Position numbers and translations under genes: made by a program | Shown: positions 1 to 64,000 of the stretch, piece by piece | How positions within the stretch are numbered: the stretch's first letter is position 1 | Layout of the letters: each line of letters begins with the position of its first letter | Source: Flavobacterium psychrophilum | GTDB taxonomy: Bacteria > Bacteroidota > Bacteroidia > Flavobacteriales > Flavobacteriaceae | Assembly: GCA_945874225.1 (NCBI GenBank) | Contig: CAMCFT010000008.1 | Span: forward strand, 1 to 64,000 | Reading direction: 5' to 3' | Length of the DNA stretch: 64,000 nt | Notes under the pieces: generated by a model | The model's input: the letters and a program-made list of their open reading frames with translations, nothing else | What the model was told of the DNA's origin: nothing | Databases searched by the model: none

Positions 1-144
1 AGAACTAAAGGATGAAATCAAAAAGTACATAAGCTACTACAATAACGTAAGAATAAAGTCAAACTTAAACAAAATGAGCCCGATACAATATCGAGCTCAT
101 TATTATCAAAATTAATTATAAATTTGTCTAAACTTTTGGGTTCA
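1..144 (+). mobile_element. Right end of an IS3-family insertion sequence (truncated by window edge)
   Basis: The window opens inside a transposase gene whose last codons read like the C-terminus of an IS3/IS150-group OrfB. After its stop codon, about 125-144 reads TGTCTAAACTTTTGGGTTCA. This has the TGT...CA shape expected of an IS3-type terminal inverted repeat, so I place the right end at about 144. The left end and the rest of the element are outside the window, so the inverted repeat pairing and target duplication cannot be checked here. Confidence 0.7.
2..115 (+). CDS. IS3-family transposase OrfB, C-terminal 37 residues (partial)
   Basis: An open frame enters from the left edge and stops at 113-115. 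The visible residues include ISYYNNVRIKSNLNKMSPI and a final QYRAHYYQN. The pattern YYNNxRxxxxLxxxSPxQYR is the classic end of the DDE integrase domain of IS3-family OrfB proteins. Catalytic residues lie upstream of the window. The frame is intact as far as it can be seen, so the element could be active, but this cannot be judged from the tail alone. Confidence 0.75.
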   Translation, partial: ELKDEIKKYISYYNNVRIKSNLNKMSPIQYRAHYYQN

Positions 145-149
145 GTCTA

Positions 150-185
150 AAACTTACGGTTTTCGATTGAGCCGGCGGAGGGACT
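150..185. repeat. Direct repeat of the tRNA-Thr 3' end and flank (copy 1)
   Basis: These 36 bases are identical to 256-291. They cover the downstream flank, the acceptor stem and the first part of the T arm of tRNA-Thr (minus strand). The copies start 106 bp apart. Copy 1 lies 6 bp beyond the presumed IS end and is not part of an intact tRNA. Direct repeats of a tRNA 3' end are the usual footprint of site-specific integration, but a local duplication linked to IS insertion is equally possible. Confidence 0.75.
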
Positions 186-235
186 TCCCGAATTGCTTCG
201 CTCGGGATAAACTTCTCGTCCCATTGTTTTTCAAA

Positions 236-269
236 ACAAAAAAACCGCAAGCTATAAACTTACGGTTTT
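236..269 (-). terminator. Rho-independent terminator of tRNA-Thr
   Basis: On the minus strand, directly after the tRNA, AAACCGTAAG pairs with CTTGCGGTTT around a short loop and is followed by a run of T. The first part of this hairpin is also present in the partial duplicate at 150-164. Confidence 0.7.
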
Positions 270-275
270 CGATTG

Positions 276-349
276 AGCCGGCGGAGGGACTCGAACCCAC
301 GACCTGCTGATTACAAATCAGCTGCTCTAGCCAACTGAGCTACGCTGGC
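276..349 (-). tRNA. tRNA-Thr (anticodon TGT)
   Basis: The reverse complement folds as a full cloverleaf. The D arm begins TAGCTCAGTTGG, the anticodon stem is GCTGA/TCAGC with loop TTTGTAA, and the T arm contains GGTTCGAGTCC. The acceptor stem GCCAGCG/CGCCGGC has one A-C mismatch at its fourth pair. CCA is not encoded. Its 3' half is duplicated at 150-185. Confidence 0.93.
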
Positions 350-423
350 GACTCATTACGGTTGCAAATATAAGTCTGAATTTCAATTTTCCAAAAAAAA
401 TCAGACCTTTTTATTGACTTTTT

Positions 424-693
424 TTACTGTAATTCGTTGATTTTAGCAATCAATTGATTTGCAGTTTGTTCCAATTCAACATTAATTTGTTTGAAGTGGG
501 CTTTTTTATCTTCAACTTTTTTAGCGTTTACTTTTGTAATCAAAGTATCAAAAGCTGCTATTGCTTCATCGATTAAAGCGTTAGTTTCTGTTGTTGGTTT
601 TCCTGTAGTAGAAATTTCAAACAAGTAAACTGCTTCAATAATATCTCCTAAAACGTAGTTGATGTCTTTTTTTAAATTCTTAACGTTTGCCAT
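424..693 (-). CDS. Conserved hypothetical small protein (about 89 aa)
   Basis: I chose the internal start at 693 (MANVKNLKKDINYVLGD). The upstream extension is low quality, and a promoter-like TACTTTTG (minus strand, 729-722) lies just before it. The protein is acidic and lysine-rich, predicted mostly helical, with no signal peptide or membrane segment. Its length and motif MANVKNLKKDINYV are familiar from uncharacterised cytosolic proteins of Flavobacteriia, but I know no function. It lies downstream of manA on the same strand, probably as its own unit. Confidence 0.7.
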   Translation of the reverse strand: MANVKNLKKDINYVLGDIIEAVYLFEISTTGKPTTETNALIDEAIAAFDTLITKVNAKKVEDKKAHFKQINVELEQTANQLIAKINELQ

Positions 694-751
694 TTTATTT
701 TTAAATTTTAATTTGCGATTGCAAAAGTACATATAATCTTTCTATTACCGA

Positions 752-1720
752 CTATGAAATATAAATTTCTAAAATCGAAGCTTTCCCTTTGAGAATGAAA
801 GCCTTCAGGGCAGCAGGAATTAAAACGGTATCTCCTTTTTTATATAGAAATTTTGTATTGTTGCTTTCTATTTCGAAATTACCTTCCACACACATATATA
901 CCGTAAATGTTTTCGCCGTTTTGTTCACTTCAACTTTTCCATCTAATGGTAGAAAGTTAGTCGTGAAATAAGGGCAATCCACAACAGTATTCGATTGATT
1001 TAAAGTGGTATTGTAACTTTTTTTAGTATCTATTTTATTGTAATTAATAGCTTCTAAAGCTAAGTCAACATGTAATTCCCTTGAATTTCCCTGACTATCA
1101 ACTCGATCAAAATCGTACAAACGATACGTAATATCTGAAGTTTGCTGGATTTCGGCAATAACCAATCCAGCGCCAATAGCGTGAACCGTTCCGGTTTCCA
1201 AAAAGAAAACATCTCCCGTTTTTACTTTCACATCATCTAGAATAGAAAGCAAGGTTTTGTTTTTTAGATTTTCAAGATATTCGTTAGCATTGGAATTCTC
1301 TTTAAATCCAACAATTATTCTGGCATTTTTATCTGCCTGCAGGACATACCACATTTCAGTTTTTCCAAAAGAATTATGACGCTTCTTTGCCAACTCATCA
1401 TTGGGATGCACTTGTATAGATAGATCTTCGCGAGCATCCAGATATTTAAAAAGCAACGGAAATTGTTTTCCAAATCGCTTGTAAACGTCTGTTCCTAATA
1501 TATCTTCCGGATTTGAATCAATCAATTCGTTGAGTGATTTTCCTGCCAAAACTCCATTAGAAACCACACTAACATCACCTTCAACCGTTGATATTTCCCA
1601 GCTTTCGCCGGTTATATCAGAAATAATGGGTCTGTTTAAAACTGATTTCAACTTGGTTCCACCCCAAATTCTTTCTTTTAAAATGGGCTCAAATTGTAAT
1701 GGATATATATTATAACTCAT
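752..1720 (-). CDS. manA: Mannose-6-phosphate isomerase, class I
   Basis: This enzyme interconverts mannose-6-phosphate and fructose-6-phosphate in the cytosol, feeding GDP-mannose and glycan synthesis. Zinc-site motifs typical of type I phosphomannose isomerases are present: QVHPND at about 103-108, KTEMWY at about 120-125 and GTVHAIG at about 177-183, followed by the ITYRLYDFDR segment. The length of 322 aa matches the short bacterial form. It starts 3 bp downstream of the bcp stop region's far side, and the four genes idi, queD, bcp and manA run in one direction with minimal spacing, suggesting one transcript. Confidence 0.92.
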   Translation of the reverse strand: MSYNIYPLQFEPILKERIWGGTKLKSVLNRPIISDITGESWEISTVEGDVSVVSNGVLAGKSLNELIDSNPEDILGTDVYKRFGKQFPLLFKYLDAREDLSIQVHPNDELAKKRHNSFGKTEMWYVLQADKNARIIVGFKENSNANEYLENLKNKTLLSILDDVKVKTGDVFFLETGTVHAIGAGLVIAEIQQTSDITYRLYDFDRVDSQGNSRELHVDLALEAINYNKIDTKKSYNTTLNQSNTVVDCPYFTTNFLPLDGKVEVNKTAKTFTVYMCVEGNFEIESNNTKFLYKKGDTVLIPAALKAFILKGKASILEIYIS

Positions 1721-1723
1721 TAT

Positions 1724-2179
1724 TTATACTAATTTCTTAATCATTTCTAATGCTCTTGGAATATGATTTGTAGCCACTAAACTATCAAAAACCAATTGGA
1801 TTATTCCATTTTTATCAACCACATATGTTACTCTGCCGGGAAGCAGTCCAAATAAATTAGGCTTTACGCCAAAAAGATTCCTGATTTTTTTATCAGAATC
1901 CGAAAGCAAAATAAAGGGCAACTTATATCTATGAACAAATTTTTCGTGAGAAGTAATGCTGTCACTGCTTATTCCAATAACTTCGGCTCCTAAATCTTTA
2001 AAATCTTCGTATTTATCTCGAAAACCACAAGCTTGAGCAGTGCAACCTGGCGTATTGTCTTTTGGATAAAAATAAAAAACAACAGGTTTTTTACCAATGA
2101 TAGATGCACTTTCAAAATCGTTACCATCACTATCTTTTGCTGAAAAATTGGGGGTTTTATCTCCTACTTGTAGTGCCAT
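1724..2179 (-). CDS. bcp: Thioredoxin-dependent thiol peroxidase (BCP-type peroxiredoxin)
   Basis: A 151-aa cytosolic peroxiredoxin that reduces H2O2 and organic hydroperoxides using thioredoxin. The peroxidatic cysteine is C46 in YPKDNTPGCTAQACGFRD, with the resolving cysteine five residues on at C51, as in atypical 2-Cys BCP/PrxQ enzymes. The AhpC/TSA fold spans nearly the whole chain. Its start overlaps the queD stop by one base, indicating translational coupling. Confidence 0.93.
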   Translation of the reverse strand: MALQVGDKTPNFSAKDSDGNDFESASIIGKKPVVFYFYPKDNTPGCTAQACGFRDKYEDFKDLGAEVIGISSDSITSHEKFVHRYKLPFILLSDSDKKIRNLFGVKPNLFGLLPGRVTYVVDKNGIIQLVFDSLVATNHIPRALEMIKKLV

Positions 2180-2589
2180 TATTCTCCTTTATAAGTCACG
2201 AAATTTCGCGGCGTTTCATATAAAACAACTTCTAAATCAAATTCGGGTTTTATTCTTTTTCTGATTTTATTCCAAATGACAACCACAATGTTTTCGGCAG
2301 TTGGATTTAGATTTTCAAATTCAGGAACATCTAGATTCAGGTTTTTATGGTCGAAAGGTCTTTCTACTTCTTCTAAAATCAAATCACTCAAATCCTTAAT
2401 ATCCATCACATAACCGGTTTCGGGATTAATTTTTCCCGTAACACTCACAATTAATTCATAGTTGTGTCCGTGAAAATTGGGGTTATTGCACTTGCCAAAA
2501 ACAGCATCATTTTGCTCAAAAGTCCAATCTTTTCGATACAATCGATGTGCGGCATTAAAATGGGCTTTTCTTGAAATAGTTACTCTCAT
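2179..2589 (-). CDS. queD: 6-carboxytetrahydropterin synthase / 6-pyruvoyl-tetrahydropterin synthase family
   Basis: A 136-aa T-fold enzyme. The zinc ligands are H15 (FNAAHRL) and the HGH pair at 40-42, and the catalytic cysteine is C34 in GKCNNPNFHGHNYEL. In bacteria without tetrahydrobiopterin such proteins make 6-carboxytetrahydropterin for queuosine synthesis; a pterin role cannot be excluded because folE is also present in this window (42251). It overlaps bcp by one base and lies 23 bp from idi. Confidence 0.85.
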   Translation of the reverse strand: MRVTISRKAHFNAAHRLYRKDWTFEQNDAVFGKCNNPNFHGHNYELIVSVTGKINPETGYVMDIKDLSDLILEEVERPFDHKNLNLDVPEFENLNPTAENIVVVIWNKIRKRIKPEFDLEVVLYETPRNFVTYKGE

Positions 2590-2612
2590 GTTGAAGCTAG
2601 AGGTTAGAAATC

Positions 2613-3140
2613 TTAAATTTTATGTTCTTCTAAAAAATGGTAAAACTCATCAAAAATAATTTTAAACCAAATGGTGTAAATTTCGGGTTGTAACTGAATG
2701 TCTTTTACCACATCTTCGATACTCATCCACTTCCAGTTTTCTACTTCCTCAGGATTAATTTTTGGTGCATCATTATAATAACCAATCATCACGTGATCGA
2801 GTTCGTGTTCTGTCAATCCATTATCGAAAGGAGCTATGTAAATAAAATGGAATAATTCCTTTAAACCAGTTTTAAAACCCATTTCTTCAAATAGTCTTCG
2901 ACTTCCTGCCTGAATATTGGTTTCTCCTTCGCGCTGGTGACTGCAACACGTATTAGTCCATAATAAAGGCGAATGGTATTTTTGATTAGCTCTTTGCTGG
3001 AGCATTATTTCATTTTTATCGTTTAATACAAAAACTGAAAAAGCACGATGCAAAACTGCTTTCTCATGAGCTTCCAATTTGGGCATTAAACCTATTTGTT
3101 CGTCATTTTGGTTAACTAATATTACATTCTCTTCTTTCAT
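2613..3140 (-). CDS. idi: Isopentenyl-diphosphate delta-isomerase, type 1 (Nudix)
   Basis: Interconverts IPP and DMAPP, the building blocks of menaquinone and of the carotenoids made by the cluster at 46-49 kb. The protein has 175 aa. The catalytic cysteine lies in WTNTCCSH (about 61-68), and the metal/Nudix region follows with RRLFEEMGF. The HELDHVMIG segment near residue 120 is typical of type 1 enzymes. It is the first gene of the minus-strand run and is far from the crt genes, so it is not part of the putative light-controlled operon. Confidence 0.9.
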   Translation of the reverse strand: MKEENVILVNQNDEQIGLMPKLEAHEKAVLHRAFSVFVLNDKNEIMLQQRANQKYHSPLLWTNTCCSHQREGETNIQAGSRRLFEEMGFKTGLKELFHFIYIAPFDNGLTEHELDHVMIGYYNDAPKINPEEVENWKWMSIEDVVKDIQLQPEIYTIWFKIIFDEFYHFLEEHKI

Positions 3141-3306
3141 AATTTATTTTAGCTTGTCAAAAATACGAAAAAAGAATTGGGAACACTGATTTTTAGATTA
3201 TCAACAATCGTTAAACTTTCCTTAAATGAACCCCTTTTGCAATCTACAAGACAATTTCTTGCTGATATCTATTGTAAATTTGGACCATAATCTAAACAAG
3301 ATTGCT

Positions 3307-4413
3307 ATGAAAAAAATCTTTAATTATTTGATATTATTACCTTTATTAGCATTAAATGCCTGCGGACAATCGACTAAAAAAACAGAATTAACTCCAAAAT
3401 CATCTACTATGGAAAACACAATTAGCAAACTAGGAAACCCTTATTATTCAAATACAGACACGACAAAACTCCAAGTCACCGATGCCGAATGGAAAAAAGT
3501 GCTTCCGCCAGATTTGTATGCCGTTTCAAGAAATGCCGATACCGAAAGAGCCTTTACTGGAAAACTTTGGGATTCTGATGCCAAAGGCACTTACTATTGC
3601 GCGGCTTGTGGCAATAAACTATTTAGATCTGACCAGAAATTTGCCAGTAGTTGCGGCTGGCCAAGCTTTTTTGAACAAGAAAACAAAAACAGCGTGATTT
3701 ACAAAGAAGATAATTCGTATGGAATGAAAAGAATTGAAGCTCTTTGCGGCAGATGTGAGGGACATTTAGGACATCTTTTTGATGATGGACCAAAGCCAAC
3801 GGGCAAAAGATATTGTATGAATTCCATTGCAATGGATTTTGTTCCAGATAGCGTCATTGCAGAAAATAAGAGCACAAGCAATCTGGAAACCATTACACTT
3901 GGTGGTGGATGTTACTGGTGTGTGGAAGCCGTTTACGAAAATTTAAAAGGAGTAAAATCAGTCGTTTCCGGATTTACCGGAGGAGAAAATCCAAATCCTA
4001 CTTATGAAGAAGTTTGCACCGGAAGAACAGGACATGCTGAAGTCGTGCAAATTACTTTTGACAAAACCGTAACCAGTCTCGATGAAATTTTCAAGGTTTT
4101 CTTTACTGTTCACGATCCAACAACTTTAAACCGTCAGGGTGCTGATGTGGGAACCCAATATCGCTCCTCAATTTTTTATGCAAACGAAGATCAAAAAAAA
4201 GAAGCACATTCTATTATTGATCAATTAACTGCCGGAAAAGTTTACAACAGTCCAATTGTTACTACTTTGGAACCATTAACCCAATTTTACAAAGCCGAAG
4301 AGTATCATCAGAATTACTACGAAAATAATAAGAACCAACCGTATTGCCAGATGGTCATCCAACCGAAAATTGAAAAATTCGAGAAAATATTTAAAGACAG
4401 ATTGAAAAAATAA
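3307..4413 (+). CDS. msrBA: Secreted bifunctional methionine sulfoxide reductase, MsrB-MsrA fusion lipoprotein
   Basis: I chose the start at 3307 because it gives a lipoprotein signal (ILLPLLALNACG). An upstream in-frame start at 3226 would put the promoter-like TAAATTTG (3275-3282) inside the gene. The mature protein has an MsrB domain first: zinc cysteines in CAACGNKLF and CGRC, and catalytic cysteine in RYCMNS. An MsrA domain with GGCYWCVEAVY follows. It should repair both S and R methionine sulfoxide in envelope proteins. Domain order B then A is the less common arrangement. A terminator follows immediately. Confidence 0.9.
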   Translation: MKKIFNYLILLPLLALNACGQSTKKTELTPKSSTMENTISKLGNPYYSNTDTTKLQVTDAEWKKVLPPDLYAVSRNADTERAFTGKLWDSDAKGTYYCAACGNKLFRSDQKFASSCGWPSFFEQENKNSVIYKEDNSYGMKRIEALCGRCEGHLGHLFDDGPKPTGKRYCMNSIAMDFVPDSVIAENKSTSNLETITLGGGCYWCVEAVYENLKGVKSVVSGFTGGENPNPTYEEVCTGRTGHAEVVQITFDKTVTSLDEIFKVFFTVHDPTTLNRQGADVGTQYRSSIFYANEDQKKEAHSIIDQLTAGKVYNSPIVTTLEPLTQFYKAEEYHQNYYENNKNQPYCQMVIQPKIEKFEKIFKDRLKK

Positions 4414-4426
4414 GAACAAAATTGAT

Positions 4427-4457
4427 GAAAAACCGGAAAGAGATTTTCGGTTTTTTT
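4427..4457 (+). terminator. Rho-independent terminator after msrBA
   Basis: Hairpin AAAACCGGAAA / TTTTCGGTTTT with a short loop, followed by T7, 13 bases after the msrBA stop codon. Confidence 0.75.
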
Positions 4458-4540
4458 ATTGCCTTTAGTTTTTAAATTAATCCATATTTATTCCTAGCAA
4501 TAAGAACATCAAACATCTAGAAGAAATTCAATTCATATTT

Positions 4541-4680
4541 TTTTAAACATAGGAGAAACATAGTTTTTATTGATTTTATCAAGGCATTTCATTTTGCAAT
4601 AGCAAAACATAGCTATGCTAAAAACCAAGAATTGGTCTATCTCATTCTTTTTTCTATGTTTCTATGCGTTTCATTTTTTA
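4541..4680. repeat. Palindromic intergenic repeat, copy A (MITE-like)
   Basis: The right end reads CTATGTTTCTATGCGTTT (4654-4671). The left end is a worn inverse of it (TTTAAACATAGGAGAAACATAG), and the middle contains the palindrome CATAGCTATG. The interior resembles the element at 32766-32935, sharing an ATTTTATCAAG segment. No coding frame is seen. A degenerate outer flank ATTACACCCTACGAG at about 4701 resembles the outer repeat of copy B. Together with 6981-7137 and 32766-33443 this forms a dispersed family. Confidence 0.7.
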
Positions 4681-4786
4681 ATTTTTCTAAAATTCTGATT
4701 ATTACACCCTACGAGTTACAGGATATTTATTATATTTGAAATACTGAATAATTTAATTTTCTTTCACAATATAAAATCCCATCAAA

Positions 4787-6013
4787 ATGAAAATAGCCCT
4801 TTTTTCGAATGAATTTCCTCCAAACATTTACGGAGGAGCTGGTGTTCATATCGATTTTTTAAGCCAAGAATTAGCCAAATTAGGTCAAGTCGAAGTACGT
4901 TGCTTTGGCGACCAAAACGTAGATACCGATTCGATGCACGTTAGCGGAATTAATTCTTCGCTAACTAAAATGATTGACGATGCCAATCCACACATCAAAA
5001 TGTTTCACAATATGAGCCGAAATGTCGAAATGTCACAAGCTACACCACAGGCTGATGTTATTCATTGCCACACTTGGTACACGCATCTCGCCGGGATTAT
5101 GACGCGCGAATTGTTGCAATCACCTTTGATTTTGACCACTCACAGTTTAGAAACACATCGTCCTTGGAAAGTAGAACAACTAGGTAATGGTTATTTCCTT
5201 TCGCGTTGGATAGAAGATAGCGCTTATAACACCGCCGATGGAATTATTGCTGTAAGCCAACAAATGAAAGACGATGTCATCGAAGCATATGGCGTAAATC
5301 CAGAAAAAGTGACCGTAATTCACAACGGAATCGACCCAGAATTTTACAAACCAACATTCGATAACAATTTACTTATGGAATTAGGAATTAATCCCAACAT
5401 TCCTTTTGTATTATTTGTAGGACGCATCACGCGCCAAAAAGGGATTTCACAATTGATTTCTGCTGCCAAATATTTTAATAAAAATTGCCAAATCGTACTT
5501 TGCGCTGGAGCGCCAGACACCAAGGAAATTGCTGAAGAAACCGAAGCTTTAATTGCAGATTTATGCAAAGAAAGAGAAGGTGTAATTCTAATCTCGGAAA
5601 TGTTGCCACGCGAAAAAATAAAAGTTTTGTACAGTCACGCACGAGTGTTTGCTTGTCCTTCCTTATACGAACCTTTTGGAATTATCAACCTCGAAGCAAT
5701 GGCTTGTGAAACGCCAGTTGTGGGAAGTCACGTTGGTGGAATTCCAGAAATCATTGTTGAAGGAGAATCTGGTTATTTAGTCCCACTCGAAAGTGTTTCC
5801 AGAACCAATTTTAATCCTGCAAATCCTGATGCTTTTCAAAAAGCTTTTGCTGCTAAAATTAATATTTTGTTAGAGGACGAATCCTTGGCAACACAAATGG
5901 GGAAAGCCGGTCGAGAACGTGTTTTGAAAATTTTCAGTTGGGAATCTATCGCAAAAACTACTTTTGATTATTACCAAAAAGTCATTAATGAATTTGTGAA
6001 AGAGAAGGCTTGA
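4787..6013 (+). CDS. Glycogen synthase-like glycosyltransferase (GT4 family)
   Basis: A 408-aa GT-B glycosyltransferase. The N-terminus, LFSNEFPPNIYGGAGVHIDF, is the nucleotide-sugar glycogen synthase signature of the actinobacterial/archaeal GlgA-like type. The C-terminal Rossmann domain has FVGRITRQKG and the retaining-enzyme motif YEPFGIINLEAMACETPVV (about 294-312), carrying the E-x7-E pair. It probably elongates alpha-1,4-glucan from ADP- or UDP-glucose. The donor cannot be read from the sequence, and a maltose-1-phosphate synthase role is possible. It is a single gene followed by its own terminator. Confidence 0.85.
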   Translation: MKIALFSNEFPPNIYGGAGVHIDFLSQELAKLGQVEVRCFGDQNVDTDSMHVSGINSSLTKMIDDANPHIKMFHNMSRNVEMSQATPQADVIHCHTWYTHLAGIMTRELLQSPLILTTHSLETHRPWKVEQLGNGYFLSRWIEDSAYNTADGIIAVSQQMKDDVIEAYGVNPEKVTVIHNGIDPEFYKPTFDNNLLMELGINPNIPFVLFVGRITRQKGISQLISAAKYFNKNCQIVLCAGAPDTKEIAEETEALIADLCKEREGVILISEMLPREKIKVLYSHARVFACPSLYEPFGIINLEAMACETPVVGSHVGGIPEIIVEGESGYLVPLESVSRTNFNPANPDAFQKAFAAKINILLEDESLATQMGKAGRERVLKIFSWESIAKTTFDYYQKVINEFVKEKA

Positions 6014-6043
6014 TAAAGTACAATCCTATTCAAAAACCAAAAT

Positions 6044-6090
6044 CAAGCCTGTAAAATAAAAAACTATTTTTTTTATTTTACAGGCTTTTT
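6044..6090 (+). terminator. Rho-independent terminator after glycogen synthase
   Basis: AAGCCTGTAAAATAAAA pairs with TTTTATTTTACAGGCTT, an unusually long stem, followed by T5. Confidence 0.8.
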
Positions 6091-6276
6091 ATTACCCTAA
6101 CAATTGGAAGTTATTTAAAGAAATTTTGAAAACTAAAAATAAATAGTTCAAAATTGAATATTTTTTAATTTTTTTTAATATTTTAACATTTTTACCTGAA
6201 ATAATTAAAATAATAAACAATAATTACAGATTATTTTGTCTAATTTTGCAAAAAATTTAAAAAAAATACAAATTAA

Positions 6277-6843
6277 ATGGACAAAATTAAATTAGGAAAC
6301 CCAGCAGTAGTTGGATTAGCAGGATTCGGATTAACAACATTATTGTTACAATTCCATACTTTAGGCCTTTGTGGTCTTGGCCCGGTAATGGCGATGGGAA
6401 TTATTTTTGGAGGATTAGCACAATTCATTGCTGGTTTTATGGAGCAAAAAACAGGTAATAACTTTGGCTTTGCTGCTTTTACAAGTTTTGGTGCTTTTTG
6501 GATGGGACTTGGAATCATCTGGCTATGTAACAATTTTAAAATATATGAATCCTCTTCTACTGACCTAGGAATTTATCTTGTGGCCTGGACATTACTTACT
6601 TCTATTCTTTGGATTGGTTCTCTTTACATACATGGTGCTATGGCAGCCACATTCACTACTTTGATGATTGGTTTTATCCTTTTAGATTTAGGTCATTTGG
6701 GATTCCCAGAATTGAACATCATAGCTAGTTATGTTTTGATAATTTGTGCTTTATGCGCTTGGTATATGATGGCGATGATAATTCTTAATGACCTTACGGG
6801 TAAAGAATTATTAAAACCGGGAAAACCATGGTTGTCCAAATAA
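6277..6843 (+). CDS. satP: Acetate/succinate permease, GPR1/FUN34/YaaH family
   Basis: A 188-aa inner membrane protein with about six transmembrane helices. The family signature NPAVVGLAGFG occurs at residues 7-17 and is a substrate-path motif in SatP structures. The family moves acetate and related short carboxylates, probably by proton symport. It is a single gene with a promoter-like TAATTTTG at 6241-6248 and a hairpin terminator after it. Substrate choice (acetate versus succinate) is inferred from the family only. Confidence 0.9.
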   Translation: MDKIKLGNPAVVGLAGFGLTTLLLQFHTLGLCGLGPVMAMGIIFGGLAQFIAGFMEQKTGNNFGFAAFTSFGAFWMGLGIIWLCNNFKIYESSSTDLGIYLVAWTLLTSILWIGSLYIHGAMAATFTTLMIGFILLDLGHLGFPELNIIASYVLIICALCAWYMMAMIILNDLTGKELLKPGKPWLSK

Positions 6844-6876
6844 TTATATATATTTAAAGCATACTTAACCCAAGCT

Positions 6877-6906
6877 ATCCGAAGTCTTATGACTTCGGAT
6901 TCTTTT
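6877..6906 (+). terminator. Rho-independent terminator after satP
   Basis: Perfect stem ATCCGAAGTC/GACTTCGGAT with a four-base loop, followed by a T-rich tract. Confidence 0.8.
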
Positions 6907-6925
6907 ATTAATAACTTCTAATATC

Positions 6926-7171
6926 TGATAACCCGTTGGGTGCAATTAATAAAATACTCAATTATTAACGAAATATAAAAATTTTAACACATAGAGTCAT
7001 AGTAAAAAGAGTTTGATAGACCAAATCTTGGGTTCACATAGCTATGATTCACTATCAAAAAGTGAAACGTCTTAAAAAAACAATAAAAAACTATGTTTCT
7101 GCCTTTCGGCAGACAGGTCTATGCGTTTAAAAAAATATAAATTGAATTACACCCAACGGGTATCCGATAGT
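6926..7171. repeat. Palindromic intergenic repeat, copy B, with extra outer inverted repeat and an internal insertion
   Basis: The inner element (about 6981-7137) has the family right end CTATGTTTCT...ATGCGTTTAAAAA, split by about 20 inserted bases that themselves form a GCCTTTCGGC hairpin. The centre holds CATAGCTATG. Outside it is a second inverted repeat: ACCCGTTGGGTG at 6931-6942 and its inverse at 7150-7161, with further matching AATT flanks. No gene is seen in this 390-bp stretch between satP and the cyclophilin gene. Confidence 0.7.
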
Positions 7172-7237
7172 ATGGATTTGTAATCCATGCCTAGTAACAC
7201 TAAGCAAAGTGACCAAAACAAAACTCATTTCAAAACG

Positions 7238-7813
7238 ATGAAAAAAATTCCACTAACACTTATTCTATTGTTTCTAGTAATCACAAATGGTTCCGCTCAA
7301 AAAAAGGAAACTTGTATTATTAAAACATCCTTAGGTGATATTACTGTCGAATTATATCCGAAAAAAGCTCCGATTACGGTCGCCAATTTTTTGAAATATG
7401 TTGATGCAAATTTGTATGACAACACCAGCTTCTTTCGTTCGGTAACATTAAACAATCAGCCTAAAGATTCCGTAAAAATTGAGGTCATTCAAGGTGGCGA
7501 AGTTGATTCTACAAAAGTGTTGAAAGCGATTCCTCTCGAAAGAACTTCAAAAACAGGAGTGCTTCATAAAAACGGAGCTATTTCTATGGCGAGAGACACA
7601 CCCGATTCGGCCACTTGCAGTTTTTTTATTTGCATCAATGACCAGCCTTCATTAGATTTTGGTGGCAAAAGAAACAAGGATGGACAAGGTTTTGCTGCTT
7701 TTGGAAACGTCAACAAAGGAATGGATGTAGTCAAAAATATTCAGGAACTTCATCCAGAACAGGAACAATATTTCAAACCTGAAGTATTGATTTTGTCCAT
7801 TAGAAGGAAATGA
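7238..7813 (+). CDS. Exported cyclophilin-type peptidyl-prolyl isomerase
   Basis: I chose the start at 7238 because it gives a clean signal peptide (MKKIPLTLILLFLVITNGSA). The remaining 170 residues are a cyclophilin domain: the N-terminal TSLGDITVELYPKKAPITVANF is the standard family opening, and a later SFFICINDQPSLD strand supports it. It should assist folding of envelope proteins. An upstream in-frame start at 7187 is less likely. The gene stands alone, downstream of repeat copy B and upstream of a bidirectional terminator. Confidence 0.88.
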   Translation: MKKIPLTLILLFLVITNGSAQKKETCIIKTSLGDITVELYPKKAPITVANFLKYVDANLYDNTSFFRSVTLNNQPKDSVKIEVIQGGEVDSTKVLKAIPLERTSKTGVLHKNGAISMARDTPDSATCSFFICINDQPSLDFGGKRNKDGQGFAAFGNVNKGMDVVKNIQELHPEQEQYFKPEVLILSIRRK

Positions 7814-7904
7814 AAAAATTACTAGACTTCTATCTCTTAATAATTCACTTCTTTTTGTTGTAATTTATTTTCAAGTCAAGATACAATATTTCAAGCAAAT
7901 TCAT

Positions 7905-7935
7905 AAAAAAACCTTCCGTTCTGGAAGGTTTTTTT
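7905..7935. terminator. Bidirectional rho-independent terminator
   Basis: AAAACCTTCC/GGAAGGTTTT with loop GTTCT and T/A runs on both sides. It lies between the convergent cyclophilin gene and the surface-protein gene at 7952. Confidence 0.8.
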
Positions 7936-7951
7936 ATGAAACTTAGTCCTT

Positions 7952-9034
7952 TTAATTCATATTTTGCCAACCATAACTTCCCGGAGTTGGCTGAATGTGA
8001 ACCCTGAATAAAACGTCATTCGCTCCTGGAAAACAGCAAGCACTCCCGTTTGGATAATTAGCATTTGTACCAAAAGTTCTAAAATCAACACCAGGACCTA
8101 TAAACCCCAAATGAAACATTCCTCCATTGGTAACCGTTATAGGATTATTTAACACGAATGTATGCCAAGTCCAATTTGTATAACTTGGGACAATGTAAGT
8201 TCCTTGCCCCATAAAATCAATGTCAGGGGAGCCTCCCATAGCATCCTTTAAAAAAAGCTCTACAGCTATAACTTGCCCGTCTAAAGGAGAAATAAATGAT
8301 TGATCAATAATAAAACTATCTGGACCACTTTCTGTTCCAACAAAAATTTCGTTCAAGATCGAGGCATTATCTGTAAGCATTGAATAAACCTGCAATTTAT
8401 GAGCATCGGTATTAAACTGTACCATTCCCTCGACAGGAGTAATAGCATCAACTTCGGTTTGTGTCATTGAAGGAAAAATAACGGGAAGTGCAGTGGCAAT
8501 TTCAATGGAAGACGATGGATTTGGAGTGGCGGTTCCTATGCCAATTTTTCCAGTATTCACAATATTTTTTCCATTGGCATCATTGCCCATTGTTAAAACT
8601 TGCGCCACATTTTGAGTTTCGTTTAGAACACTTTCTGATTTTTTAGCATATAGAGCATAAGGAACACTCATTAATTCGCTGGTTCCTGTAATGGTGTAAG
8701 TTGTTCCTCCTGTTAGATCAGTTTCAGTCTGAATGAAATAAGGTCCTGCTGACCAGTCAATGGCTGTAAAAGTCCCAGAAACAACTGTTCCGGTTCCTAT
8801 TGCTAAACTTACTAAACCATTAGTATTCGTCGTTGGCGTTTGGGTTTCGACATAGACCGCAGTTCCTGCTGCCGTAGTTTGCAAAATAGAGATTCGCATC
8901 CCAACCGCTTGACTGGTTACTAATGCATTGGCTGAATTTCGAATCACAGCTTGATAGCTCATTTTTTGTGGAACTTGGGCGAAAGTTGTAACCGTGATGA
9001 ACAGAGTTACGATAAGGGTAATTGTTTTTTTCAT
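7952..9034 (-). CDS. Hypothetical exported surface protein
   Basis: A 360-aa protein with a signal peptide ending at TTFAQ. Residues about 20-135 match the N-terminal domain common in Bacteroidota surface proteins: KMSYQAVIRNSANALV near the start, GPYFIQTETDLTGG in the middle and SVPYALYAKKSE at the end. The C-terminal part (about 195-360) is not familiar and carries a CC pair near the end. I see no T9SS sorting domain. It lies 5 bp downstream of the sorting-domain gene at 9040, so the two are probably co-transcribed. Function unknown; adhesion or tail-fibre-like roles are only a guess. Confidence 0.75.
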   Translation of the reverse strand: MKKTITLIVTLFITVTTFAQVPQKMSYQAVIRNSANALVTSQAVGMRISILQTTAAGTAVYVETQTPTTNTNGLVSLAIGTGTVVSGTFTAIDWSAGPYFIQTETDLTGGTTYTITGTSELMSVPYALYAKKSESVLNETQNVAQVLTMGNDANGKNIVNTGKIGIGTATPNPSSSIEIATALPVIFPSMTQTEVDAITPVEGMVQFNTDAHKLQVYSMLTDNASILNEIFVGTESGPDSFIIDQSFISPLDGQVIAVELFLKDAMGGSPDIDFMGQGTYIVPSYTNWTWHTFVLNNPITVTNGGMFHLGFIGPGVDFRTFGTNANYPNGSACCFPGANDVLFRVHIQPTPGSYGWQNMN

Positions 9035-9039
9035 TGAAA

Positions 9040-9513
9040 TTATTTTTTTATGATTTTGAACGATTTTAATTCGGTGTTGTTTTGATTTACTTTCAGGATA
9101 TAAACTCCTGATGGTAAATTTTGCATTGCAATGGGTGTTTCTGCCTGTTGTACTAAAGCGCTAGCGAAAGCTTTTCCATTAAGGTCAAAAAGCACATAAC
9201 TCAAATCCTTTAGGTCTGAATTTTTTAGGGATAACATAATTTTGTCCGTAGTTGGATTTGGATACATCATCGCAGACAAGGTTAGCGACGTTAGCTCAGG
9301 ATTACTCAGGGCAATTATTTCATAAGCCTGCTGAACTCCTTGAGCTACTGAACCGGCTGTACCGGCATTAGTAGTGAAAACTACTTGACCAACAGAATAA
9401 CTTGAACTTCCTCCCGCTCCTATGGCAATACCGCCAGCGGCAACTAGAGCATCCTGCGCTTGAATGGTGAAAACTGCAAATAATGCGAATAAAAGAGTAA
9501 TTGTTTTTTTCAT
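9040..9513 (-). CDS. Small exported protein with T9SS type A sorting domain
   Basis: A 157-aa protein with a signal peptide (LLFALFAVFTIQAQ), a short glycine- and alanine-rich middle and a C-terminal sorting domain (about 80-157) carrying MYPNPTTDKIML, SYVLFDLNGK and LPSGVYILKV, ending in KSFKIIKK. Such proteins are exported by the type IX system and anchored or released at the surface. The passenger is only about 60 residues. It is the first gene of a pair with 7952. Confidence 0.88.
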   Translation of the reverse strand: MKKTITLLFALFAVFTIQAQDALVAAGGIAIGAGGSSSYSVGQVVFTTNAGTAGSVAQGVQQAYEIIALSNPELTSLTLSAMMYPNPTTDKIMLSLKNSDLKDLSYVLFDLNGKAFASALVQQAETPIAMQNLPSGVYILKVNQNNTELKSFKIIKK

Positions 9514-9829
9514 GGTAATGCTGTATATGAAAGATTCGGCTTGTAAATGAATCCAAAAGTTAGAAATTAAATTGATTCGGTCTAAATAAACACAAGAACA
9601 ATATTAGGTAAATTATTCTTATTATCAGTCTTTTAATGCTCATAAATGAAATTTCGAGATATTAAAACCTATTCACAATATATTGAAGTTGGTATTAAGT
9701 AGTTTTTAAGTTGAAAAGCTCTCCCGTTGAGACCAAAATAAAAAAATTTAGCTTAAATTAAAATTTATTTTATTCGAGCCGTAAACGTTTGAAAATCAGT
9801 ATTATTTAATAAATAAATACTGATTTCAG

Positions 9830-9860
9830 TTGTGTTTTATTGGATATATAATTACCTTTG
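9830..9860 (+). promoter_or_regulatory. Candidate promoter of the LolA-like/ABC operon
   Basis: TTG at 9830-9832 and TACCTTTG at 9853-9860, 20 bases apart, match the Bacteroidota -33/-7 consensus. It lies about 130 bp upstream of the first gene. The rest of 9541-9992 shows nothing that I can name. Confidence 0.45.
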
Positions 9861-9992
9861 GTAGAGTGCTAATCTAGCATTTTTATCCTTAAAAAAGTTA
9901 GTTATGAAATGAGCATTACAAAAATTCGATATCAATACCGAAGATGATAAATGCGAATTCCATATTCCATTAAAATCAAATATTAACTTCGT

Positions 9993-10739
9993 ATGAAAAA
10001 GACGCTAATTCTTCTGTTTTTTCATTTACTGTTTATCCTTTCTGCTTTTGGCCAAGACGCAAAAGACATTGTGAAAAAAGCCGACGAAAAGGCAAAAGGC
10101 AAAACCTCAATTGCCAACATCACCATTCAAATCATTCGCCCCACTTGGTCACGGGAAATGACCGTAAAAAGCTGGACAAAAGGCAATTATTTGAGTATAG
10201 CATTGGTATTAACCCCGGTCAAAGAAAAAGGAGTTGTCTTTTTAAAAAGAAATAAAGAAGTCTGGAACTGGATTCCCTCCATTGAAAGGAACATCAAAAT
10301 GCCGCCATCGATGATGAGCCAAAGTTGGATGGGAACTGATTTTACCAATGATGATTTGGTCAAAGAAGCTTCCATTCTCGAAGATTACAATCATTCTTTT
10401 TTAGAAGAAGTCGTTATTGACGGAAGGGAATGCTACAAAATTCAGTTGATCCCAAAACCTAAATCAGCAGTTGTCTGGGGAAAAGTCATTATGGCGATTG
10501 ACAAAAAGGATTTTATGATGCTTCACGTGGAGTATTTTGACGAAGACAAAGTGCTTATAAACACAATGAATTGTAGCGACATCAAAATGTTTGGCGGACG
10601 ATTATTGCCTGGAAAAATGGAAATGGTTCCTGCCAACAAAAAAGGAAACAAAACTGTATTAATCTACAATTCGATTGTTTTTAACACCCCAATAGAGGAT
10701 TCGTATTTCACGACTCAAAACATCACCAGAGTAAAATGA
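9993..10739 (+). CDS. Outer membrane lipoprotein-sorting protein (LolA-like)
   Basis: A 248-aa periplasmic protein with a signal peptide ending near FILSAFGQ. The region from about 20 to 245 reads as the pfam17131-type LolA/LolB-like fold: an opening DIVKKADEKAKG, strands around the RPTWSREMTVKSW motif, and KGNKTVLIYNSI near the end. Such proteins carry a lipid or lipoprotein across the periplasm. Its stop overlaps the first permease gene by 4 bp (ATGA), and the same transcript encodes two FtsX-type permeases, an ATPase and a beta-barrel protein, so it is probably the shuttle of that system. Confidence 0.82.
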   Translation: MKKTLILLFFHLLFILSAFGQDAKDIVKKADEKAKGKTSIANITIQIIRPTWSREMTVKSWTKGNYLSIALVLTPVKEKGVVFLKRNKEVWNWIPSIERNIKMPPSMMSQSWMGTDFTNDDLVKEASILEDYNHSFLEEVVIDGRECYKIQLIPKPKSAVVWGKVIMAIDKKDFMMLHVEYFDEDKVLINTMNCSDIKMFGGRLLPGKMEMVPANKKGNKTVLIYNSIVFNTPIEDSYFTTQNITRVK

Positions 10740-11950
10740 TACTAAAACTAATCTGGAGAAACCTTTGGCGCAACAGCCGCCGAACGCTAATCACGATGGC
10801 TTCGATTGCGTTTGCTGTTTTATTTGCCATTATAATGAAGTCGTTCCAGAATGGCGTTTTCAATAATTTAATTAAAAATGTAGTTGGTTATTATTCCGGT
10901 TATATCCAAATTCACCAAAAAGGATATTGGGACGAACAAGTGCTCGACAATTGCTTTGCATTGGATAATTCCCTAATCGAAAAGCTCAAACAAAATCCCC
11001 AAATAAATGTAATCGTTCCCCGATTGGAAACTTTTGTCCTGATTTCAAAAGGGAATTCAACCAAAGGATGTATGCTCGTGGGCACAGATGCTGTCAAGGA
11101 AAATGAGTTGACCCAACTAAAAAACAAAATTATAAAAGGTACCTATTTTCAAAATAATGAAGAGGTCGTAATTCTGGCAGAAGGTTTGGCAAAAAGGATT
11201 AATGCTGCTGTTAACGACACTATTGTATTGTTCGGTCAAGGGTATCACGGGGTAATGGCTGCAGGGAAATTCAAAATAAAAGGCATTGTGCATCTGGCTT
11301 CGCCGGCAATGAATGATGCTTTCGTGTATTTGCCATTGTCAGCAACTCAATATTATTTGAGTGCCGAAAACATGCTCACTTCCTTGTCTTTGGAAATTGA
11401 CAATCCAGAAAAGATGAATGCCGTTGTCAAAACCTTAAAGACATCGATTAAAAAAAATTATGAAGTAATGCCTTGGCAGGAAATGATGCCCGAAATTGCC
11501 AATCACATCAAAGCGGATGGTTTTTCATTTTACATTTTTTCGGGAATATTGTACCTCATCATTGGTTTCGGACTTTTTGGAACCATTTTAATGATGACTG
11601 TCGAACGGAAGTATGAATTTGGGATGCTCATTGCCATTGGAATGAAAAAGACCAAATTAAAAATGATTCTATTGGGCGAAACCTTTCTGATTACGCTTCT
11701 TGGTGTTGTTTTAGGAATATTGCTCAGTATGCCGTCAGTCATTTATTTACAGGAAAAACCAATCCGATTTAGCGGCGAAATCGCCAAAGCGTACGAACAA
11801 TTTGGCTTTGAAGCCTTATTCCCGGCTGAATTTGATTTGAATATATTTTTCACCCAATCGCTGATTGTTTTATTTATGGCGCTGCTGATTGGTTTGTATC
11901 CTTTGTGGTTTGTGAGTGGTTTGAATCCTGTTAATGCAATGAAAAAATAG
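10736..11950 (+). CDS. ABC transporter permease, LolC/MacB (FtsX) type
   Basis: A 404-aa inner membrane protein. One membrane helix lies near residues 18-40, followed by a large periplasmic domain (about 45-255), then three helices near 265-290, 310-335 and 370-395. This is the FtsX/MacB-type topology used by mechanotransmitting transporters that extract lipids or lipoproteins from the outer leaflet of the inner membrane. The start ATG overlaps the previous stop. It pairs with the homologous permease at 11958, 7 bp downstream of its stop. Confidence 0.87.
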   Translation: MILKLIWRNLWRNSRRTLITMASIAFAVLFAIIMKSFQNGVFNNLIKNVVGYYSGYIQIHQKGYWDEQVLDNCFALDNSLIEKLKQNPQINVIVPRLETFVLISKGNSTKGCMLVGTDAVKENELTQLKNKIIKGTYFQNNEEVVILAEGLAKRINAAVNDTIVLFGQGYHGVMAAGKFKIKGIVHLASPAMNDAFVYLPLSATQYYLSAENMLTSLSLEIDNPEKMNAVVKTLKTSIKKNYEVMPWQEMMPEIANHIKADGFSFYIFSGILYLIIGFGLFGTILMMTVERKYEFGMLIAIGMKKTKLKMILLGETFLITLLGVVLGILLSMPSVIYLQEKPIRFSGEIAKAYEQFGFEALFPAEFDLNIFFTQSLIVLFMALLIGLYPLWFVSGLNPVNAMKK

Positions 11951-11957
11951 AAGCGAA

Positions 11958-13175
11958 ATGAAAATGTTGACCAAAATAGCGAGCAGAAACATTTGGAGGA
12001 GCAGAAAAAGAAGCCTCATTATCATCACTGCGGTCAGCATTGGATTATGGACCGGAATTTTTATGATGGCTTTTTATAACGGAATGATTGAGCAACGCAT
12101 CAATTCGGCTATCACAAGTGAATTATCCCATATTCAGTTGCATCATCCCGAGTTCAGAAAGGATTATGAAATAAAATACTATTTGCCCGAAGGAAGAAAA
12201 ACGCTCGAATCAATCACCAAAAAGCAAGAAATAAAAGCCGTGGCCGGACGAGTTATTATCAAGGGAATGATAGCATCAGCCTCGGGAAGCAGCGGAATAA
12301 CCATAAACGGAGTGATGCCTGCCGAAGAACAATTGCTAACCAACCTCAAAGGAAAAATAATAAAAGGGAGTTATTTTAATCCAAAGAATGAGAATGAAAT
12401 ACTCATAAGCGAAAAACTCCGCAAGAAATTAAAACTCAATTTAAACAAGAAAACCATTCTGACTTTTCAAGATAAAGAAGGGAACCTCGCTTCGGCGGCG
12501 TTCCGAATTTGTGCCATTTACAAAACCATAAACGGTCCTTATGACGATGCCAATGTTTTTGTAAAAGTCAACGATGTAGATTCGCTCGCCGGAATTCCCA
12601 AAGCCATAAATGAAATTGCGGTCTTGCTTCATTCGAGTACATCAGTAACAGAAATTCAAAGAAACTTGTCCCAACAATTTCCTAAAACAGAAATCAAAAA
12701 CTGGATGGAAATTTCGCCAGAACTTGGATTAACGGTTTCTGTTGGAGACCAAATGGTTTATATTTTTATGGGAATAATTCTGCTCGCCTTGGCTTTTGGC
12801 ATCGTCAACACAATGATGATGTCGGTTTTGGAAAGAACTCGTGAAATTGGGATGCTGCTCGCTTTGGGAATGAATAAGTTCAAAATTTTTATGATGATTA
12901 TTTTGGAAACATTTTTCCTTATTCTTGCCGGTTGCCCAATAGGAATTTTGCTTGCCTTTGCCTCTATTGGAATAACGCATCGAACAGGAATCAACTTTAG
13001 CCAATTTTCGGAAGTGTATTCCAGCTTTGGATACAGCTCAATTATTTATCCTACTTTAACTTGGAACCAATTTGGAAATATTGTGGTTTTGATAATCCTA
13101 ACGGCGCTCTTTTCAGCCTTATTCCCTGCAAGAAGAGCCTTGAAATTGAAACCCGCCGAATCCTTAAAAAAATAA
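11958..13175 (+). CDS. ABC transporter permease, LolE/MacB (FtsX) type
   Basis: A 405-aa paralogue of the preceding permease with the same topology: N-terminal helix, periplasmic domain, three C-terminal helices. The cytoplasmic ERTREIGMLLALGMNK segment near residue 290 is the FtsX coupling-helix signature. Having two different permeases with one ATPase resembles LolCDE. The stop lies 5 bp before the ATPase start. Confidence 0.87.
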   Translation: MKMLTKIASRNIWRSRKRSLIIITAVSIGLWTGIFMMAFYNGMIEQRINSAITSELSHIQLHHPEFRKDYEIKYYLPEGRKTLESITKKQEIKAVAGRVIIKGMIASASGSSGITINGVMPAEEQLLTNLKGKIIKGSYFNPKNENEILISEKLRKKLKLNLNKKTILTFQDKEGNLASAAFRICAIYKTINGPYDDANVFVKVNDVDSLAGIPKAINEIAVLLHSSTSVTEIQRNLSQQFPKTEIKNWMEISPELGLTVSVGDQMVYIFMGIILLALAFGIVNTMMMSVLERTREIGMLLALGMNKFKIFMMIILETFFLILAGCPIGILLAFASIGITHRTGINFSQFSEVYSSFGYSSIIYPTLTWNQFGNIVVLIILTALFSALFPARRALKLKPAESLKK

Positions 13176-13180
13176 TTGCG

Positions 13181-13894
13181 ATGAGAGAAACAGTAATTGA
13201 TGCGCACAATTTATCGAAAATATACGATGAGAAAACCATTCCAGTTTATGCGTTAAACAAGGTTCATCTGCATATTTCCCGAGGAGAATTCACAGCCATA
13301 AAAGGACCTTCCGGCTCCGGAAAAACAACTTTGCTGAATATGCTTGGCGGTTTGGATATTCCTTCCGAAGGTTTTGTTGAGATTAATGGAACCAATATTA
13401 CCGCTTTGAAAGGCAACGAATTGGTTGATTTTCGGTTGAATAACATTGGATTTGTATTCCAATCCTACAATTTAATTCCTGTGCTTACCGCCAAGGAAAA
13501 TATTGAATTCATTATGCTTTTGCAGAAAAGACCTGAAAAAGAAAGAGAACAACGGGTTTTAGAATTGCTGAAACAAATTGGAATGGAAGACAAAATCAAT
13601 AAAAGACCCAGAGAATTGTCGGGTGGGCAACAACAAAGAGTGGCCGTGGCAAGAGCATTGGCACCAAAGCCGCAGTTTATTTTGGCCGACGAGCCTACAG
13701 CAAATCTCGATTCGGTTTCGGCTGAAAATTTATTGGATATGATGCTAAAACTCAATCAGGAAGAAAATATGACTTTCGTTTTTTCGACCCACGATCAAAG
13801 AGTCATCAACCGCGCCCGAAGAGTCATTACGCTCGAAGACGGGAAAATAGTTGCTGATACTGCACCAACGACTGTCGAGCATAACCAAAAATAA
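13181..13894 (+). CDS. ABC transporter ATP-binding protein, LolD/MacB type
   Basis: A 237-aa ATPase. Walker A is GPSGSGKTT near residue 43, the signature LSGGQQQRVAVARAL near 147, and Walker B with D-loop ILADEPTANLD near 170. The LolD/MacB subfamily fits the two FtsX-type permeases upstream. I chose the ATG at 13181. An earlier in-frame start at 13061 lies inside the permease gene and adds an unrelated sequence. Confidence 0.92.
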   Translation: MRETVIDAHNLSKIYDEKTIPVYALNKVHLHISRGEFTAIKGPSGSGKTTLLNMLGGLDIPSEGFVEINGTNITALKGNELVDFRLNNIGFVFQSYNLIPVLTAKENIEFIMLLQKRPEKEREQRVLELLKQIGMEDKINKRPRELSGGQQQRVAVARALAPKPQFILADEPTANLDSVSAENLLDMMLKLNQEENMTFVFSTHDQRVINRARRVITLEDGKIVADTAPTTVEHNQK

Positions 13895-13911
13895 TGTTTT
13901 AAGAATAAATC

Positions 13912-15081
13912 GTGAACTATACTAAATACATATTCACACTATTTTTATCCTTTGTAAGTATCCTGATTGATGCTCAAACCGATGATTCAAAACCATCGTG
14001 GATTGAACTACAAGGGTATATCAAATACATTCAAAACACGACTTTTGTCCAGAAAATTGACTCCAATGCTTCGGCAAATCTTATTCATAATCGCCTGAAT
14101 TTTAAATTCAATATCGCGAACAAATTTTCGGCACGATTAGAAGTTCGCAACCGAATTTTTTATGGCGAACAAATCGAACAAACACCAAATTTTGGAGACC
14201 TCATCAACCAAGATAACGGCTTTTTTGATCTTTCGCATTTATGGGTCAACGAAGATTCCTTCGTAGCACAATCGACAATTGACAGGATTTTATTGCAATA
14301 TTCTGATGAAAAATGGGAAGTTATCATTGGAAGGCAGCGCATCAATTGGGGAATTAACAATGTCTGGAATCCAAATGACCTCTTCAATGCCTTTAATCTG
14401 TTGGAATTCGATTATGAAGAACGACCGGGAAGCGATGCTGTTAGAATCCAACATAATTTACAGCATAATGCTTCATTCGAATTGGCTTACAAAGCCAGCA
14501 AAAATAGTGAGGAACAAATTGCTGCATTACTTTACAAATGGAATAGGAAAAAGTATGATTTTCAACTTTTAAGCGGAATTTACCAAACTGATTTTGTGGT
14601 TGGCGGTGGTTGGGCAGGAAGCATCAAGGACGCTGGATTTAAAGGCGAGATGAGTTATTTTATTCCAAAACAGAAGTCTTTGGATTCATCCGAAAATTTC
14701 TGTTTGTCATTAATGGTCGACCAAACCTACAAAAACGATTGGTATCTGGCACTCACAATGCTTTACAACAGCAACCCTACTAACGATTTTATGATTGGGG
14801 AAGGAATTTATAACTTTAATGTCTCTGCCAAAATGCTGTTTCCGTTCGAGTATAATTTTCATTTTACGGCGCTGAAAACCATTTCTCCTATTTCCTCATT
14901 TAACTTCTCTTTTATTTATTCTCCGGAGAAAAATACACTAATTCTCATTCCCTCTTTTGCTTGGAATGTGGCAACAAATTTTGATTTGAATTTTATGGTG
15001 CAATCTTTTTTTGCCGATCAACTCAACTCTTATAAAAATTTAGGAACTAACATTTTTATAAGAAGTCATTGGAGTTTTTAA
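13912..15081 (+). CDS. Predicted outer membrane beta-barrel protein of the ABC operon
   Basis: A 389-aa protein that seems to start with GTG at 13912; I find no ATG in frame before the signal peptide (FLSFVSILIDAQ). The rest alternates polar and hydrophobic residues, and it ends IRSHWSF with a terminal phenylalanine, as outer membrane barrels do. The IIGRQRINWGINNVWNPND motif near residue 140 resembles DUF1302-type porin-like proteins. Position 17 bp after the ATPase suggests it is the outer membrane end of the transport route. Its last 33 codons are duplicated at 16154-16252. Confidence 0.75.
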   Translation: MNYTKYIFTLFLSFVSILIDAQTDDSKPSWIELQGYIKYIQNTTFVQKIDSNASANLIHNRLNFKFNIANKFSARLEVRNRIFYGEQIEQTPNFGDLINQDNGFFDLSHLWVNEDSFVAQSTIDRILLQYSDEKWEVIIGRQRINWGINNVWNPNDLFNAFNLLEFDYEERPGSDAVRIQHNLQHNASFELAYKASKNSEEQIAALLYKWNRKKYDFQLLSGIYQTDFVVGGGWAGSIKDAGFKGEMSYFIPKQKSLDSSENFCLSLMVDQTYKNDWYLALTMLYNSNPTNDFMIGEGIYNFNVSAKMLFPFEYNFHFTALKTISPISSFNFSFIYSPEKNTLILIPSFAWNVATNFDLNFMVQSFFADQLNSYKNLGTNIFIRSHWSF

Positions 15082-15329
15082 AGAACGATTATAAATTAGC
15101 TTACAAAATTACTTTTTATAAAACTATTACGACTAACAACTAGTTAATATTCAGTTATTTACACATAAAGATTGTAACTTTAGGGGCTTAAAATTATCTT
15201 AATCTTTTTTAGGATATAGGCTCCCAATTCCTTTTACCTACAGAAAATTTAAACTGAAAAATTGCTTAAGGAGGAATCTGAAAATCCTTTAAAAGAGTAG
15301 GAAAATTTATCAACTTAATAAAATGTATT

Positions 15330-15905
15330 ATGAAAACAAAAATTTATTTTAGTTTAGTGGCATTATTATTTGTATTTGGATGCTCAAATGATGAGGATAT
15401 TTTAATGCAAAATTCAAGCGGCAGCATTTTAAAATCTGCTTCACAAAGTGTTTCTAAAACCATTTCAGAAAATGCTTTGAAATCTGCAGCTCAAGTGTAT
15501 AAACACCAAGAAACGGCTGATTATTCAGATTCTCTCGCTGTCGTACAAAATCTTTGTAAAGCTGATTCATATTTTAGAATCATGCAAGGAATATTGCATA
15601 TTGACTTTATTACTATTTCTAATGGTAATAGATTTACGACTACTGCTCATGAAAATTTTTCAAATTTCAGATTACTTGATGAAGAAACTAACAATGAATA
15701 CATTGGAAGTTATGCTTTCAATTATACCTACTCTGGAAATTTTGTTGGTGAAATGCCATTTGTATCAAGCAGTACTATGATGATTGTATTGATTTCACCA
15801 GGAAATGGTGATACTATTAAATATCAGATCGATTATCAAACGACTGTAAATGCAAATGGAGATGTGACGGTTAAATTTTATAATGAAAGAGTCGATTGCC
15901 AATAA
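15330..15905 (+). CDS. Hypothetical lipoprotein
   Basis: A 191-aa protein with a lipobox (LLFVFGCS) at about residue 18, so it should be lipid-anchored. A serine/alanine-rich linker follows, including two KSA repeats. I recognise no domain in the remaining 150 residues. It stands alone between the barrel operon and the barrel-gene fragment, with a hairpin terminator at 15977. The spacing suggests it was inserted between the two duplicated barrel-gene ends. Function unknown. Confidence 0.7.
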   Translation: MKTKIYFSLVALLFVFGCSNDEDILMQNSSGSILKSASQSVSKTISENALKSAAQVYKHQETADYSDSLAVVQNLCKADSYFRIMQGILHIDFITISNGNRFTTTAHENFSNFRLLDEETNNEYIGSYAFNYTYSGNFVGEMPFVSSSTMMIVLISPGNGDTIKYQIDYQTTVNANGDVTVKFYNERVDCQ

Positions 15906-15976
15906 GTTTTTTCTTGACAAATCACAATTGCTTTACAATAATCAACTTACTTATTAGAACATATCAATAATAAATA

Positions 15977-16010
15977 AAAAGGAATCTCACATTTTGAGAT
16001 TCCTTTAATT
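15977..16010 (+). terminator. Rho-independent terminator after the lipoprotein gene
   Basis: AAAGGAATCTCA pairs with TGAGATTCCTTT around a 4-5 base loop, followed by an AT-rich tract rather than a pure T run. Confidence 0.6.
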
Positions 16011-16153
16011 AAATTAAAAAAAACAATTCACACAATTAATATGTTGTGCATTCAAATAATAAATAATTGTGCTTTACTATCCCACTCTGCAAATCAGGTA
16101 GTTTGACTATGTCTCCCAAATTTCTAAAAATAATATTAGAAAAATAAATTCCT

Positions 16154-16252
16154 GATTTGGATTTTATGGCACAATCTTTTTTTGCAAATCAAGCAGACTC
16201 CTACAAGAATTTAGGAACCAATACTTTTATAAGAAGTAGATGGAGTTTTTAA
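16154..16252 (+). pseudogene. Duplicated 3' end of the beta-barrel gene (33 codons)
   Basis: The frame reads DLDFMAQSFFANQADSYKN and on to IRSRWSF stop. This matches the last 33 codons of the gene at 13912-15081 (parent segment 14983-15081) with a few substitutions. No start codon, upstream domain or signal peptide exists. Homology seems to continue past the stop: (A)CTAGTTAATATTCAGTTATTTA near 15139 resembles AATTAGTTAATTAACAGTTGTTTA near 16311. It is the relic of a tandem duplication whose interior was lost. Confidence 0.85.
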
Positions 16253-16443
16253 CCCTAAAAGAGGAAATTATTATTCGAAAAAAAACAATAATTAAAACAA
16301 TTCCTATTTACAATTAGTTAATTAACAGTTGTTTAAAAAATAATATTCTTAATTTTATTGAATTATAATTCGTTAATATCCGAATCAGATTTGGCATCTA
16401 ATCGATATTACAAACAGAAAAATTAATCTTTAAATTAACTATT

Positions 16444-16995
16444 ATGGAAACGATTATCAAAAAACAAGGAATTGTAAAAGCAAAATCGAATGCTGCACAA
16501 GGTTTAAGAGATTTATTTGAAGCTGAATTGAAGGAAATGTATTGGGCAGAAAAATCAATGATTCCAGCATTGGAAAAAATGGCAAAAAATGCTTCCTCTC
16601 CAGAATTAATTCGAGCCTTAAAAAAACATTTGACCGAAACAGAAGAACACACAACACGTTTAGAAAGAACATTTGATTCCATTGGAAATAAAGCGGATGA
16701 AAAAAAATGTAAAGCCATGGAAGGATTGATAAAAGAATGTGAAATTATGATGAGTGAAACTGAATTGGGCGATGTTCGTGATGCAGGAATCATTGCCGCT
16801 GCACAAAAAATTGAACACTATGAAATAGCTACTTACGGTACATTGCATGCTTATGCGGTAACACTTGGTGAAGAAAAAGCAGAAGAATTGATAGCAATGA
16901 CACTTGCTGAAGAGAAAAAAGTAGATGTCTCATTAACTAAAATTGCGTTGTCTAACATCAATATTGATGCAGCAGATTTAGATGATGAATGGTAA
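16444..16995 (+). CDS. Ferritin-like DUF892 protein (YciE/YciF family)
   Basis: A 183-aa all-helical protein. The opening GLRDLFEAELKEMYWAEKSM and the later KIEHYEIATYGTLHAYAVTLG are DUF892 hallmarks, with E and H residues in positions suited to a di-iron ferritin-like site. The family is induced by general or osmotic stress in other bacteria; here that role is only inferred. It is a single gene with its own terminator. Confidence 0.88.
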   Translation: METIIKKQGIVKAKSNAAQGLRDLFEAELKEMYWAEKSMIPALEKMAKNASSPELIRALKKHLTETEEHTTRLERTFDSIGNKADEKKCKAMEGLIKECEIMMSETELGDVRDAGIIAAAQKIEHYEIATYGTLHAYAVTLGEEKAEELIAMTLAEEKKVDVSLTKIALSNINIDAADLDDEW

Positions 16996-17021
16996 TTTAT
17001 CACTATACGCTGTTTTAAATA

Positions 17022-17047
17022 TAGCCTGTTTTTACAGGCTTTTTTTA
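17022..17047 (+). terminator. Rho-independent terminator after the DUF892 gene
   Basis: AGCCTG/CAGGCT around TTTTTA, followed by T7. Confidence 0.75.
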
Positions 17048-17117
17048 TGAATATTCTTAAATACTCTACTGTGTTCATAAAAACATATATCTTGGAATAA
17101 AAATAAAATTCAACTTG

Positions 17118-17133
17118 TGTAACTAAAGTTACT
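17118..17133. promoter_or_regulatory. Fnr/Crp-like palindrome upstream of the rhodanese operon
   Basis: TGTAACTAAAGTTACT contains the perfect inverted repeat GTAACT/AGTTAC. It lies about 25 bp before a TAATTTTG box (17155-17162) and 104 bp before the first rhodanese gene. Crp/Fnr-family proteins bind such sites. The match in shape and the sulfur-related operon are the only evidence. Confidence 0.45.
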
Positions 17134-17221
17134 GTCAAAGCATAATCGTTGCCTTAATTTTGCCCTATAATAATTCAGAATACATTTTATAAAAAGTGTA
17201 AAATAATTCAAAATTGAAAAA

Positions 17222-17506
17222 ATGGATATGGAAAAAATAATAAAAGAAAATCTAGGCACAATCGTTGATGTGCGAACATATGGAGAATTTATAGGCGGCA
17301 ATGTAGCCGATTCCATCAATATTCCCCTGAATGAAATCCCGGAAAGAATTGAAGAATTAAAAGCATTAAAAGCACCATTAATATTGTGTTGCGCATCAGG
17401 TGGAAGAAGTGGTCAGGCGCATCATTTCCTATCACAAAATGGCATCGAATGTTATAATGGAGGTTCATGGCTAAACGTAAATTATTATAAATCTTTAAGC
17501 AAATAA
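17222..17506 (+). CDS. Rhodanese-like domain protein
   Basis: A 94-aa single rhodanese domain. The opening IVDVRTYGEFIGGNVADSINIPL is the family signature, and the active-site loop CCASGGRSGQ (about 59-68) holds the catalytic cysteine. It may carry sulfur or act as a persulfide carrier. It is followed 7 bp later by a second rhodanese. The 94-aa length is that of stand-alone, GlpE-like or PspE-like proteins. Cytosolic, no signal peptide seen. Confidence 0.88.
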   Translation: MDMEKIIKENLGTIVDVRTYGEFIGGNVADSINIPLNEIPERIEELKALKAPLILCCASGGRSGQAHHFLSQNGIECYNGGSWLNVNYYKSLSK

Positions 17507-17513
17507 TTAAAAA

Positions 17514-17828
17514 ATGATTAACACATTAAAAAAATTATTCGGAATTGGACCAGGAGTAAACTATGCTGAATTGGTAAAAAATGGAGCTATTATTTTGGAC
17601 GTTCGTTCCAAAGCCGAATTTGCTGGTGGTCACATAAAAGGTTCAGTCAATATTTCAGTTGATACTTTAAGAAACAACTTGACTAAACTGAAAGATAAAA
17701 ACAAACCCGTAATTACTTGTTGTGCTTCAGGAATGAGAAGCGCATCTGCAAAAGGAATTTTAACGGCTAATGGTTTCACTCAGGTTTACAATGGCGGAGG
17801 CTGGTACAGTCTTCAAAGCAAAATATAA
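17514..17828 (+). CDS. Rhodanese-like domain protein (second copy)
   Basis: A 104-aa rhodanese domain with ILDVRSKAEFAGGHIKGSVNI and the active-site loop CCASGMRSASA (about 70-80). It is a paralogue of the upstream gene. The stop overlaps the start of the next gene by one base (TAATG). Two adjacent rhodaneses and a small membrane protein form a compact sulfur-handling operon. Confidence 0.88.
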   Translation: MINTLKKLFGIGPGVNYAELVKNGAIILDVRSKAEFAGGHIKGSVNISVDTLRNNLTKLKDKNKPVITCCASGMRSASAKGILTANGFTQVYNGGGWYSLQSKI

Positions 17829-18070
17829 TGAATAAAGAAACCTTATTAACCGGTTGGAATTTTATGCGTTTTCTACGTTTGGGATTGGGAATTTATATCG
17901 CCGTCCAAGCTGTTGAAACCCATAGCGTCTTATCAGGAATTGTATCTGTATTTTTTCTATTTCAGGCAATTACAAATACAGGTTGTTGCGGAGCAAATGG
18001 TTGTGCCGTGCCAATAAAGAAAAGTAATTCTGATACAATTGAAGAAGTAGAATACGAAGAAATTAAATAA
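17828..18070 (+). CDS. Small DUF2892-like membrane protein
   Basis: An 80-aa protein with one or two membrane helices (about 12-55). The GCCGANGC motif near residue 57 recalls the C-terminal membrane region of YgaP-like rhodaneses and DUF2892 proteins. Here it may serve as the membrane partner of the two upstream rhodaneses, as a split version of a fused protein. That is an inference from order and overlap. Confidence 0.72.
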   Translation: MNKETLLTGWNFMRFLRLGLGIYIAVQAVETHSVLSGIVSVFFLFQAITNTGCCGANGCAVPIKKSNSDTIEEVEYEEIK

Positions 18071-18129
18071 GAAAATACTGCCTTCGAAAAGGCAAAAAGA
18101 TAGTTTTTAAATGTCCTATTTACCATTGG

Positions 18130-18159
18130 AAAAGTCCTGAATTTTTAGGACTTTTTTTA
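18130..18159 (+). terminator. Rho-independent terminator after the rhodanese operon
   Basis: AAAAGTCCTGA paired with TTAGGACTTTT, followed by a T run. Confidence 0.75.
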
Positions 18160-18194
18160 TGCTCATAAATCATAATAACTATTCTAAAAATCAT

Positions 18195-18225
18195 TTGTCT
18201 TAAGGCAAAATAAAAATTACATTTG
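18195..18225 (+). promoter_or_regulatory. Promoter of the split transketolase operon
   Basis: TTG at 18195-18197 and TACATTTG at 18218-18225, spaced by 20 bases, match the Bacteroidota consensus. The box is 26 bp upstream of the ATG. Confidence 0.6.
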
Positions 18226-18250
18226 CAGCAGTTTAACTTTTACACATAAA

Positions 18251-19102
18251 ATGAAGCCTAACACACAACAATTAAACGATTTAACTATCCAAGTCAGAAG
18301 AGATATTCTTCGTATGGTTCACGCTGTCAATTCAGGTCATCCCGGAGGTTCTCTTGGTTGCACCGAATTTATGGTCAGCTTGTACCAAAACATAATGGAC
18401 AGAAAACCAGGTTTTGATATGGACGGAATTGGTGAAGATTTATTCTTCCTATCTAATGGTCATATTTCTCCCCTATTCTACAGCGTATTAGCAAGAACTG
18501 GTTATTTTCCGGTATCGGAATTAGCAACTTTCCGTCTAATCAATTCAAGATTACAAGGCCACCCAACAACTCATGACGGTTTACCAGGTGTGAGAATTGC
18601 TTCGGGTTCTTTGGGACAAGGATTATCAGTTGCTATTGGTGCTGCTCAAGCCAAAAAGTTGAACAAAGACAGCCATTTGGTTTACACTTTGCACGGTGAT
18701 GGCGAATTGCAGGAAGGTCAAAACTGGGAAGCCATAATGTATGCTTCTGCCAAAAAAGTGGATAATCTGATTGCAACAATAGATGTAAACGGAAAACAAA
18801 TTGACGGAACAACGGACGAAGTTTTGGCAATGGGAAGTATTCGTGCCAAATTCGAAGCATTCGATTGGGATGTTTTAGAAATTGCAAAAGGAAACGACAT
18901 TGAGGCAATTATCGCCGGATTGACTGACGCAAAATCAAGAACCGGAAAAGGAAAACCTGTTTGTGTTTTATTGCATACTGAAATGGGTAACGGAGTAGAT
19001 TTTATGATGTACAGTCACGCTTGGCACGGTAAAGCGCCAAATGATGCCCAACTCGAAAATGCTTTGGGTCAAAACTATACTGAAGGCGAAAGCGATTACT
19101 AG
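18251..19102 (+). CDS. Transketolase, N-terminal (TPP-binding) subunit
   Basis: A 283-aa protein equal to the first half of transketolase. HPGGSLGCTEFM near residue 33, and GDGELQEGQNWEA near residue 141, form the thiamine diphosphate/metal site. It works with the 19164 product in the pentose phosphate pathway. Split transketolase is known in Bacteroidota and archaea. The two frames have separate start codons, 61 bp apart, and the gap carries three copies of GTGTTCAGT. Confidence 0.92.
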   Translation: MKPNTQQLNDLTIQVRRDILRMVHAVNSGHPGGSLGCTEFMVSLYQNIMDRKPGFDMDGIGEDLFFLSNGHISPLFYSVLARTGYFPVSELATFRLINSRLQGHPTTHDGLPGVRIASGSLGQGLSVAIGAAQAKKLNKDSHLVYTLHGDGELQEGQNWEAIMYASAKKVDNLIATIDVNGKQIDGTTDEVLAMGSIRAKFEAFDWDVLEIAKGNDIEAIIAGLTDAKSRTGKGKPVCVLLHTEMGNGVDFMMYSHAWHGKAPNDAQLENALGQNYTEGESDY

Positions 19103-19163
19103 AAAGTGTTCAGTGTTCAGTAATAAGTGTTCAGTGGAATACTGCTAAAAATCTAAAAGAAAA

Positions 19164-20117
19164 ATGAAAAAATATATAAATACAGGAAGTAAAGATACTC
19201 GTTCCGGTTTTGGAGTGGGAATGACTGAATTAGGTCAAAAAAATGAAAAAGTGGTGGCACTTTGTGCTGATTTAATTGGTTCGTTAAAATTTGACGATTT
19301 CAAGAAAAATCATCCAGAACGTTTTTTCCAAATTGGGATTGCTGAAGCCAATATGATTGGAATTGCAGCGGGATTAACCATTGGCGGAAAAATTCCTTTT
19401 ACGGGAACTTTCGCTAACTTTTCTACAGGAAGAGTTTACGATCAAATCCGTCAATCAGTGGCGTATTCTGATAAAAATGTAAAAATTTGTGCCTCTCACG
19501 CTGGGTTAACTTTGGGTGAAGATGGAGCAACACACCAAATATTAGAAGACATTGGATTAATGAAAATGTTGCCTGGTATGACTGTAATCAATACTTGCGA
19601 CCACAATCAGACAAAAGCGGCGACAATAGCCTTAGCAGATCATCACGGCCCTGCTTATTTGCGTTTTGGCCGTCCGGTTGTACCAAATTTTATGCCTGCT
19701 GACGAACCTTTCGTTATTGGAAAAGCAATTATGCTAAACGAAGGAACGGATGTAACGATTATTGCTACAGGACATTTAGTTTGGGAAGCACTTGTTGCTG
19801 CCGAAGCTTTGGAAGCAAAAGGAATTTCTGCCGAAGTAATCAATATTCACACGATAAAACCATTGGACGAAGAAGCCATTTTGAAATCATTGGCAAAAAC
19901 TAAATGTGTAGTTACTGCCGAAGAACATAATATTTTGGGTGGCCTTGGCGAAAGCGTTGCCAGAGTTTTGGCTTTGAATAATCCATCTCCACAAGAGTTT
20001 GTTGCTGTTCAGGATAGTTTTGGCGAAAGCGGAACTCCAGAGCAATTAATGGAGAAATACAAGTTGAACAATCAAGCGATTGTTGCCGCTGTAGAAAAAG
20101 TGATTAGGAGAAAATAA
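19164..20117 (+). CDS. Transketolase, C-terminal (pyrimidine-binding) subunit
   Basis: A 317-aa protein equal to the second half of transketolase: a pyrimidine-binding domain (about 10-170, with FFQIGIAEANMIGIAAGL and ASHAGLTLGEDGATHQ) and a C-terminal swivel domain (about 190-310). It supplies the catalytic glutamate (GIAEANM) that activates TPP bound by the partner subunit. Same operon as the N-terminal subunit. Confidence 0.92.
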   Translation: MKKYINTGSKDTRSGFGVGMTELGQKNEKVVALCADLIGSLKFDDFKKNHPERFFQIGIAEANMIGIAAGLTIGGKIPFTGTFANFSTGRVYDQIRQSVAYSDKNVKICASHAGLTLGEDGATHQILEDIGLMKMLPGMTVINTCDHNQTKAATIALADHHGPAYLRFGRPVVPNFMPADEPFVIGKAIMLNEGTDVTIIATGHLVWEALVAAEALEAKGISAEVINIHTIKPLDEEAILKSLAKTKCVVTAEEHNILGGLGESVARVLALNNPSPQEFVAVQDSFGESGTPEQLMEKYKLNNQAIVAAVEKVIRRK

Positions 20118-20132
20118 AGTTCAGCTTTGACA

Positions 20133-20169
20133 TTAACTTTGACAAAGTTTAAAACTTTGTCAAAGTTAA
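20133..20169. repeat. Perfect 18-bp palindrome AACTTTGACAAAG type
   Basis: TTAACTTTGACAAAGTTT is followed by one base and then its exact inverse. Each arm itself contains the smaller palindrome ACTTTGACAAAGT. The hairpin lies between the transketolase stop and the terminator, so it adds to 3' mRNA structure. It does not end in a T run, so it is not a classical terminator. Confidence 0.75.
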
Positions 20170-20180
20170 GTTCGTAATCA

Positions 20181-20218
20181 AAAAAATCCCGTTTCAAAGT
20201 ATTGAAACGGGATTTTTT
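20181..20218. terminator. Bidirectional rho-independent terminator
   Basis: AAAAAATCCCGTTTCAA paired with TTGAAACGGGATTTTTT, loop AGTAT region, between two convergent genes. Confidence 0.85.
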
Positions 20219-20237
20219 ATGTCTATTATTTTACAAT

Positions 20238-21209
20238 TTAGGGATGACAAGTAGCGTCCAAATAATTTTTATTACCTGAAGTACAAGTCGGAATATCTGC
20301 AAATGGATAAGGCAAACCAGTCGCTAGATTATTGATTTCTAATTTTGTTGTATAATTATCTCCATCATCGTCAACATCAAGAAAATTAGGAACTTCATCT
20401 TTATCAGTATCATCAGGATTTGGAACACCTGTCTCCAAAATTCGCACATAACCATCTCCATTTAAATCTTCTAGATAAGATGGAATACCATCATAATCCT
20501 GATCTAATCTTTCTAACTCATACAATTTAAAACTAAACACTAAAGGTGAATAGGCAGGTATTGAACCTGAACTAGTATTATAATAACCTAATCCTGAAGG
20601 AAGAAACATCACGCCTGCACCAAAATCGTTGTGGGTAATTGTTCCGTCTGCATTTGAAGTATAAGTTCCTGTTTTAAAAATTGGAAAAGTTTCACTCCAT
20701 CCTGATATTGTAGTAAACAAACTTAACATATACTGAGGATATATTACTTCTTCAAATTTTGTGGCAGTAAGTGTTGAAACAGTAGTAGATGTAGCAACTG
20801 TACGTGCTAAGTAATCCCCTCTATAAGATGCCATTACTCCATCAACATTACTAGGAGAATCTCCTACTCCGGGTCTTAAAACTAAATAATACAAAATATA
20901 GGTTATATTGTTTTGAATTACCTCTTTAGTCAAAAGTTTAGGATAAGTGTCGGCATCTTTATAAGACATAATAGAAGGTTGCGCGGCATCAATTTTTGTA
21001 ATCGTTACATTCTGATCATCAACGAAACCCGGATGATTGATAACCGTTATATAATTAGTATTTAAATATTCTTCAATATCAACAATTTCAACATCATATT
21101 GTACTTTATAATCTCGTGGTGGCTCATAGGTAGCCGTGTCATCCTTTGAACATGAAAATAAAGAGACTGTTGTAATTAATAGAATAAAATAAAACTTAAA
21201 TTTGTTCAT
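20238..21209 (-). CDS. FKBP-like lipoprotein with calcium-binding repeats
   Basis: A 323-aa lipoprotein (lipobox FSCS near residue 20). The middle (about 90-230) resembles the degenerate FKBP-type isomerase domain of Flavobacteriia lipoproteins. The C-terminal 90 residues hold thrombospondin type 3-like Asp-rich repeats, such as DQDYDGIPSYLEDLNGDG and DVDDDGDNY, probably binding calcium. It is single and divergent from the S4 gene at 21288. Isomerase activity is uncertain. Confidence 0.72.
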   Translation of the reverse strand: MNKFKFYFILLITTVSLFSCSKDDTATYEPPRDYKVQYDVEIVDIEEYLNTNYITVINHPGFVDDQNVTITKIDAAQPSIMSYKDADTYPKLLTKEVIQNNITYILYYLVLRPGVGDSPSNVDGVMASYRGDYLARTVATSTTVSTLTATKFEEVIYPQYMLSLFTTISGWSETFPIFKTGTYTSNADGTITHNDFGAGVMFLPSGLGYYNTSSGSIPAYSPLVFSFKLYELERLDQDYDGIPSYLEDLNGDGYVRILETGVPNPDDTDKDEVPNFLDVDDDGDNYTTKLEINNLATGLPYPFADIPTCTSGNKNYLDATCHP

Positions 21210-21287
21210 TATTGCTGATTTTTAAGTGCGCAAGATACAATTTTGATTTATTTTTGTAAACAATTTAACTTCGATTTTGGAAAATTT

Positions 21288-21686
21288 ATGAGAATAGACA
21301 AATATTTATGGTGTGTGCGATATTATAAGACCCGAAATATGGTTACCGAGGCCTGTAAAAAAAATCATGTCACTGTAAATGGTCTGGTTGCCAAACCATC
21401 TAAAGAGGTTTTCCCAACTGATAAAATCACTTTTAGAAAAGACCAAATCACACAAATTATCACCGTTTTGGACATTCCGGATAATCGTGTGGGAGCCAAA
21501 CTAGTTGATATTTATCGAAAAAATGAAACTCCGGCAGAAGTCTATGAACATTTAGAATTACTGAAATTATCGAAGGAGCATTATCGAAAAAACGGGACAG
21601 GAAGGCCTACCAAAAAAGACAGACGTGATATTGATGGGTTTATCCCCTCCACAACCCTGCCCGAAGGGAAGGGAGACGAGTCTTGA
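21288..21686 (+). CDS. RNA-binding S4 domain protein (Hsp15-like)
   Basis: 132 aa from the ATG at 21288 (MRIDKYLWCVRYYKTRN); an earlier start would overlap the divergent promoter region. The S4 domain fills residues 1-60, followed by a lysine-rich tail with HYRKNGTGRPTKKDRRD. E. coli Hsp15 rescues stalled 50S-peptidyl-tRNA. The last dozen residues (STTLPEGKGDES) come from a GC-rich repeat that has entered the 3' end, so the natural stop may have been earlier. Confidence 0.83.
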   Translation: MRIDKYLWCVRYYKTRNMVTEACKKNHVTVNGLVAKPSKEVFPTDKITFRKDQITQIITVLDIPDNRVGAKLVDIYRKNETPAEVYEHLELLKLSKEHYRKNGTGRPTKKDRRDIDGFIPSTTLPEGKGDES

Positions 21687-21790
21687 TGATGATAGACGAT
21701 TTATAGGAAGATGAGTCTTGACAATAATATAAGATTATAATAAAAACAAAATAATTAAACAAAATCTCTAACATCCTTTACCAGACATGA

Positions 21791-21820
21791 CACCCTCTCC
21801 TTTAGAGGGCTGGGGTGAGG
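21791..21820. repeat. GC-rich intergenic repeat (CCCTCTCCTTTAGAGGG type)
   Basis: CCCTCTCCTTTAGAGGG followed by CTGGGGTGAGG. An inverted relative, CCTCACCCCGACCCTCTCC, occurs at 59456-59474, and a looser relative lies at 21648-21676 inside the S4 gene. This one ends 16 bp before the next gene, so its GAGG may serve as a ribosome binding site. Confidence 0.65.
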
Positions 21821-21836
21821 AACTAAAAATATACCA

Positions 21837-22337
21837 ATGAGCAAGAATATCATCTTATCGAATCAGGAAATTGAGCATACCATAAAAAGAATTGCTTACC
21901 AAATCTATGAAACATTTGTAGATGAAGAAGAAATTGTCATCGCAGGAATTGCTTCCAATGGATTTACTTTTGCAAAAAAAATTGCGGATGCTTTAAATAA
22001 AATTTCAACTCTAAAAGTTTCACTTTGCGAAGTTCAAATCAACAAACAAAATCCCAAATTACCAATAAACACTTCTTTAACAAAAGAAGAATACGCCAAT
22101 AAAGGGTTGGTTCTTGTAGATGATGTGCTAAATTCCGGAACCACCCTGATTTATGCCGTGAGACATTTTCTAGACGTGCCTTTAAAGAAATTCAAGACAG
22201 CAGTACTTGTTGATAGAAATCATAAAAAATACCCTGTAAAAGCTGATTTTAAAGGAATTTCGCTTTCCACCTCTTCACTGGAACATGTGCAAGTTGTTTT
22301 TGATGAAAACGGGGATAATTATGCGTATTTAAGCTAA
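21837..22337 (+). CDS. Phosphoribosyltransferase (PyrR-like)
   Basis: A 166-aa type I phosphoribosyltransferase. The PRPP loop LVLVDDVLNSGTTL (about 92-105) is clear. Flanking features (FVDEEEIVIAG near the start, VLVDRNHKKYPVKADF later) are close to the PyrR family, which binds pyr mRNA in Firmicutes; here it may be a uracil-type enzyme. Its last codons overlap the convergent aroK by 9 bp. Confidence 0.83.
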   Translation: MSKNIILSNQEIEHTIKRIAYQIYETFVDEEEIVIAGIASNGFTFAKKIADALNKISTLKVSLCEVQINKQNPKLPINTSLTKEEYANKGLVLVDDVLNSGTTLIYAVRHFLDVPLKKFKTAVLVDRNHKKYPVKADFKGISLSTSSLEHVQVVFDENGDNYAYLS

Positions 22338-22847
22338 AATAGCTAGAATATCCTGGGTAGTTTCGTCCTTCGTTCTACCATCAATACTTAGCTTATATTG
22401 CGCTTGGTTGTAATAAAAACTTCTGTCAAAAAGGTGCTTGGCAATAAATTCCTTCATTTCGTCATCGCTTTTATCAGCAATGAGTGGGCGTTTGCTTTTA
22501 TTGGAAACCAATCTTTCAAATAAAGTATCAACCGAAGCTTTTAAATAGATAGATAAAATATTTGCACCTTTCAAAAGTTCATGATTATTGGCATAACATG
22601 GAGTTCCGCCTCCCAAACCTATAATTAAATTTTCGGGAGCATTCAATAATTCAATAAAAACTTCTCGTTCCAGCTTCCTGAAATAAATCTCACCTCGCTG
22701 TTCAAAAATTTCATTTATAGACAAGTTTGTTCGCTCCTCGATACTTTTATCCAAATCTACGTAAGGAATATTGGTGATATTTGACAATCTAATAGCAATT
22801 GTAGACTTACCGCAACCCATATAACCTAATAAAATAATTTTTCTCAT
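22329..22847 (-). CDS. aroK: Shikimate kinase
   Basis: A 172-aa P-loop kinase that phosphorylates shikimate in aromatic amino acid synthesis. Walker A is LGYMGCGKST (7-16). IIGLGGGTPCY near residue 75 is the shikimate-binding GGG loop, and SKRPL near residue 117 holds the lid arginine. Cytosolic, single gene, convergent with the phosphoribosyltransferase. Confidence 0.93.
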   Translation of the reverse strand: MRKIILLGYMGCGKSTIAIRLSNITNIPYVDLDKSIEERTNLSINEIFEQRGEIYFRKLEREVFIELLNAPENLIIGLGGGTPCYANNHELLKGANILSIYLKASVDTLFERLVSNKSKRPLIADKSDDEMKEFIAKHLFDRSFYYNQAQYKLSIDGRTKDETTQDILAILA

Positions 22848-22919
22848 TTGAATAAAACCTTATATACTAAGGCATTAAGTACTATTGTTTAAAAAAGACA
22901 AATTTATAATAAAATAGCT

Positions 22920-22950
22920 TTGAAAAATTAAAAATAAGACCTTATATTTG
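22920..22950 (+). promoter_or_regulatory. Promoter of the tRNA-Lys/Leu cluster
   Basis: TTG at 22920-22922 and TATATTTG at 22943-22950, 20 bases apart, just 23 bp ahead of the first tRNA. Confidence 0.6.
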
Positions 22951-22973
22951 CACCCGCATTCAAGAAACGAAAT

Positions 22974-23046
22974 GACTCGATAGCTCAGTTGGTAGAGCAC
23001 ATCACTTTTAATGATGGGGTCCTGGGTTCGAGCCCCAGTCGGGTCA
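22974..23046 (+). tRNA. tRNA-Lys (anticodon TTT), copy 1
   Basis: Full cloverleaf with acceptor GACTCGA/TCGGGTC, anticodon stem CATCA/TGATG, loop CTTTTAA and T arm GGTTCGAGCC. CCA not encoded. Identical to the copy at 23084. Confidence 0.95.
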
Positions 23047-23083
23047 CAAATTTGTGATTTTCACATCCGTTTTTTGAATCAAT

Positions 23084-23156
23084 GACTCGATAGCTCAGTT
23101 GGTAGAGCACATCACTTTTAATGATGGGGTCCTGGGTTCGAGCCCCAGTCGGGTCA
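23084..23156 (+). tRNA. tRNA-Lys (anticodon TTT), copy 2
   Basis: Same 73 bases as copy 1, 37 bp downstream of it. Tandem duplication within one transcript. Confidence 0.95.
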
Positions 23157-23198
23157 CAATATAATGCGCATACGTTAAAAGAATCTTGATAGTCTGAA

Positions 23199-23271
23199 GA
23201 CTTGATAGCTCAGTTGGTAGAGCACATCACTCTTAATGTTGGGGTCCTGGGTTCGAGCCCCAGTCGAGTCA
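23199..23271 (+). tRNA. tRNA-Lys (anticodon CTT), diverged copy 3
   Basis: This is a third tandem copy in which the loop reads CTCTTAA, giving anticodon CTT. The acceptor stem is altered in compensating fashion (GACTTGA/TCGAGTC). The anticodon stem CATCA/TGTTG has one T-T mismatch, so it looks like a recent derivative of the TTT gene. It would read AAG codons. Confidence 0.88.
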
Positions 23272-23275
23272 CAAA

Positions 23276-23317
23276 AAATAGAGACGTTCGCATAGGCTAA
23301 CGTCTCTATTTTTTTTT
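23276..23317 (+). terminator. Hairpin terminator between tRNA-Lys and tRNA-Leu
   Basis: AATAGAGACGT paired with ACGTCTCTATT, loop TCGCATAGGCTA, followed by T7-9. Confidence 0.8.
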
Positions 23318-23318
23318 A

Positions 23319-23401
23319 GGCCACGTGGAGAAACGGTAGACTTGCCAGCTTGAGGGGCTGGTGCTCGCAAGGGCGTGCGGGTTCAAATCCCGCCGTGGTC
23401 A
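23319..23401 (+). tRNA. tRNA-Leu (anticodon GAG)
   Basis: An 83-nt class II tRNA with acceptor GGCCACG/CGTGGTC, anticodon stem CCAGC/GCTGG, loop TTGAGGG, a long variable arm and T arm GGGTTCAAATCC. It begins two bases after the upstream terminator's T run, so it may rely on its own promoter or on read-through. Confidence 0.92.
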
Positions 23402-23416
23402 CTTTTAGAACAAAAA

Positions 23417-23458
23417 TAAAATCCTAACTACTTTATTTATAAGTGATTAGGATTTTTT
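23417..23458 (+). terminator. Terminator after tRNA-Leu
   Basis: AAAATCCTAA paired with TTAGGATTTT, then T. The rest of 23459-23754 is AT-rich, with no gene seen. Confidence 0.6.
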
Positions 23459-23754
23459 AGTTTTAAATCTGTATTATTTCTGGATTTTAACTTTTACTTG
23501 CTTAATTTTCTTTGACTTTCTAGTATAATTTTCATGAAAATTTTCGTTTTTTATAAATTCTTAGCTTGGATAAATCAAGTTATTTTTCCTAAATAAATAA
23601 TCAAAACAAATTAAGAAAAACTTATATTTATTTTGAATGAATAATAATAAACTAATTATAAGCGAGTTATATTGATATAAAAGATAAATAAATTTGAATA
23701 TTAATTACAAATGTGTAATTTAGCTCCCCCAATATCAAAAATTTTAGCATAAAT

Positions 23755-24084
23755 ATGAAAAAAATCGAAATGACATTTAGAAAGAATTTATCGGTATTTT
23801 TTATTTTTTCATTTATAGTATTGGGTATTTGCAATGCAAATTCACAAACCGTTTTTTACGATTCTATCAGCAAGCAAAAATATGCATTGATTGATGTTCG
23901 TAAAACTTATGAAAGAGTCATAGACAAAGGCTACGATTCTATTGAAATGTTTGAATACTTAGGAAATTATTATTATGAAAGTAAAGATTTTGAAAAATCT
24001 AAACTATACTTCGATATCTTATTCAAAAAATACAAATTGTCTCAGATTTCTCCAAAAAGTATAGCGTTATATAAAACTCTATAA
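23755..24084 (+). CDS. Truncated N-terminal part of an OmpA/PorE-type protein (TPR-like)
   Basis: A 109-aa exported protein with a hydrophobic signal region (FFIFSFIVLGICNANSQ). Residues 35-90, with ALIDVRKTYERVIDKGYDS, FEYLGNYYYESKDFEKSK and YFDILF, look like the start of the large OmpA-family proteins of Flavobacteriia, in which TPR-like repeats precede a WD/PD40 and OmpA domain. The frame stops right after the first repeat. I find no continuation in the 90 bp before the convergent TPR gene. It is either a gene relic or a small free-standing TPR protein. Confidence 0.55.
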   Translation: MKKIEMTFRKNLSVFFIFSFIVLGICNANSQTVFYDSISKQKYALIDVRKTYERVIDKGYDSIEMFEYLGNYYYESKDFEKSKLYFDILFKKYKLSQISPKSIALYKTL

Positions 24085-24144
24085 TACTAGTAAAATCCTA
24101 AAGACTACTTCAATATTTGATAATTCTAACGATTAAAATAAACA

Positions 24145-24176
24145 AAAAGAGCAACTATTGAAGTTGCTCTTTTTTA
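24145..24176. terminator. Bidirectional terminator
   Basis: AAAAAGAGCAACT / AGTTGCTCTTTTT with loop ATTGA, between convergent genes; the minus-strand gene stop is at its edge. Confidence 0.75.
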
Positions 24177-24599
24177 TTCACAATATTTTTGAATCATTTT
24201 GGAAGCTGACTTTTCTCCTAGTTCTTCGGCTTTATTTAAATCTTGACAACCACTTTCCTTTTGCCCTATAACCACCTCAACCAAGCCTCTATTATAATAA
24301 GCTGCTGAAAAATTGTTGTTTATTTCAATAGCTTTGGTATATTCAGCTATTGCTTCCTCATACTTTTTTAACAATACTAAATTGTTGCCATTTTTAAGAC
24401 ATAAATCAGCTTTTGTATTATCAGATTCAATTGTTTTTAATCGCTCTTTAAAATCATTGGCACTGTCATTCCCTATTTGGGGGTTATAGTATAATTGACT
24501 CTCATTTACTGTTCGAGTCTTATTTTGCTCTTGATTAGATTGAGAATAACTATTTAAGATTGAGAAAATAACAAACATTAAAATAAATTTATTTTTCAT
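24174..24599 (-). CDS. Exported TPR-repeat protein
   Basis: A 141-aa protein with a signal peptide (FVIFSILNSYSQ). TPR motifs occupy about residues 65-135: NGNNLVLLKKYEEAIAEYTK and AAYYNRGLVEVVIGQKESG are typical A/B helices. Two cysteines near the C-terminus (SGCQDL and QKYC) could form a disulfide, as in SEL1-like repeats. Partners unknown; single gene. Confidence 0.75.
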   Translation of the reverse strand: MKNKFILMFVIFSILNSYSQSNQEQNKTRTVNESQLYYNPQIGNDSANDFKERLKTIESDNTKADLCLKNGNNLVLLKKYEEAIAEYTKAIEINNNFSAAYYNRGLVEVVIGQKESGCQDLNKAEELGEKSASKMIQKYCE

Positions 24600-24792
24600 A
24601 TTTTTAATTGAATTAAGTTATAAAGCCATCTTTTATTTAATCGTACCAAAAAAACCTCAATCTATTTATAGGCAATAGTCTAGCTATAATATTAGTTTAA
24701 ATTTATTACGCAATTACCATACCACATTCTTTTTCCAGGTTTATATATTAACCTCCAAAAAAAACGATACCAAGTTAAGGATTAGAATATAA

Positions 24793-24823
24793 AAAATGCC
24801 TCAATAACACTATTGAGGCATTC
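24793..24823. terminator. Terminator-like hairpin beyond the DUF4252 gene
   Basis: AATGCCTCAATA paired with TATTGAGGCATT, loop ACAC, lying 45 bp after the DUF4252 stop on the minus strand. The 24600-24792 stretch shows no other feature. Confidence 0.65.
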
Positions 24824-24867
24824 CTATTTGAACTAATAATCTTGCAATTCTGAATTAATTTATTTTA

Positions 24868-25404
24868 CTATTTCCCTTTTGTAGCTTTCTTCAAATCATC
24901 ACCACCTGGAATTTTCATTTTATCAGTAAGAACAGAAATCTCACTCAGATCAAAATTACCTGTCAATGACATCAATACGGTTTCGTTTTCCTTGTTTGCA
25001 CCTTCTATAAACATCAAAAGCTCCTTGACTTGACTGTCAGTTGCCCCGGATTTAACCATTATTCTTATGGTTTTTCCACCATCATTTACACGCATCAATT
25101 CTTCTAAACCAGCCGTTTTAATGTACTTATCAGCCGATAATTTCATATCAGCCGAAACCCTTGTGCTTTTGGTTGTAAACACTTTTAAGTTGTCCAATTT
25201 TTTCATCAGGTCTAAATACTGTTGAGTTTCCTTGTCATTGGCATCCACTTTTACACTTCCCATCATTTGGAACATTTTCTTATTGACTATTATCGAAGTC
25301 ACATCATCTTGCCCATCATATTTATCAAAAGCCGACTGGGCAAAAAAAGCATTGGAAACTAATGCTACTACTACTGTTATTAGAAATTTTTTACTCAAGC
25401 TCAT
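24868..25404 (-). CDS. DUF4252 domain protein
   Basis: A 178-aa exported protein (signal VVALVSNAFFAQ). The remainder is the DUF4252 family, found almost only in Bacteroidota and often beside ECF sigma factors. Motifs include FDKYDGQDDVTSIIVNKKMF and the MVKSGATDSQVKELLMF segment. Function unknown. It lies 51 bp after the anti-sigma-like gene and on the same strand, so it belongs to the sigma module and may be its target or sensor. Confidence 0.83.
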   Translation of the reverse strand: MSLSKKFLITVVVALVSNAFFAQSAFDKYDGQDDVTSIIVNKKMFQMMGSVKVDANDKETQQYLDLMKKLDNLKVFTTKSTRVSADMKLSADKYIKTAGLEELMRVNDGGKTIRIMVKSGATDSQVKELLMFIEGANKENETVLMSLTGNFDLSEISVLTDKMKIPGGDDLKKATKGK

Positions 25405-25455
25405 TTTATTGTTTTTTTTTGTTTTCGTGAATCGTTGATTTCATTATTGTATTGT

Positions 25456-25908
25456 TTAATGTTGTTTAAAAATTAAGTTTTTCGAATTCTCGTATTCTTG
25501 AATATAATGCACACTTTCAATGCCTGTATTTAAATGGGTTGACAGCATTGACAATGCTTTTTGTGTCTCTCTGAAAGCAATTTCTGGATCGTCATACGTT
25601 CCTAAATCCTGATTTTGATTTGAATTATAGTAATTAAGATAACTATATGTTCCAATTCCTAGCAAAACAACAACTGAAGCTGCAATAGACAACCACACTA
25701 AATTTTGTTTTCTGGATTTCAGTACAATTTCCTGCTCAAACTTTTGCTCTTTTGCCAAAATTAAATAACCAAAAATAGGTTTGTATTGCTCTAAATTCGA
25801 TGATACATTTGACGAAGAAAAGTAATCTCGCAATTGATTTTCTTCTGCAATGCTAGATTCTCCACAAAAATATTTTTCTAAAAGAGTTTCTATTTTATTT
25901 GATTCCAT
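25456..25908 (-). CDS. Probable anti-sigma factor (single-pass membrane protein)
   Basis: A 150-aa protein with an acidic cytosolic N-terminus (ETLLEKYFCGESSIAEENQL), one membrane helix (about 71-90, LVWLSIAASVVVLLGIGTYS) and a short periplasmic tail. The N-terminal motif YFxGExSxxEExxLxxYF is common in Bacteroidota anti-sigma-like proteins. It overlaps the sigma gene by 14 bp, the usual order for a sigma/anti-sigma pair. Confidence 0.78.
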   Translation of the reverse strand: MESNKIETLLEKYFCGESSIAEENQLRDYFSSSNVSSNLEQYKPIFGYLILAKEQKFEQEIVLKSRKQNLVWLSIAASVVVLLGIGTYSYLNYYNSNQNQDLGTYDDPEIAFRETQKALSMLSTHLNTGIESVHYIQEYENSKNLIFKQH

Positions 25909-26413
25909 AACTGTGTACTTTTATCATATATTCTCTGACTGTTTTTCTTGCTCTCGAAAGTGCCACGCGAATGGCGGTTTCATTCATATTCAATATTTTG
26001 GCAATTTCCTCAAATTCATATTGTTCTACATCGCGCAACTGGATAATCAATCGTTGTTGTTCAGGCAATTGATTAATACTCTTTTCAACCCAATCCAGAC
26101 TGTCTTTGTCTTCCAATATTTTTTCAGAACTTGGCTCATTATTGGAAAAATCAGCATGAACAATTTGGAGATTTCCAGCTCTTTTAGATTTCAATTGATC
26201 CAAACAATAATTTTTTGTCATCGTCATTGCAAAGGCCTCAATATTATTGTAAGCATCTAAATTCTTATTTCTGTTCCACAATTTTACCAAAACTTCCTGA
26301 GTTGCATCTTCCGCTTCTTCAGAGCTTATGAGCAATCGCTTTGCCAGTCTAAAGACTTTGTCTTTGAAAGGAGCAATCAATTTCACAAACTCATTTTGGC
26401 CCATAAAAAGCAT
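25895..26413 (-). CDS. ECF-family RNA polymerase sigma factor
   Basis: A 172-aa sigma-70 family protein. Region 2 (about 10-75) has EEAEDATQEVLVKLWNRN, binding the -10 element. Region 4 (about 115-165) holds EQQRLIIQLRDVEQYEFEEIAKIL, typical of ECF region 4.2. It leads an operon with the anti-sigma and DUF4252 genes. The signal is unknown. Confidence 0.92.
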   Translation of the reverse strand: MLFMGQNEFVKLIAPFKDKVFRLAKRLLISSEEAEDATQEVLVKLWNRNKNLDAYNNIEAFAMTMTKNYCLDQLKSKRAGNLQIVHADFSNNEPSSEKILEDKDSLDWVEKSINQLPEQQRLIIQLRDVEQYEFEEIAKILNMNETAIRVALSRARKTVREYMIKVHSYGIK

Positions 26414-26525
26414 TTATTAAAACGGTTATACAATCAAGACGAATCTAAACTATTTTTGTTACAAATTTTTATAAAATAAAACTAAAGTTGGTATTTTTAC
26501 GTTAGTTATATATCAAAACCCAAAT

Positions 26526-27974
26526 ATGAGAACAACATTCAAAATTATAATCGTAATTTTTTTAGCTGCACTTACTTTTCATAGTTGCCAAGACCAAGAC
26601 GATATAGCCGCTCCAAGTAGCCTACAAATAAATGATTTCATTTGGAAAGGAATGAATCTTTACTATTTGTGGCAAGCCGATGTGCCAAATTTGTCTGATA
26701 CCAAATTTGCCAATCAACAGCAACTGAACGCTTTTTTATACGGATATTCAAAACCCGAAATTTTATTCGATGATTTGAGAGTCAATAAATCTATTGACAG
26801 GTTCAGTTGGATTGAAAGCGATTATACTAAACTAGAAGGTTTGCTACAAGGCACAACTGACAATAATGGGGTTGATTTTGGTTTAAGTTATATGCCGGGT
26901 AGTACAACAAATATCTTTGGATGGGTACGTTATATAATTCCAAACTCAGATGCTTCAGCAAAAAATATCAAACGTGGCGATTTTTTTACGGGTGTAAATG
27001 ACACACAACTTACTCTTAGTAATTATGAAGGTTTGCTTTTTGGATCTAATTCAAATTACATTTTAAATATGGCTGATTTAAATGCTGAAGCTATTATACC
27101 AAATGGAAAAACAGTCGCATTGACAAAAACGGTTTTAGACGAAAATCCTATTTTTATAAACAAAGTTATTATCTCAGGTTCTCATAAAATTGGCTATTTA
27201 ATGTATAATGGTTTTTATGCAAATTATGACACTCAGCTTAACGATGCGTTTGGCTCATTAAAAAACCAAGGAATTACAGATTTTGTGTTGGATTTACGCT
27301 ATAATTCTGGCGGTTCTGTTCAAACTGCTGCCCTTTTGGCAAGTATGATTACAGGACAATATACTGGTAAAATTTTCGCAAAACAACAATGGAATAGTAA
27401 AATTGAAAGATATTTTAATACCAATGATCCAGGTGCATTATTGAATTTGTTTACTGATAAAATTGGGACAACTCCAATCAATAGTTTGAACTTAACTAAA
27501 GTATATATCCTCACCACAAAAAGCACCGCTTCCGCTAGCGAGTTAATAGTTAATGGTTTGAAACCTTATATGGAAGTTGTTCAAATTGGTGACATAACCG
27601 TTGGAAAAAATGTTGGATCAGTTACCTTATACGATTCACCAGATTTTGGAAAAGACAACAGAAATCCAAATCATAAATATGCTATGCAACCCATAGTGTT
27701 GAAAATTACAAACGCTTCAGGTTTTGGCGATTATTATGATGGATTAACTCCAACTTATCAGCAAAAAGAGACGTTAAGTACTTTGGGGATTCTTGGCGAT
27801 ACAACCGAGCCTTATCTATATTTGGCGATAGGAAAAATTACTGGAACAGGTAAAATGAAACAATCCACTCCAGGATTTCAATTTGATGATTTTAAAGATG
27901 TTAAATCCATAATAGGCCAAAACCAAATGTATCTTGACAAAGCCCCAGAAGGTTTATTGAAAGCTTTGGAATAA
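26526..27974 (+). CDS. S41 family peptidase lipoprotein (C-terminal processing protease-like)
   Basis: A 482-aa lipoprotein (lipobox FHSC near residue 20). A PDZ-like domain spans about 110-205, and the S41 core follows: DFVLDLRYNSGGSVQTAALL near 250, and the catalytic serine region TKSTASASELIVNG near 330. The family degrades proteins with accessible C-termini. Single gene, divergent from the sigma operon. Confidence 0.87.
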   Translation: MRTTFKIIIVIFLAALTFHSCQDQDDIAAPSSLQINDFIWKGMNLYYLWQADVPNLSDTKFANQQQLNAFLYGYSKPEILFDDLRVNKSIDRFSWIESDYTKLEGLLQGTTDNNGVDFGLSYMPGSTTNIFGWVRYIIPNSDASAKNIKRGDFFTGVNDTQLTLSNYEGLLFGSNSNYILNMADLNAEAIIPNGKTVALTKTVLDENPIFINKVIISGSHKIGYLMYNGFYANYDTQLNDAFGSLKNQGITDFVLDLRYNSGGSVQTAALLASMITGQYTGKIFAKQQWNSKIERYFNTNDPGALLNLFTDKIGTTPINSLNLTKVYILTTKSTASASELIVNGLKPYMEVVQIGDITVGKNVGSVTLYDSPDFGKDNRNPNHKYAMQPIVLKITNASGFGDYYDGLTPTYQQKETLSTLGILGDTTEPYLYLAIGKITGTGKMKQSTPGFQFDDFKDVKSIIGQNQMYLDKAPEGLLKALE

Positions 27975-27988
27975 AAAATATAACGCAT

Positions 27989-28029
27989 AAAAAACGAGGT
28001 TTTCATTACTGAAAGCCTCGTTTTTTTTT
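27989..28029. terminator. Bidirectional terminator between S41 peptidase and TonB receptor genes
   Basis: An 11-bp stem ACGAGGTTTTC/GAAAGCCTCGT, with one wobble pair, and T9 after it. Confidence 0.8.
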
Positions 28030-28044
28030 AAATTCAAATTGAAA

Positions 28045-29985
28045 TTACAAATTAAAAGTCAATCCCAATTTAAAGTTTCGTCCAAGTGAGTTATAGCCTA
28101 TATTCTCTACAAAATCAGCATTCAAAATATTATTAGCAGAACTAAAAATACTCAATCTGTTTTTTACCAATTCATATCTAACGGTTGCATTTACTAATTG
28201 GTACGAACCCAAAACCACCGTTTGTGTTGTGTATGAATTCCCATCAAAGAAAGCATCTTTTCTACCATCAACATATTGATAATTTACATTTAAAAAGGCC
28301 CTTTTACACATTTGGAAATCCAAAGAGGAATTTAATTTATGCTTTGGAATCAATCGGTCTAAAGTTTCATCCACTTGCGTGAAAGTGTAATTGGAAATCC
28401 ATTTAATATTTTCGGTGATGGCAAAAGTGATTTCAGTTTCCACTCCTTTGGCTTTATTAGTTCCGTCTATGTTGATGTATTTATAGGCAGGCGAAAACCC
28501 GATAAAATTAGTTTGTTCCCGATAAAATCCTACAACTGAAAACCGTAGCTTTTTATCCAAAATTTGGGTTTCAAAACCTGCTTCTATGGTTGTGTTTTTT
28601 TCTGGTGTCAAAGTAGAATTTCCGTATGGAGAATACAATTGATACAAACTTGGAGTCACAAAAGCTGTGCTGTAAGAAGCCAAAACCTTCAATGGAAATC
28701 CTTTGAAATCATACGATGGATTTAAGTTATAAACCAATTGATTTCCGTATTCGCTATGAATATTCAAACGCGCTCCAGCATTGATATTCAAACCAAAATC
28801 CGAAGTAAAAACTCCATTAACATAAGGATCTATCATATTAAATTTAGTACTTTCTTTTGCAATATTCCCATAAGGAGTTACGCTATTCATATCGAAAAAC
28901 TGGTATTGTGCCCCAGTTACCAAAAACAAAGATTTAGAAAACTCATATTTGTTATACCCATCAACATTCACACTTCTGGAATCGTATTGTGAAAGTCCAA
29001 CTGTTCCGGAATAACTGTCTAATTCATTATAAGAACGAGTTATTTTATTGAAACTCGAATTGAGAATAAATTGCCCATTATTGTATTTGTATTTTGGCAT
29101 AAAACCAAAACGAAATTGTTCCGTTTTGGAATTATTCTGACTAACATCGTTTGTTCCGGTATTATCAAAACCACCATCATAATCATTGTTGATTTTGTCG
29201 AAATTTCCAAAGAAATCCAAGGTCAGTTTATCAGTTGCTTTATAACCCAATTTAGCTAAATAATTGATTCTCGAAAAACGGTCATATTCATATGTTATGT
29301 TCTCATTTGGCGGAGCAATTTGAGACATTCCATTGGTTTCCGTGCTGTTCAAAGAGGCAAAATAATTGACTTTTTTCACGTTTCCATTCACCGAAAATCC
29401 CTGATTGAAATCCTCCAAATTTGTTTTTTTATCAGAAGCCGTATTGTTGGTTCCTGCATTAAAATAAGCATTTCCTTGAATTGTTTTTTTGCCGGATTTT
29501 TTCAAAGTAATATTGATTACCCCAGTTACTGCACCAGTTCCATACAAAGTACTGGCGGCACCTTTCATAATTTCAATACTTTCTACTTGATTAGCAGGAA
29601 GCAAACGCAAATCATATTCAAAACTAATTCCCGACGCATCGGTAACCGGAATTCCGTCAATGAGAATCAGCACTTGATTGTTTTTCCCTCCCCGAATGTA
29701 GTAACCCAAATTTTTTCCGGCTACACTTTGACTACCATTAATTTCGACACCAACAACCGAATTTAGAACAGCAGCAATGCTTTGTCCTTCTCTCTTTTTT
29801 AAGTCTTCGGATGTGATTTTGGTAATTACTTTTCCTGATTTTTCTTTGGCCAAAGCAAATTTAGAATCAGAAATTACGACTTCATCCAAAGGAGTTGGTG
29901 AAGCAATACTGTCTTTTTGTTGCGCAAAAATACAGTTGGTCATCAGCACGAATAAGGCACTGATGCGAACGATTTTGTTGTTCAT
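28045..29985 (-). CDS. btuB: TonB-dependent cobalamin receptor (BtuB-like)
   Basis: A 646-aa outer membrane receptor: signal peptide, plug domain (about 35-160, with YYIRGGKNNQVLILIDGIPV and IEIMKGAASTLYGTGAVTGVINI), then a beta-barrel ending in FKLGLTFNL with terminal leucine after phenylalanine. The B12 assignment rests on the cobalamin riboswitch just upstream on the same strand and on the divergent B12-type ABC transporter genes. Confidence 0.9.
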   Translation of the reverse strand: MNNKIVRISALFVLMTNCIFAQQKDSIASPTPLDEVVISDSKFALAKEKSGKVITKITSEDLKKREGQSIAAVLNSVVGVEINGSQSVAGKNLGYYIRGGKNNQVLILIDGIPVTDASGISFEYDLRLLPANQVESIEIMKGAASTLYGTGAVTGVINITLKKSGKKTIQGNAYFNAGTNNTASDKKTNLEDFNQGFSVNGNVKKVNYFASLNSTETNGMSQIAPPNENITYEYDRFSRINYLAKLGYKATDKLTLDFFGNFDKINNDYDGGFDNTGTNDVSQNNSKTEQFRFGFMPKYKYNNGQFILNSSFNKITRSYNELDSYSGTVGLSQYDSRSVNVDGYNKYEFSKSLFLVTGAQYQFFDMNSVTPYGNIAKESTKFNMIDPYVNGVFTSDFGLNINAGARLNIHSEYGNQLVYNLNPSYDFKGFPLKVLASYSTAFVTPSLYQLYSPYGNSTLTPEKNTTIEAGFETQILDKKLRFSVVGFYREQTNFIGFSPAYKYINIDGTNKAKGVETEITFAITENIKWISNYTFTQVDETLDRLIPKHKLNSSLDFQMCKRAFLNVNYQYVDGRKDAFFDGNSYTTQTVVLGSYQLVNATVRYELVKNRLSIFSSANNILNADFVENIGYNSLGRNFKLGLTFNL

Positions 29986-30074
29986 TTTAATAAAACATTT
30001 TTAATAATAAAAAATGGGAGAAAAGCATAGAATGACCCATACCCAAACCTTTTTTCCCGAAAGTTTGATACTCG

Positions 30075-30250
30075 ATGTAATAGGCAGGTCTCCTGGCTTG
30101 CGTCTTGTTGTTTACCTTCCCACCACGCAAGGCGTGGCAGTGGTTTTGTAGATAACAACAAGCTTGATAGCTTACAGTTGCGGGTACAGCCCAGGTTTTA
30201 AACCTGATTCCCTTTTAATGCGGTTTTGTAAAACAAAACAGCAACCTCAA
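30075..30250 (-). ncRNA. Cobalamin riboswitch
   Basis: On the minus strand the B12 box AGCCAGGAGACCTGCC is at 30098-30083. Upstream of it come GGGAAGG, CCACTGCC and the conserved core ACCCGCAACTGTAAGC (30185-30170), preceded by CTGGGCTGTA, all in the order of the cobalamin family. The fold ends about 90 bp before the receptor start. A promoter-like TATATTTG lies at 30266-30259. High B12 should repress the receptor. Confidence 0.95.
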
Positions 30251-30360
30251 TACGGATGCAAATATAAAGGAATTGAATGTTTAATATGGGATTTTGTCAG
30301 CAAAAAATAAAGTCCTGATTTTTAAAACAGCAAAGTTCTGAAAAACAAATCATTAAAAAA

Positions 30361-30483
30361 TTATTCTTTCTTATCCTCCTTCTTCTTTGAAAGTTTAATT
30401 ATCAACCAAACAAAACCAACTAGAAAATGCAGCATTATTATCCCTGCTACGACATACATAAATGTGTTCGAATTACCTCTCAT
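30361..30483 (-). CDS. Small membrane protein (40 aa)
   Basis: A 40-codon frame from ATG (30483) with an AGGAG ribosome binding site 5-6 bases upstream. It encodes an N-terminal MRGNSNTFMYVVAGI, a hydrophobic helix (about 9-30) ending in VWLIIKL, and a lysine-rich tail. Such small inner membrane proteins are often overlooked. It is upstream of the cobalamin riboswitch on the same strand and divergent from the B12 binding-protein gene, whose start is 110 bp away. I know no family; a link to B12 uptake is only positional. Confidence 0.6.
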   Translation of the reverse strand: MRGNSNTFMYVVAGIIMLHFLVGFVWLIIKLSKKKEDKKE

Positions 30484-30593
30484 AACTCCTTTTTGGTAAA
30501 ATTACAATCTTTTGTTTGATCAGAAGGTATCAAACGTTACACAAGTATATTTTTGTGAAAACAAAATGATACTTTTGTAAAAAATTACATTAA

Positions 30594-31733
30594 ATGAAAT
30601 TCGTTCAAAATACTGCTTTTTACATTTTAGTCTTTTTATCATTCATCCAATGTAAACAAGAAGCAAAAAAGGAAAGTATTATTGCACCTTCAAAAAATGA
30701 AATTCAATATGCCAAAGGTTTTGAAATTTACAAACACCAAGGTTTTTCAATAGTAAAAATCACTAATCCTTGGCCGGAAGCCAAAGAAAGCTTTACCTAT
30801 ATTCTTCAAGAAAAAAACGGAATAATCCCAGATAGTCTAAAGCAATTTACCGTTATTCAAGTACCTATAAAATCAATTGTTGTGACTTCTACAACTCATA
30901 TTCCTGCTTTGGAATTATTGGGAGTAGAAAATACTTTAGTTGGTTTTCCAAATACGGATTATATTTCTTCCGTTAAAACCCGAAAGTTAATTGATGCCGG
31001 AAAAGTTCGAGAAGTAGGAGTCAATGAAAATCTGAACACCGAAGTATTAATCGATATACAACCCGATGTGATAGTCAGTTTTGGATTAAACAACAGTAAT
31101 CCAACATTGGATAATCTTCAAAAAAGTGGCCTAAAAGTGATGCTTAACGGCGATTGGACGGAACAATCTCCATTAGGAAAAGCGGAATGGATTAAATTTT
31201 TTGGTTCGTTGTATAGTTTGGATTCCAAAGCAAATGCTGTTTTTTCAGAAATTGAAAAGGAATATAATACCACTTTGGCCTTTGCCAAAAAAGCAACATC
31301 AAAACCAACTGTTCTCTGTGGTGCAATGTATCAGGAGCAATGGTTTGTTCCGCAAGGCGAAAGTTGGGCTTCACTGTTTTTGAAAGATTCTCAATCCAAT
31401 TATTTATGGGCAGATACGAAAGGTACTGGAAGTTTAGCTGTGCCTTTTGAAACCATTTTGGAAAAAGCGCAAAATGCCGATTTCTGGATTGCACCCGGAG
31501 ATTTTTCATCTTTGAAACAAATGAGCGATAGCAATCCGCATTACATCCAATTCACTTCGTTTAAAAATAAAAAAGTATATTCGTACAGCGTAAACAAAGG
31601 AGCAAAAGGTGGGATCCTTTATTTCGAATGGTCTCCTACTCGCCCCGACTGGGTTTTGAAAGATTTGATTAAAATTTTTCATCCGGAATTAATGCCAAAT
31701 CATAAACTTTATTTCTTCAAGAAATTAGAATAA
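30594..31733 (+). CDS. btuF: ABC transporter substrate-binding lipoprotein, cobalamin/iron-chelate type
   Basis: A 379-aa lipoprotein (lipobox FIQC near residue 21). The core (about 90-350) is a class III periplasmic binding fold: VVTSTTHIPALELLGVENTL is the conserved start, and NTEVLIDIQPDVIVSFG the second strand. It should hand B12 to the permease encoded 1 bp downstream. A TACTTTTG box lies at 30570-30577. Name given by context. Confidence 0.85.
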   Translation: MKFVQNTAFYILVFLSFIQCKQEAKKESIIAPSKNEIQYAKGFEIYKHQGFSIVKITNPWPEAKESFTYILQEKNGIIPDSLKQFTVIQVPIKSIVVTSTTHIPALELLGVENTLVGFPNTDYISSVKTRKLIDAGKVREVGVNENLNTEVLIDIQPDVIVSFGLNNSNPTLDNLQKSGLKVMLNGDWTEQSPLGKAEWIKFFGSLYSLDSKANAVFSEIEKEYNTTLAFAKKATSKPTVLCGAMYQEQWFVPQGESWASLFLKDSQSNYLWADTKGTGSLAVPFETILEKAQNADFWIAPGDFSSLKQMSDSNPHYIQFTSFKNKKVYSYSVNKGAKGGILYFEWSPTRPDWVLKDLIKIFHPELMPNHKLYFFKKLE

Positions 31734-31734
31734 A

Positions 31735-32766
31735 TTGACCAATACCAATCGAAATATTGCCTTATTCACCCTTTTGACATTGTCATTAGCTTTGCTATTG
31801 CTATTGAATATCAGCTTGGGTTCGGTTTCTATTCCAATAAAAGACGTTTTCAATAGCCTGACAGGAGGGAATTCAAGCAAAGAAACTTGGGATTATATCA
31901 TCATCAATTATCGGTTGCCGAAAGCCTTTACAGCCATTCTAGTTGGAATGGGATTATCAATCAGCGGATTATTGATGCAGACTTTATTTAGAAATCCATT
32001 GGCCGGACCCGATGTTTTGGGATTAAGTTCGGGAGCAAGTTTAGGTGTGGCAACGATAGTTTTGGGCGCTACTTTTTTGCCAATAGGTTTATCCTCTATT
32101 TTACTTTCTTCTTATGGAATTGTTTTAGCGTCAAGTTTAGGCAGTTTCTTGGTTTTACTGGCGGTTTTAGCTGTTTCTCAACGATTGCGCGATACAATGG
32201 CAATCTTGATTGTCGGCTTGATGTTTGCGAGTTTAACCAGCGCTATCGTCGGAACACTCACCTATTTCAGCACGGCCGAACAATTGCAAAAATTCACTTT
32301 TTGGTCAATGGGAAATCTGGGGAATTTATCTTGGTCGTCGATTGTAATTTTATCCGTTTGTGTAGCAATTGGTTTGCTTTTAAGCTTTGTTAGTATCAAG
32401 CCATTAAACGCATTGCTTTTGGGAGAAAATTATGCCCGAAGCTTGGGAATGAATTACAAAAGAACCCGATTGATTATCATCTTTGCCACTAGCATTTTGG
32501 CAGGAAGTATCACTGCTTATGCCGGCCCAATAGCCTTTATTGGATTGGCCGTTCCACATATTGCCAAGTTGGTTTTTCAAACCAGTAATCACACTATTTT
32601 ATTCTGGAGCACGTTACTTTTGGGTGCAATAATTATGCTTATTTGTGATAGTATTTCGCAACTTCCGGGAAGTGATTTAACTTTGCCAATTAATGCCGTG
32701 ACTTCAATTTTTGGCGCACCAATCGTGATTTGGTTGTTAATTCGAAAACGTAAAATGATGAACTAA
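31735..32766 (+). CDS. btuC: FecCD-type ABC permease (BtuC-like)
   Basis: A 343-aa polytopic membrane protein (about 10 helices). ISGLLMQTLFRNPLAGPDVLGLSSGAS (part quoted in motif form: NPLAGPDVLG near 85) is the FecCD signature, and GPIAFIGLAVPHIAK near 265 the ATPase-coupling loop. It seems to start at TTG (31735), right after the previous stop, so translation is probably coupled. Its stop codon coincides with the left end of the inserted repeat cassette. Confidence 0.88.
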   Translation: MTNTNRNIALFTLLTLSLALLLLLNISLGSVSIPIKDVFNSLTGGNSSKETWDYIIINYRLPKAFTAILVGMGLSISGLLMQTLFRNPLAGPDVLGLSSGASLGVATIVLGATFLPIGLSSILLSSYGIVLASSLGSFLVLLAVLAVSQRLRDTMAILIVGLMFASLTSAIVGTLTYFSTAEQLQKFTFWSMGNLGNLSWSSIVILSVCVAIGLLLSFVSIKPLNALLLGENYARSLGMNYKRTRLIIIFATSILAGSITAYAGPIAFIGLAVPHIAKLVFQTSNHTILFWSTLLLGAIIMLICDSISQLPGSDLTLPINAVTSIFGAPIVIWLLIRKRKMMN

Positions 32767-32935
32767 TTTTTTAAACGCATAGAAACATAGGTTTTATAAA
32801 TTTTATCAAGAAGCTTCGCTTTATTATAGTAAATCATAGCTTTGGGATCCGAGACCAAAGGTCGAACAGACAAAGCAAAACAAAGAATTTATCTATTTAA
32901 TTCATTTTTACTATGTTCCTATGCGTTTAAAAAAT
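32766..32935. repeat. Palindromic intergenic repeat, copy C
   Basis: 25-bp inverted ends (24/25 match), interior with ATTTTATCAAG and CATAGCTTTG shared with copy A, and a 36-bp segment around GGATCC that copies A and B lack. It is the left part of the cassette at 32766-33443 and lies directly on the permease stop codon. Confidence 0.7.
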
Positions 32936-32943
32936 AAAAAAAT

Positions 32944-33357
32944 ATGATAACACAAAAATATTTAGATGATTTAACTTATGAAGTAATTGGTTCTGCCATA
33001 GAAGTACATAAAATAATGGGACGAGGTTTGCTCGAAAGTGTTTATCATCAATGCATAAAAGAAGAATTATCACAGAGGAAAATTCAATTTTCTACAGAAA
33101 TGAAAGTTCCTCTAATTTATAAAACCAAAGAACTCAAGGTAGATTTTAAATGTGATTTGCTGATTGAAAATTGTCTTGTCGTGGAGTTAAAATCTGTAAT
33201 GCAATCAAATCCAATATTTGAAGCTCAGCTTATGACTTATATGAAACTTTTAAAAGCTCCAAAAGGGATTTTAATTAATTTTAATTGTTTTAATATTTTC
33301 AAAGAAGGACAAAAAACTTTTGTAAACGAATATTTTAAAAACTTACCCGAAAAGTAA
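32944..33357 (+). CDS. GxxExxY protein (PD-(D/E)XK nuclease-like)
   Basis: A 137-aa protein. The family motif is GRGLLESVYHQC (about 27-38), fitting G-x-x-E-x-x-Y. The PD-(D/E)XK-like core follows, VDFKCDLLIENCLVVELKSV (about 75-94), with the E-L-K trio, then EAQLMTYMKLLKAPKGILINFN. The family is widespread in Bacteroidota and has no firmly known function; a nuclease fold is predicted. It lies alone within inverted repeats that interrupt the btu operon. Confidence 0.88.
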   Translation: MITQKYLDDLTYEVIGSAIEVHKIMGRGLLESVYHQCIKEELSQRKIQFSTEMKVPLIYKTKELKVDFKCDLLIENCLVVELKSVMQSNPIFEAQLMTYMKLLKAPKGILINFNCFNIFKEGQKTFVNEYFKNLPEK

Positions 33358-33461
33358 CGTGTTTTTCTATGATTGAAACTAAGTTTCAACTATAACTCCT
33401 TTGATAATTTCCAAAAAACTATGTTTCTATGCGTTTAAAAAATCCTAACTTGTAAACAAAA

Positions 33462-34250
33462 ATGAACAACCAAAATAATATTCTTTCAACTTCAAATTTA
33501 AGTATTGGCTACATAGCCAAAAAATCGGTATCAACCATTGCCAAAAATCTAAACTTGAATTTACAGGAAGGAAAACTAATCGCTTTAATTGGCGCAAATG
33601 GTATTGGAAAATCAACGCTTTTAAGAACCATTACAGGAATCAAGAAACCACTTTCGGGAACCGTCAAGCTGAATGAAAAGAACATTCACGAATTGGATTC
33701 TTTAACCTTGGCACAAAATCTAAGTGTCGTTTTGACTGAGAAATTACCTCCAAGTAATTTGACAGTTTGGGAACTTATCGCCTTGGGAAGACAGCCTTAC
33801 ACCAACTGGATTGGGACATTAACCGACAATGATATTGCGAAAGTAAACGACGCAATTGAACTCACTCAAATCGAGCATTTGACATCCAAAAAACATTACG
33901 AAATCAGTGATGGACAACTACAAATCGTCTTGATTGCAAGAGCTTTGGCACAAGACACACCTTTAATTATTTTGGACGAGCCCACAACCCACTTGGACTT
34001 ACTGCACAAAGTAGTGCTTTTTAAACTCTTGAAAAAACTCACGCAAGAAACTGGAAAGTGTATTCTGTTTTCAACTCACGATATTGATATGGCGATACAA
34101 TTGAGCGATGAAATGATTATTATGACTCCCGATTCCGTGGTTCAAGACCAACCTTGCAATTTGATTATGAAAGGAAGTTTCAACACTTTGTTTAAAGACG
34201 AACATATAGTCTTTGATAGTGAAAAAGGAAAGTTTATCATTAATGGATAA
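33462..34250 (+). CDS. btuD: ABC transporter ATP-binding protein (BtuD-like)
   Basis: A 262-aa ATPase. Walker A GANGIGKST near residue 43, an atypical signature ISDGQLQIVLIARAL near 148 (SDGQ for SGGQ), and Walker B LIILDEPTTHLD near 169. It completes the B12/iron-chelate transporter with btuF and btuC. Between btuC and this gene lies the 678-bp cassette, which probably weakens co-transcription unless the cassette is read through. The last codons (NG stop) come from a palindromic repeat. Confidence 0.86.
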   Translation: MNNQNNILSTSNLSIGYIAKKSVSTIAKNLNLNLQEGKLIALIGANGIGKSTLLRTITGIKKPLSGTVKLNEKNIHELDSLTLAQNLSVVLTEKLPPSNLTVWELIALGRQPYTNWIGTLTDNDIAKVNDAIELTQIEHLTSKKHYEISDGQLQIVLIARALAQDTPLIILDEPTTHLDLLHKVVLFKLLKKLTQETGKCILFSTHDIDMAIQLSDEMIIMTPDSVVQDQPCNLIMKGSFNTLFKDEHIVFDSEKGKFIING

Positions 34251-34275
34251 TTATCAATTGACAATTATCCATTAT
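34244..34275. repeat. Palindromic repeat that supplies stop codons to two convergent genes
   Basis: AATGGATAATT is inverted at AATTATCCATT around ATCAATTGAC. BtuD ends NG-stop inside the left arm, and the convergent methyltransferase gene ends NG-stop inside the right arm, reading the same AATGGATAA. It could also act as a weak bidirectional terminator. Confidence 0.7.
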
Positions 34276-34723
34276 CAATTGAAATCTGTCTCTTCGCTTC
34301 ACCCACCACAAAAGCAACCGAATTCGCAATATTAAAGCTTCGGATTAAATTCGACATTGGAATAGTCAAATGATTTTCGAATCTGGCCAAGACTTCTTCG
34401 TTCAAACCTACACTTTCTTTACCGAAAACCAACCAATCGCCATCCTGAAAATCTACTTCATAAATTGATTTTGAAGCGTGAGAACTCATCAAGAAAACTC
34501 TAGACTTGTCAGGAATCTGGGCAATCCATTCTTCAATATTTTGATATTCCGTAACATCAAGATGTACCCAATAATCCAACCCAGAGCGTTTCAGGTTTTT
34601 ATCATTGATAACAAATCCAAAAGGATGAATCAGGTGTAAACGACTTTCGGTACCAACGCACAATCGGCCAATATTTCCTGTATTGTTGGGAATTTCAGGT
34701 TCAACTAAAACAATGTTTAACAT
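34265..34723 (-). CDS. trmL: tRNA (cytidine(34)-2'-O)-methyltransferase (TrmL-like, SPOUT)
   Basis: 152 aa from the internal ATG at 34723 (MLNIVLVEPEIPNNTGNIGR), which is the classic SpoU/TrmL start; the upstream frame belongs to the 5' neighbour's overlap. LVFGKESVGL near residue 98 and IPMSNLIRSFNIANSVA near 121 are the SPOUT knot motifs binding S-adenosylmethionine. It would methylate the wobble base of tRNA-Leu. It follows the pseudouridine synthase gene by 16 bp. Confidence 0.88.
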   Translation of the reverse strand: MLNIVLVEPEIPNNTGNIGRLCVGTESRLHLIHPFGFVINDKNLKRSGLDYWVHLDVTEYQNIEEWIAQIPDKSRVFLMSSHASKSIYEVDFQDGDWLVFGKESVGLNEEVLARFENHLTIPMSNLIRSFNIANSVAFVVGEAKRQISIDNG

Positions 34724-34739
34724 TTTTATTTTGGCTTTT

Positions 34740-35309
34740 TTATATTTCAAAACTTTCAACTTCAACAACTTCTCCAGCTTGTAAATCATTCAAATATACG
34801 TTTCCTATTCGAACTCGTATCAATCTCAAAGTAGGAAAACCAACGGCCGCCGTCATTTTTCGAACTTGACGAAACTTTCCTTCATTAACTGTGATGGAAG
34901 CCCAAGAAGTTGGTCCGTGACGTTCGTCCCGAATCTTTTTCCCTCTCTCTCCAAAAGCAGGAATTTCAATAATTATAAAAGACTCGCAAGGTTTGGTGAT
35001 ATATTTTGTGCCGTTAAAACCTATTTCGACACCATTTTTCATTTTTTCAATCGCTTCCTCCGTGATAATCCCATCCACTTGAACGTAATATTCTTTGTCG
35101 ACTTTTTTGCTGCGAACTATTTCACTCATTTTGCCATCAGTAGTCAATAAAAGTAAACCTTCGGAATCCTCGTCAAGACGACCAATTGCCATTGTTCCTA
35201 ATGGAAAATCGTGTAATTCGCCCAAGAGTTTCTTTTTCCTTTTGAGCTCGTAAATAAACTGACTTAAATAGCCGTAGGGTTTGTGAATGATGAAATGTCG
35301 GTGGTACAT
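34740..35309 (-). CDS. rluE: 23S rRNA pseudouridine synthase, RsuA/RluE family
   Basis: A 189-aa enzyme without an S4 domain. The catalytic aspartate is D46 in IGRLDEDSEGLLLLTTDG, and KVDKEYYVQVDG and GKFRQVRKMTAAVGFPTLRLIRVRIG complete the fold. The size and lack of S4 fit RluE rather than RluB or RsuA. It leads a two-gene RNA-modification unit with trmL. Confidence 0.85.
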   Translation of the reverse strand: MYHRHFIIHKPYGYLSQFIYELKRKKKLLGELHDFPLGTMAIGRLDEDSEGLLLLTTDGKMSEIVRSKKVDKEYYVQVDGIITEEAIEKMKNGVEIGFNGTKYITKPCESFIIIEIPAFGERGKKIRDERHGPTSWASITVNEGKFRQVRKMTAAVGFPTLRLIRVRIGNVYLNDLQAGEVVEVESFEI

Positions 35310-35418
35310 TTGAGACTAGTTCTAATAATTGGTTACAAAATTACTATTTCTATTTCTTCTTATTCATATAAAAAATGGTGCTATTCCAAATTAAAAATTA
35401 AATCTTAATTAAAAAGAG

Positions 35419-36651
35419 TTACTTTTTACTCAAAAGCTTTTCCACTTCTTGCAAACTCCCATCCACTTTATCGATGTGCAATCCCAAAATAGCGGCAATT
35501 AATGGATAAACACTCACATTTTGAAATGTACCTGTTCTTTTACCTATCCTGAAGTTGGGTCCTTTAGCATAAAAAATCGCCTGCATATCTTTATTACGAT
35601 TATCATATCCGTGAGTACCGCCCATTACTTTCTTGTTTTTACTAGTAACCAAACTATAATTTTTGTCTGCTTCGATTACAAAATCTAAAACTCGAGAATT
35701 ACTCCCATAATGGAATCTTTTAGGTAAATCTTTGGTTGCCCAAAACTTTAAATGAGGTATTTGTTTTAGAGCTAGAGCAATAGAATCCTTATATCCCTCT
35801 TTAGCCTGAATACTCATAATGGGATTTATGACTTGATGATAACCAAGCCAATTGGGTTTTAAATAATCCAATACAGCCACTTTTTTGGAATCGGATATAT
35901 TGGCCATGCCGTGATCAGAAACAACGATTAAATTTATTTTTTTTCCAATAGGTAATTCGTCTAGTTTATGAACTAGAACACCTAAAATAGAATCCATTTT
36001 GATTACCATTTTTTCGTTTTCTATAGACAATGGGCCAAAAGTATGTCCCGTATGGTCGGGCTCATCAAAATAAAGAGTAATCAAATGAGGCCTATCTTTT
36101 TCGGGAAGATTTAGCCAGCCTATCACGGTATCTATTCGATTAGAATACGAAATAGTATCGTCATATTTTTTATAAATACTTGGACTTTTTTCGCCGGTAT
36201 CTGAACCAGGCCAAAAAAAGGAAGCTGCTTTTAAACCTTGCTGCTCGGCAACATTCCAAATAGGATTGCCTCCATAAAACCGGGCATCGTTTTTTGCAGC
36301 GCTCGATAAAGAAAATGATTTTTGGAGCAAAGGATCATAAAAGCTGTTGTTAATGATTCCGTGATGATCTGGATACAAACCCGTTACTATAGAATAATGA
36401 TTAGGAAAAGTCTTGGTGGGATAGGATGGTTTCAAAGATTTTGCAACCACGCCCACTTTAGCAATGGCATTTAGGTTTGGAGTTTTAAAATGTTTTGAAT
36501 AGTCCCACCTAAAACCATCCAAAGAAACCAAAACCACATATGGTTTCTCAGAATCCTGACCAAATGCTAAACCAAAATTAGTTACTATTAAAAATATAAA
36601 CACCTTTTTGATACTCTTCAAAGTGATTCCTGCCAGTGCTTCTTTTTTCAT
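35419..36651 (-). CDS. Exported alkaline phosphatase-superfamily phosphodiesterase (ENPP-like)
   Basis: 410 aa from the ATG at 36651, giving a signal peptide (VFIFLIVTNFGLAFGQ). VVLVSLDGFRWDY starts the zinc site, and the nucleophile threonine is in SYPTKTFPNHYSIVTGLYPD near residue 80. Further zinc ligands appear in YFDEPDHTGHTFGP and VVSDHGMANI. The family cleaves nucleotides or phosphodiesters outside the cell. Substrate unknown. Confidence 0.87.
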   Translation of the reverse strand: MKKEALAGITLKSIKKVFIFLIVTNFGLAFGQDSEKPYVVLVSLDGFRWDYSKHFKTPNLNAIAKVGVVAKSLKPSYPTKTFPNHYSIVTGLYPDHHGIINNSFYDPLLQKSFSLSSAAKNDARFYGGNPIWNVAEQQGLKAASFFWPGSDTGEKSPSIYKKYDDTISYSNRIDTVIGWLNLPEKDRPHLITLYFDEPDHTGHTFGPLSIENEKMVIKMDSILGVLVHKLDELPIGKKINLIVVSDHGMANISDSKKVAVLDYLKPNWLGYHQVINPIMSIQAKEGYKDSIALALKQIPHLKFWATKDLPKRFHYGSNSRVLDFVIEADKNYSLVTSKNKKVMGGTHGYDNRNKDMQAIFYAKGPNFRIGKRTGTFQNVSVYPLIAAILGLHIDKVDGSLQEVEKLLSKK

Positions 36652-36839
36652 ATTGGTGTTGTAAATTTTCCTGCAAATATATATCGTTAAGTTGATTTTT
36701 ATTGTTATCAAATCATCAAATCGTTTTATTTAAAATCAAAATTTTGTGGGTTCAAAAAATACATTTTTCAAAAAACCATCTAATGCATTCTCACTTGATA
36801 ATATTCCTTACTTTTACTTTCTACAAAATCCATTCTTTT

Positions 36840-38195
36840 ATGTCAAACATGCTCCCGTTTTTACTGCTTTTTATTATTGCTCTCGCTATTGGAATTTTCA
36901 TTGGAAAACTTATTTTTTCAGCCCAATCGCAATCGGAAAAAGCTTTTTTGGAAGAAAAATTGAACAATCTCAAAGAACAATCATTGGTCGAAAAAACGGC
37001 TTTGGAGAAACAACTTCAACAAACGATACAAGAGAAGGAAACTATTCGCAACGAAAAGGAATCTATAAACATTCAATTGACTAAGAAAGAGGTTGATTTT
37101 GAAAATCTTTGGCAACGCAACAAAGAACAAAAGGAAGAAGTAGAAAAACTCCAGGAAAAGTTTACCAAGGAATTCGAGAATTTAGCCAATAAAATATTAG
37201 ACGAAAAATCTAGCAAGTTTACTGAGCAGAATAAAGAAAATATGAAAAATATCTTGTCACCATTGCAAGAAAAAATTCAGCTTTTCGAGAAAAGAGTGGA
37301 CGACACCCATAAAGAAAGTATTGATTATCATGCGGCTTTGCGCCAACAAATTCTTGGCTTGAGCGAGATGAATGCTCAAATGAGCAAAGAAACATTAAAC
37401 CTCACCAAAGCATTAAAAGGCGATAGTAAAATGCAGGGGAATTGGGGGGAGTTAATTCTGGAAAGAGTTTTGGAAAAATCAGGATTAGAAAAAGACAGAG
37501 AATATTTTGTACAACAATCTCACACCAACGGAGAAGGAAATCGCGTTTTTCCTGATGTAGTCATCAATCTTCCTGATGGAAAAAAGATGATTGTCGATTC
37601 GAAAGTTTCGCTCACTGCTTATGAAAAATACATCAACGAGGAAGATGATAGTTTAAAAAATGGATTTTTAAAAGAACACGTCAATTCTATAAAACGTCAC
37701 GTAGAGCAACTAGGCGAAAAAAACTATCAGGATTTGTACCAAATAGAAAGTCCTGATTTTGTACTTTTATTTATTCCGATGGAACCAGCTTTTGCTTTGG
37801 CTTTGAATGACGATACCACATTATATAATAAAGCATTTGAAAAAAATATTGTGATTGTGACACCTTCTACTTTATTGGCGACTTTGCGTACCATTGACAG
37901 TATGTGGGCCAACCAAAAGCAACAAGAAAATGCCTTTGAAATTGCGCGACAAGCAGGTGCTTTGTATGATAAATTTGAAGGTTTTGTGGCTGATTTAATC
38001 AAAGTTGGAAAGAAAATAGACGAAAGCAAAGTAGAATATCAAGGTGCGATGAACAAGCTTGTGGATGGAAAAGGAAACCTCATCACGAGTGTCGAAAAAT
38101 TGAAAAAAATGGGAGCCAAAGCAAAAAAAGCACTTCCTGAAAACATCTTGAATAGAGCCAATAATGACCAAAATGAAATCGATAATAACAAATAA
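36840..38195 (+). CDS. rmuC: DNA recombination protein RmuC
   Basis: 451 aa from ATG 36840 (MSNMLPFLLLFIIALAIGIF), which gives the N-terminal membrane anchor typical of RmuC. A long coiled coil follows (about 28-160), then the RmuC nuclease-like domain (about 190-420) with KGDSKMQGNWGELILERVLE and PDGKKMIVDSKVSLTAYEKY. It limits recombination at inverted repeats in E. coli. Single gene. Confidence 0.9.
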   Translation: MSNMLPFLLLFIIALAIGIFIGKLIFSAQSQSEKAFLEEKLNNLKEQSLVEKTALEKQLQQTIQEKETIRNEKESINIQLTKKEVDFENLWQRNKEQKEEVEKLQEKFTKEFENLANKILDEKSSKFTEQNKENMKNILSPLQEKIQLFEKRVDDTHKESIDYHAALRQQILGLSEMNAQMSKETLNLTKALKGDSKMQGNWGELILERVLEKSGLEKDREYFVQQSHTNGEGNRVFPDVVINLPDGKKMIVDSKVSLTAYEKYINEEDDSLKNGFLKEHVNSIKRHVEQLGEKNYQDLYQIESPDFVLLFIPMEPAFALALNDDTTLYNKAFEKNIVIVTPSTLLATLRTIDSMWANQKQQENAFEIARQAGALYDKFEGFVADLIKVGKKIDESKVEYQGAMNKLVDGKGNLITSVEKLKKMGAKAKKALPENILNRANNDQNEIDNNK

Positions 38196-38231
38196 ACCGT
38201 AAATATAAATCTAATTTTTTACTCAAAAAAT

Positions 38232-39146
38232 CTATTTACCCATACAATCCCGAAGAGCATCTTCTAACTCTCTAAAGCGGAATATAAATCCCAATTTCTC
38301 AATCTTTTCCGAAGAAACTCTCCTTCCTGTAAGTATAATTTTAGACATTTCACCCAAACCTAATTTTATCAAAATGGCTGGAACATTGGGCAACCAAATT
38401 GAATATCCATATATTTTTGCTAATGTTTTTGAAAAAACAGTATTCGTTGTATTATCAGTGATTGCAGCATTATAAGCACCTTCCATTTTTGTATTTTTTA
38501 AAGCTTCCAGATAAATTGCACACAAATCATCTATATGAATCCAAGGCATATATTGCTTTCCTGAACCAAGTGCAGAGCCCAATCTAAATTTAAAAATTGG
38601 AGTCAGTTTCTTTAAAAAACCATCATCTTTTCCGAGAACTAAACCCGTACGAATTTTTACGGTGCGAATTCCTAAACTATTAATAGTATCTGCAGAAGCT
38701 TCCCATTTTTGGCAAGTCAAACCCAAAAAATCATCGGAAGGAATAGTGTTTTCATCACAAATTGCTGAACCATTTATGGCTCCGTAAATCCCAATTCCTG
38801 AAGCTGAAACAAAAGCTTCTAGCTTTTTATTGCTCTTTTTTAAAACTTCATAAATCAATTTTGTCGATTGTTCTCTGCTGTTTATAATGGCAGCTTTCCG
38901 TTTTGTAGTCCATCTTTTTTCAGCAATATTTTCGCCTGCAAGATGAATTATAAAATCAGCATTAAGAACTGCCTTCTCATCAATATAAATACTGGAAACA
39001 TCCCAGATATAATAGGAAATATCATTCGTGTTTTGTTTATTACTTCTACTCAAAATTGAAACGGAATAACCATTAGCAATTAACAAATTAGTCAAATGCT
39101 TCCCAACGAATCCCGAACCTCCACTTATTAATACATTTTTTTTCAT
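38232..39146 (-). CDS. TIGR01777 family epimerase/oxidoreductase
   Basis: A 304-aa NAD(P)-binding Rossmann protein. LISGGSGFVGKHLTNLLI at the start is the cofactor motif, and the YGYSIWLPNVPAILIKLGLGEM segment and a C-terminal DUF1731-like tail (about 255-300) define the family (SulA-like epimerase). Reaction unknown. It is divergent from the TetR-like gene, and the shared intergenic region holds one of the proposed CarH operators. Confidence 0.87.
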   Translation of the reverse strand: MKKNVLISGGSGFVGKHLTNLLIANGYSVSILSRSNKQNTNDISYYIWDVSSIYIDEKAVLNADFIIHLAGENIAEKRWTTKRKAAIINSREQSTKLIYEVLKKSNKKLEAFVSASGIGIYGAINGSAICDENTIPSDDFLGLTCQKWEASADTINSLGIRTVKIRTGLVLGKDDGFLKKLTPIFKFRLGSALGSGKQYMPWIHIDDLCAIYLEALKNTKMEGAYNAAITDNTTNTVFSKTLAKIYGYSIWLPNVPAILIKLGLGEMSKIILTGRRVSSEKIEKLGFIFRFRELEDALRDCMGK

Positions 39147-39199
39147 GACAATACAAAGCTAATCAATTTAAATGAAATGTAAACATTAACATTTATTTT

Positions 39200-39229
39200 T
39201 GTTTAACTTTAATTGATTATGATTAAACA
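39200..39229. promoter_or_regulatory. Proposed CarH operator, TetR/UbiB operon
   Basis: TGTTTAA-N16-TTAAACA, perfect 7-bp half sites. It overlaps the -33 region of the likely promoter (TTG 39213-39215, TATCTTTA 39234-39241). The same architecture, with N16, is found at crtI (49540-49569) and carH (50482-50511). Confidence 0.6.
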
Positions 39230-39266
39230 TTGTATATCTTTATACCCTAATTTAAAATTAATAAAA

Positions 39267-39926
39267 ATGGCTACTAAAAAAACAACAATAACAAGAGACA
39301 AAATTGTTTCAATGTATATGAAATACAGATTAGAAAATAATGATAAGCCAAAATCAGTATATCAATTTGCCAAAATAAATGGTTTTGACGAAACGGAATT
39401 CTATAATTTTTATGGCACCATCGAAAGTGTCGAAAAAGAAATTTTTAAAATGTTTCTAGAAAAAACATTACAATTAATTCAAAAAGATCCATCATATGAA
39501 ACCTATGATATGAAGAGCAAAATGTTAAGTTTCTACTTTACATTTTTCGAATTATTGTCGGCCAATAGAAGTTATGTTGTAATGAGTTTGAAAGAACACC
39601 AGAATCAACTGAAAAATCTAATGCAACTTTCGAACCTACGAATCGGATTCAAAAACTATATTACCGAAATTATTACTGATGATGTGAGAACCCAATACGA
39701 AAAATTTCAAAATTTTCAAGAAAAAGCAATTCAGGAAACGGCTTGGATTCAATTTTTATTGACATTGAAATTCTGGATGGAAGATGAATCACCTGCTTTC
39801 GAAAAAACAGACATCTATATTGAAAAATCCGTAAAGGCAACATTCGAATTAATGAATAGCGCACCCATAGACAGCATAATCGATTTTGGAAAATTTATTT
39901 TCAAAGAAAAAATATACAACAAATAA
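39267..39926 (+). CDS. TetR/AcrR-like transcriptional regulator
   Basis: 219 aa from the ATG at 39267. An N-terminal helix-turn-helix (about 8-55, SVYQFAKINGFDETEFYNFYG) has the TetR-type recognition region, followed by an all-helical ligand-binding-like domain. It shares one base with the next start, so it is coupled to the UbiB-like kinase gene. It may instead act as a non-DNA-binding partner. Target unknown. Confidence 0.72.
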   Translation: MATKKTTITRDKIVSMYMKYRLENNDKPKSVYQFAKINGFDETEFYNFYGTIESVEKEIFKMFLEKTLQLIQKDPSYETYDMKSKMLSFYFTFFELLSANRSYVVMSLKEHQNQLKNLMQLSNLRIGFKNYITEIITDDVRTQYEKFQNFQEKAIQETAWIQFLLTLKFWMEDESPAFEKTDIYIEKSVKATFELMNSAPIDSIIDFGKFIFKEKIYNK

Positions 39927-41230
39927 TGAAAACCATAGACTACATTCCTACTTCAAAAATTGAAAGAGCGACAAAACTCGTGCAAACTGGTGCAAAAGTG
40001 GGCGTAAATTATATTAAATATTACGGCGAAAAAATGGTAAATCCAACAATGACTCGTGATAAACTCAATGAAGACAATGCCGAAGACATTTATGATGGAC
40101 TGAAAAGTCTGAAAGGAAGTGCGCTGAAAGTCGCGCAAATGTTGAGTATGGACAAGAGTTTTTTGCCACAGGCTTATGTCGAGAAATTTTCCCTATCTCA
40201 ATTCTCAGTTCCGCCATTATCAGCTCCTTTGGTTTTAAAAACCTTCAAAGCTAATTTTGGTAAAACTCCCTATGAAATATTTGATGAGTTTGATGCCTTT
40301 TCTGTTAATGCCGCCAGTATAGGACAAGTTCATAAAGCAACTAAGGATGGAAAAAAATTAGCAGTAAAAATTCAATATCCTGGTGTTGCAAATAGTATTT
40401 CTTCGGATTTGGCTATGGTAAAACCCATTGCTATCAGAATGTTTAATCTTCAAGGAAAAGATTCGGACAAATATTTCAAGGAAGTGGAAGACAAGTTGAT
40501 TGAAGAAACCGACTATTTATTGGAATTAAAACAAAGCAAAGAAGTAGTTGAAGCGTGCAAGAAAATTGAAAATCTGGTTTTTCCAGACTACTATCCCAAG
40601 TACTCTTCTGAGAAAATTATCACGATGGATTGGATGACGGGAATCCATCTTTCGGAGTTTACCAAAAAAAATACTAATCAGGAAGTCGCCAATACTGTTG
40701 GACAGGCATTGTGGAATTTCTATATGTATCAAATTCACATTTTAAGAAAAGTTCATGCTGATCCGCATCCGGGAAATTTTCTTGTAAATCCAGAGAATCA
40801 ATTGGTAGCAATAGATTTTGGATGTATGAAAAAAATTCCAAACGAATTTTACATTCCATATTTTGAGTTAATTAACCCAGAAGTTATAGACAACAAAAAA
40901 CTATTTAGAGAAAAATTATTCGAATTGGAGATTCTTAGAGAGGATGATTCCAAAGAAGAAATCGAATATTTCACCCAAATGTTTTATGACCTATTGTCGT
41001 TATTCACCAAACCATTTCAATCAGAAACATTTGATTTTTCTGATGAAGATTTTTTTCAAAACATTGCGCAATTAGGAGAACGATTTTCTAAAGACACCAA
41101 TCTTAGAAAAATGAATGGCAATCGTGGTTCTAAACATTTTATTTATATGAATAGAACGTTTTTTGGTTTATATAATTTGATGTTCGATTTGAAATCTAAA
41201 ATTGTGGTAAACGAATATCTAAAATACTAG
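39926..41230 (+). CDS. ABC1/UbiB-family atypical kinase (AarF-like)
   Basis: A 434-aa protein. The KxGQ-like region LKGSALKVAQMLSMD (about 58-72) and the A-rich loop SVNAASIGQVHKATKDGKKLAVKIQYP are ABC1 hallmarks, with the catalytic site HADPHPGNFLVNPENQLVAIDFGC near residue 275. UbiB-type proteins act on lipid-associated pathways such as quinone synthesis. It is co-transcribed with TIGR03643 and pigment- and light-associated genes. Confidence 0.9.
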   Translation: MKTIDYIPTSKIERATKLVQTGAKVGVNYIKYYGEKMVNPTMTRDKLNEDNAEDIYDGLKSLKGSALKVAQMLSMDKSFLPQAYVEKFSLSQFSVPPLSAPLVLKTFKANFGKTPYEIFDEFDAFSVNAASIGQVHKATKDGKKLAVKIQYPGVANSISSDLAMVKPIAIRMFNLQGKDSDKYFKEVEDKLIEETDYLLELKQSKEVVEACKKIENLVFPDYYPKYSSEKIITMDWMTGIHLSEFTKKNTNQEVANTVGQALWNFYMYQIHILRKVHADPHPGNFLVNPENQLVAIDFGCMKKIPNEFYIPYFELINPEVIDNKKLFREKLFELEILREDDSKEEIEYFTQMFYDLLSLFTKPFQSETFDFSDEDFFQNIAQLGERFSKDTNLRKMNGNRGSKHFIYMNRTFFGLYNLMFDLKSKIVVNEYLKY

Positions 41231-41232
41231 CC

Positions 41233-41511
41233 TTGAAAAAAGAACTCTCTGAGATTGATAAAGACAGAATTATTGAAATGGCTTGGGAAGACCGAACTAC
41301 ATTCGATGCGATTTTGTTACAATTTGGATTAAAAGAACAAGAAGTTATCGATTTAATGCGAATCGAGATGAAACCTTCGAGTTTTAGAATGTGGCGCGAA
41401 AGAGTACAAGGCAGGAAAACAAAACACGAAAAATTAAGGGATTTTAGAGAAGGACGATTCAAATGCAGCATGCAAAGACAAATCAATAACAATAAAATTT
41501 CGAAGAGATAA
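41233..41511 (+). CDS. TIGR03643 family protein
   Basis: A 92-aa protein that apparently starts at TTG (41233), 2 bp after the UbiB-like stop. The family shows conserved W and M residues: MAWEDRTTFDAILLQFGL and MRIEMKPSSFRMWRERVQGR. Function unknown; members are often near photolyase and related light-response genes in other bacteria, as here. No membrane helix or signal. Confidence 0.85.
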   Translation: MKKELSEIDKDRIIEMAWEDRTTFDAILLQFGLKEQEVIDLMRIEMKPSSFRMWRERVQGRKTKHEKLRDFREGRFKCSMQRQINNNKISKR

Positions 41512-41524
41512 TTAAAATAAAACC

Positions 41525-42208
41525 ATGAAAAATATAGTGATCATAGGTGGTAGCAAAGGAATTGGAAATGCAATTTTAATGCAACAATTGGAAACAAACT
41601 TAGTTTACAACATTAGTAGAAATGCTCCGGACATTTTGCATCCCAACTTGAAACATTTTTCTTTAGATGTTTTGCAAGATACTCTTCCAGACATTGAAAA
41701 CATTGACGTTTTGATATATTGTCCGGGTTCAATTAATTTGAAACCTATTGGCAGTTTAAGTATCGATGATTTCCGAAATGATTTCGAAATTAATGTGATT
41801 GGTGCTGTAAAAACTATTCAGAAATATTTACCTGTATTGAAAAAAGGCAACAACCCATCCATCGTTTTGTTCAGCACTGTTGCAGCAAAACTAGGAATGC
41901 CTTTCCACGCAAGCATCGCAACTGCTAAGGCGGGAATCGAAGGTTTAGTGAAATCGCTCGGAGCAGAACTAGCTTCTGTAATAAGAATCAATGCCATTGC
42001 TCCTACTATTACTGAAACAACATTGGCGGCAGGAATTCTACGAAACGATCGAATGAAAGAAAATATGATAGAACGCCACCCCATGAAAGGTTATCTAAAA
42101 CCTGAAGAAGTGGCTCATATGGCGGACTTTCTCATTTCAGAAAATGCAAAATCAATCTCGGGACAGATTTTCGAAATGGATTACGGTATTGTTACATTCA
42201 AAATATAA
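41525..42208 (+). CDS. Short-chain dehydrogenase/reductase
   Basis: A 227-aa SDR. The cofactor motif is GGSKGIGNAI near residue 8. A serine (LFSTVAAKLGMPFHASIATAKAGIEG) precedes the active K, but the usual YxxxK tyrosine appears replaced (HASIATAK), so catalysis may be atypical. It belongs to the plus-strand light operon between TIGR03643 and folE. Substrate unknown. Confidence 0.85.
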   Translation: MKNIVIIGGSKGIGNAILMQQLETNLVYNISRNAPDILHPNLKHFSLDVLQDTLPDIENIDVLIYCPGSINLKPIGSLSIDDFRNDFEINVIGAVKTIQKYLPVLKKGNNPSIVLFSTVAAKLGMPFHASIATAKAGIEGLVKSLGAELASVIRINAIAPTITETTLAAGILRNDRMKENMIERHPMKGYLKPEEVAHMADFLISENAKSISGQIFEMDYGIVTFKI

Positions 42209-42250
42209 AAAGAAAACTTAAATAATTTATTTATACTTAAATAAAAGAAA

Positions 42251-42865
42251 ATGATAGCCAAACAAATAAAAGGGTACGAAAAAATAGAAAAATACGATAC
42301 GGAAACAACAGCAATATTAGCCGATAACTACCGATCCATAATTGAAAATTTAGGTGAAAACATCTACAGAGAAGGACTCGAAAAAACTCCGGAAAGAGCT
42401 GCAAAAGCAATGCAATATTTAACTCACGGATACGGTTTAGATCCTTTAGAAATTCTAAAATCGGCTCTGTTTACAGAAAATCATAAGCAGATGATTGTCG
42501 TAAAAGACATTGAAGTATACTCAATGTGCGAACATCACATGTTACCCTTTTTTGGAAAAGCACATATAGCATATATTCCAAACGGTAAAATTGTTGGTTT
42601 AAGTAAAATCCCAAGAGTGGTTGATGCTTTTTCAAGAAGAATGCAAGTGCAGGAAAGATTAACAGATGAGATAAAAAACTGTATCCAGGACGCATTAGAT
42701 CCATTAGGAGTTGCTGTAGTTATTGAAGCGCAACATATGTGCATGTGCATGCGAGGTATTCAAAAACAAAATTCAGTAACCACAACATCGTCTTTTAATG
42801 GAGCTTTCGAAAAAAACAAAACCAGAAAAGAGTTTATAAGTTTAGTTTCTAATAAATTGAGTTAA
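42251..42865 (+). CDS. folE: GTP cyclohydrolase I
   Basis: A 204-aa enzyme converting GTP to dihydroneopterin triphosphate for folate and pterins. The zinc site is C93 with the two histidines in [12 protein letters not shown], and the second cysteine region is [11 protein letters not shown] near 161. The QEDKLT-like segment is replaced by [10 protein letters not shown]. Its place beside photolyase genes could mean it supplies the folate or pterin antenna cofactor of photolyase. Confidence 0.92.
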
Positions 42866-42888
42866 ATTTGATCCATTAAACTAAAACC

Positions 42889-44307
42889 ATGAAAATTCTT
42901 TTAACAGGTGCAACAGGATATATCGGGAAGCGGCTGTTGCCTATTTTAATAGCGCAAGGCCACGAAATTATTTGCTGTGTTAGAGACAAAAACAGGTTTT
43001 ATACCCCAAAAGAATTTTTAAAAAGCATCGAAGTTATTGAAGTTGATTTTCTGAAACCAGAAACATTGACAGCCATTCCAAATGATATTGACGCTGCCTA
43101 TTATTTGATCCATTCTATGTCAGGCTCAGACGATAATTATGATGAATTGGAAAGAGTCTCGGCAGAAAATTTCGTTTACAGCATTGACAAAACTGCGGCA
43201 AAACAAGTCATTTATTTAAGTGGTATCGTGAATGATAAATCACTTTCCAAACATTTGTCCTCCAGAAAAAAAGTGGAGGATGTTTTACACAACGGAAATT
43301 TTGCCATAACAACATTGAGAGCTGGAATCATTGTGGGTTCCGGTAGCGCTTCATTCGAAATTATTCGGGATCTTGTCAATAAACTCCCGATTATGATTAC
43401 TCCAAAATGGCTAAACACCAAATGTCAGCCCATTGCCATACCGGATGTTCTGGAGTTTTTATCAAAATCACTCCTGAATCCCGTTACTTATGGAAAGAGT
43501 TTTGATATTGGCGGTCCTGATATTCTAACCTATAAAGAAATGCTTTTGGGTTTTGCCAAGGCAAAAAAATTAAAACGATGGATTTATACGGTTCCAATAA
43601 TGACACCCAAATTATCGTCCTATTGGTTGTATTTTGTAACCTCAACTTCATACAAACTAGCCTCAGCATTGGTCAGCAGCATGAAAGTTGAAGTAATTTG
43701 CAGGGACAATAAAATAAATGATTTGTTGGGAGTAAACCCCTTGTCCTACGAGCAAGCCTTATCGAGAGCCCTGATAAAAGTGGATGAAGACAAAGTCGCT
43801 TCCAGCTGGAAAGATTCATTGGTCAGCGGAAGATTTAACAGCAATATTTCCGAATTTTTAAAAGTTCCAAAGAAAAACTGTTTTATAGACCGACGAAAAA
43901 AAACAATAGAAAATAAAGAGTATACGCTTGAAAAAATTTGGTCTATTGGCGGAGAAACTGGTTGGTATTATGGCGATTGGCTATGGAATATTCGCGGTTT
44001 CATAGACAAATTATTCGGTGGTGTGGGTTCACGTAGAGGCAGAACCAACAAACACGATATCCATTCGGGTGATGCATTGGATTTTTGGCGTGTTTTGTAT
44101 GCCAATAAAGAGGAAGGAAAATTAGTTTTATATGCCGAAATGAAATTACCTGGTGAAGCTTGGCTCGAATTCAAGATTATCAACAATACTTTATACCAAT
44201 CCGCTACATTCAAACCAAAAGGCATTTGGGGGAAACTATATTGGTATGCTGTTTTACCTTTTCACGGATTTATATTCGAGGGAATGCTGAATAAATTAAT
44301 CAAATAA
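42889..44307 (+). CDS. NAD(P)-binding epimerase-like protein with C-terminal DUF2867
   Basis: A 472-aa two-domain protein. The Rossmann domain (about 1-290) opens with LLTGATGYIGKRLLPILI. The C-terminal DUF2867 domain (about 320-470) carries the family's GVGSRRGRTN and PGEAWLEFKI motifs. Function unknown, common in light-response neighbourhoods. Last gene of the operon; its stop is 2 bp from the convergent photolyase. Confidence 0.85.
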   Translation: MKILLTGATGYIGKRLLPILIAQGHEIICCVRDKNRFYTPKEFLKSIEVIEVDFLKPETLTAIPNDIDAAYYLIHSMSGSDDNYDELERVSAENFVYSIDKTAAKQVIYLSGIVNDKSLSKHLSSRKKVEDVLHNGNFAITTLRAGIIVGSGSASFEIIRDLVNKLPIMITPKWLNTKCQPIAIPDVLEFLSKSLLNPVTYGKSFDIGGPDILTYKEMLLGFAKAKKLKRWIYTVPIMTPKLSSYWLYFVTSTSYKLASALVSSMKVEVICRDNKINDLLGVNPLSYEQALSRALIKVDEDKVASSWKDSLVSGRFNSNISEFLKVPKKNCFIDRRKKTIENKEYTLEKIWSIGGETGWYYGDWLWNIRGFIDKLFGGVGSRRGRTNKHDIHSGDALDFWRVLYANKEEGKLVLYAEMKLPGEAWLEFKIINNTLYQSATFKPKGIWGKLYWYAVLPFHGFIFEGMLNKLIK

Positions 44308-44308
44308 A

Positions 44309-45604
44309 TCACTTCAAAATTCCCGCTTTGTAAGTCGCAATGGCTCGATCTCTGGCAAAAGCGTGTTCAACCATAGGCTCTCCATAACCCAAATCGAATT
44401 CAGGAATCCATTTTCGAATATAAATTCCTTTTTCATCAAATTTTTTGAGCTGGATTTCTGGATTAAAAACCCTGAAATAAGGTGCAGCATCACAACCTGT
44501 TCCCGCAGCCCATTGCCAGTTTCCAACATTGGCTGACAATTCAAAATCCAACAACTTTTCGGCAAAATAAGCTTCGCCCCATTGCCAGTTAATCAACAAA
44601 TGTTTGCAAAGAAAACTCGCTACCACCATTCGAACTCTGTTGTGCATATAGCCCGTTTCATTCAATTCGCGCATTCCGGCATCAACCATTGGATATCCAG
44701 TTGTTCCTGAGCACCACCGCTTGAAATCTTCCTCGTTATTCAGCCATTGAATTCCGTCGTAAGCTGATTTAAAATTGTTCGTAACCACCTTTGGAAAACT
44801 GAACAAAATTTGCATAAAAAATTCTCTCCAAATCAGTTCACTCAAAAAAACTTGGTTTTTATGTACAGCCCAATTCACTAATTTCCGAATACTAACCGTT
44901 CCAAAACGTAAATGTGGCGAAAGATGAGTTGTACTATCCAAAGCTGGATAATCTCGGGTTTCGTGATAATTGGTAACGTTTTTTAAATTATGGGGTATCA
45001 CTTTTATGGCACTTTCTTTGAATCCAATTTGTTCCAATGTTGGGAAAACAAAGTCGTTTTTATGGAAATTGGAAAATCTTTCGGAAGTATCGTATTCTTG
45101 AACAGGAGCCATTGATTTATACTTTTCTAGCCATTTATTTTTATAAGGCGTATAAACGGTATAAGGAAGTCCGTCGGCTTTTGTGATTTCCTTTTCCTCG
45201 AAAATGACTTGGTCTTTAAAAGAAAAATGTGCTGTTTTATTGGCTTCTAATAATTCACAAATAGCCAAATCCCTTTTGATGGCATACAGCTCATAATCTT
45301 TGTTGAAGAATACTTCCTTGACATCAAATTCTTGAATAAGTGCTTCCCAAACATCTACAGTTTTTCCCTTTTTTACCAAAAGTGAACTTCCTATTTCCTT
45401 GAGTTTAGCATTTATTCTGGAAAGTGAATCGTGTATAAAACCAACTCTTGCATCATTTTTAGGCAAACTGTCCAAAATAGCTTCATCAAAAATAAACAAG
45501 GGAATAACAGGATATTGGGATTGTAGAGCCTGAAACAAACCAACATTATCTTCTAATCGCAAATCTCTCCTGAACCAAAAAATGGTTATTCCCTGTTTAT
45601 TCAT
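44309..45604 (-). CDS. phr: Deoxyribodipyrimidine photo-lyase
   Basis: A 431-aa photolyase repairing UV-induced cyclobutane dimers with light. The N-terminal antenna domain starts FWFRRDLRLEDNVGLFQAL. The FAD domain shows WCSGTTGYPMVDAGMRELN, NRVRMVVASFLCKHLLINW and GNWQWAAGTGCDAAPYFR (conserved tryptophans). Its start overlaps the previous gene's stop by one base. It lies in the carotenoid operon headed by a CarH-like regulator, so light may control it. Confidence 0.95.
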   Translation of the reverse strand: MNKQGITIFWFRRDLRLEDNVGLFQALQSQYPVIPLFIFDEAILDSLPKNDARVGFIHDSLSRINAKLKEIGSSLLVKKGKTVDVWEALIQEFDVKEVFFNKDYELYAIKRDLAICELLEANKTAHFSFKDQVIFEEKEITKADGLPYTVYTPYKNKWLEKYKSMAPVQEYDTSERFSNFHKNDFVFPTLEQIGFKESAIKVIPHNLKNVTNYHETRDYPALDSTTHLSPHLRFGTVSIRKLVNWAVHKNQVFLSELIWREFFMQILFSFPKVVTNNFKSAYDGIQWLNNEEDFKRWCSGTTGYPMVDAGMRELNETGYMHNRVRMVVASFLCKHLLINWQWGEAYFAEKLLDFELSANVGNWQWAAGTGCDAAPYFRVFNPEIQLKKFDEKGIYIRKWIPEFDLGYGEPMVEHAFARDRAIATYKAGILK

Positions 45605-46065
45605 TATTTGGAATTAAACATTTCATCCACTTTTGCACATCGGTAATCAAAGATTTCTTTCAACTTATTTTTTACTACAAGTGTATTCATTATTCTGCCA
45701 AGGAAACCAAGTGGCAAAGCATAATGAACTAAATCGGTCATTTTCGTACCGTTTTCTGTTGGTTCAAAAAAATGTTTGTGATGCCATAAAGCATATGGAC
45801 CAAAACGTTGTTCGTCGATGAAATAACTTTTGTCTTTCACGAAAGTGATTTCTGTTGTCCAACTTAATTTCAAACCAGCAAGTGGCGACACTTTATACTG
45901 GATAATTTGTCCGGCATACATCGATTTATTGTCGAAATCCGTGATTTGAAAACCCATTGTTTCTGGAGTAATCTTCTGTAAATTTCTTGGATTTGAAAAA
46001 AAAGCCCAACATTCCTCGATACTCGCATTTACAAATTGAACGGTTTCTTTTTTATATACTTTCAT
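45604..46065 (-). CDS. SRPBCC-family protein
   Basis: A 153-aa START/Bet v1-like protein. ASIEECWAFFSNPRNLQKITPETMGF is the typical opening, and FVDEQRFGPYALWHHKHFF the ligand-loop region (motif form HHKH). Likely binds a hydrophobic ligand. It overlaps the lycopene cyclase by 4 bp and photolyase by 1 bp, so it is coupled in the crt-phr operon. Such proteins are frequent near photolyases in Bacteroidota. Ligand unknown. Confidence 0.82.
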   Translation of the reverse strand: MKVYKKETVQFVNASIEECWAFFSNPRNLQKITPETMGFQITDFDNKSMYAGQIIQYKVSPLAGLKLSWTTEITFVKDKSYFIDEQRFGPYALWHHKHFFEPTENGTKMTDLVHYALPLGFLGRIMNTLVVKNKLKEIFDYRCAKVDEMFNSK

Positions 46066-46745
46066 TGTAATTTTTTTTCAATTTTTTTAATTAAAACCAA
46101 ACTCATCAGTAACATCGAAAAGGCATAACCTATATCTTCTATTGGTATGGTTCCAAGTCTAATTCCTAAATTTTCTGCATCATTATACATCACGACCGGT
46201 TCATCAATAAAACTGCCGGTAAGAATTCCGTTGACTACTGAAAATGGTATTAATATGATCAGAAAAGTAATGAAAAAAGTGTTCAAAATATTGGGAACCT
46301 TGAAAACCGTGTAGGTCAAAATCAATACTAATAAACTGTAATTAACTGCCGTGTACCATCTATCATAATGTAATACAATTGTAGGCAAAAGGATTATCAT
46401 CAGAATCCAATAAATAGATTTCACAGTTTTGTCCGATAAAGAAACCTTTGGATAAAAATAGTGAAAAGCAAAATGTATAAAGATGCTGGCATACGGAATG
46501 CAAACAAAAAACAGCCATTCTTCAAGGGGTAAACCAAAGAATTCAGTTCCGGAATGGTATCTTGGATTAAAACTCCAAACTCCAATCTTAGTGAAGAAAA
46601 TATCCCAAATAATAAAGAAAATTGCTGTTATGACAATAGCAGAAAAAACAGCTTTCCATCGTTTTATATACTTCATCCTGTTTTCGAAACTATACAGAAA
46701 CGGAACTAAAAAGGACATAATATTTAAAACTAAATATAAGGACAT
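46062..46745 (-). CDS. crtYcd: Lycopene beta-cyclase, fused CrtYc-CrtYd type
   Basis: 227 aa from ATG 46745 (MSLYLVLNIMSFLVPFL), a polytopic membrane protein. Two copies of the lycopene-cyclase domain can be seen through their repeated motifs, FGLPLEEWLFF near residue 80 and GTIPIEDIGYAFSML near 205 (PxEE/D). It turns lycopene to beta-carotene. The start lies 1 bp from the crtZ stop. The gene was probably annotated longer because of an upstream frame. Confidence 0.85.
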   Translation of the reverse strand: MSLYLVLNIMSFLVPFLYSFENRMKYIKRWKAVFSAIVITAIFFIIWDIFFTKIGVWSFNPRYHSGTEFFGLPLEEWLFFVCIPYASIFIHFAFHYFYPKVSLSDKTVKSIYWILMIILLPTIVLHYDRWYTAVNYSLLVLILTYTVFKVPNILNTFFITFLIILIPFSVVNGILTGSFIDEPVVMYNDAENLGIRLGTIPIEDIGYAFSMLLMSLVLIKKIEKKLQ

Positions 46746-46746
46746 A

Positions 46747-47187
46747 TTAAAATTTAAAATATTTGAAAGGCACAAATAACATTCCAAAACATTCGCCATG
46801 TTCTTTACCCATATGTTTGTGATGCACTTTATGACCTTTTCGTAACCCTAACAAATATTTGTTTTTGGTATTTTTAAAAAACTTAAATCGCTGATGTATC
46901 ATAACATCGTGAACCAAAAAATAGCTCATGCCATAAGCAAAAATCCCTAATCCAATGAAGAACTTGTAATCAAAACCCGCATCTGCCCCAAAATAAAATA
47001 AAAGAATACTTGGAATAGCAAAAATTACAAAAAAAACATCATTCCGTTCGAAAATATGTGCGTATTTGGGTTGGTGATGATCTTCATGAAAATACCACAA
47101 AAAACCATGCATAACAAACTTATGTGTGCACCACGTAACACATTCCATAATTAGATAAGTAGCCAAAAAAATTAAGAAATATATCAT
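46747..47187 (-). CDS. crtZ: Beta-carotene hydroxylase (CrtZ-like)
   Basis: A 146-aa membrane di-iron enzyme. Histidine boxes HKFVMH (22-27), HEDHH (34-38), HDVMIH and HKVHHKHMGKEHG are those of the fatty acid hydroxylase/carotene hydroxylase family. It adds hydroxyl groups to beta-carotene to give zeaxanthin, the usual yellow pigment of flavobacteria. It sits between the phytoene synthase gene and the cyclase gene. Confidence 0.9.
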   Translation of the reverse strand: MIYFLIFLATYLIMECVTWCTHKFVMHGFLWYFHEDHHQPKYAHIFERNDVFFVIFAIPSILLFYFGADAGFDYKFFIGLGIFAYGMSYFLVHDVMIHQRFKFFKNTKNKYLLGLRKGHKVHHKHMGKEHGECFGMLFVPFKYFKF

Positions 47188-47224
47188 TTTAAAATATTTT
47201 TAGTTTAGTAAAAAAGATCCTGAT

Positions 47225-48064
47225 TTAAACCAAATTCAGTTTGTAAGTTACAAAAGAATTGGTTAACAATCGCACTTTAGTATAATTAGAAACCCGAATT
47301 CTTGAATTTCCAATTTCATAATAAGGAGTGTTTTCAAGCTTCTTCAACAACTTTTTATAATAAACATAGGCAGTATAAACACCGAATTTAGCTTCCAAAG
47401 GTAATTTTTTTATTCCTTGTAACGCAATTCGAAAATCTTCTTCAATTTCATTAATAATCATTTCTTTAGATTTTTCATCAAATGAATTTAGATCAACACC
47501 AGGAAAATAATTCCGGTTTAAAACTAAATTATCATCTTTCAAATCTCTTAGGAAATTAACTTTCTGAAAAGCAGAACCCAATCGCATTGCTTCGTCTTTC
47601 AATTCATTGTATCTTTCATCATTCCCATTGACAAAAACCTTCAGACACATCAAACCAACAACATCGGCGGAACCATAAATATATTCATCATATTCCTGTT
47701 TGGTATGATAATCAGATTTTATCAAATCCATTTTCATGCTCTTCAAAAATGACTTAATTAAATCGTCCGAAATGTTATATTTAACAACAGTTTGTTGAAA
47801 AGAATTCAAAATTGGATTTAAACTAACACCAAATTTTTGGGCTTTGTAATATTCATTTTCAAAATCATTTATTAAAGTTTCTTTGTCGAAACCATGAAAA
47901 GAATCTACAATTTCATCAGCAAAACGCACAAAACCATAAATGCTATAAATAGCATCTCTAATACTAGGTGCAAGCATTTTAACAGCCATAGAAAATGAAG
48001 TGCTATAACTTTTTGTTACTAAAATACTGCACTTAAACGATACATCATCAAATAATTTTTTCAT
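47225..48064 (-). CDS. crtB: Phytoene synthase
   Basis: A 279-aa squalene/phytoene synthase that condenses two GGPP to phytoene. Both aspartate-rich regions are present, VRFADEIVDSF (about 46-56) and NFLRDLKDDNLVLNRNYFP (about 165-180). It follows crtI by 2 bp. No crtE is seen here, so GGPP must come from elsewhere. Confidence 0.93.
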   Translation of the reverse strand: MKKLFDDVSFKCSILVTKSYSTSFSMAVKMLAPSIRDAIYSIYGFVRFADEIVDSFHGFDKETLINDFENEYYKAQKFGVSLNPILNSFQQTVVKYNISDDLIKSFLKSMKMDLIKSDYHTKQEYDEYIYGSADVVGLMCLKVFVNGNDERYNELKDEAMRLGSAFQKVNFLRDLKDDNLVLNRNYFPGVDLNSFDEKSKEMIINEIEEDFRIALQGIKKLPLEAKFGVYTAYVYYKKLLKKLENTPYYEIGNSRIRVSNYTKVRLLTNSFVTYKLNLV

Positions 48065-48066
48065 AT

Positions 48067-49539
48067 CTACTGTTTATTTGAGAATTGTTTTTTTATCAAA
48101 TCTGATACTATTTTTCCGGAAATTATTGAAGGGGGAACTCCTGGCCCAGGCACTGTTAATTGTCCGGTAAAAAATAAATTTTTGACTTTTTTGCTAATAA
48201 TCTTTGGTCTTAAAAAAGCAGTTTGAGTAAGAATATTTGCTAATCCGTAGGCGTTTCCTTTGTATGAATTATAATCATTTACAAAATCATTAACGCAGTA
48301 ACTTTCTTTGAAAATAATATTCTCAGTAACTTTTTGATTAGTCAATGTCTCAAATCTTTTTATAATATTTTGAAAATATATTTCTCTAATCATAGTTGTA
48401 TCTTTAATTCCGGGAGCAATTGGAATCAAAAATATTCCAGCTTCTTTACCGTCAGGAGCAACTGAAGCATCTGTTTTGCTTGGAAAGCTCGCATAGAATA
48501 ATGGTTTATCAGGCCACTTTGGATTGTCATAAATATCTTTTGCATGAACATCAAAATCAGTATCGAAAAACAAGGTATGATGTGATACATTTTCAATTTT
48601 TTTATCAAAAGCAACATAAAACAACAACGAAGATGGGGCAAAAACTTTAGAATCCCAATATTTTTCAGAATAACCTCGGTACTTTTCGTCCAATAAAGTT
48701 TCTGTATGATGATAATCAGCTCCACTCAAAACCACATCGGATTCAATAGTAATTCCATTTGAAATGACACTTTTCACAACGCCGTTTTCAACATTTATTT
48801 TCTCAACATTTTGATTGGTTTTAATTTTCACACCCAATTCAGCTGCCAAAATATACATTGCTTTAACCACTTCATACATTCCTCCCTTTGGATGCCAAGT
48901 TCCTAAACCAAAATCAGCATAATTCATAAAACTATAAAATGAAGGCGTATTTGAAGGTTTAGCACCAAGAAATAAAACCGGAAATTCCATAATTTGTTGT
49001 AACCGATTGTTCTTAATTTTTTTTCTGACAGAAGTTCTAATCGTACTAAAAAACTGGTTTGCTTTTTTTATTGTAACCGGTGTAATTAATTCCGTTATTG
49101 AAATTCCGGGTCTATATACCAAATCTTTAATTGCAACATCATAGTTATGTTTCGCATTATCAAGAAATGTTACTAAATGCTTAGCACTTCCAACTTCTTC
49201 TTTTTCAAAAACGGAAAGAATATCGGGTAAATTATCTGCAATTTGAATGGAATCTAATGTATCAAAATAGACTTCATAAGCAGGATTCAACTTATCTAAG
49301 TGGAAGTAATCAGAAGGCTGTTTATTGAAATCAGCAAAGAATTTCTCAAAAACATCTGGCATCCAATACCAAGTTGGGCCAATATCAAAAGTAAAACCAT
49401 CTTTGATAAATTGTCTGGCTCTACCACCAACTGTATTATTTTTTTCGAGAATGGTAACATCAAAACCTTCTTTCGCCAAATAGCATGAAGCTGCTAAAGA
49501 CGAAAATCCTGAACCTATAATTGTTATTGTTTTTTTCAT
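48067..49539 (-). CDS. crtI: Phytoene desaturase
   Basis: A 490-aa flavoprotein that desaturates phytoene to lycopene. The dinucleotide-binding N-terminus GSGFSSLAASCYLAKEG (8-24) and the C-terminal LFFTGQLTVPGPGVPPSIISG are the CrtI signatures. It has its own promoter (TTG 49578-49576, TATATTTG 49554-49547, minus strand), and this is inside a proposed CarH operator (49540-49569) immediately before the ATG. It lies 52 bp after carH. Confidence 0.93.
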   Translation of the reverse strand: MKKTITIIGSGFSSLAASCYLAKEGFDVTILEKNNTVGGRARQFIKDGFTFDIGPTWYWMPDVFEKFFADFNKQPSDYFHLDKLNPAYEVYFDTLDSIQIADNLPDILSVFEKEEVGSAKHLVTFLDNAKHNYDVAIKDLVYRPGISITELITPVTIKKANQFFSTIRTSVRKKIKNNRLQQIMEFPVLFLGAKPSNTPSFYSFMNYADFGLGTWHPKGGMYEVVKAMYILAAELGVKIKTNQNVEKINVENGVVKSVISNGITIESDVVLSGADYHHTETLLDEKYRGYSEKYWDSKVFAPSSLLFYVAFDKKIENVSHHTLFFDTDFDVHAKDIYDNPKWPDKPLFYASFPSKTDASVAPDGKEAGIFLIPIAPGIKDTTMIREIYFQNIIKRFETLTNQKVTENIIFKESYCVNDFVNDYNSYKGNAYGLANILTQTAFLRPKIISKKVKNLFFTGQLTVPGPGVPPSIISGKIVSDLIKKQFSNKQ

Positions 49540-49569
49540 TGTTCAGCAAATATACAAATAAGTTAAACA
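49540..49569. promoter_or_regulatory. Proposed CarH operator at crtI
   Basis: TGTTCAG-N16-TTAAACA (5 of 7 half-site match). The spacer contains the -7 box TATATTTG (minus strand), so a bound protein would block transcription of crtI. The palindrome begins one base upstream of the start codon. Same architecture as at 39200 and 50482. Confidence 0.6.
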
Positions 49570-49591
49570 AAATAACAACATTAACATTAAA

Positions 49592-50491
49592 TTATAATTC
49601 CTGAACTAAATCTGAAATGGAATGAAAAATAGAAATTGTGTCAGGAAGGTTTTTAGTGTCAATAAATTCGGTCATTCTTCCGAGGAACCAAATCTTCGAA
49701 TTAGCATCAATAATTTCAGCAGAAATTTCTTTTACATAATCGTTAATAGCATCTTTTGTAGGCTGAACGGTCAAATAGGAAATGTAAACAATGTTGTCAA
49801 AATAATTTTTCATATACTTTAAACTTTCAATAGGAACACTTTCGCCAAGATAAATTGTTTTGTATCCATTCAACAAAATTTCGTAATTCAGATACATTAG
49901 ACCCAGTTCATGAATCTCATTTTCCGGAAGATACAATACAAAAACTTTATCGTTCCTTGTAGGTTCAAGAATTTGGACTTTTTCAGTATTTATGAGTAGT
50001 TTTTGTTTAATCAAATAGGAAATAAAGTGCTCTTGTGCTGGAGAAATTGTATTAGATTGCCACAACAAGCCTATTTCATTCATCAGCGGAATAATAATCT
50101 CAAAAAATACTTCTCGAAATGATTTTTCAGAAAGCAAACTGTTGTAAGTATTGAAAAATAAAGCTTGATCAAAGTTAACCATCGCGACCTTAAAAGCATT
50201 TAAAGCATGATTTTTTGAACTTTTATCAGATATTATTTCTCGAACAAGAAGGGAAATTTTTTCTGTATTTAATTCTGCAATCCTAGAAATTTTATAGCCG
50301 TAAGAATTTAATAATGTTACATTCAAAAGCTTTTGCAGATTAGATAAATCGTAGGTTCTAATATTGGTATCTGTTCGCATTGGTTCAAGAATATTATATC
50401 TTTTCTCCCAAATTCGAATTGTGTGCGCTTTTATTCCGGAAAGATTTTCCAGGTCTTTTATACTAAAAACCGATTTGACATTGTTTATCAT
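49592..50491 (-). CDS. CarH/LitR-type MerR regulator with cobalamin-binding domain
   Basis: A 299-aa regulator. MerR helix-turn-helix about 9-75 (FSIKDLENLSGIKAHTIRIWEKR). A helical cap follows with W144, then E154-H155 exactly nine residues later (LWQSNTISPAQEHF), the CarH W-x9-EH pattern. The B12 Rossmann domain starts near 181 and has ENEIHELG (E192-x-H194-x-x-G197), so H194 is the likely lower cobalt ligand. CarH tetramers repress carotenoid genes in the dark and release DNA in light. It leads the crt-phr operon. Two residues differ from the classic form (see findings). Confidence 0.88.
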   Translation of the reverse strand: MINNVKSVFSIKDLENLSGIKAHTIRIWEKRYNILEPMRTDTNIRTYDLSNLQKLLNVTLLNSYGYKISRIAELNTEKISLLVREIISDKSSKNHALNAFKVAMVNFDQALFFNTYNSLLSEKSFREVFFEIIIPLMNEIGLLWQSNTISPAQEHFISYLIKQKLLINTEKVQILEPTRNDKVFVLYLPENEIHELGLMYLNYEILLNGYKTIYLGESVPIESLKYMKNYFDNIVYISYLTVQPTKDAINDYVKEISAEIIDANSKIWFLGRMTEFIDTKNLPDTISIFHSISDLVQEL

Positions 50492-50511
50492 TTATCTAAA
50501 TTTAATAAACA
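50482..50511. promoter_or_regulatory. Proposed CarH operator at carH
   Basis: TGTTTAT-N16-ATAAACA, perfect 7-bp half sites. It runs from the -7 box TACCTTTG (minus strand, 50517-50510) into the first codons of carH, so autoregulation is expected. Confidence 0.65.
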
Positions 50512-50577
50512 AAGGTATGATATATTTTTATATAATTAAAAAAACATTTTTTTTATGTGAAAAATATGTTTAAAAAA

Positions 50578-52656
50578 TTATTGCTTAATTATTTTTTTGG
50601 TGATAAATCCGTTGTCATCATAAATTGAAATAAAATAAACACCATTAGAATAGTTGCTCCAATCGCTATTTATAGTGTTCGATTTTTGTTTTAAATCATA
50701 TATTATTTTTCCAGAAACATCAAAAATTTTAATACCACTCATTGGTTTGGTTGTATGAATATTTAAAAAATGAGTGACAGGATTTGGATAAATATCTATT
50801 GTAGTAGTCTCATCAAAAGAATTGGTCGTAAGCGAATTATTAGAAGATGCTATCCAACTTGAAGCTAAATTATTGTCTAATGCTGTACTGAGTAATTGCA
50901 AATAACTTCCGGCTCCATCTGCTGCTGTTGGCCAAGGTGATACATCAAAATATTCTACTGAATCAATCGTATTTCCAAATCCATCTGCCAACACCATTTT
51001 TTGGGAACTATTGGATAAATTTCTGGTGAATTGCCCAAAAGCAGAAATTCCATATTTCGTTTGAAAAGCAGCTAAATTACTGGCCAAATAAACACTCCCT
51101 CCTGCAATAACTGAGGAATAGGCTGGAAATTGATAACTCAATCCTAATTCCTTAAAATAAACTCCCGTAAGATCAATAGTGGTATTACTTGTGTTTTTAA
51201 TCTCTACAAACTCTAAATTATCACCTTCTGTAGGTGTTACTTGAGGATTATAATTTATTTTATTAATAACAAGTTGTGGAATGGAAACAGCATTACATCC
51301 TGAAAAAGAACCTAAATTACTGGTCATCCAAGAGATTCTATTAGACAACCATGTTTTCATATCACTAATTTCAGTAGTAGGAAAATGAACTGCTGGGTAA
51401 GCATCGGTTGTCCATTTTTGCTCTTCTCTAACTTTGGCTTCACTAATTAAAGCCACTGTTTCATCAATATATTGCACCAAACTATTATAATTTAAAGGTT
51501 GTCCGGGTTGTATCAGCTCATTCCATCTTTTAGACAAATAACATTTATAGGTTGGATTATTGAATAAATCCGTCCAAAATTTAGCACCTTCGTTATCACC
51601 ATTAGCAAATTGCCAAACATAATAATGACTCCGATCTAAGTTCCACAAGAACAAGTCGTTGCCATACGTTAAATTAAAATCCCAAATAGGTCCGGCACGC
51701 AATTTTCCAGCTCTGTCTTTATGAAAATAAGTACTGAATTGATATGCATCCGGATTAGAAGCCAACTCATTGATGAGCATAAAATCGACAAATGAAGGAA
51801 TATCAATAACAGAAGGATAACCTGAAATCAAATCAACATTATTATTATGTGATGTCGTTTCTAAATTCAAAAACTGATTGAATATGTAGGCACTTTGTTC
51901 AGGAGTCACAGCCGTAGGTTTTGGTAATTCATGAATAAAATTGGTCCAGCCAGCATAGGAACTCATCGTCCAGGCTATTGGATCGCCGCCGGTATCTTTA
52001 TCCGCCTTAGTAATATAGCCACCCGTAACATTGGGAGTTGTAATATCCGCAGCTGCTATTTTCAATACATTAACCCGAGAAGTACCTGATTTTACCTTTT
52101 CCTGCAATATATATAAGCCTCTATATTCTCCATTAATCACTAGTTCACAATAAGCAGTTCGGGTTGCATATTCTCCTATTTGTCTGGACAAATTATAAGA
52201 CAAATAATCTCTGATTAATGAGGGATCGAATGCAATTCCGTTCAAAATCCAATCGTTTTCACTTGGCATTCCCAACAGACTCACATTATTATTACTAGTA
52301 TTATCCGCTTTTAAGGTAGTTAATCCATAGCCTTTCTTAGGCAATTCTTGTGAAGATGAACCTCTAATTTCAATATTAATTCTGCCATTATAGTTTAAAA
52401 ACGCTGCGTTATTGGCCTCCGAAAGATAATTCCGACTTCCATCAGGATGCTTGATTACCTTCATACTTGCCAAAATTCTGGGATCATCAAGTATCGCCAG
52501 CGGCTGACTATTGACATCCAAATCCGTAGTAATAATGACAATGGGTAAATTACTGTCGGTAAAAGTTTGAGAAAAAACTGGGGATGAAGAAATCAATAGA
52601 ACTGCTAAAATGAATTGGGAAATCATTTTAAACTTTAAAAAGTATAATTTTGACAT
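50578..52656 (-). CDS. Secreted CotH kinase-like protein with lamin-tail and T9SS domains
   Basis: A 692-aa surface or secreted protein with a signal peptide (FILAVLLISSSPVFSQ). A CotH domain (about 90-400) with EIRGSSSQELPKKGYG and YRGLYILQEKVKSG; CotH proteins phosphorylate spore coat proteins in Bacillus. A lamin-tail domain follows (about 460-560, LEFVEIKNTSNTTIDLTGVY), then a T9SS sorting domain (about 620-692, IDIYPNPVTHFLNIH, ending KKIIKQ). Target unknown. The start could also be the internal methionine at residue 11. Confidence 0.87.
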   Translation of the reverse strand: MSKLYFLKFKMISQFILAVLLISSSPVFSQTFTDSNLPIVIITTDLDVNSQPLAILDDPRILASMKVIKHPDGSRNYLSEANNAAFLNYNGRINIEIRGSSSQELPKKGYGLTTLKADNTSNNNVSLLGMPSENDWILNGIAFDPSLIRDYLSYNLSRQIGEYATRTAYCELVINGEYRGLYILQEKVKSGTSRVNVLKIAAADITTPNVTGGYITKADKDTGGDPIAWTMSSYAGWTNFIHELPKPTAVTPEQSAYIFNQFLNLETTSHNNNVDLISGYPSVIDIPSFVDFMLINELASNPDAYQFSTYFHKDRAGKLRAGPIWDFNLTYGNDLFLWNLDRSHYYVWQFANGDNEGAKFWTDLFNNPTYKCYLSKRWNELIQPGQPLNYNSLVQYIDETVALISEAKVREEQKWTTDAYPAVHFPTTEISDMKTWLSNRISWMTSNLGSFSGCNAVSIPQLVINKINYNPQVTPTEGDNLEFVEIKNTSNTTIDLTGVYFKELGLSYQFPAYSSVIAGGSVYLASNLAAFQTKYGISAFGQFTRNLSNSSQKMVLADGFGNTIDSVEYFDVSPWPTAADGAGSYLQLLSTALDNNLASSWIASSNNSLTTNSFDETTTIDIYPNPVTHFLNIHTTKPMSGIKIFDVSGKIIYDLKQKSNTINSDWSNYSNGVYFISIYDDNGFITKKIIKQ

Positions 52657-52855
52657 AACATATTTATTTACTTCAAATATAAGTATAAATCAAACAATAT
52701 AAGGCACTTATTAAATCAATATCAATGAAATCAATTTTCAAATCTTAAATAATAAAATATGACTACTTTTGAAATTACGAATTAGACAATAAAAAATATA
52801 CAAACTACTACAAACTTTTGCATTTAAGATCTTTGCAACTATTTAAAAAAAAAGA

Positions 52856-53095
52856 ATGACAACAACAGATATAATAGGATTTATAGGTGTCGCTATACTA
52901 TTGATAGCTTACTTCTTAAATTTAAATGACAAAATTGGAAAAGTTAGCGTCGTCTATTTGCAAATGAATTTTTTTGGAGCCGGATTGGCTTGTTTAGCCT
53001 CAGTTCTAATGAACTATTTGCCCTTTATCATTTTGGAGGGAAGCTGGACAATTGTCTCTGCCTATGGAATATTAAAACATATAAGGCAAAAATAA
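52856..53095 (+). CDS. Small CBU_0592-like membrane protein
   Basis: A 79-aa protein with three hydrophobic helices. IIGFIGVAILLIAYFLNL and VVYLQMNFFGAGLACLAS belong to the CBU_0592 family, whose function is unknown. It ends one base before the ACT-domain gene. Confidence 0.78.
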   Translation: MTTTDIIGFIGVAILLIAYFLNLNDKIGKVSVVYLQMNFFGAGLACLASVLMNYLPFIILEGSWTIVSAYGILKHIRQK

Positions 53096-53096
53096 G

Positions 53097-53489
53097 ATGA
53101 GCGGAGAAAAAGATTTAGAAAAATTGCTAAAAAGCATGAAACCTGAACATAATGCAGGTGAATATGTTTTCTGTGAAATCAAAAGTCTAGAAAATATAAA
53201 TCTGAGTGAAATTGAAATGCTTTTCCGGGAAAAAGAAGGAATTACCCTGATTCTAAAAAAAGAAATTGCTGATAAATTAAACCTAAAATACTCGTTTATT
53301 GCTTCTTGGATTACCCTAACAGTGCATTCATCACTTGAAGCAGTAGGCTTGACTGCTGCATTTTCGAAAGCACTTGCTGATAACGGAATAAGTTGCAATG
53401 GGATTGCAGCATTTTACCACGACCATATATTTGTAGACCAGAAAGACATTGAAAAAGCAATGATGATTTTGAATACCTTTTCTGAATAA
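53097..53489 (+). CDS. ACT domain-containing protein
   Basis: A 130-aa cytosolic protein with an ACT-like fold (DUF2241/CASTOR-like): KLNLKYSFIASWITLTVHSSLEAVGLTAAF near 60-90 (motif form VHSSLEAVGLTAA) is distinctive. It likely binds an amino acid. Two-base gap to the membrane protein gene suggests coupling. Confidence 0.83.
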   Translation: MSGEKDLEKLLKSMKPEHNAGEYVFCEIKSLENINLSEIEMLFREKEGITLILKKEIADKLNLKYSFIASWITLTVHSSLEAVGLTAAFSKALADNGISCNGIAAFYHDHIFVDQKDIEKAMMILNTFSE

Positions 53490-53567
53490 AATAAAACCAC
53501 GCATTAAATCGTAAGTAAAACTACTTTATACCATTAGCCATTTATAATAGCCTACCTTACCAAAAAA

Positions 53568-54176
53568 ATGGCGATAGAACTTAAAGTTCGGCAGGTGGAA
53601 GAATTATTTGACCGTCTTGAAAAAGAAATTACTGCTTTCAAATCTGAAACACACTTACATTGTCTTGCCGGCTGTGGCAAGTGCTGTTCAACCCCAGACA
53701 TTGACGCATCGCCTTTAGAATTTTTACCTTGGGCATTGCATTTATTTTTGAATGGTAAAGCCGAAGAAGTTTTATTAGAATTAGACAACTCCTCAATTTC
53801 CACTTGTCATATTTACCGACCTCTATCCCTTTTAGAACAGCACAACGGAAGCTGCAGCAACTATCGTTATCGTGGATTAATTTGCCGCCTTTTTGGCTAT
53901 GCCGCCAGTAGAGATAAATATGGCGAATTGCGATTAGCCACCTGCAAAATCATAAAAGAAAACCAACAAGAAAACTACAACAACACCGAAGAAGCCATTA
54001 GCAAAGGACTTTATGTGCCTATTTTCACCGATTATTATATGCAATTATCCCAAATTGATTACAGACTGGCGACAACTATGCTCCCTATAAACGAAGCTTT
54101 AAAAATTGCCATCGAAGAAGTCTTGCATTATTATGCGTACAGACCATTTCCTGGTGGATTGGAGAATATTGCATAA
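53568..54176 (+). CDS. YkgJ-family cysteine-cluster protein
   Basis: A 202-aa protein. Cysteines in CLAGCGKCC (about 28-36), CHIY, CSNYRYRGLICRLFG and a later TCK fit the zinc- or iron-binding CxxCxxCC cluster of the YkgJ family. Function unknown. Single gene. Confidence 0.85.
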   Translation: MAIELKVRQVEELFDRLEKEITAFKSETHLHCLAGCGKCCSTPDIDASPLEFLPWALHLFLNGKAEEVLLELDNSSISTCHIYRPLSLLEQHNGSCSNYRYRGLICRLFGYAASRDKYGELRLATCKIIKENQQENYNNTEEAISKGLYVPIFTDYYMQLSQIDYRLATTMLPINEALKIAIEEVLHYYAYRPFPGGLENIA

Positions 54177-54363
54177 TTAAAATTATTAATACAAAGAGAA
54201 AAGAACCCATTTGATAATTTATATATTAGCAGTATAAAAAGAATGATGTTTGTCAGACCTATCTAACAAAAAACGAGTCGCTTTGTATGATTTTATCAGA
54301 CCTATTACAAGTTGGCAGACATACTATTCGAGCAAAATGTTAAAAAGAAAATTAAATAAAACT

Positions 54364-55506
54364 ATGAAAATTAAAACCTCTCTAATTGCAATTATTTTCC
54401 TTGTTGGACAATTAATTTATGCACAACAAAATATTCCAATAATAAAATCAACTTCAAAAAAAATTGATATTCGTGATGGAGAAAATTTAAAAAAACAAAA
54501 TTGGACAATTTCACCTGAATTAAATCCTGATGTTTATGAGACTAGCTCTTTAGGGAAAAAAGTTACTTTCATAACAGACATCGATTCAATTACTGTAGAA
54601 ATAAATAAAGAAACAAAATTTGATTTTATTATTTTATTAAACAATTCAAAAAAAGCATATACCCAAGTTGTTTATAAACCTAGCTATTTACAAAAATTAC
54701 AAAATGCAGAAAAATATGACTTTTCAGACAATAGATTTATACCAAATTTTAGTTATCAATCATCTGATAATCCAAATCTAATTAAAATTAGAAAAGATTT
54801 AAAATTAGATTCTATCGCAGGAACAGGAAATGAAATTTCAAAAATAATAAATTTAATGCATTGGGTTCATAATATTATTCGACACGATGGAAGTGCTCCA
54901 ACTAATCCAACTTTAAAAAATGCAATTGATATCATAAAAGTATGTAAAACTGAAAATCGTGGTGTTAATTGTAGAATGATGGCGACAGTTTTAAATGAAT
55001 GTTACTTATCAATGGGAATAAAATCAAGATTTGTAACTTGTATGCCGAAAGAAACTATTTTTGAAGATTGTCATGTAATAAATATGGTTTACAGCAATGA
55101 CTTAAAAAAGTGGATTTGGATTGACCCAACTTTTGATGCATATGTTATGAATGAAAAAGGAGAGCTACTAGGACTTGCAGAAGTGCGAGAAAGATTAATA
55201 AATGGTAAAACATTAATATTAAATCCAGATGCTAACTGGAACAGAAAAAGTACACAAACAAAAGAATATTATTTAGAATATTATATGGCGAAAAATTTAT
55301 ATAGATTGAAGACTCCATTATTCAGCGAATATGATACAGAAACAATGAGTAATGGAAAAGAAATAACTTATGTTGAACTTTTACCATTGGATGGTATCGA
55401 ACAAAATCCACAGAAAAAAGAAGAAACTAATAAAAATACTGGTTTAAAATCCACTTACTATATAACTAATAATCCAAATATATTTTGGGCAGAACCAACA
55501 AAATAA
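54364..55506 (+). CDS. Exported transglutaminase-like protein
   Basis: 380 aa from the ATG at 54364, giving a signal peptide (IIFLVGQLIYAQ). The transglutaminase core is near 170-280: catalytic cysteine in NRGVNCRMMATVL, histidine in DCHVINMVY and aspartate in IWIDPTFDAY. Codon use is more AT-rich than in neighbours. Upstream residues from 54250 read as unrelated DNA. A small GCC...GGC hairpin follows at 55514. Substrate unknown. Confidence 0.8.
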   Translation: MKIKTSLIAIIFLVGQLIYAQQNIPIIKSTSKKIDIRDGENLKKQNWTISPELNPDVYETSSLGKKVTFITDIDSITVEINKETKFDFIILLNNSKKAYTQVVYKPSYLQKLQNAEKYDFSDNRFIPNFSYQSSDNPNLIKIRKDLKLDSIAGTGNEISKIINLMHWVHNIIRHDGSAPTNPTLKNAIDIIKVCKTENRGVNCRMMATVLNECYLSMGIKSRFVTCMPKETIFEDCHVINMVYSNDLKKWIWIDPTFDAYVMNEKGELLGLAEVRERLINGKTLILNPDANWNRKSTQTKEYYLEYYMAKNLYRLKTPLFSEYDTETMSNGKEITYVELLPLDGIEQNPQKKEETNKNTGLKSTYYITNNPNIFWAEPTK

Positions 55507-55556
55507 AAGTACGATCGCCAACAGGCGTTTGGCAAAATTACATAAAATTATACTAT

Positions 55557-55585
55557 TAAAAAAGCCCCAAACGGGGCTTTTTTAA
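55557..55585. terminator. Bidirectional terminator
   Basis: AAAAAAGCCCC/GGGGCTTTTTT with loop AAAC, between convergent genes. Confidence 0.85.
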
Positions 55586-55600
55586 TATCTAAACTCAAGC

Positions 55601-58453
55601 TTATTTGCTCAAATACATTTTTCTTCTGGAGTACAATTCATAAAACTGGTCGTCTTTCAAATCATCAATAAACAAGATACTTTCACCCGTTGATTTCATT
55701 TCTGGCCCCAATGCTTTGTTTACATTATGGAACTTGCTGAAAGAGAAAACCGGTTGTTTAATCGCGTATCCTTTTAACTGCGGATTGAATTTGAAATCCG
55801 TTACCTTATTCACGCCAAGCATTACTTTCGTGGCATAATTTACATATGGTTCGCCATACGCTTTTGCAATAAAAGGAACGGTACGAGAAGCTCTGGGATT
55901 GGCTTCAATGATATAAACAATATCGTCTTTAATCGCAAACTGAATGTTGATTAAACCAACAGTTCGCAGAGCCAAGGCTATTTTCTTAGTATGATCTTTT
56001 ATCTGTGTCATCACAAATTCACCCAAGTTAAACGGTGGCAAAGTCGCGTTACTATCGCCAGAGTGAACTCCGCAAGGCTCGATATGCTCCATTATTCCAA
56101 TGATATACACGTTTTCACCGTCGCAAATTGCATCAGCTTCAGCTTCGATAGCACCATCCAAATAATGGTCCAAAAGCAATTTATTTCCTGGAATCGTTTT
56201 CAATAAATTGATAACGTGTTCTTCTAATTCTTGTTTGTTAATCACGATTTTCATTCCCTGACCACCCAAAACATAAGAAGGACGAATCAATAAAGGAAAA
56301 TCTAAAGTATCCGCCAAAGCAGAAGCTTCGTCAGCTGTTTCGGCAATTCCAAATTGCGGAAAAGGAATTTTTAATTCGGTTAAAAGTTCAGAGAATCTTC
56401 CTCTGTCTTCGGCTAAATCCAAAGCGTCAAAGCTGGTTCCAATAATTTTAATTCCGTATTTGGCCAATTTTTCCGCAATTTTCAAAGCTGTTTGTCCACC
56501 TAATTGCACGATGACACCTTCTGGCTTTTCGTGTTGGATAATATCGTAAATATGTTCCCAAAACACCGGCTCAAAATACAGTTTATCGGCAGTGTCAAAA
56601 TCAGTCGAAACCGTTTCTGGATTACAGTTAATCATTATCGTTTCGTAACCACATTCTTTGGCTGCCAAAACACCGTGAACACAAGAATAATCAAATTCAA
56701 TTCCTTGTCCAATTCGGTTTGGTCCTGAACCCAAAACAATTATTTTTTTCTTTTCGGTTACGAAACTTTCGTTGTGAACGTAGCGTTCTCCGTTTGCTTT
56801 TTCGATTTCAGCTTCAAAAGTCGAGTAATAATAAGGTGTCATTGCCTTGAATTCTGCGGCACAAGTATCAACTAATTTAAATACGCGATTGATATTCATC
56901 GACATACGCAAAGCGTGTATTTGACTTTCCAAACAACCTATAATGTAGGCAATTTGTCTGTCGGCAAAACCTTTTTGTTTGGCTTCCAAAAGCAATTCTC
57001 TTGGTAAAGTTTCCAATTTGAAGTTGGATATTTCTCTTTCCAAAGTATATAATTCCTCATATTGTTTCAGGAACCACATATCGATTTTGGTAATTTCGTG
57101 AATACGACTCAATGGAATTCCCAAAGCAATCGCATCATAAATTACGAAAACACGATCCCAACTTGCAAAAGTCAGTTTCTCAATAATTTGTTCGTAGTTT
57201 TTATATCCTTTTCCGTCTGCTCCCAGCCCATTTCTTTTGATTTCCAAAGATTGAGTGGCTTTGTGCAAAGCTTCTTGAAACGAACGTCCAATTCCCATAA
57301 CTTCACCCACAGATTTCATTTGAAGTCCCAAAGTTCTGTCAGCACCTTCGAATTTATCGAAATTCCAACGTGGTATTTTTACAATCACATAATCCAAAGT
57401 CGGTTCGAACAGCGCCGAAGTCGATTTTGTAATTTGGTTTTGCAATTCATCTAAATTATAACCCAAAGCCAGTTTTGAAGCAATTTTTGCAATAGGATAA
57501 CCTGTTGCTTTTGATGCCAAAGCAGAGGAACGAGACACACGAGGATTGATTTCAATCGCCACGATATCTTCCTTGTCGTCAGGCGAAACGGCAAACTGCA
57601 CATTACAACCTCCGGCAAAATTCCCGATACTACGCATCATCAAAATGGCATAATCACGCATTCTTTGGAAAGTCGTGTCAGACAAAGTCATTGCTGGCGC
57701 AACCGTTATGGAATCTCCAGTGTGAATTCCCATTGGATCCATATTTTCGATAGAACAGATAATAACTACGTTATCGTTTTTATCTCTCAATAATTCCAAT
57801 TCATATTCTTTCCAACCCATCAAAGCCTTATCAATCAAGACTTCGTGAATAGGCGAAGCTTCCAAGCCACGGGTTAAAAGTTCGTTGAAATCTTCTTTTT
57901 TATAAACAATGGCAGCTCCGGTTCCACCCAAAGTAAACGATGGACGAATAACCAACGGAAAACCAAATTCCTGTGCAATTTCTTTTCCCTGAAGGAAAGA
58001 AGTAGCCGTTTTTGCAGGTGCAGTAGGAACTCCAATTCGTTCTAAAAGTTGTTTAAACTGCTCTCTATCTTCAGTAATGTTGATGGCATTAACATCAACA
58101 CCAATTAATTTTACTCCAAAATCCGCCCAAATTCCTTTTTCATCAGCTTCTAAACATAAGTTCAGCGCCGTCTGCCCTCCCATCGTTGGCAAAACCGCAT
58201 CAATTTGCGGATGTGCTTTCAGGATTTGTATAATTGACTTGGTAGTCAATGGCAATAAATAAATATGATCGGCCATTGATGGGTCGGTCATAATGGTTGC
58301 CGGATTCGAGTTAATCAAAATTACTTCGATTCCTTCTTCACGAATAGAACGCGCTGATTGGGATCCTGCATAATCAAATTCGCAAGCCTGACCTATAACT
58401 ATTGGTCCTGAACCTATTATTAAAACCGATTTTATGGAGTTGTCTTTTGGCAT
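55601..58453 (-). CDS. carB: Carbamoyl-phosphate synthase large subunit, short form
   Basis: A 950-aa enzyme making carbamoyl phosphate for pyrimidine and arginine synthesis. Two ATP-grasp halves: first half (about 1-400) with SVLIIGSGPIVIGQACEFDY, second (about 560-900) with IIVLGSGPNRIGQGIEFDY. The protein ends soon after the second ATP-grasp domain. It is about 120 residues shorter than E. coli CarB (1073) and so lacks the MGS-like allosteric domain. It follows rpmH with a terminator between. Confidence 0.93.
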   Translation of the reverse strand: MPKDNSIKSVLIIGSGPIVIGQACEFDYAGSQSARSIREEGIEVILINSNPATIMTDPSMADHIYLLPLTTKSIIQILKAHPQIDAVLPTMGGQTALNLCLEADEKGIWADFGVKLIGVDVNAINITEDREQFKQLLERIGVPTAPAKTATSFLQGKEIAQEFGFPLVIRPSFTLGGTGAAIVYKKEDFNELLTRGLEASPIHEVLIDKALMGWKEYELELLRDKNDNVVIICSIENMDPMGIHTGDSITVAPAMTLSDTTFQRMRDYAILMMRSIGNFAGGCNVQFAVSPDDKEDIVAIEINPRVSRSSALASKATGYPIAKIASKLALGYNLDELQNQITKSTSALFEPTLDYVIVKIPRWNFDKFEGADRTLGLQMKSVGEVMGIGRSFQEALHKATQSLEIKRNGLGADGKGYKNYEQIIEKLTFASWDRVFVIYDAIALGIPLSRIHEITKIDMWFLKQYEELYTLEREISNFKLETLPRELLLEAKQKGFADRQIAYIIGCLESQIHALRMSMNINRVFKLVDTCAAEFKAMTPYYYSTFEAEIEKANGERYVHNESFVTEKKKIIVLGSGPNRIGQGIEFDYSCVHGVLAAKECGYETIMINCNPETVSTDFDTADKLYFEPVFWEHIYDIIQHEKPEGVIVQLGGQTALKIAEKLAKYGIKIIGTSFDALDLAEDRGRFSELLTELKIPFPQFGIAETADEASALADTLDFPLLIRPSYVLGGQGMKIVINKQELEEHVINLLKTIPGNKLLLDHYLDGAIEAEADAICDGENVYIIGIMEHIEPCGVHSGDSNATLPPFNLGEFVMTQIKDHTKKIALALRTVGLINIQFAIKDDIVYIIEANPRASRTVPFIAKAYGEPYVNYATKVMLGVNKVTDFKFNPQLKGYAIKQPVFSFSKFHNVNKALGPEMKSTGESILFIDDLKDDQFYELYSRRKMYLSK

Positions 58454-58557
58454 TGTGTAGTTAGTTTATTGTTTTATTATTTGTTTAAAGTTCCTGATTT
58501 TTAGTTAAGTCTGTAACATTAAATCCTGAACTTGAAACTTTTTTAACGATAAGGTAT

Positions 58558-58592
58558 AAAAAAAGGCGATACTAAAAAAAGTAACGCCTTTA
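58558..58592 (-). terminator. Terminator after rpmH
   Basis: On the minus strand AAAGGCG and CGCCTTT pair around an AT-rich loop with partial ACT/AGT pairing, and T7 follows. Confidence 0.7.
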
Positions 58593-58609
58593 TGATGTTT
58601 ATAGAAACA

Positions 58610-58771
58610 TTATTTTTTATGTCTTGGTTCGCAAGAAACAGTCAATTTGTGTCTTCCTTTGGCTCTACGACGAGCTAGGACTTTTCTTCCATTTGCAGAA
58701 GCCATTCTGTCCATAAATCCGTGCTTATTTCTTCTTTTTCTTTTCGATGGTTGAAACGTTCTTTTGCTCAT
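58610..58771 (-). CDS. rpmH: 50S ribosomal protein L34
   Basis: A 53-codon frame that codes for an L34 protein. [19 protein letters not shown], then [20 protein letters not shown], match the family end to end. Its short length makes it easy to miss. Strongly basic; part of the large ribosomal subunit. Confidence 0.96.
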
Positions 58772-58935
58772 TGCTTTGTATCTTTAAAAAATGTATTTAA
58801 GTGTCTTAATAGTTTTGAATAATCGTTACTCTAAAACCGAGTGCAAATATACAAAGACTTTTATTTCTGGCAAGTGGTTTTATAATTTTTTTTTTAATTC
58901 ATTTTGCTATCTTTGCTGATATAAATTTACACACT

Positions 58936-59451
58936 ATGTTTCACAAAAATATCAAACTTATTCTCGCCGGACTTATTGTAGCTGCTGCTGTTTGGCAATT
59001 TACCGAATCTAATATTGGCAATGGAATCTTCCTTATATTATTGACTGCAATTCCAATTTTTCTTTATTTTAAAAACGAATTTATTTTATTGGCCTTCCTG
59101 AAATTAAGAAAACAAGATTTTGAAGGTGCCAAAAAATGGCTGGCTTATATCAAAAATCCTGAAGCTGCTTTGGTCAGAAAACAACAAGGATATTTTAATT
59201 ATCTACACGGAATTATGCTTTCGCAAACAAATATTAATCAAGCCGAAAAATATTTCAAGAAAGCAATCGAATTGGGATTGTCAATGGATATGGATTTGGC
59301 TGTAGCCAAATTAAATCTTGCTGGTGTAGCAATGACTCGCAGAAGAAAACTGGAAGCGACAAATTTACTGAATGAAGCAAGAAAACTCGACAAACAGAAT
59401 ATGCTGACCGATCAGATTAAAATGATGAAAGAGCAAATGAAGAAAATATAA
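58936..59451 (+). CDS. Membrane-anchored TPR-like protein
   Basis: A 171-aa protein with two N-terminal helices (about 7-47, LILAGLIVAAAVWQF and FLILLTAIPIFLYF) and a helical-repeat region: HGIMLSQTNINQAEKYFKKA and NLAGVAMTRRRKLEATNLL resemble TPRs. Promoter-like TATCTTTG at 58908-58915. Function unknown. Confidence 0.78.
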   Translation: MFHKNIKLILAGLIVAAAVWQFTESNIGNGIFLILLTAIPIFLYFKNEFILLAFLKLRKQDFEGAKKWLAYIKNPEAALVRKQQGYFNYLHGIMLSQTNINQAEKYFKKAIELGLSMDMDLAVAKLNLAGVAMTRRRKLEATNLLNEARKLDKQNMLTDQIKMMKEQMKKI

Positions 59452-59455
59452 GTTC

Positions 59456-59490
59456 CTCACCCCGACCCTCTCCAAAGGAGAGGGAGATAG
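59456..59490. repeat. GC-rich intergenic repeat (inverse of the one at 21791)
   Basis: CCTCACCCCGACCCTCTCC followed by AAAGGAGAGGG, just after the TPR gene stop. It is the reverse complement pattern of 21791-21820. Confidence 0.65.
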
Positions 59491-59498
59491 GAAAGAGA

Positions 59499-59535
59499 AA
59501 AGGCGATTAGAGTTTGTTCTAATCGCCTTTTTTTA
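59499..59535. terminator. Bidirectional terminator
   Basis: AAAAGGCGATTAGA paired with TCTAATCGCCTTTT, loop GTTTGT, T7 after; it sits between convergent genes. Confidence 0.85.
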
Positions 59536-60192
59536 TTCCAAAATGATTTTAGGCAGATTTTCATTAAACCATTTGTATTTACTCAAAATCATAACATGGG
59601 TTCCGCCTTTTACAACAATGCAATTTCGGATGTATTTTATAGGAAAAACATCATCTGCATCTCCTTGAATGTGAATTACACTTACATCGGCAACTGTTCT
59701 ATCCCACAAAATCACTTGCTCCACCGCCCAATCTAAATAACGTTTGTCTCTGACGCGAAGGAATTTTTCATATAATTTGAGTCGTTGGTCTATTTTTGTT
59801 CCAAAAGAAAACTTTGTCAGACTTTCAACATTCGCAAGCAAATTCGTTGGAATCAGTTTATATGCTTTGGTGGTTTTTGCCACTTTCATTCTTATTGGGA
59901 ATTCTAAATTAGTTTTGACACTCGAAATGATAATTACTTTACTGGCATCAATAAATCTCGCCATTTCCTGAACCAAAATTCCCCCAAAAGAAACACCAAT
60001 CAAAACCGGATTCGGATGAATAATCTTCTGTGTAATCCGCTTTGCATAATCTAGTAGATTCTCATTATCCAAAGGTATTTCCCATTCTAAAAGGACAATT
60101 TCAAAAACGTCGTGGGGAAGAACAATTCTTTCAAAAATGGAAGAACTTGCTGCTAAACCAGGCATAAAATAAACGGGGATTTTACTCATCAT
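59533..60192 (-). CDS. Alpha/beta-hydrolase
   Basis: A 219-aa hydrolase. MPGLAASSSIF forms the oxyanion strand turn, and the nucleophile serine is in LIGVSFGGILVQEMA near residue 88. An aspartate (HIQGDADDVFP) and a histidine (GGTHVMI) complete the triad. Substrate unknown. Confidence 0.85.
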   Translation of the reverse strand: MMSKIPVYFMPGLAASSSIFERIVLPHDVFEIVLLEWEIPLDNENLLDYAKRITQKIIHPNPVLIGVSFGGILVQEMARFIDASKVIIISSVKTNLEFPIRMKVAKTTKAYKLIPTNLLANVESLTKFSFGTKIDQRLKLYEKFLRVRDKRYLDWAVEQVILWDRTVADVSVIHIQGDADDVFPIKYIRNCIVVKGGTHVMILSKYKWFNENLPKIILE

Positions 60193-60305
60193 TGGGTTTT
60201 AAACTATTTTACAACAGTATTCTGATATATTATTACGAATTTTGCATAAAATTAATTTTTTTATTGAAACCAACTTCGATTCCAACTTTATATTATTAAA
60301 ATATT

Positions 60306-61022
60306 ATGACAACAAAACTTTTTGAAGCAAATTTAAGAGGCAAAGCAGATTATGGTTGGCTTAAAGCTAATTTCTCTTTTTCATTTGGAAATTATTTCAA
60401 TCCGGAGCGCATTCAATTTGGAATGTTACGCGTTTTAAATGACGATACTATTGATGGCGGAACTGGTTTTGGCACACATCCTCACGATAATATGGAAATC
60501 ATCACGATTCCGCTGGAAGGAGGTTTGAAACATCGGGACAGTATGGGCAACGAAGGAATTATCCGTTTTGGAGAAGTGCAGGTAATGAGCGCCGGAACAG
60601 GAATCCAACATTCTGAGATGAATGCAAGCCAAATAGAACAGGCAAAAACATTGCAGCTATGGGTATTTCCTGACAAGCAAGACGTAAAACCCAGATACGA
60701 ACAGAAATCATTTGATATTGAAAATCAAATCAATACCTTTGTAAACATTGTTTCTCCAAAAGATAAAAATGACGGTCATGCGCTATGGGTTCACCAGCAA
60801 ACTTTTTTTAATCTGGGAATCTTCGAAAAAGACAAAACCATCACTTATAAAGTAAATATCCCTCAAAACGGTGTTTATCTTTTCTTGATTGAAGGCGAAA
60901 TTGAAGTTGACAATCAAATTTTGAAGCCTAGAGACGCAATGGGAATTATTGACTTTGACCAATTTGAAATCAAAATCAATTCGAAAGCAAAAATACTTTT
61001 GGTCGAAGTGCCAATGAATTAA
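60306..61022 (+). CDS. Pirin-family protein
   Basis: A 238-aa bicupin protein. The metal-binding HPHDNMEIITIPLEGGLKHRDSMGN near residue 59 (part in motif form) and the RFGEVQVMSAGTGIQHSEMN segment are pirin hallmarks; H59, H61, H103 and E105-like residues would bind metal. Some pirins have quercetinase activity. Single gene; a small acetyltransferase-like gene follows 11 bp later. Confidence 0.9.
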   Translation: MTTKLFEANLRGKADYGWLKANFSFSFGNYFNPERIQFGMLRVLNDDTIDGGTGFGTHPHDNMEIITIPLEGGLKHRDSMGNEGIIRFGEVQVMSAGTGIQHSEMNASQIEQAKTLQLWVFPDKQDVKPRYEQKSFDIENQINTFVNIVSPKDKNDGHALWVHQQTFFNLGIFEKDKTITYKVNIPQNGVYLFLIEGEIEVDNQILKPRDAMGIIDFDQFEIKINSKAKILLVEVPMN

Positions 61023-61033
61023 AATTAATTATT

Positions 61034-61336
61034 ATGGAATCTGCAGTCATCATTGAAATCAAGGACAATACTTTTGCCAGACAATTTGAAACAATAACCG
61101 AAAAAGGATTAGTTACAGTCGAATATTCTTTTCAAGAGAAGAAAATATTTTTAACAAAAATTCATGTCCCGGATTTGTTTGATGATGAAGAATTTATTTC
61201 AAATTTACTCAGAAACATTATGGCAATAGCTATTGAAAGAAAACTAAAAGTGGTTCCTATTCTTCCCAAAATAGTTGTTTTCTTTAAAAAGAATCCTACT
61301 TATAAAGAGTTGCTGCCACCTGGCATTAGAATATAA
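61034..61336 (+). CDS. Small GNAT-like protein (YjdJ/Gly-type)
   Basis: A 100-aa protein similar to small GCN5-type acetyltransferase-like proteins: LVTVEYSFQEKKIFLTKIHVP in the front and IAIERKLKVVPILPKIVVFF near the end. It lies 11 bp after the pirin gene, probably in one operon. Activity uncertain. Confidence 0.75.
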   Translation: MESAVIIEIKDNTFARQFETITEKGLVTVEYSFQEKKIFLTKIHVPDLFDDEEFISNLLRNIMAIAIERKLKVVPILPKIVVFFKKNPTYKELLPPGIRI

Positions 61337-61370
61337 AAAAAGAGCTGCTCCTTAACGAAACAGCCCATTT
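61335..61370 (-). terminator. Terminator of the ABC-F gene
   Basis: On the minus strand GGGCTG and CAGCTC pair (one G-T) around TTTCGTTAAGGAG, followed by T7. Also read from the plus strand. Confidence 0.65.
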
Positions 61371-61389
61371 TTCAATACATTACAAAAGA

Positions 61390-63024
61390 TTACTTCTCAA
61401 TCTCTCTCAAATTTTCCATTTTTTTGTGCGCCAGAAAACCGGCTATATCTTCAAAATGTTCTTTTACTCTTTTGTTTCCAAATTCGAAAACTTTCGTAGC
61501 CAATCCGTCGAGGAAATCTCTATCGTGCGAAACCAAAATTAATGTTCCGTCAAAATCACGTAAAGCGTCTTTGATAATATCTTTAGTTTTCATATCCAAA
61601 TGGTTTGAAGGCTCATCCAAAATCAATAAATTCACTGGTTCCAATAATAATTTTATCATCGCCAAACGTGTTTTTTCTCCACCCGAAAGTACTTTCACTT
61701 TCTTAGTCACATCGTCGCCGTGAAACATAAAAGCTCCTAAAATATCTTTAATTTTTGTTCGAACATCACCAACGGCGATATCATCAATGGTTTCGAAAAT
61801 AGTCGAATTTTCATCCAATAAAGACGCTTGATTTTGAGCAAAATAACCAATTTGTGCATTATGTCCTATCTCCAAACTTCCGCCATTGATTTCAATTTCT
61901 TTCATAATGGCTTTAATCATCGTCGATTTTCCTTCACCATTTTTTCCAACGAAAGCTACTTTTTCGCCACGTTCGATTACCATATTGGCATTTTCAAAAA
62001 CGATGTGATTGCCATACGATTTTGCCAAATCTTTGACGATTACCGGATATTGTCCGGAACGAACAGCAGGCGGAAACTTCAATCGCAATGCCGATGTGTC
62101 AATTTCGTCAATTTCGACGGGAACAATTTTTTCCAACATTTTCACACGCGATTGCACGGATAAGGTTTTAGAAAAAGTTCCTTTAAATCGATCTATAAAT
62201 TCTTGATTATCTGCAATCATTCGTTGTTGTTCATCGTAGGCTTTTTGTTGGTGCAAACGACGGTCTTTTCTGAGTTCCAAATAATGAGAATATTTGGCTT
62301 TGTAGTCATAGATTCGCCCCATTGTTACTTCAATAGTACGATTCGTAATATTATCGACAAAGGCTCTGTCGTGCGAAATCACCACAACCGCTTTGGCGGA
62401 ATTAATCAAGAAATCTTCCAACCATTGGATACTTTCAATGTCCATATGGTTCGTTGGTTCATCCAGCAAAATCAAATCTGGTTTTTGTAAAAGGATTTTA
62501 GCCAATTCAATTCGCATTCTCCAGCCACCTGAAAACTCCGATGTTTGACGAGTGAAATCTTCGCGAACAAAACCCAAACCAATTAGGATTTTCTCGATTT
62601 CAGCTTCATAATTCACCTCTTCGATAGCATAAAATTTCTCACTTAAGTCCGAAACTCTTTCGATTAATTTCATATACGCATCACTTTCATAATCAGTGCG
62701 GATGGTGAGTTGCTCGTTGATTTCATCAATCTCGGCTTTCATTTTGAAAATTTCGCCAAATGCTTTTGATGTTTCTTCCACAACGGTACAACTGTCCGAA
62801 GTCAATAAATGCTGTGGTAAATATGCAATTATCGCATCTTTTGGTGCCGAAATATTTCCTGTAGAAGGTTTGCTTTGACCAGCAATAATTTTTAAAAGCG
62901 TTGATTTTCCTGCTCCATTTTTACCCATAAGGGCAATTTTATCATTTTCATTTATGGCAAAAGAAATGTCACTAAATAAAGTGGTTCCGCCAAATTGCAC
63001 GGAGATATCGTTAACTGTAATCAT
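61390..63024 (-). CDS. ABC-F family ATPase
   Basis: A 544-aa protein with two ABC domains and no membrane segment. First Walker A GKNGAGKST near 35 with signature FSGGWRMRIELA near 166; second Walker A GKNGEGKST near 355 with signature LSGGEKTRLAM near 445. The linker about 240-310 fits the P-site tRNA interaction motif of translation factors such as EttA/YbiT. Specific role unknown. Confidence 0.9.
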   Translation of the reverse strand: MITVNDISVQFGGTTLFSDISFAINENDKIALMGKNGAGKSTLLKIIAGQSKPSTGNISAPKDAIIAYLPQHLLTSDSCTVVEETSKAFGEIFKMKAEIDEINEQLTIRTDYESDAYMKLIERVSDLSEKFYAIEEVNYEAEIEKILIGLGFVREDFTRQTSEFSGGWRMRIELAKILLQKPDLILLDEPTNHMDIESIQWLEDFLINSAKAVVVISHDRAFVDNITNRTIEVTMGRIYDYKAKYSHYLELRKDRRLHQQKAYDEQQRMIADNQEFIDRFKGTFSKTLSVQSRVKMLEKIVPVEIDEIDTSALRLKFPPAVRSGQYPVIVKDLAKSYGNHIVFENANMVIERGEKVAFVGKNGEGKSTMIKAIMKEIEINGGSLEIGHNAQIGYFAQNQASLLDENSTIFETIDDIAVGDVRTKIKDILGAFMFHGDDVTKKVKVLSGGEKTRLAMIKLLLEPVNLLILDEPSNHLDMKTKDIIKDALRDFDGTLILVSHDRDFLDGLATKVFEFGNKRVKEHFEDIAGFLAHKKMENLREIEK

Positions 63025-63090
63025 TGTTTATTTGTTGATTTGCAAATTCGATTATTCAATAATTTGAATGTCGAATTTTTTTGAAAGTTG

Positions 63091-63120
63091 CAAAGATAAC
63101 TTAAATAAGGAATTGGGCAA
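63091..63120 (-). promoter_or_regulatory. Promoter of the ABC-F gene
   Basis: TTG at 63120-63118 and TATCTTTG at 63098-63091 on the minus strand, 19 bases apart. The remaining 63121-63430 is AT-rich with no other feature seen. Confidence 0.55.
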
Positions 63121-63430
63121 TCGGAAAATGTAAAAGCAATAAATACAATTCCTTATAAAATTTCAGCACAAGCAACACATTGTTTTACTTAAAAGTATAG
63201 TAAAACCTATCTTAAATTTCTAAATATACCAAATTTTGCAGGTTTTTTAGTTTATATAAAACACTGATAAACAGCATTTTGATTTTTTTAAATACACGAA
63301 AGTACGGTTTCGTATGTTTTTTTTATATGCTTGAGATAATTTTTTGAGATTTGAAATAATAAAATCCCAAATGAAAAGCTTTAAGAATAAAAATGAAATT
63401 CAAGAAATAATCAACAAAAAAAACAAACCA

Positions 63431-64000
63431 ATGAAAAAAATTCTATGTTTACTAACAATAAGTTTTTTAATACTTAATTCTTGCTCTGACAGCAATAGTC
63501 CCAATAATGATTCAATTACATCTGTAAAAGATATTGATGGCAACTCCTATCAAGTCATACAAATATGTAACAGTACCTGGTTGAAGAGTAATCTAATTGT
63601 ATCCAAATATCGTAATGGCGATGTTATTCCTCAAGTTTCAGATCCGACTCAATGGGCTAGTTTAACAACTGGTGCTTGGTGTTATTATTCAAATGACACG
63701 GCTAATGGACCAATCTATGGAAAGTTGTATAATTGGTATGCCATAACCGACTCAAGAGGTTTAGCTCCCATCGGATGGCACGTCCCTAGTGATCTAGAAT
63801 TTACTACACTAAGTAATTGTTTAGGAGGAGAATCAATTGCTGGTGGTAAAATGAAAGCAACAACTTTATGGGATAGCCCAAATACAGGAGCTTCTAACAG
63901 TAGCGGATTTACAAGTCTACCTGGTGGTGTTCGTTACGCAAATGGAACATTTCAGTTTAAAGGATATAGCTCAAATTATTGGACTTCAACACCAAACAAT
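63431..64000 (+). CDS. FISUMP-domain lipoprotein, N-terminal part (cut by window edge)
   Basis: 190 codons visible from the ATG at 63431, whose signal has a lipobox (LILNSCSD). The region about 25-190 matches the Fibrobacter succinogenes major paralogous domain: TDSRGLAPIGWHVPSDLEF, GGKMKATTLWDSP and SGFTSLPGGVRYANGTF. Members are surface or secreted proteins of unknown function. The C-terminus lies outside the window. Confidence 0.88.
   Translation, partial: MKKILCLLTISFLILNSCSDSNSPNNDSITSVKDIDGNSYQVIQICNSTWLKSNLIVSKYRNGDVIPQVSDPTQWASLTTGAWCYYSNDTANGPIYGKLYNWYAITDSRGLAPIGWHVPSDLEFTTLSNCLGGESIAGGKMKATTLWDSPNTGASNSSGFTSLPGGVRYANGTFQFKGYSSNYWTSTPNN

What the first reader, a model, noticed from the sequence alone, without database searches (positions are those of the whole stretch)
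39200..50511. Same 30-bp palindrome at three promoters: candidate operator for the CarH-like regulator
A palindrome with 7-bp half sites separated by exactly 16 bases occurs at carH (TGTTTAT...ATAAACA, 50482-50511), at crtI (TGTTCAG...TTAAACA, 49540-49569) and before the TetR/UbiB operon (TGTTTAA...TTAAACA, 39200-39229). In all three it overlaps a promoter element: the -7 box or start region in carH and crtI, and the -33 region in the TetR operon. That suits a repressor. The regulator at 49592 is the obvious candidate. If right, one B12 and light sensor controls pigment, photolyase, FolE, UbiB-like kinase and TIGR03643 together. The sequence match is direct; the protein-site link is inference.
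Basis: partly seen in the sequence, partly recalled or inferred. Interest (0 to 1): 0.87.

Follow-up and report, generated by a model that had tools for sequence, protein, structure and literature searches.

The report
Shared light-B12 switch in Bacteroidota
The same 30-base mirror-image DNA tag sits at the pigment, DNA-repair and regulator genes of this Flavobacterium-like genome and, in many relatives, at other light-related genes including the light-driven pump proteorhodopsin, and it is most likely the docking site of a vitamin-B12-based light sensor.

Summary
In detail: all three palindromes are at the stated places, and two exact matches occur in the window where 0.03 are expected. In 80 related loci the exact half-sites TGTTTA/TAAACA pair 93 times at 18 bases, ten times at 19, and 0-2 times at each other spacing up to 59. 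The site is kept at carH (75 of 79 testable loci), crtI (59 of 77) and tetR (31 of 31), each in its own fixed register to the -7 box. It follows the CarH-like gene: strict sites in 37 of 38 CarH-plus but 5 of 38 CarH-minus family genomes; it does not follow TetR. Half-sites fit the published CarH code TnnACA, but inverted, not as 11-bp direct repeats. Beyond the finding, the site lies before fasciclin lipoproteins, SRPBCC, TIGR03643 and proteorhodopsin (29 of 40 CarH-plus genomes), and in distant Bacteroidota often before a sigma-factor gene. Best reading: a B12/light repressor regulon widespread in Bacteroidota. Binding, repression, and B12 and light dependence are inferred, not shown.

The parts
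50482..50511 (-). operator at carH; its downstream half lies in the first codons of carH
   Evidence: conserved in 75 of 79 testable loci counting spacing 18 or 19
50510..50517 (-). -7 box TACCTTTG of carH (TAnnTTTG)
   Evidence: same register in 64 of 68 relatives; box type recalled
49592..50491 (-). CarH-like regulator, MerR DNA-binding domain plus B12-binding region
49540..49569 (-). operator at crtI (one mismatch)
   Evidence: conserved in 59 of 77 testable loci counting spacing 18 or 19
49547..49554 (-). -7 box TATATTTG of crtI, inside the operator
   Evidence: 50 of 57
44309..49539 (-). gene run behind the crtI operator: crtI, crtB, crtZ-like, lycopene cyclase-domain gene, SRPBCC, photolyase/cryptochrome
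   Evidence: small gaps or overlaps; operon is inferred
39200..39229 (.). operator between tetR (+) and the divergent TIGR01777 gene (-)
   Evidence: conserved in 31 of 31 testable loci
39213..39215 (+). possible -33 TTG of the tetR promoter, inside the operator
   Evidence: consensus recalled
39235..39242 (+). -7 box TATCTTTA of tetR
   Evidence: 31 of 31
39267..44307 (+). gene run behind the operator: tetR (39267-39926), UbiB/ABC1-like kinase, TIGR03643, SDR, FolE, DUF2867 protein
   Evidence: operon is inferred from small gaps
38232..39146 (-). TIGR01777 oxidoreductase, divergent from tetR across the operator; may be under the same control

Best explanation
The palindrome is the operator of the CarH-like protein encoded at 49592-50491. 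In the dark, the protein loaded with adenosylcobalamin binds two inverted TnnACA half-sites (T-G-T-T-Y-A, 18 or 19 bases, T-R-A-A-C-A), whose starts are 24-25 bases apart, and blocks RNA polymerase; light breaks the cobalt-carbon bond, the protein lets go, and carH itself, the carotenoid-photolyase run and the TetR-UbiB-TIGR03643-SDR-FolE run are switched on. Relatives use the same operator for fasciclin lipoproteins, SRPBCC, proteorhodopsin with blh, and in distant Bacteroidota for a sigma-factor gene beside carH. Shown here: the sites, their spacing and conservation, overlap with promoter boxes, co-occurrence with carH, conservation of the B12 motifs. Inferred: binding, repression, and dependence on B12 and light.
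For: Spacing peak at 18 (93 pairs). Conserved at carH, crtI and tetR in 75 of 79, 59 of 77 and 31 of 31 testable loci, with half-sites kept and most of the spacer not. Three different fixed registers to the -7 box. Strict sites in 37 of 38 CarH-plus and 5 of 38 CarH-minus genomes (Fisher p 8e-15, kinship not corrected). None of 15 crtI promoters in CarH-minus genomes has a site within 2 mismatches. Half-site T(A 0.80/G 0.19)AACA from 124 distinct sites fits the CarH code TnnACA (PMC9304148 and PMC8156234, passages). Wx9EH and [ED]xHxxG both present in 140 of 151 proteins; fold closest to T. thermophilus CarH. 81 of 82 distinct strict sites are intergenic. Known class II LitR targets include photolyase, FolE and dehydrogenase genes (PMC9758184, passages).
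Against: Every binding claim is indirect. G094 (six sites) and G162 (three) have strict sites but no carH found even at E 0.01; their many contigs suggest incomplete assemblies, not proven. Known CarH operators are tandem 11-bp direct repeats, which this is not. The protein scores 69.9 against a cut-off of 400 for NCBIfam CarH. The six-base pattern is near background genome-wide. In the distant loci 7 of 25 have no site and few have one at carH itself.
Confidence: 0.82

Rival explanations
1. The CarH-like protein binds the site but B12 and light do not act on it directly: it is a B12-independent repressor (like CarA) or takes its light signal from a partner (like the class II LitR proteins with a LOV photoreceptor).
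For: Such members of the family exist (PMC8156234, PMC9758184, passages). 11 of 151 proteins lack one of the two B12 motifs as I searched them (one of the 11, L197, is a failed extraction). The curated Pfam model of the C-terminal B12-binding domain was not hit.
Against: The window's protein has both motifs; W144, E154, E192 and H194 are invariant in 33 aligned proteins; the model's C-terminal part matches CarH cobalamin domains. A cobalamin riboswitch and B12-import-like genes lie nearby.
Confidence: 0.12
2. Another regulator that tends to occur in the same genomes as carH binds the palindrome.
For: Sites without carH in G094 and G162. Co-occurrence is not corrected for kinship.
Against: The site lies at the carH promoter itself in 75 of 79 loci and the half-site is the published CarH code. 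In distant loci with 29-42% identical CarH the site is still found near carH.
Confidence: 0.05
3. The TetR protein at 39267-39926 binds the palindrome, autoregulates its own run and represses carH and crtI.
For: It lies directly beside a perfect palindrome, as TetR-family genes often do (recalled).
Against: 9 of 38 CarH-plus genomes lack a TetR relative at E 1e-15 and all 9 have strict sites; of 5 CarH-minus genomes with TetR, 3 (G074, G173, G195) have no site and 2 (G094, G162) do.
Confidence: 0.02
4. The palindromes are chance or part of the core promoter.
For: TTTG words resemble Bacteroidota promoter boxes (recalled); no excess in the window at 2 mismatches.
Against: Spacing profile, three different registers to the -7 box, absence at crtI of CarH-minus genomes.
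Confidence: 0.01

Closest known systems
CarH of Thermus thermophilus, Bacillus megaterium and myxobacteria
   Same: Domain order, Wx9EH and [ED]xHxxG motifs, fold, half-site code TnnACA, overlap with promoters, control of carotenoid genes (papers PMC9304148, PMC8156234: passages).
   Different: Published operators are tandem 11-bp direct repeats; here two inverted half-sites 18 or 19 bases apart. Sequence identity in the shared folds is about 13-18% and the score is far below the NCBIfam CarH cut-off.
Class II LitR (PplR1, PmlR2) of Pseudomonas
   Same: Spaced half-sites in a repressor operator, overlap with promoter and start region; photolyase, FolE and short-chain dehydrogenase genes in the light-induced set (PMC9758184, passages).
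   Different: Consensus T(G/A)TACA-N12-TGTA(C/T)A, other half-site and spacing; light is sensed by a LOV protein there. Whether a LOV partner exists here was not tested.
CarA of Myxococcus xanthus
   Same: Was first thought to bind inverted repeats at a carotenoid promoter.
   Different: B12-independent, and later work favours direct repeats.

Membership tests
CarH/LitR family | N-terminal MerR-type DNA-binding domain | tested here: met
   PF13411 MerR_1 E 1.3e-12
CarH/LitR family | helical B12-binding domain (PF02607) | tested here: met
   E 6.7e-12
CarH/LitR family | C-terminal Rossmann-type B12-binding domain | tested here: inconclusive
   no Pfam model for it hit at E 0.001; the predicted model matches CarH cobalamin domains, TM about 0.8 by target length
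CarH/LitR family | Wx9EH motif capping the adenosyl group | tested here: met
   present in the window protein and in 143 of 151 proteins
CarH/LitR family | [ED]xHxxG motif with the lower-ligand histidine | tested here: met
   present in the window protein and in 147 of 151 proteins
CarH, NCBIfam equivalog NF052513 | score at or above the curated cut-off | tested here: not met
   69.9 bits, cut-off 400; hence 'CarH-like'
CarH operator as published | tandem 11-bp direct repeats with TnnACA | tested here: not met
   exact TGTTTA pairs in tandem at start distance 11: 1, at 22: 0, in 80 loci, against 93 inverted pairs at gap 18
CarH operator as published | TnnACA core in each half-site | tested here: met
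   T 0.99, A 0.99, C 0.98, A 0.98 at the core positions of 124 distinct sites; the sites were picked by a similar pattern, so this is partly by construction
Class II LitR operator | T(G/A)TACA-N12-TGTA(C/T)A | tested here: not met
   0 exact inverted pairs at gap 12 in 80 loci; other half-site
CarH photoreceptor function | dark binding and light release of DNA with adenosylcobalamin | not testable with these tools
   needs purified protein
Class II LitR | LOV-protein partner encoded nearby | not tested
   no search was made

The most novel reading that the evidence does not exclude
Bacteroidota share one B12-and-light regulon built on an inverted TnnACA operator with an 18-19-base gap. In many proteorhodopsin-bearing Flavobacteriaceae this operator lies just before proteorhodopsin, so that light and the supply of scavenged vitamin B12 together would decide when these bacteria build their light-driven pump.
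Probability: 0.65. Interest if true: 0.88.

Novelty: new variant of a known kind. Interest (0 to 1): 0.76.

Why it matters
How proteorhodopsin is controlled in marine flavobacteria was called in need of further work in 2013 (PMC3587595, passages), and my searches showed no later answer in the open library. This gives a regulator and an operator known to the base, ready for test, and would tie phototrophy, carotenoids, photoprotection and several proteins of unknown role (TIGR03643, DUF2911, DUF2452, fasciclin lipoproteins) to B12 supply. It also adds an operator geometry not described in the CarH/LitR passages that I read, which bears on how the oligomer meets DNA.

Tried and rejected
Considered and rejected: TetR as binder; core promoter element; chance. 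The six-base pattern as a genome-wide predictor is too loose: 70 sites against 50 for the reversed control in 15 genomes, and of 50 sites in the 48 stretches fetched around such sites 9 lie inside genes. The longer form was used after that. Direct repeats 11 bases apart: no peak.

Literature: searches (listings only). Searches returned no paper; one, three, two, none about CarH in this phylum by title and start of abstract; one search found 25, of which 20 were listed. One paper asked for by DOI is not held. The library is open-access only, so this is no proof of absence. Four papers were seen in passages only.

Dropped rows: L004 (carH) and L006 (tetR) for lack of upstream sequence; L408 because the contig ends at the rhodopsin gene. 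L393 (46 bases upstream) and L410 (broken gene) were kept as misses. Of the 40 CarH-plus genomes whose loci I fetched were given; G072 and G017 were left out to match the number of CarH-minus genomes. L144 is the same genome as L006 (G002), so the 80 and the 70 loci overlap by at least one; other overlaps were not checked. A first rhodopsin script parsed only 14 of 30 loci and was redone for all 30. The listings were cut at their ends, so distinct sites are a sample.
Full report
Observation. TGTTTA-N18-TAAACA has two exact matches in 64 kb against 0.03 expected, five with up to one mismatch against 0.74, and no excess at two mismatches. The genes are as described: a MerR/B12-binding protein, a minus-strand run from crtI to a photolyase/cryptochrome and a plus-strand run TetR, UbiB-like, TIGR03643, SDR, FolE, DUF2867 protein, with gaps small enough for operons.

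Conservation. Eighty loci with a carH relative were fetched; the proteins are 60-87% identical to the window's. Most record titles say Flavobacterium, Flavobacteriaceae or Bacteroidetes; a few name unrelated genera and look mislabelled. Counting exact half-site pairs at every gap from 0 to 59 gives 93 at 18, ten at 19 and 0-2 elsewhere; the outward arrangement peaks at 6 and the tandem one at 8. With gap 18 and up to two mismatches the site is at carH in 68 of 79 testable loci, at crtI in 57 of 77, at tetR in 31 of 31. Seven of the carH misses and two of the crtI misses have an exact site with gap 19, giving 75 of 79 and 59 of 77. At carH the site runs into the first codons at one fixed place in 62 of the 68. 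Half-sites are kept while most of the spacer is not; the conserved spacer positions at crtI include its -7 box.

Register. The -7 box TAnnTTTG (TAnnTTTA at tetR) starts 6 bases before the site at carH (64 of 68), 15 bases into it at crtI (50 of 57) and 35 bases from its start at tetR (31 of 31). One element in three registers, each where polymerase would sit, is what a repressor operator looks like. That the boxes are promoter elements rests on the recalled Bacteroidota consensus.

Who binds. Of 199 genomes of the family (a sample drawn by the tool), 161 have a carH relative at E 1e-20 and 38 do not. In 70 CarH loci of the family, 40-81% identical, 58 have the site upstream of carH with at most one mismatch and gap 18; gaps from 8 to 28 other than 18 gave 0-9, except 22 at gap 27, which I take to come from the start of the coding sequence but did not prove. 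crtI has a site of its own in 30 of 66; many of the others lie just behind carH. Of the 38 CarH-minus genomes 15 have crtI, and none of the 15 promoters has a site within two mismatches; Fisher p 6e-4 against 30 of 66. Several of these crtI proteins are as close to the window's (64-71%) as those of CarH-plus relatives. The strict form TTTGTTTAA-N16-TTAAACA occurs in 37 of 38 CarH-plus and 5 of 38 CarH-minus genomes (p 8e-15); reversed-pattern control hits are 2 forward and 3 reverse in the first set, 2 and 1 in the second. The 38 CarH-plus genomes are my choice by spread of identity; the CarH-minus ones are all there were, and they tend to be smaller. Kinship is not corrected for. Against the trend, G094 has six and G162 three strict sites, and no carH was found there even at E 0.01 beyond a chance-level match. 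A TetR relative is missing in nine of the 38 CarH-plus genomes, all nine with strict sites; of five CarH-minus genomes with TetR, three have no strict site and two (G094, G162) do.

The protein. Wx9EH and [ED]xHxxG are both present in 140 of 151 proteins, the window's included. In a 33-sequence alignment W144, E154, E192, H194 and nearly all of the recognition helix KAHTIRIWEKRY are invariant. The AlphaFold2 model has mean pLDDT 89. By sequence and by fold its nearest solved relatives are T. thermophilus CarH; full-length TM-scores are only 0.43-0.62 with large rmsd, while the cobalamin domain reaches about 0.8 by target length, so the domains agree better than their arrangement. It is far below the NCBIfam CarH cut-off, so I call it CarH-like.

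Regulon in relatives. I fetched 48 stretches around exact sites in 15 genomes (chosen to leave out most sites already held at carH and crtI) and had 90 stretches around strict sites in the 38 CarH-plus genomes (30, 60). In the first set 9 of 50 sites lie inside genes and are probably chance; in the second 81 of 82 distinct sites are intergenic. Downstream genes within 250-300 bases fall into recurring similarity clusters. Members over both sets, window proteins left out and loci with two sites counted twice: fasciclin-type lipoproteins 32, TetR 14, SRPBCC 10, crtI 9, DUF2911 6, DUF2452 4, TIGR01777 4, TIGR03643 3, SDR 3. Names rest on one member each tested against Pfam or on similarity to window proteins; other fasciclin members were judged by eye. 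Two clusters of 9 look by eye like mnmA and htpG, and one of 8 lies opposite the fasciclin gene; these may be bystanders. When SRPBCC, TIGR03643 or SDR lie away from the carH cluster, the site lies before them there. Single or rare cases include a Dps/ferritin-like, a fatty-acid-desaturase-type, a flavin-reductase-type and a CHRD-domain gene.

Proteorhodopsin. In G133 two sites lie between a Bac_rhodopsin and a BCD (Blh-like) gene. In the 199 family genomes 50 have a relative of that rhodopsin. Within 300 bases upstream, a site with at most one mismatch and gap 18 is present in 22 of 26 CarH-plus and 2 of 4 CarH-minus genomes among the best 30, and in 7 of 14 and 1 of 5 among 19 of the other 20: together 29 of 40 and 3 of 9. 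Other gaps from 8 to 28 occur in 0-5 of the 40 each. The three CarH-minus cases are G094, G162 and a lone site with one mismatch 86 bases upstream in G070. The difference between CarH-plus and CarH-minus is therefore weaker here than for the strict genome count.

Beyond close kin. In 247 genomes of the phylum (a sample) 52 have a carH relative at E 1e-25. I looked at 25 loci with 29-42% identity; one of them, G047, belongs to the family sample, and two come from one genome. The relaxed site TGTTNA/TNAACA is present in 13 of 25 at gap 18 and 6 of 25 at 19, and in 0-3 at any other gap from 8 to 29; 18 of 25 loci have at least one at 18 or 19, 7 have none; 28 of 29 such sites are intergenic. In 13 loci the site lies just upstream of a gene of 159-176 codons next to carH, two of which were tested and carry Sigma70_r2 and Sigma70_r4_2 domains; in 9 of the 13 there are two sites 44-63 bases apart. 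Others lie at carH (L449, L452, L455, more loosely L443), crtI (L455) and a fasciclin gene (L453). So self-control of carH is common in Flavobacteriaceae but not in these distant loci.

What is known. CarH operators are described as tandem 11-bp repeats with TnnACA (PMC9304148, PMC8156234, passages). Class II LitR uses T(G/A)TACA-N12-TGTA(C/T)A and controls photolyase, FolE and dehydrogenase genes among others (PMC9758184, passages). The half-site code is shared; the inverted arrangement with 18-19 bases between is not described in the passages that I saw. Searches for CarH work in this phylum found none (open library only).

Setting. A cobalamin riboswitch at 30065-30264 and genes that most resemble a B12 receptor and a B12/iron-type ABC importer (all below the NCBIfam cut-offs) lie 5-11 kb from the tetR site in the same window. 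That suits a cell that takes up its B12.

Verdict. What is larger than the finding is its reach: the same operator marks a regulon across Bacteroidota and stands before proteorhodopsin in many genomes.

Noticed in passing
window 28045-34250: Cobalamin riboswitch at 30065-30264 (-) before a TonB receptor most like the B12 receptor, with substrate-binding, BtuC-like permease and ATPase genes on the other strand (scores below NCBIfam cut-offs).
   Followed up: partly
L361-L407: The operator lies just upstream of proteorhodopsin in 29 of 40 CarH-plus genomes examined, often twice.
   Followed up: yes
L434-L440, L443, L444, L447-L450: In distant Bacteroidota the operator, in 9 of these 13 loci as two copies 44-63 bases apart, precedes a sigma-factor gene beside carH and near crtI, a possible two-step light cascade.
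   Followed up: partly
L105, L122, L242, L306, L322 and others: Fasciclin-domain lipoproteins are the commonest gene behind the operator outside the carH cluster (cluster of 32); their role in the light response is unknown to me.
   Followed up: partly
L245, L300, L345, L349, L354: A protein of about 142 codons without any Pfam match (one member tested) recurs behind the operator in five loci.
   Followed up: no
L007, L010, L013, L024, L049: Records titled Klebsiella, Bifidobacterium, Rhizobium and Bdellovibrio carry Flavobacterium-type carH loci at 65-81% identity; the titles of these assemblies are probably wrong.
   Followed up: no
window 39267-39926: The TetR protein matches only the C-terminal model TetR_C_23; no N-terminal TetR model reached E 0.001.
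   Followed up: no
window 47352-47381 and 63244-63273: Two further one-mismatch matches to the palindrome, not studied; probably chance.
   Followed up: no
window 32944-33357: A 137-codon gene (by eye like the GxxExxY family) lies between the permease and ATPase genes of the import locus.
   Followed up: no
window 15268-15303: DUF805b RNA motif match (RF02914, 51.6 bits).
   Followed up: no
G094 and G162: Two family genomes with several strict sites, TetR and proteorhodopsin but no detectable carH; incomplete assemblies or a real exception.
   Followed up: partly
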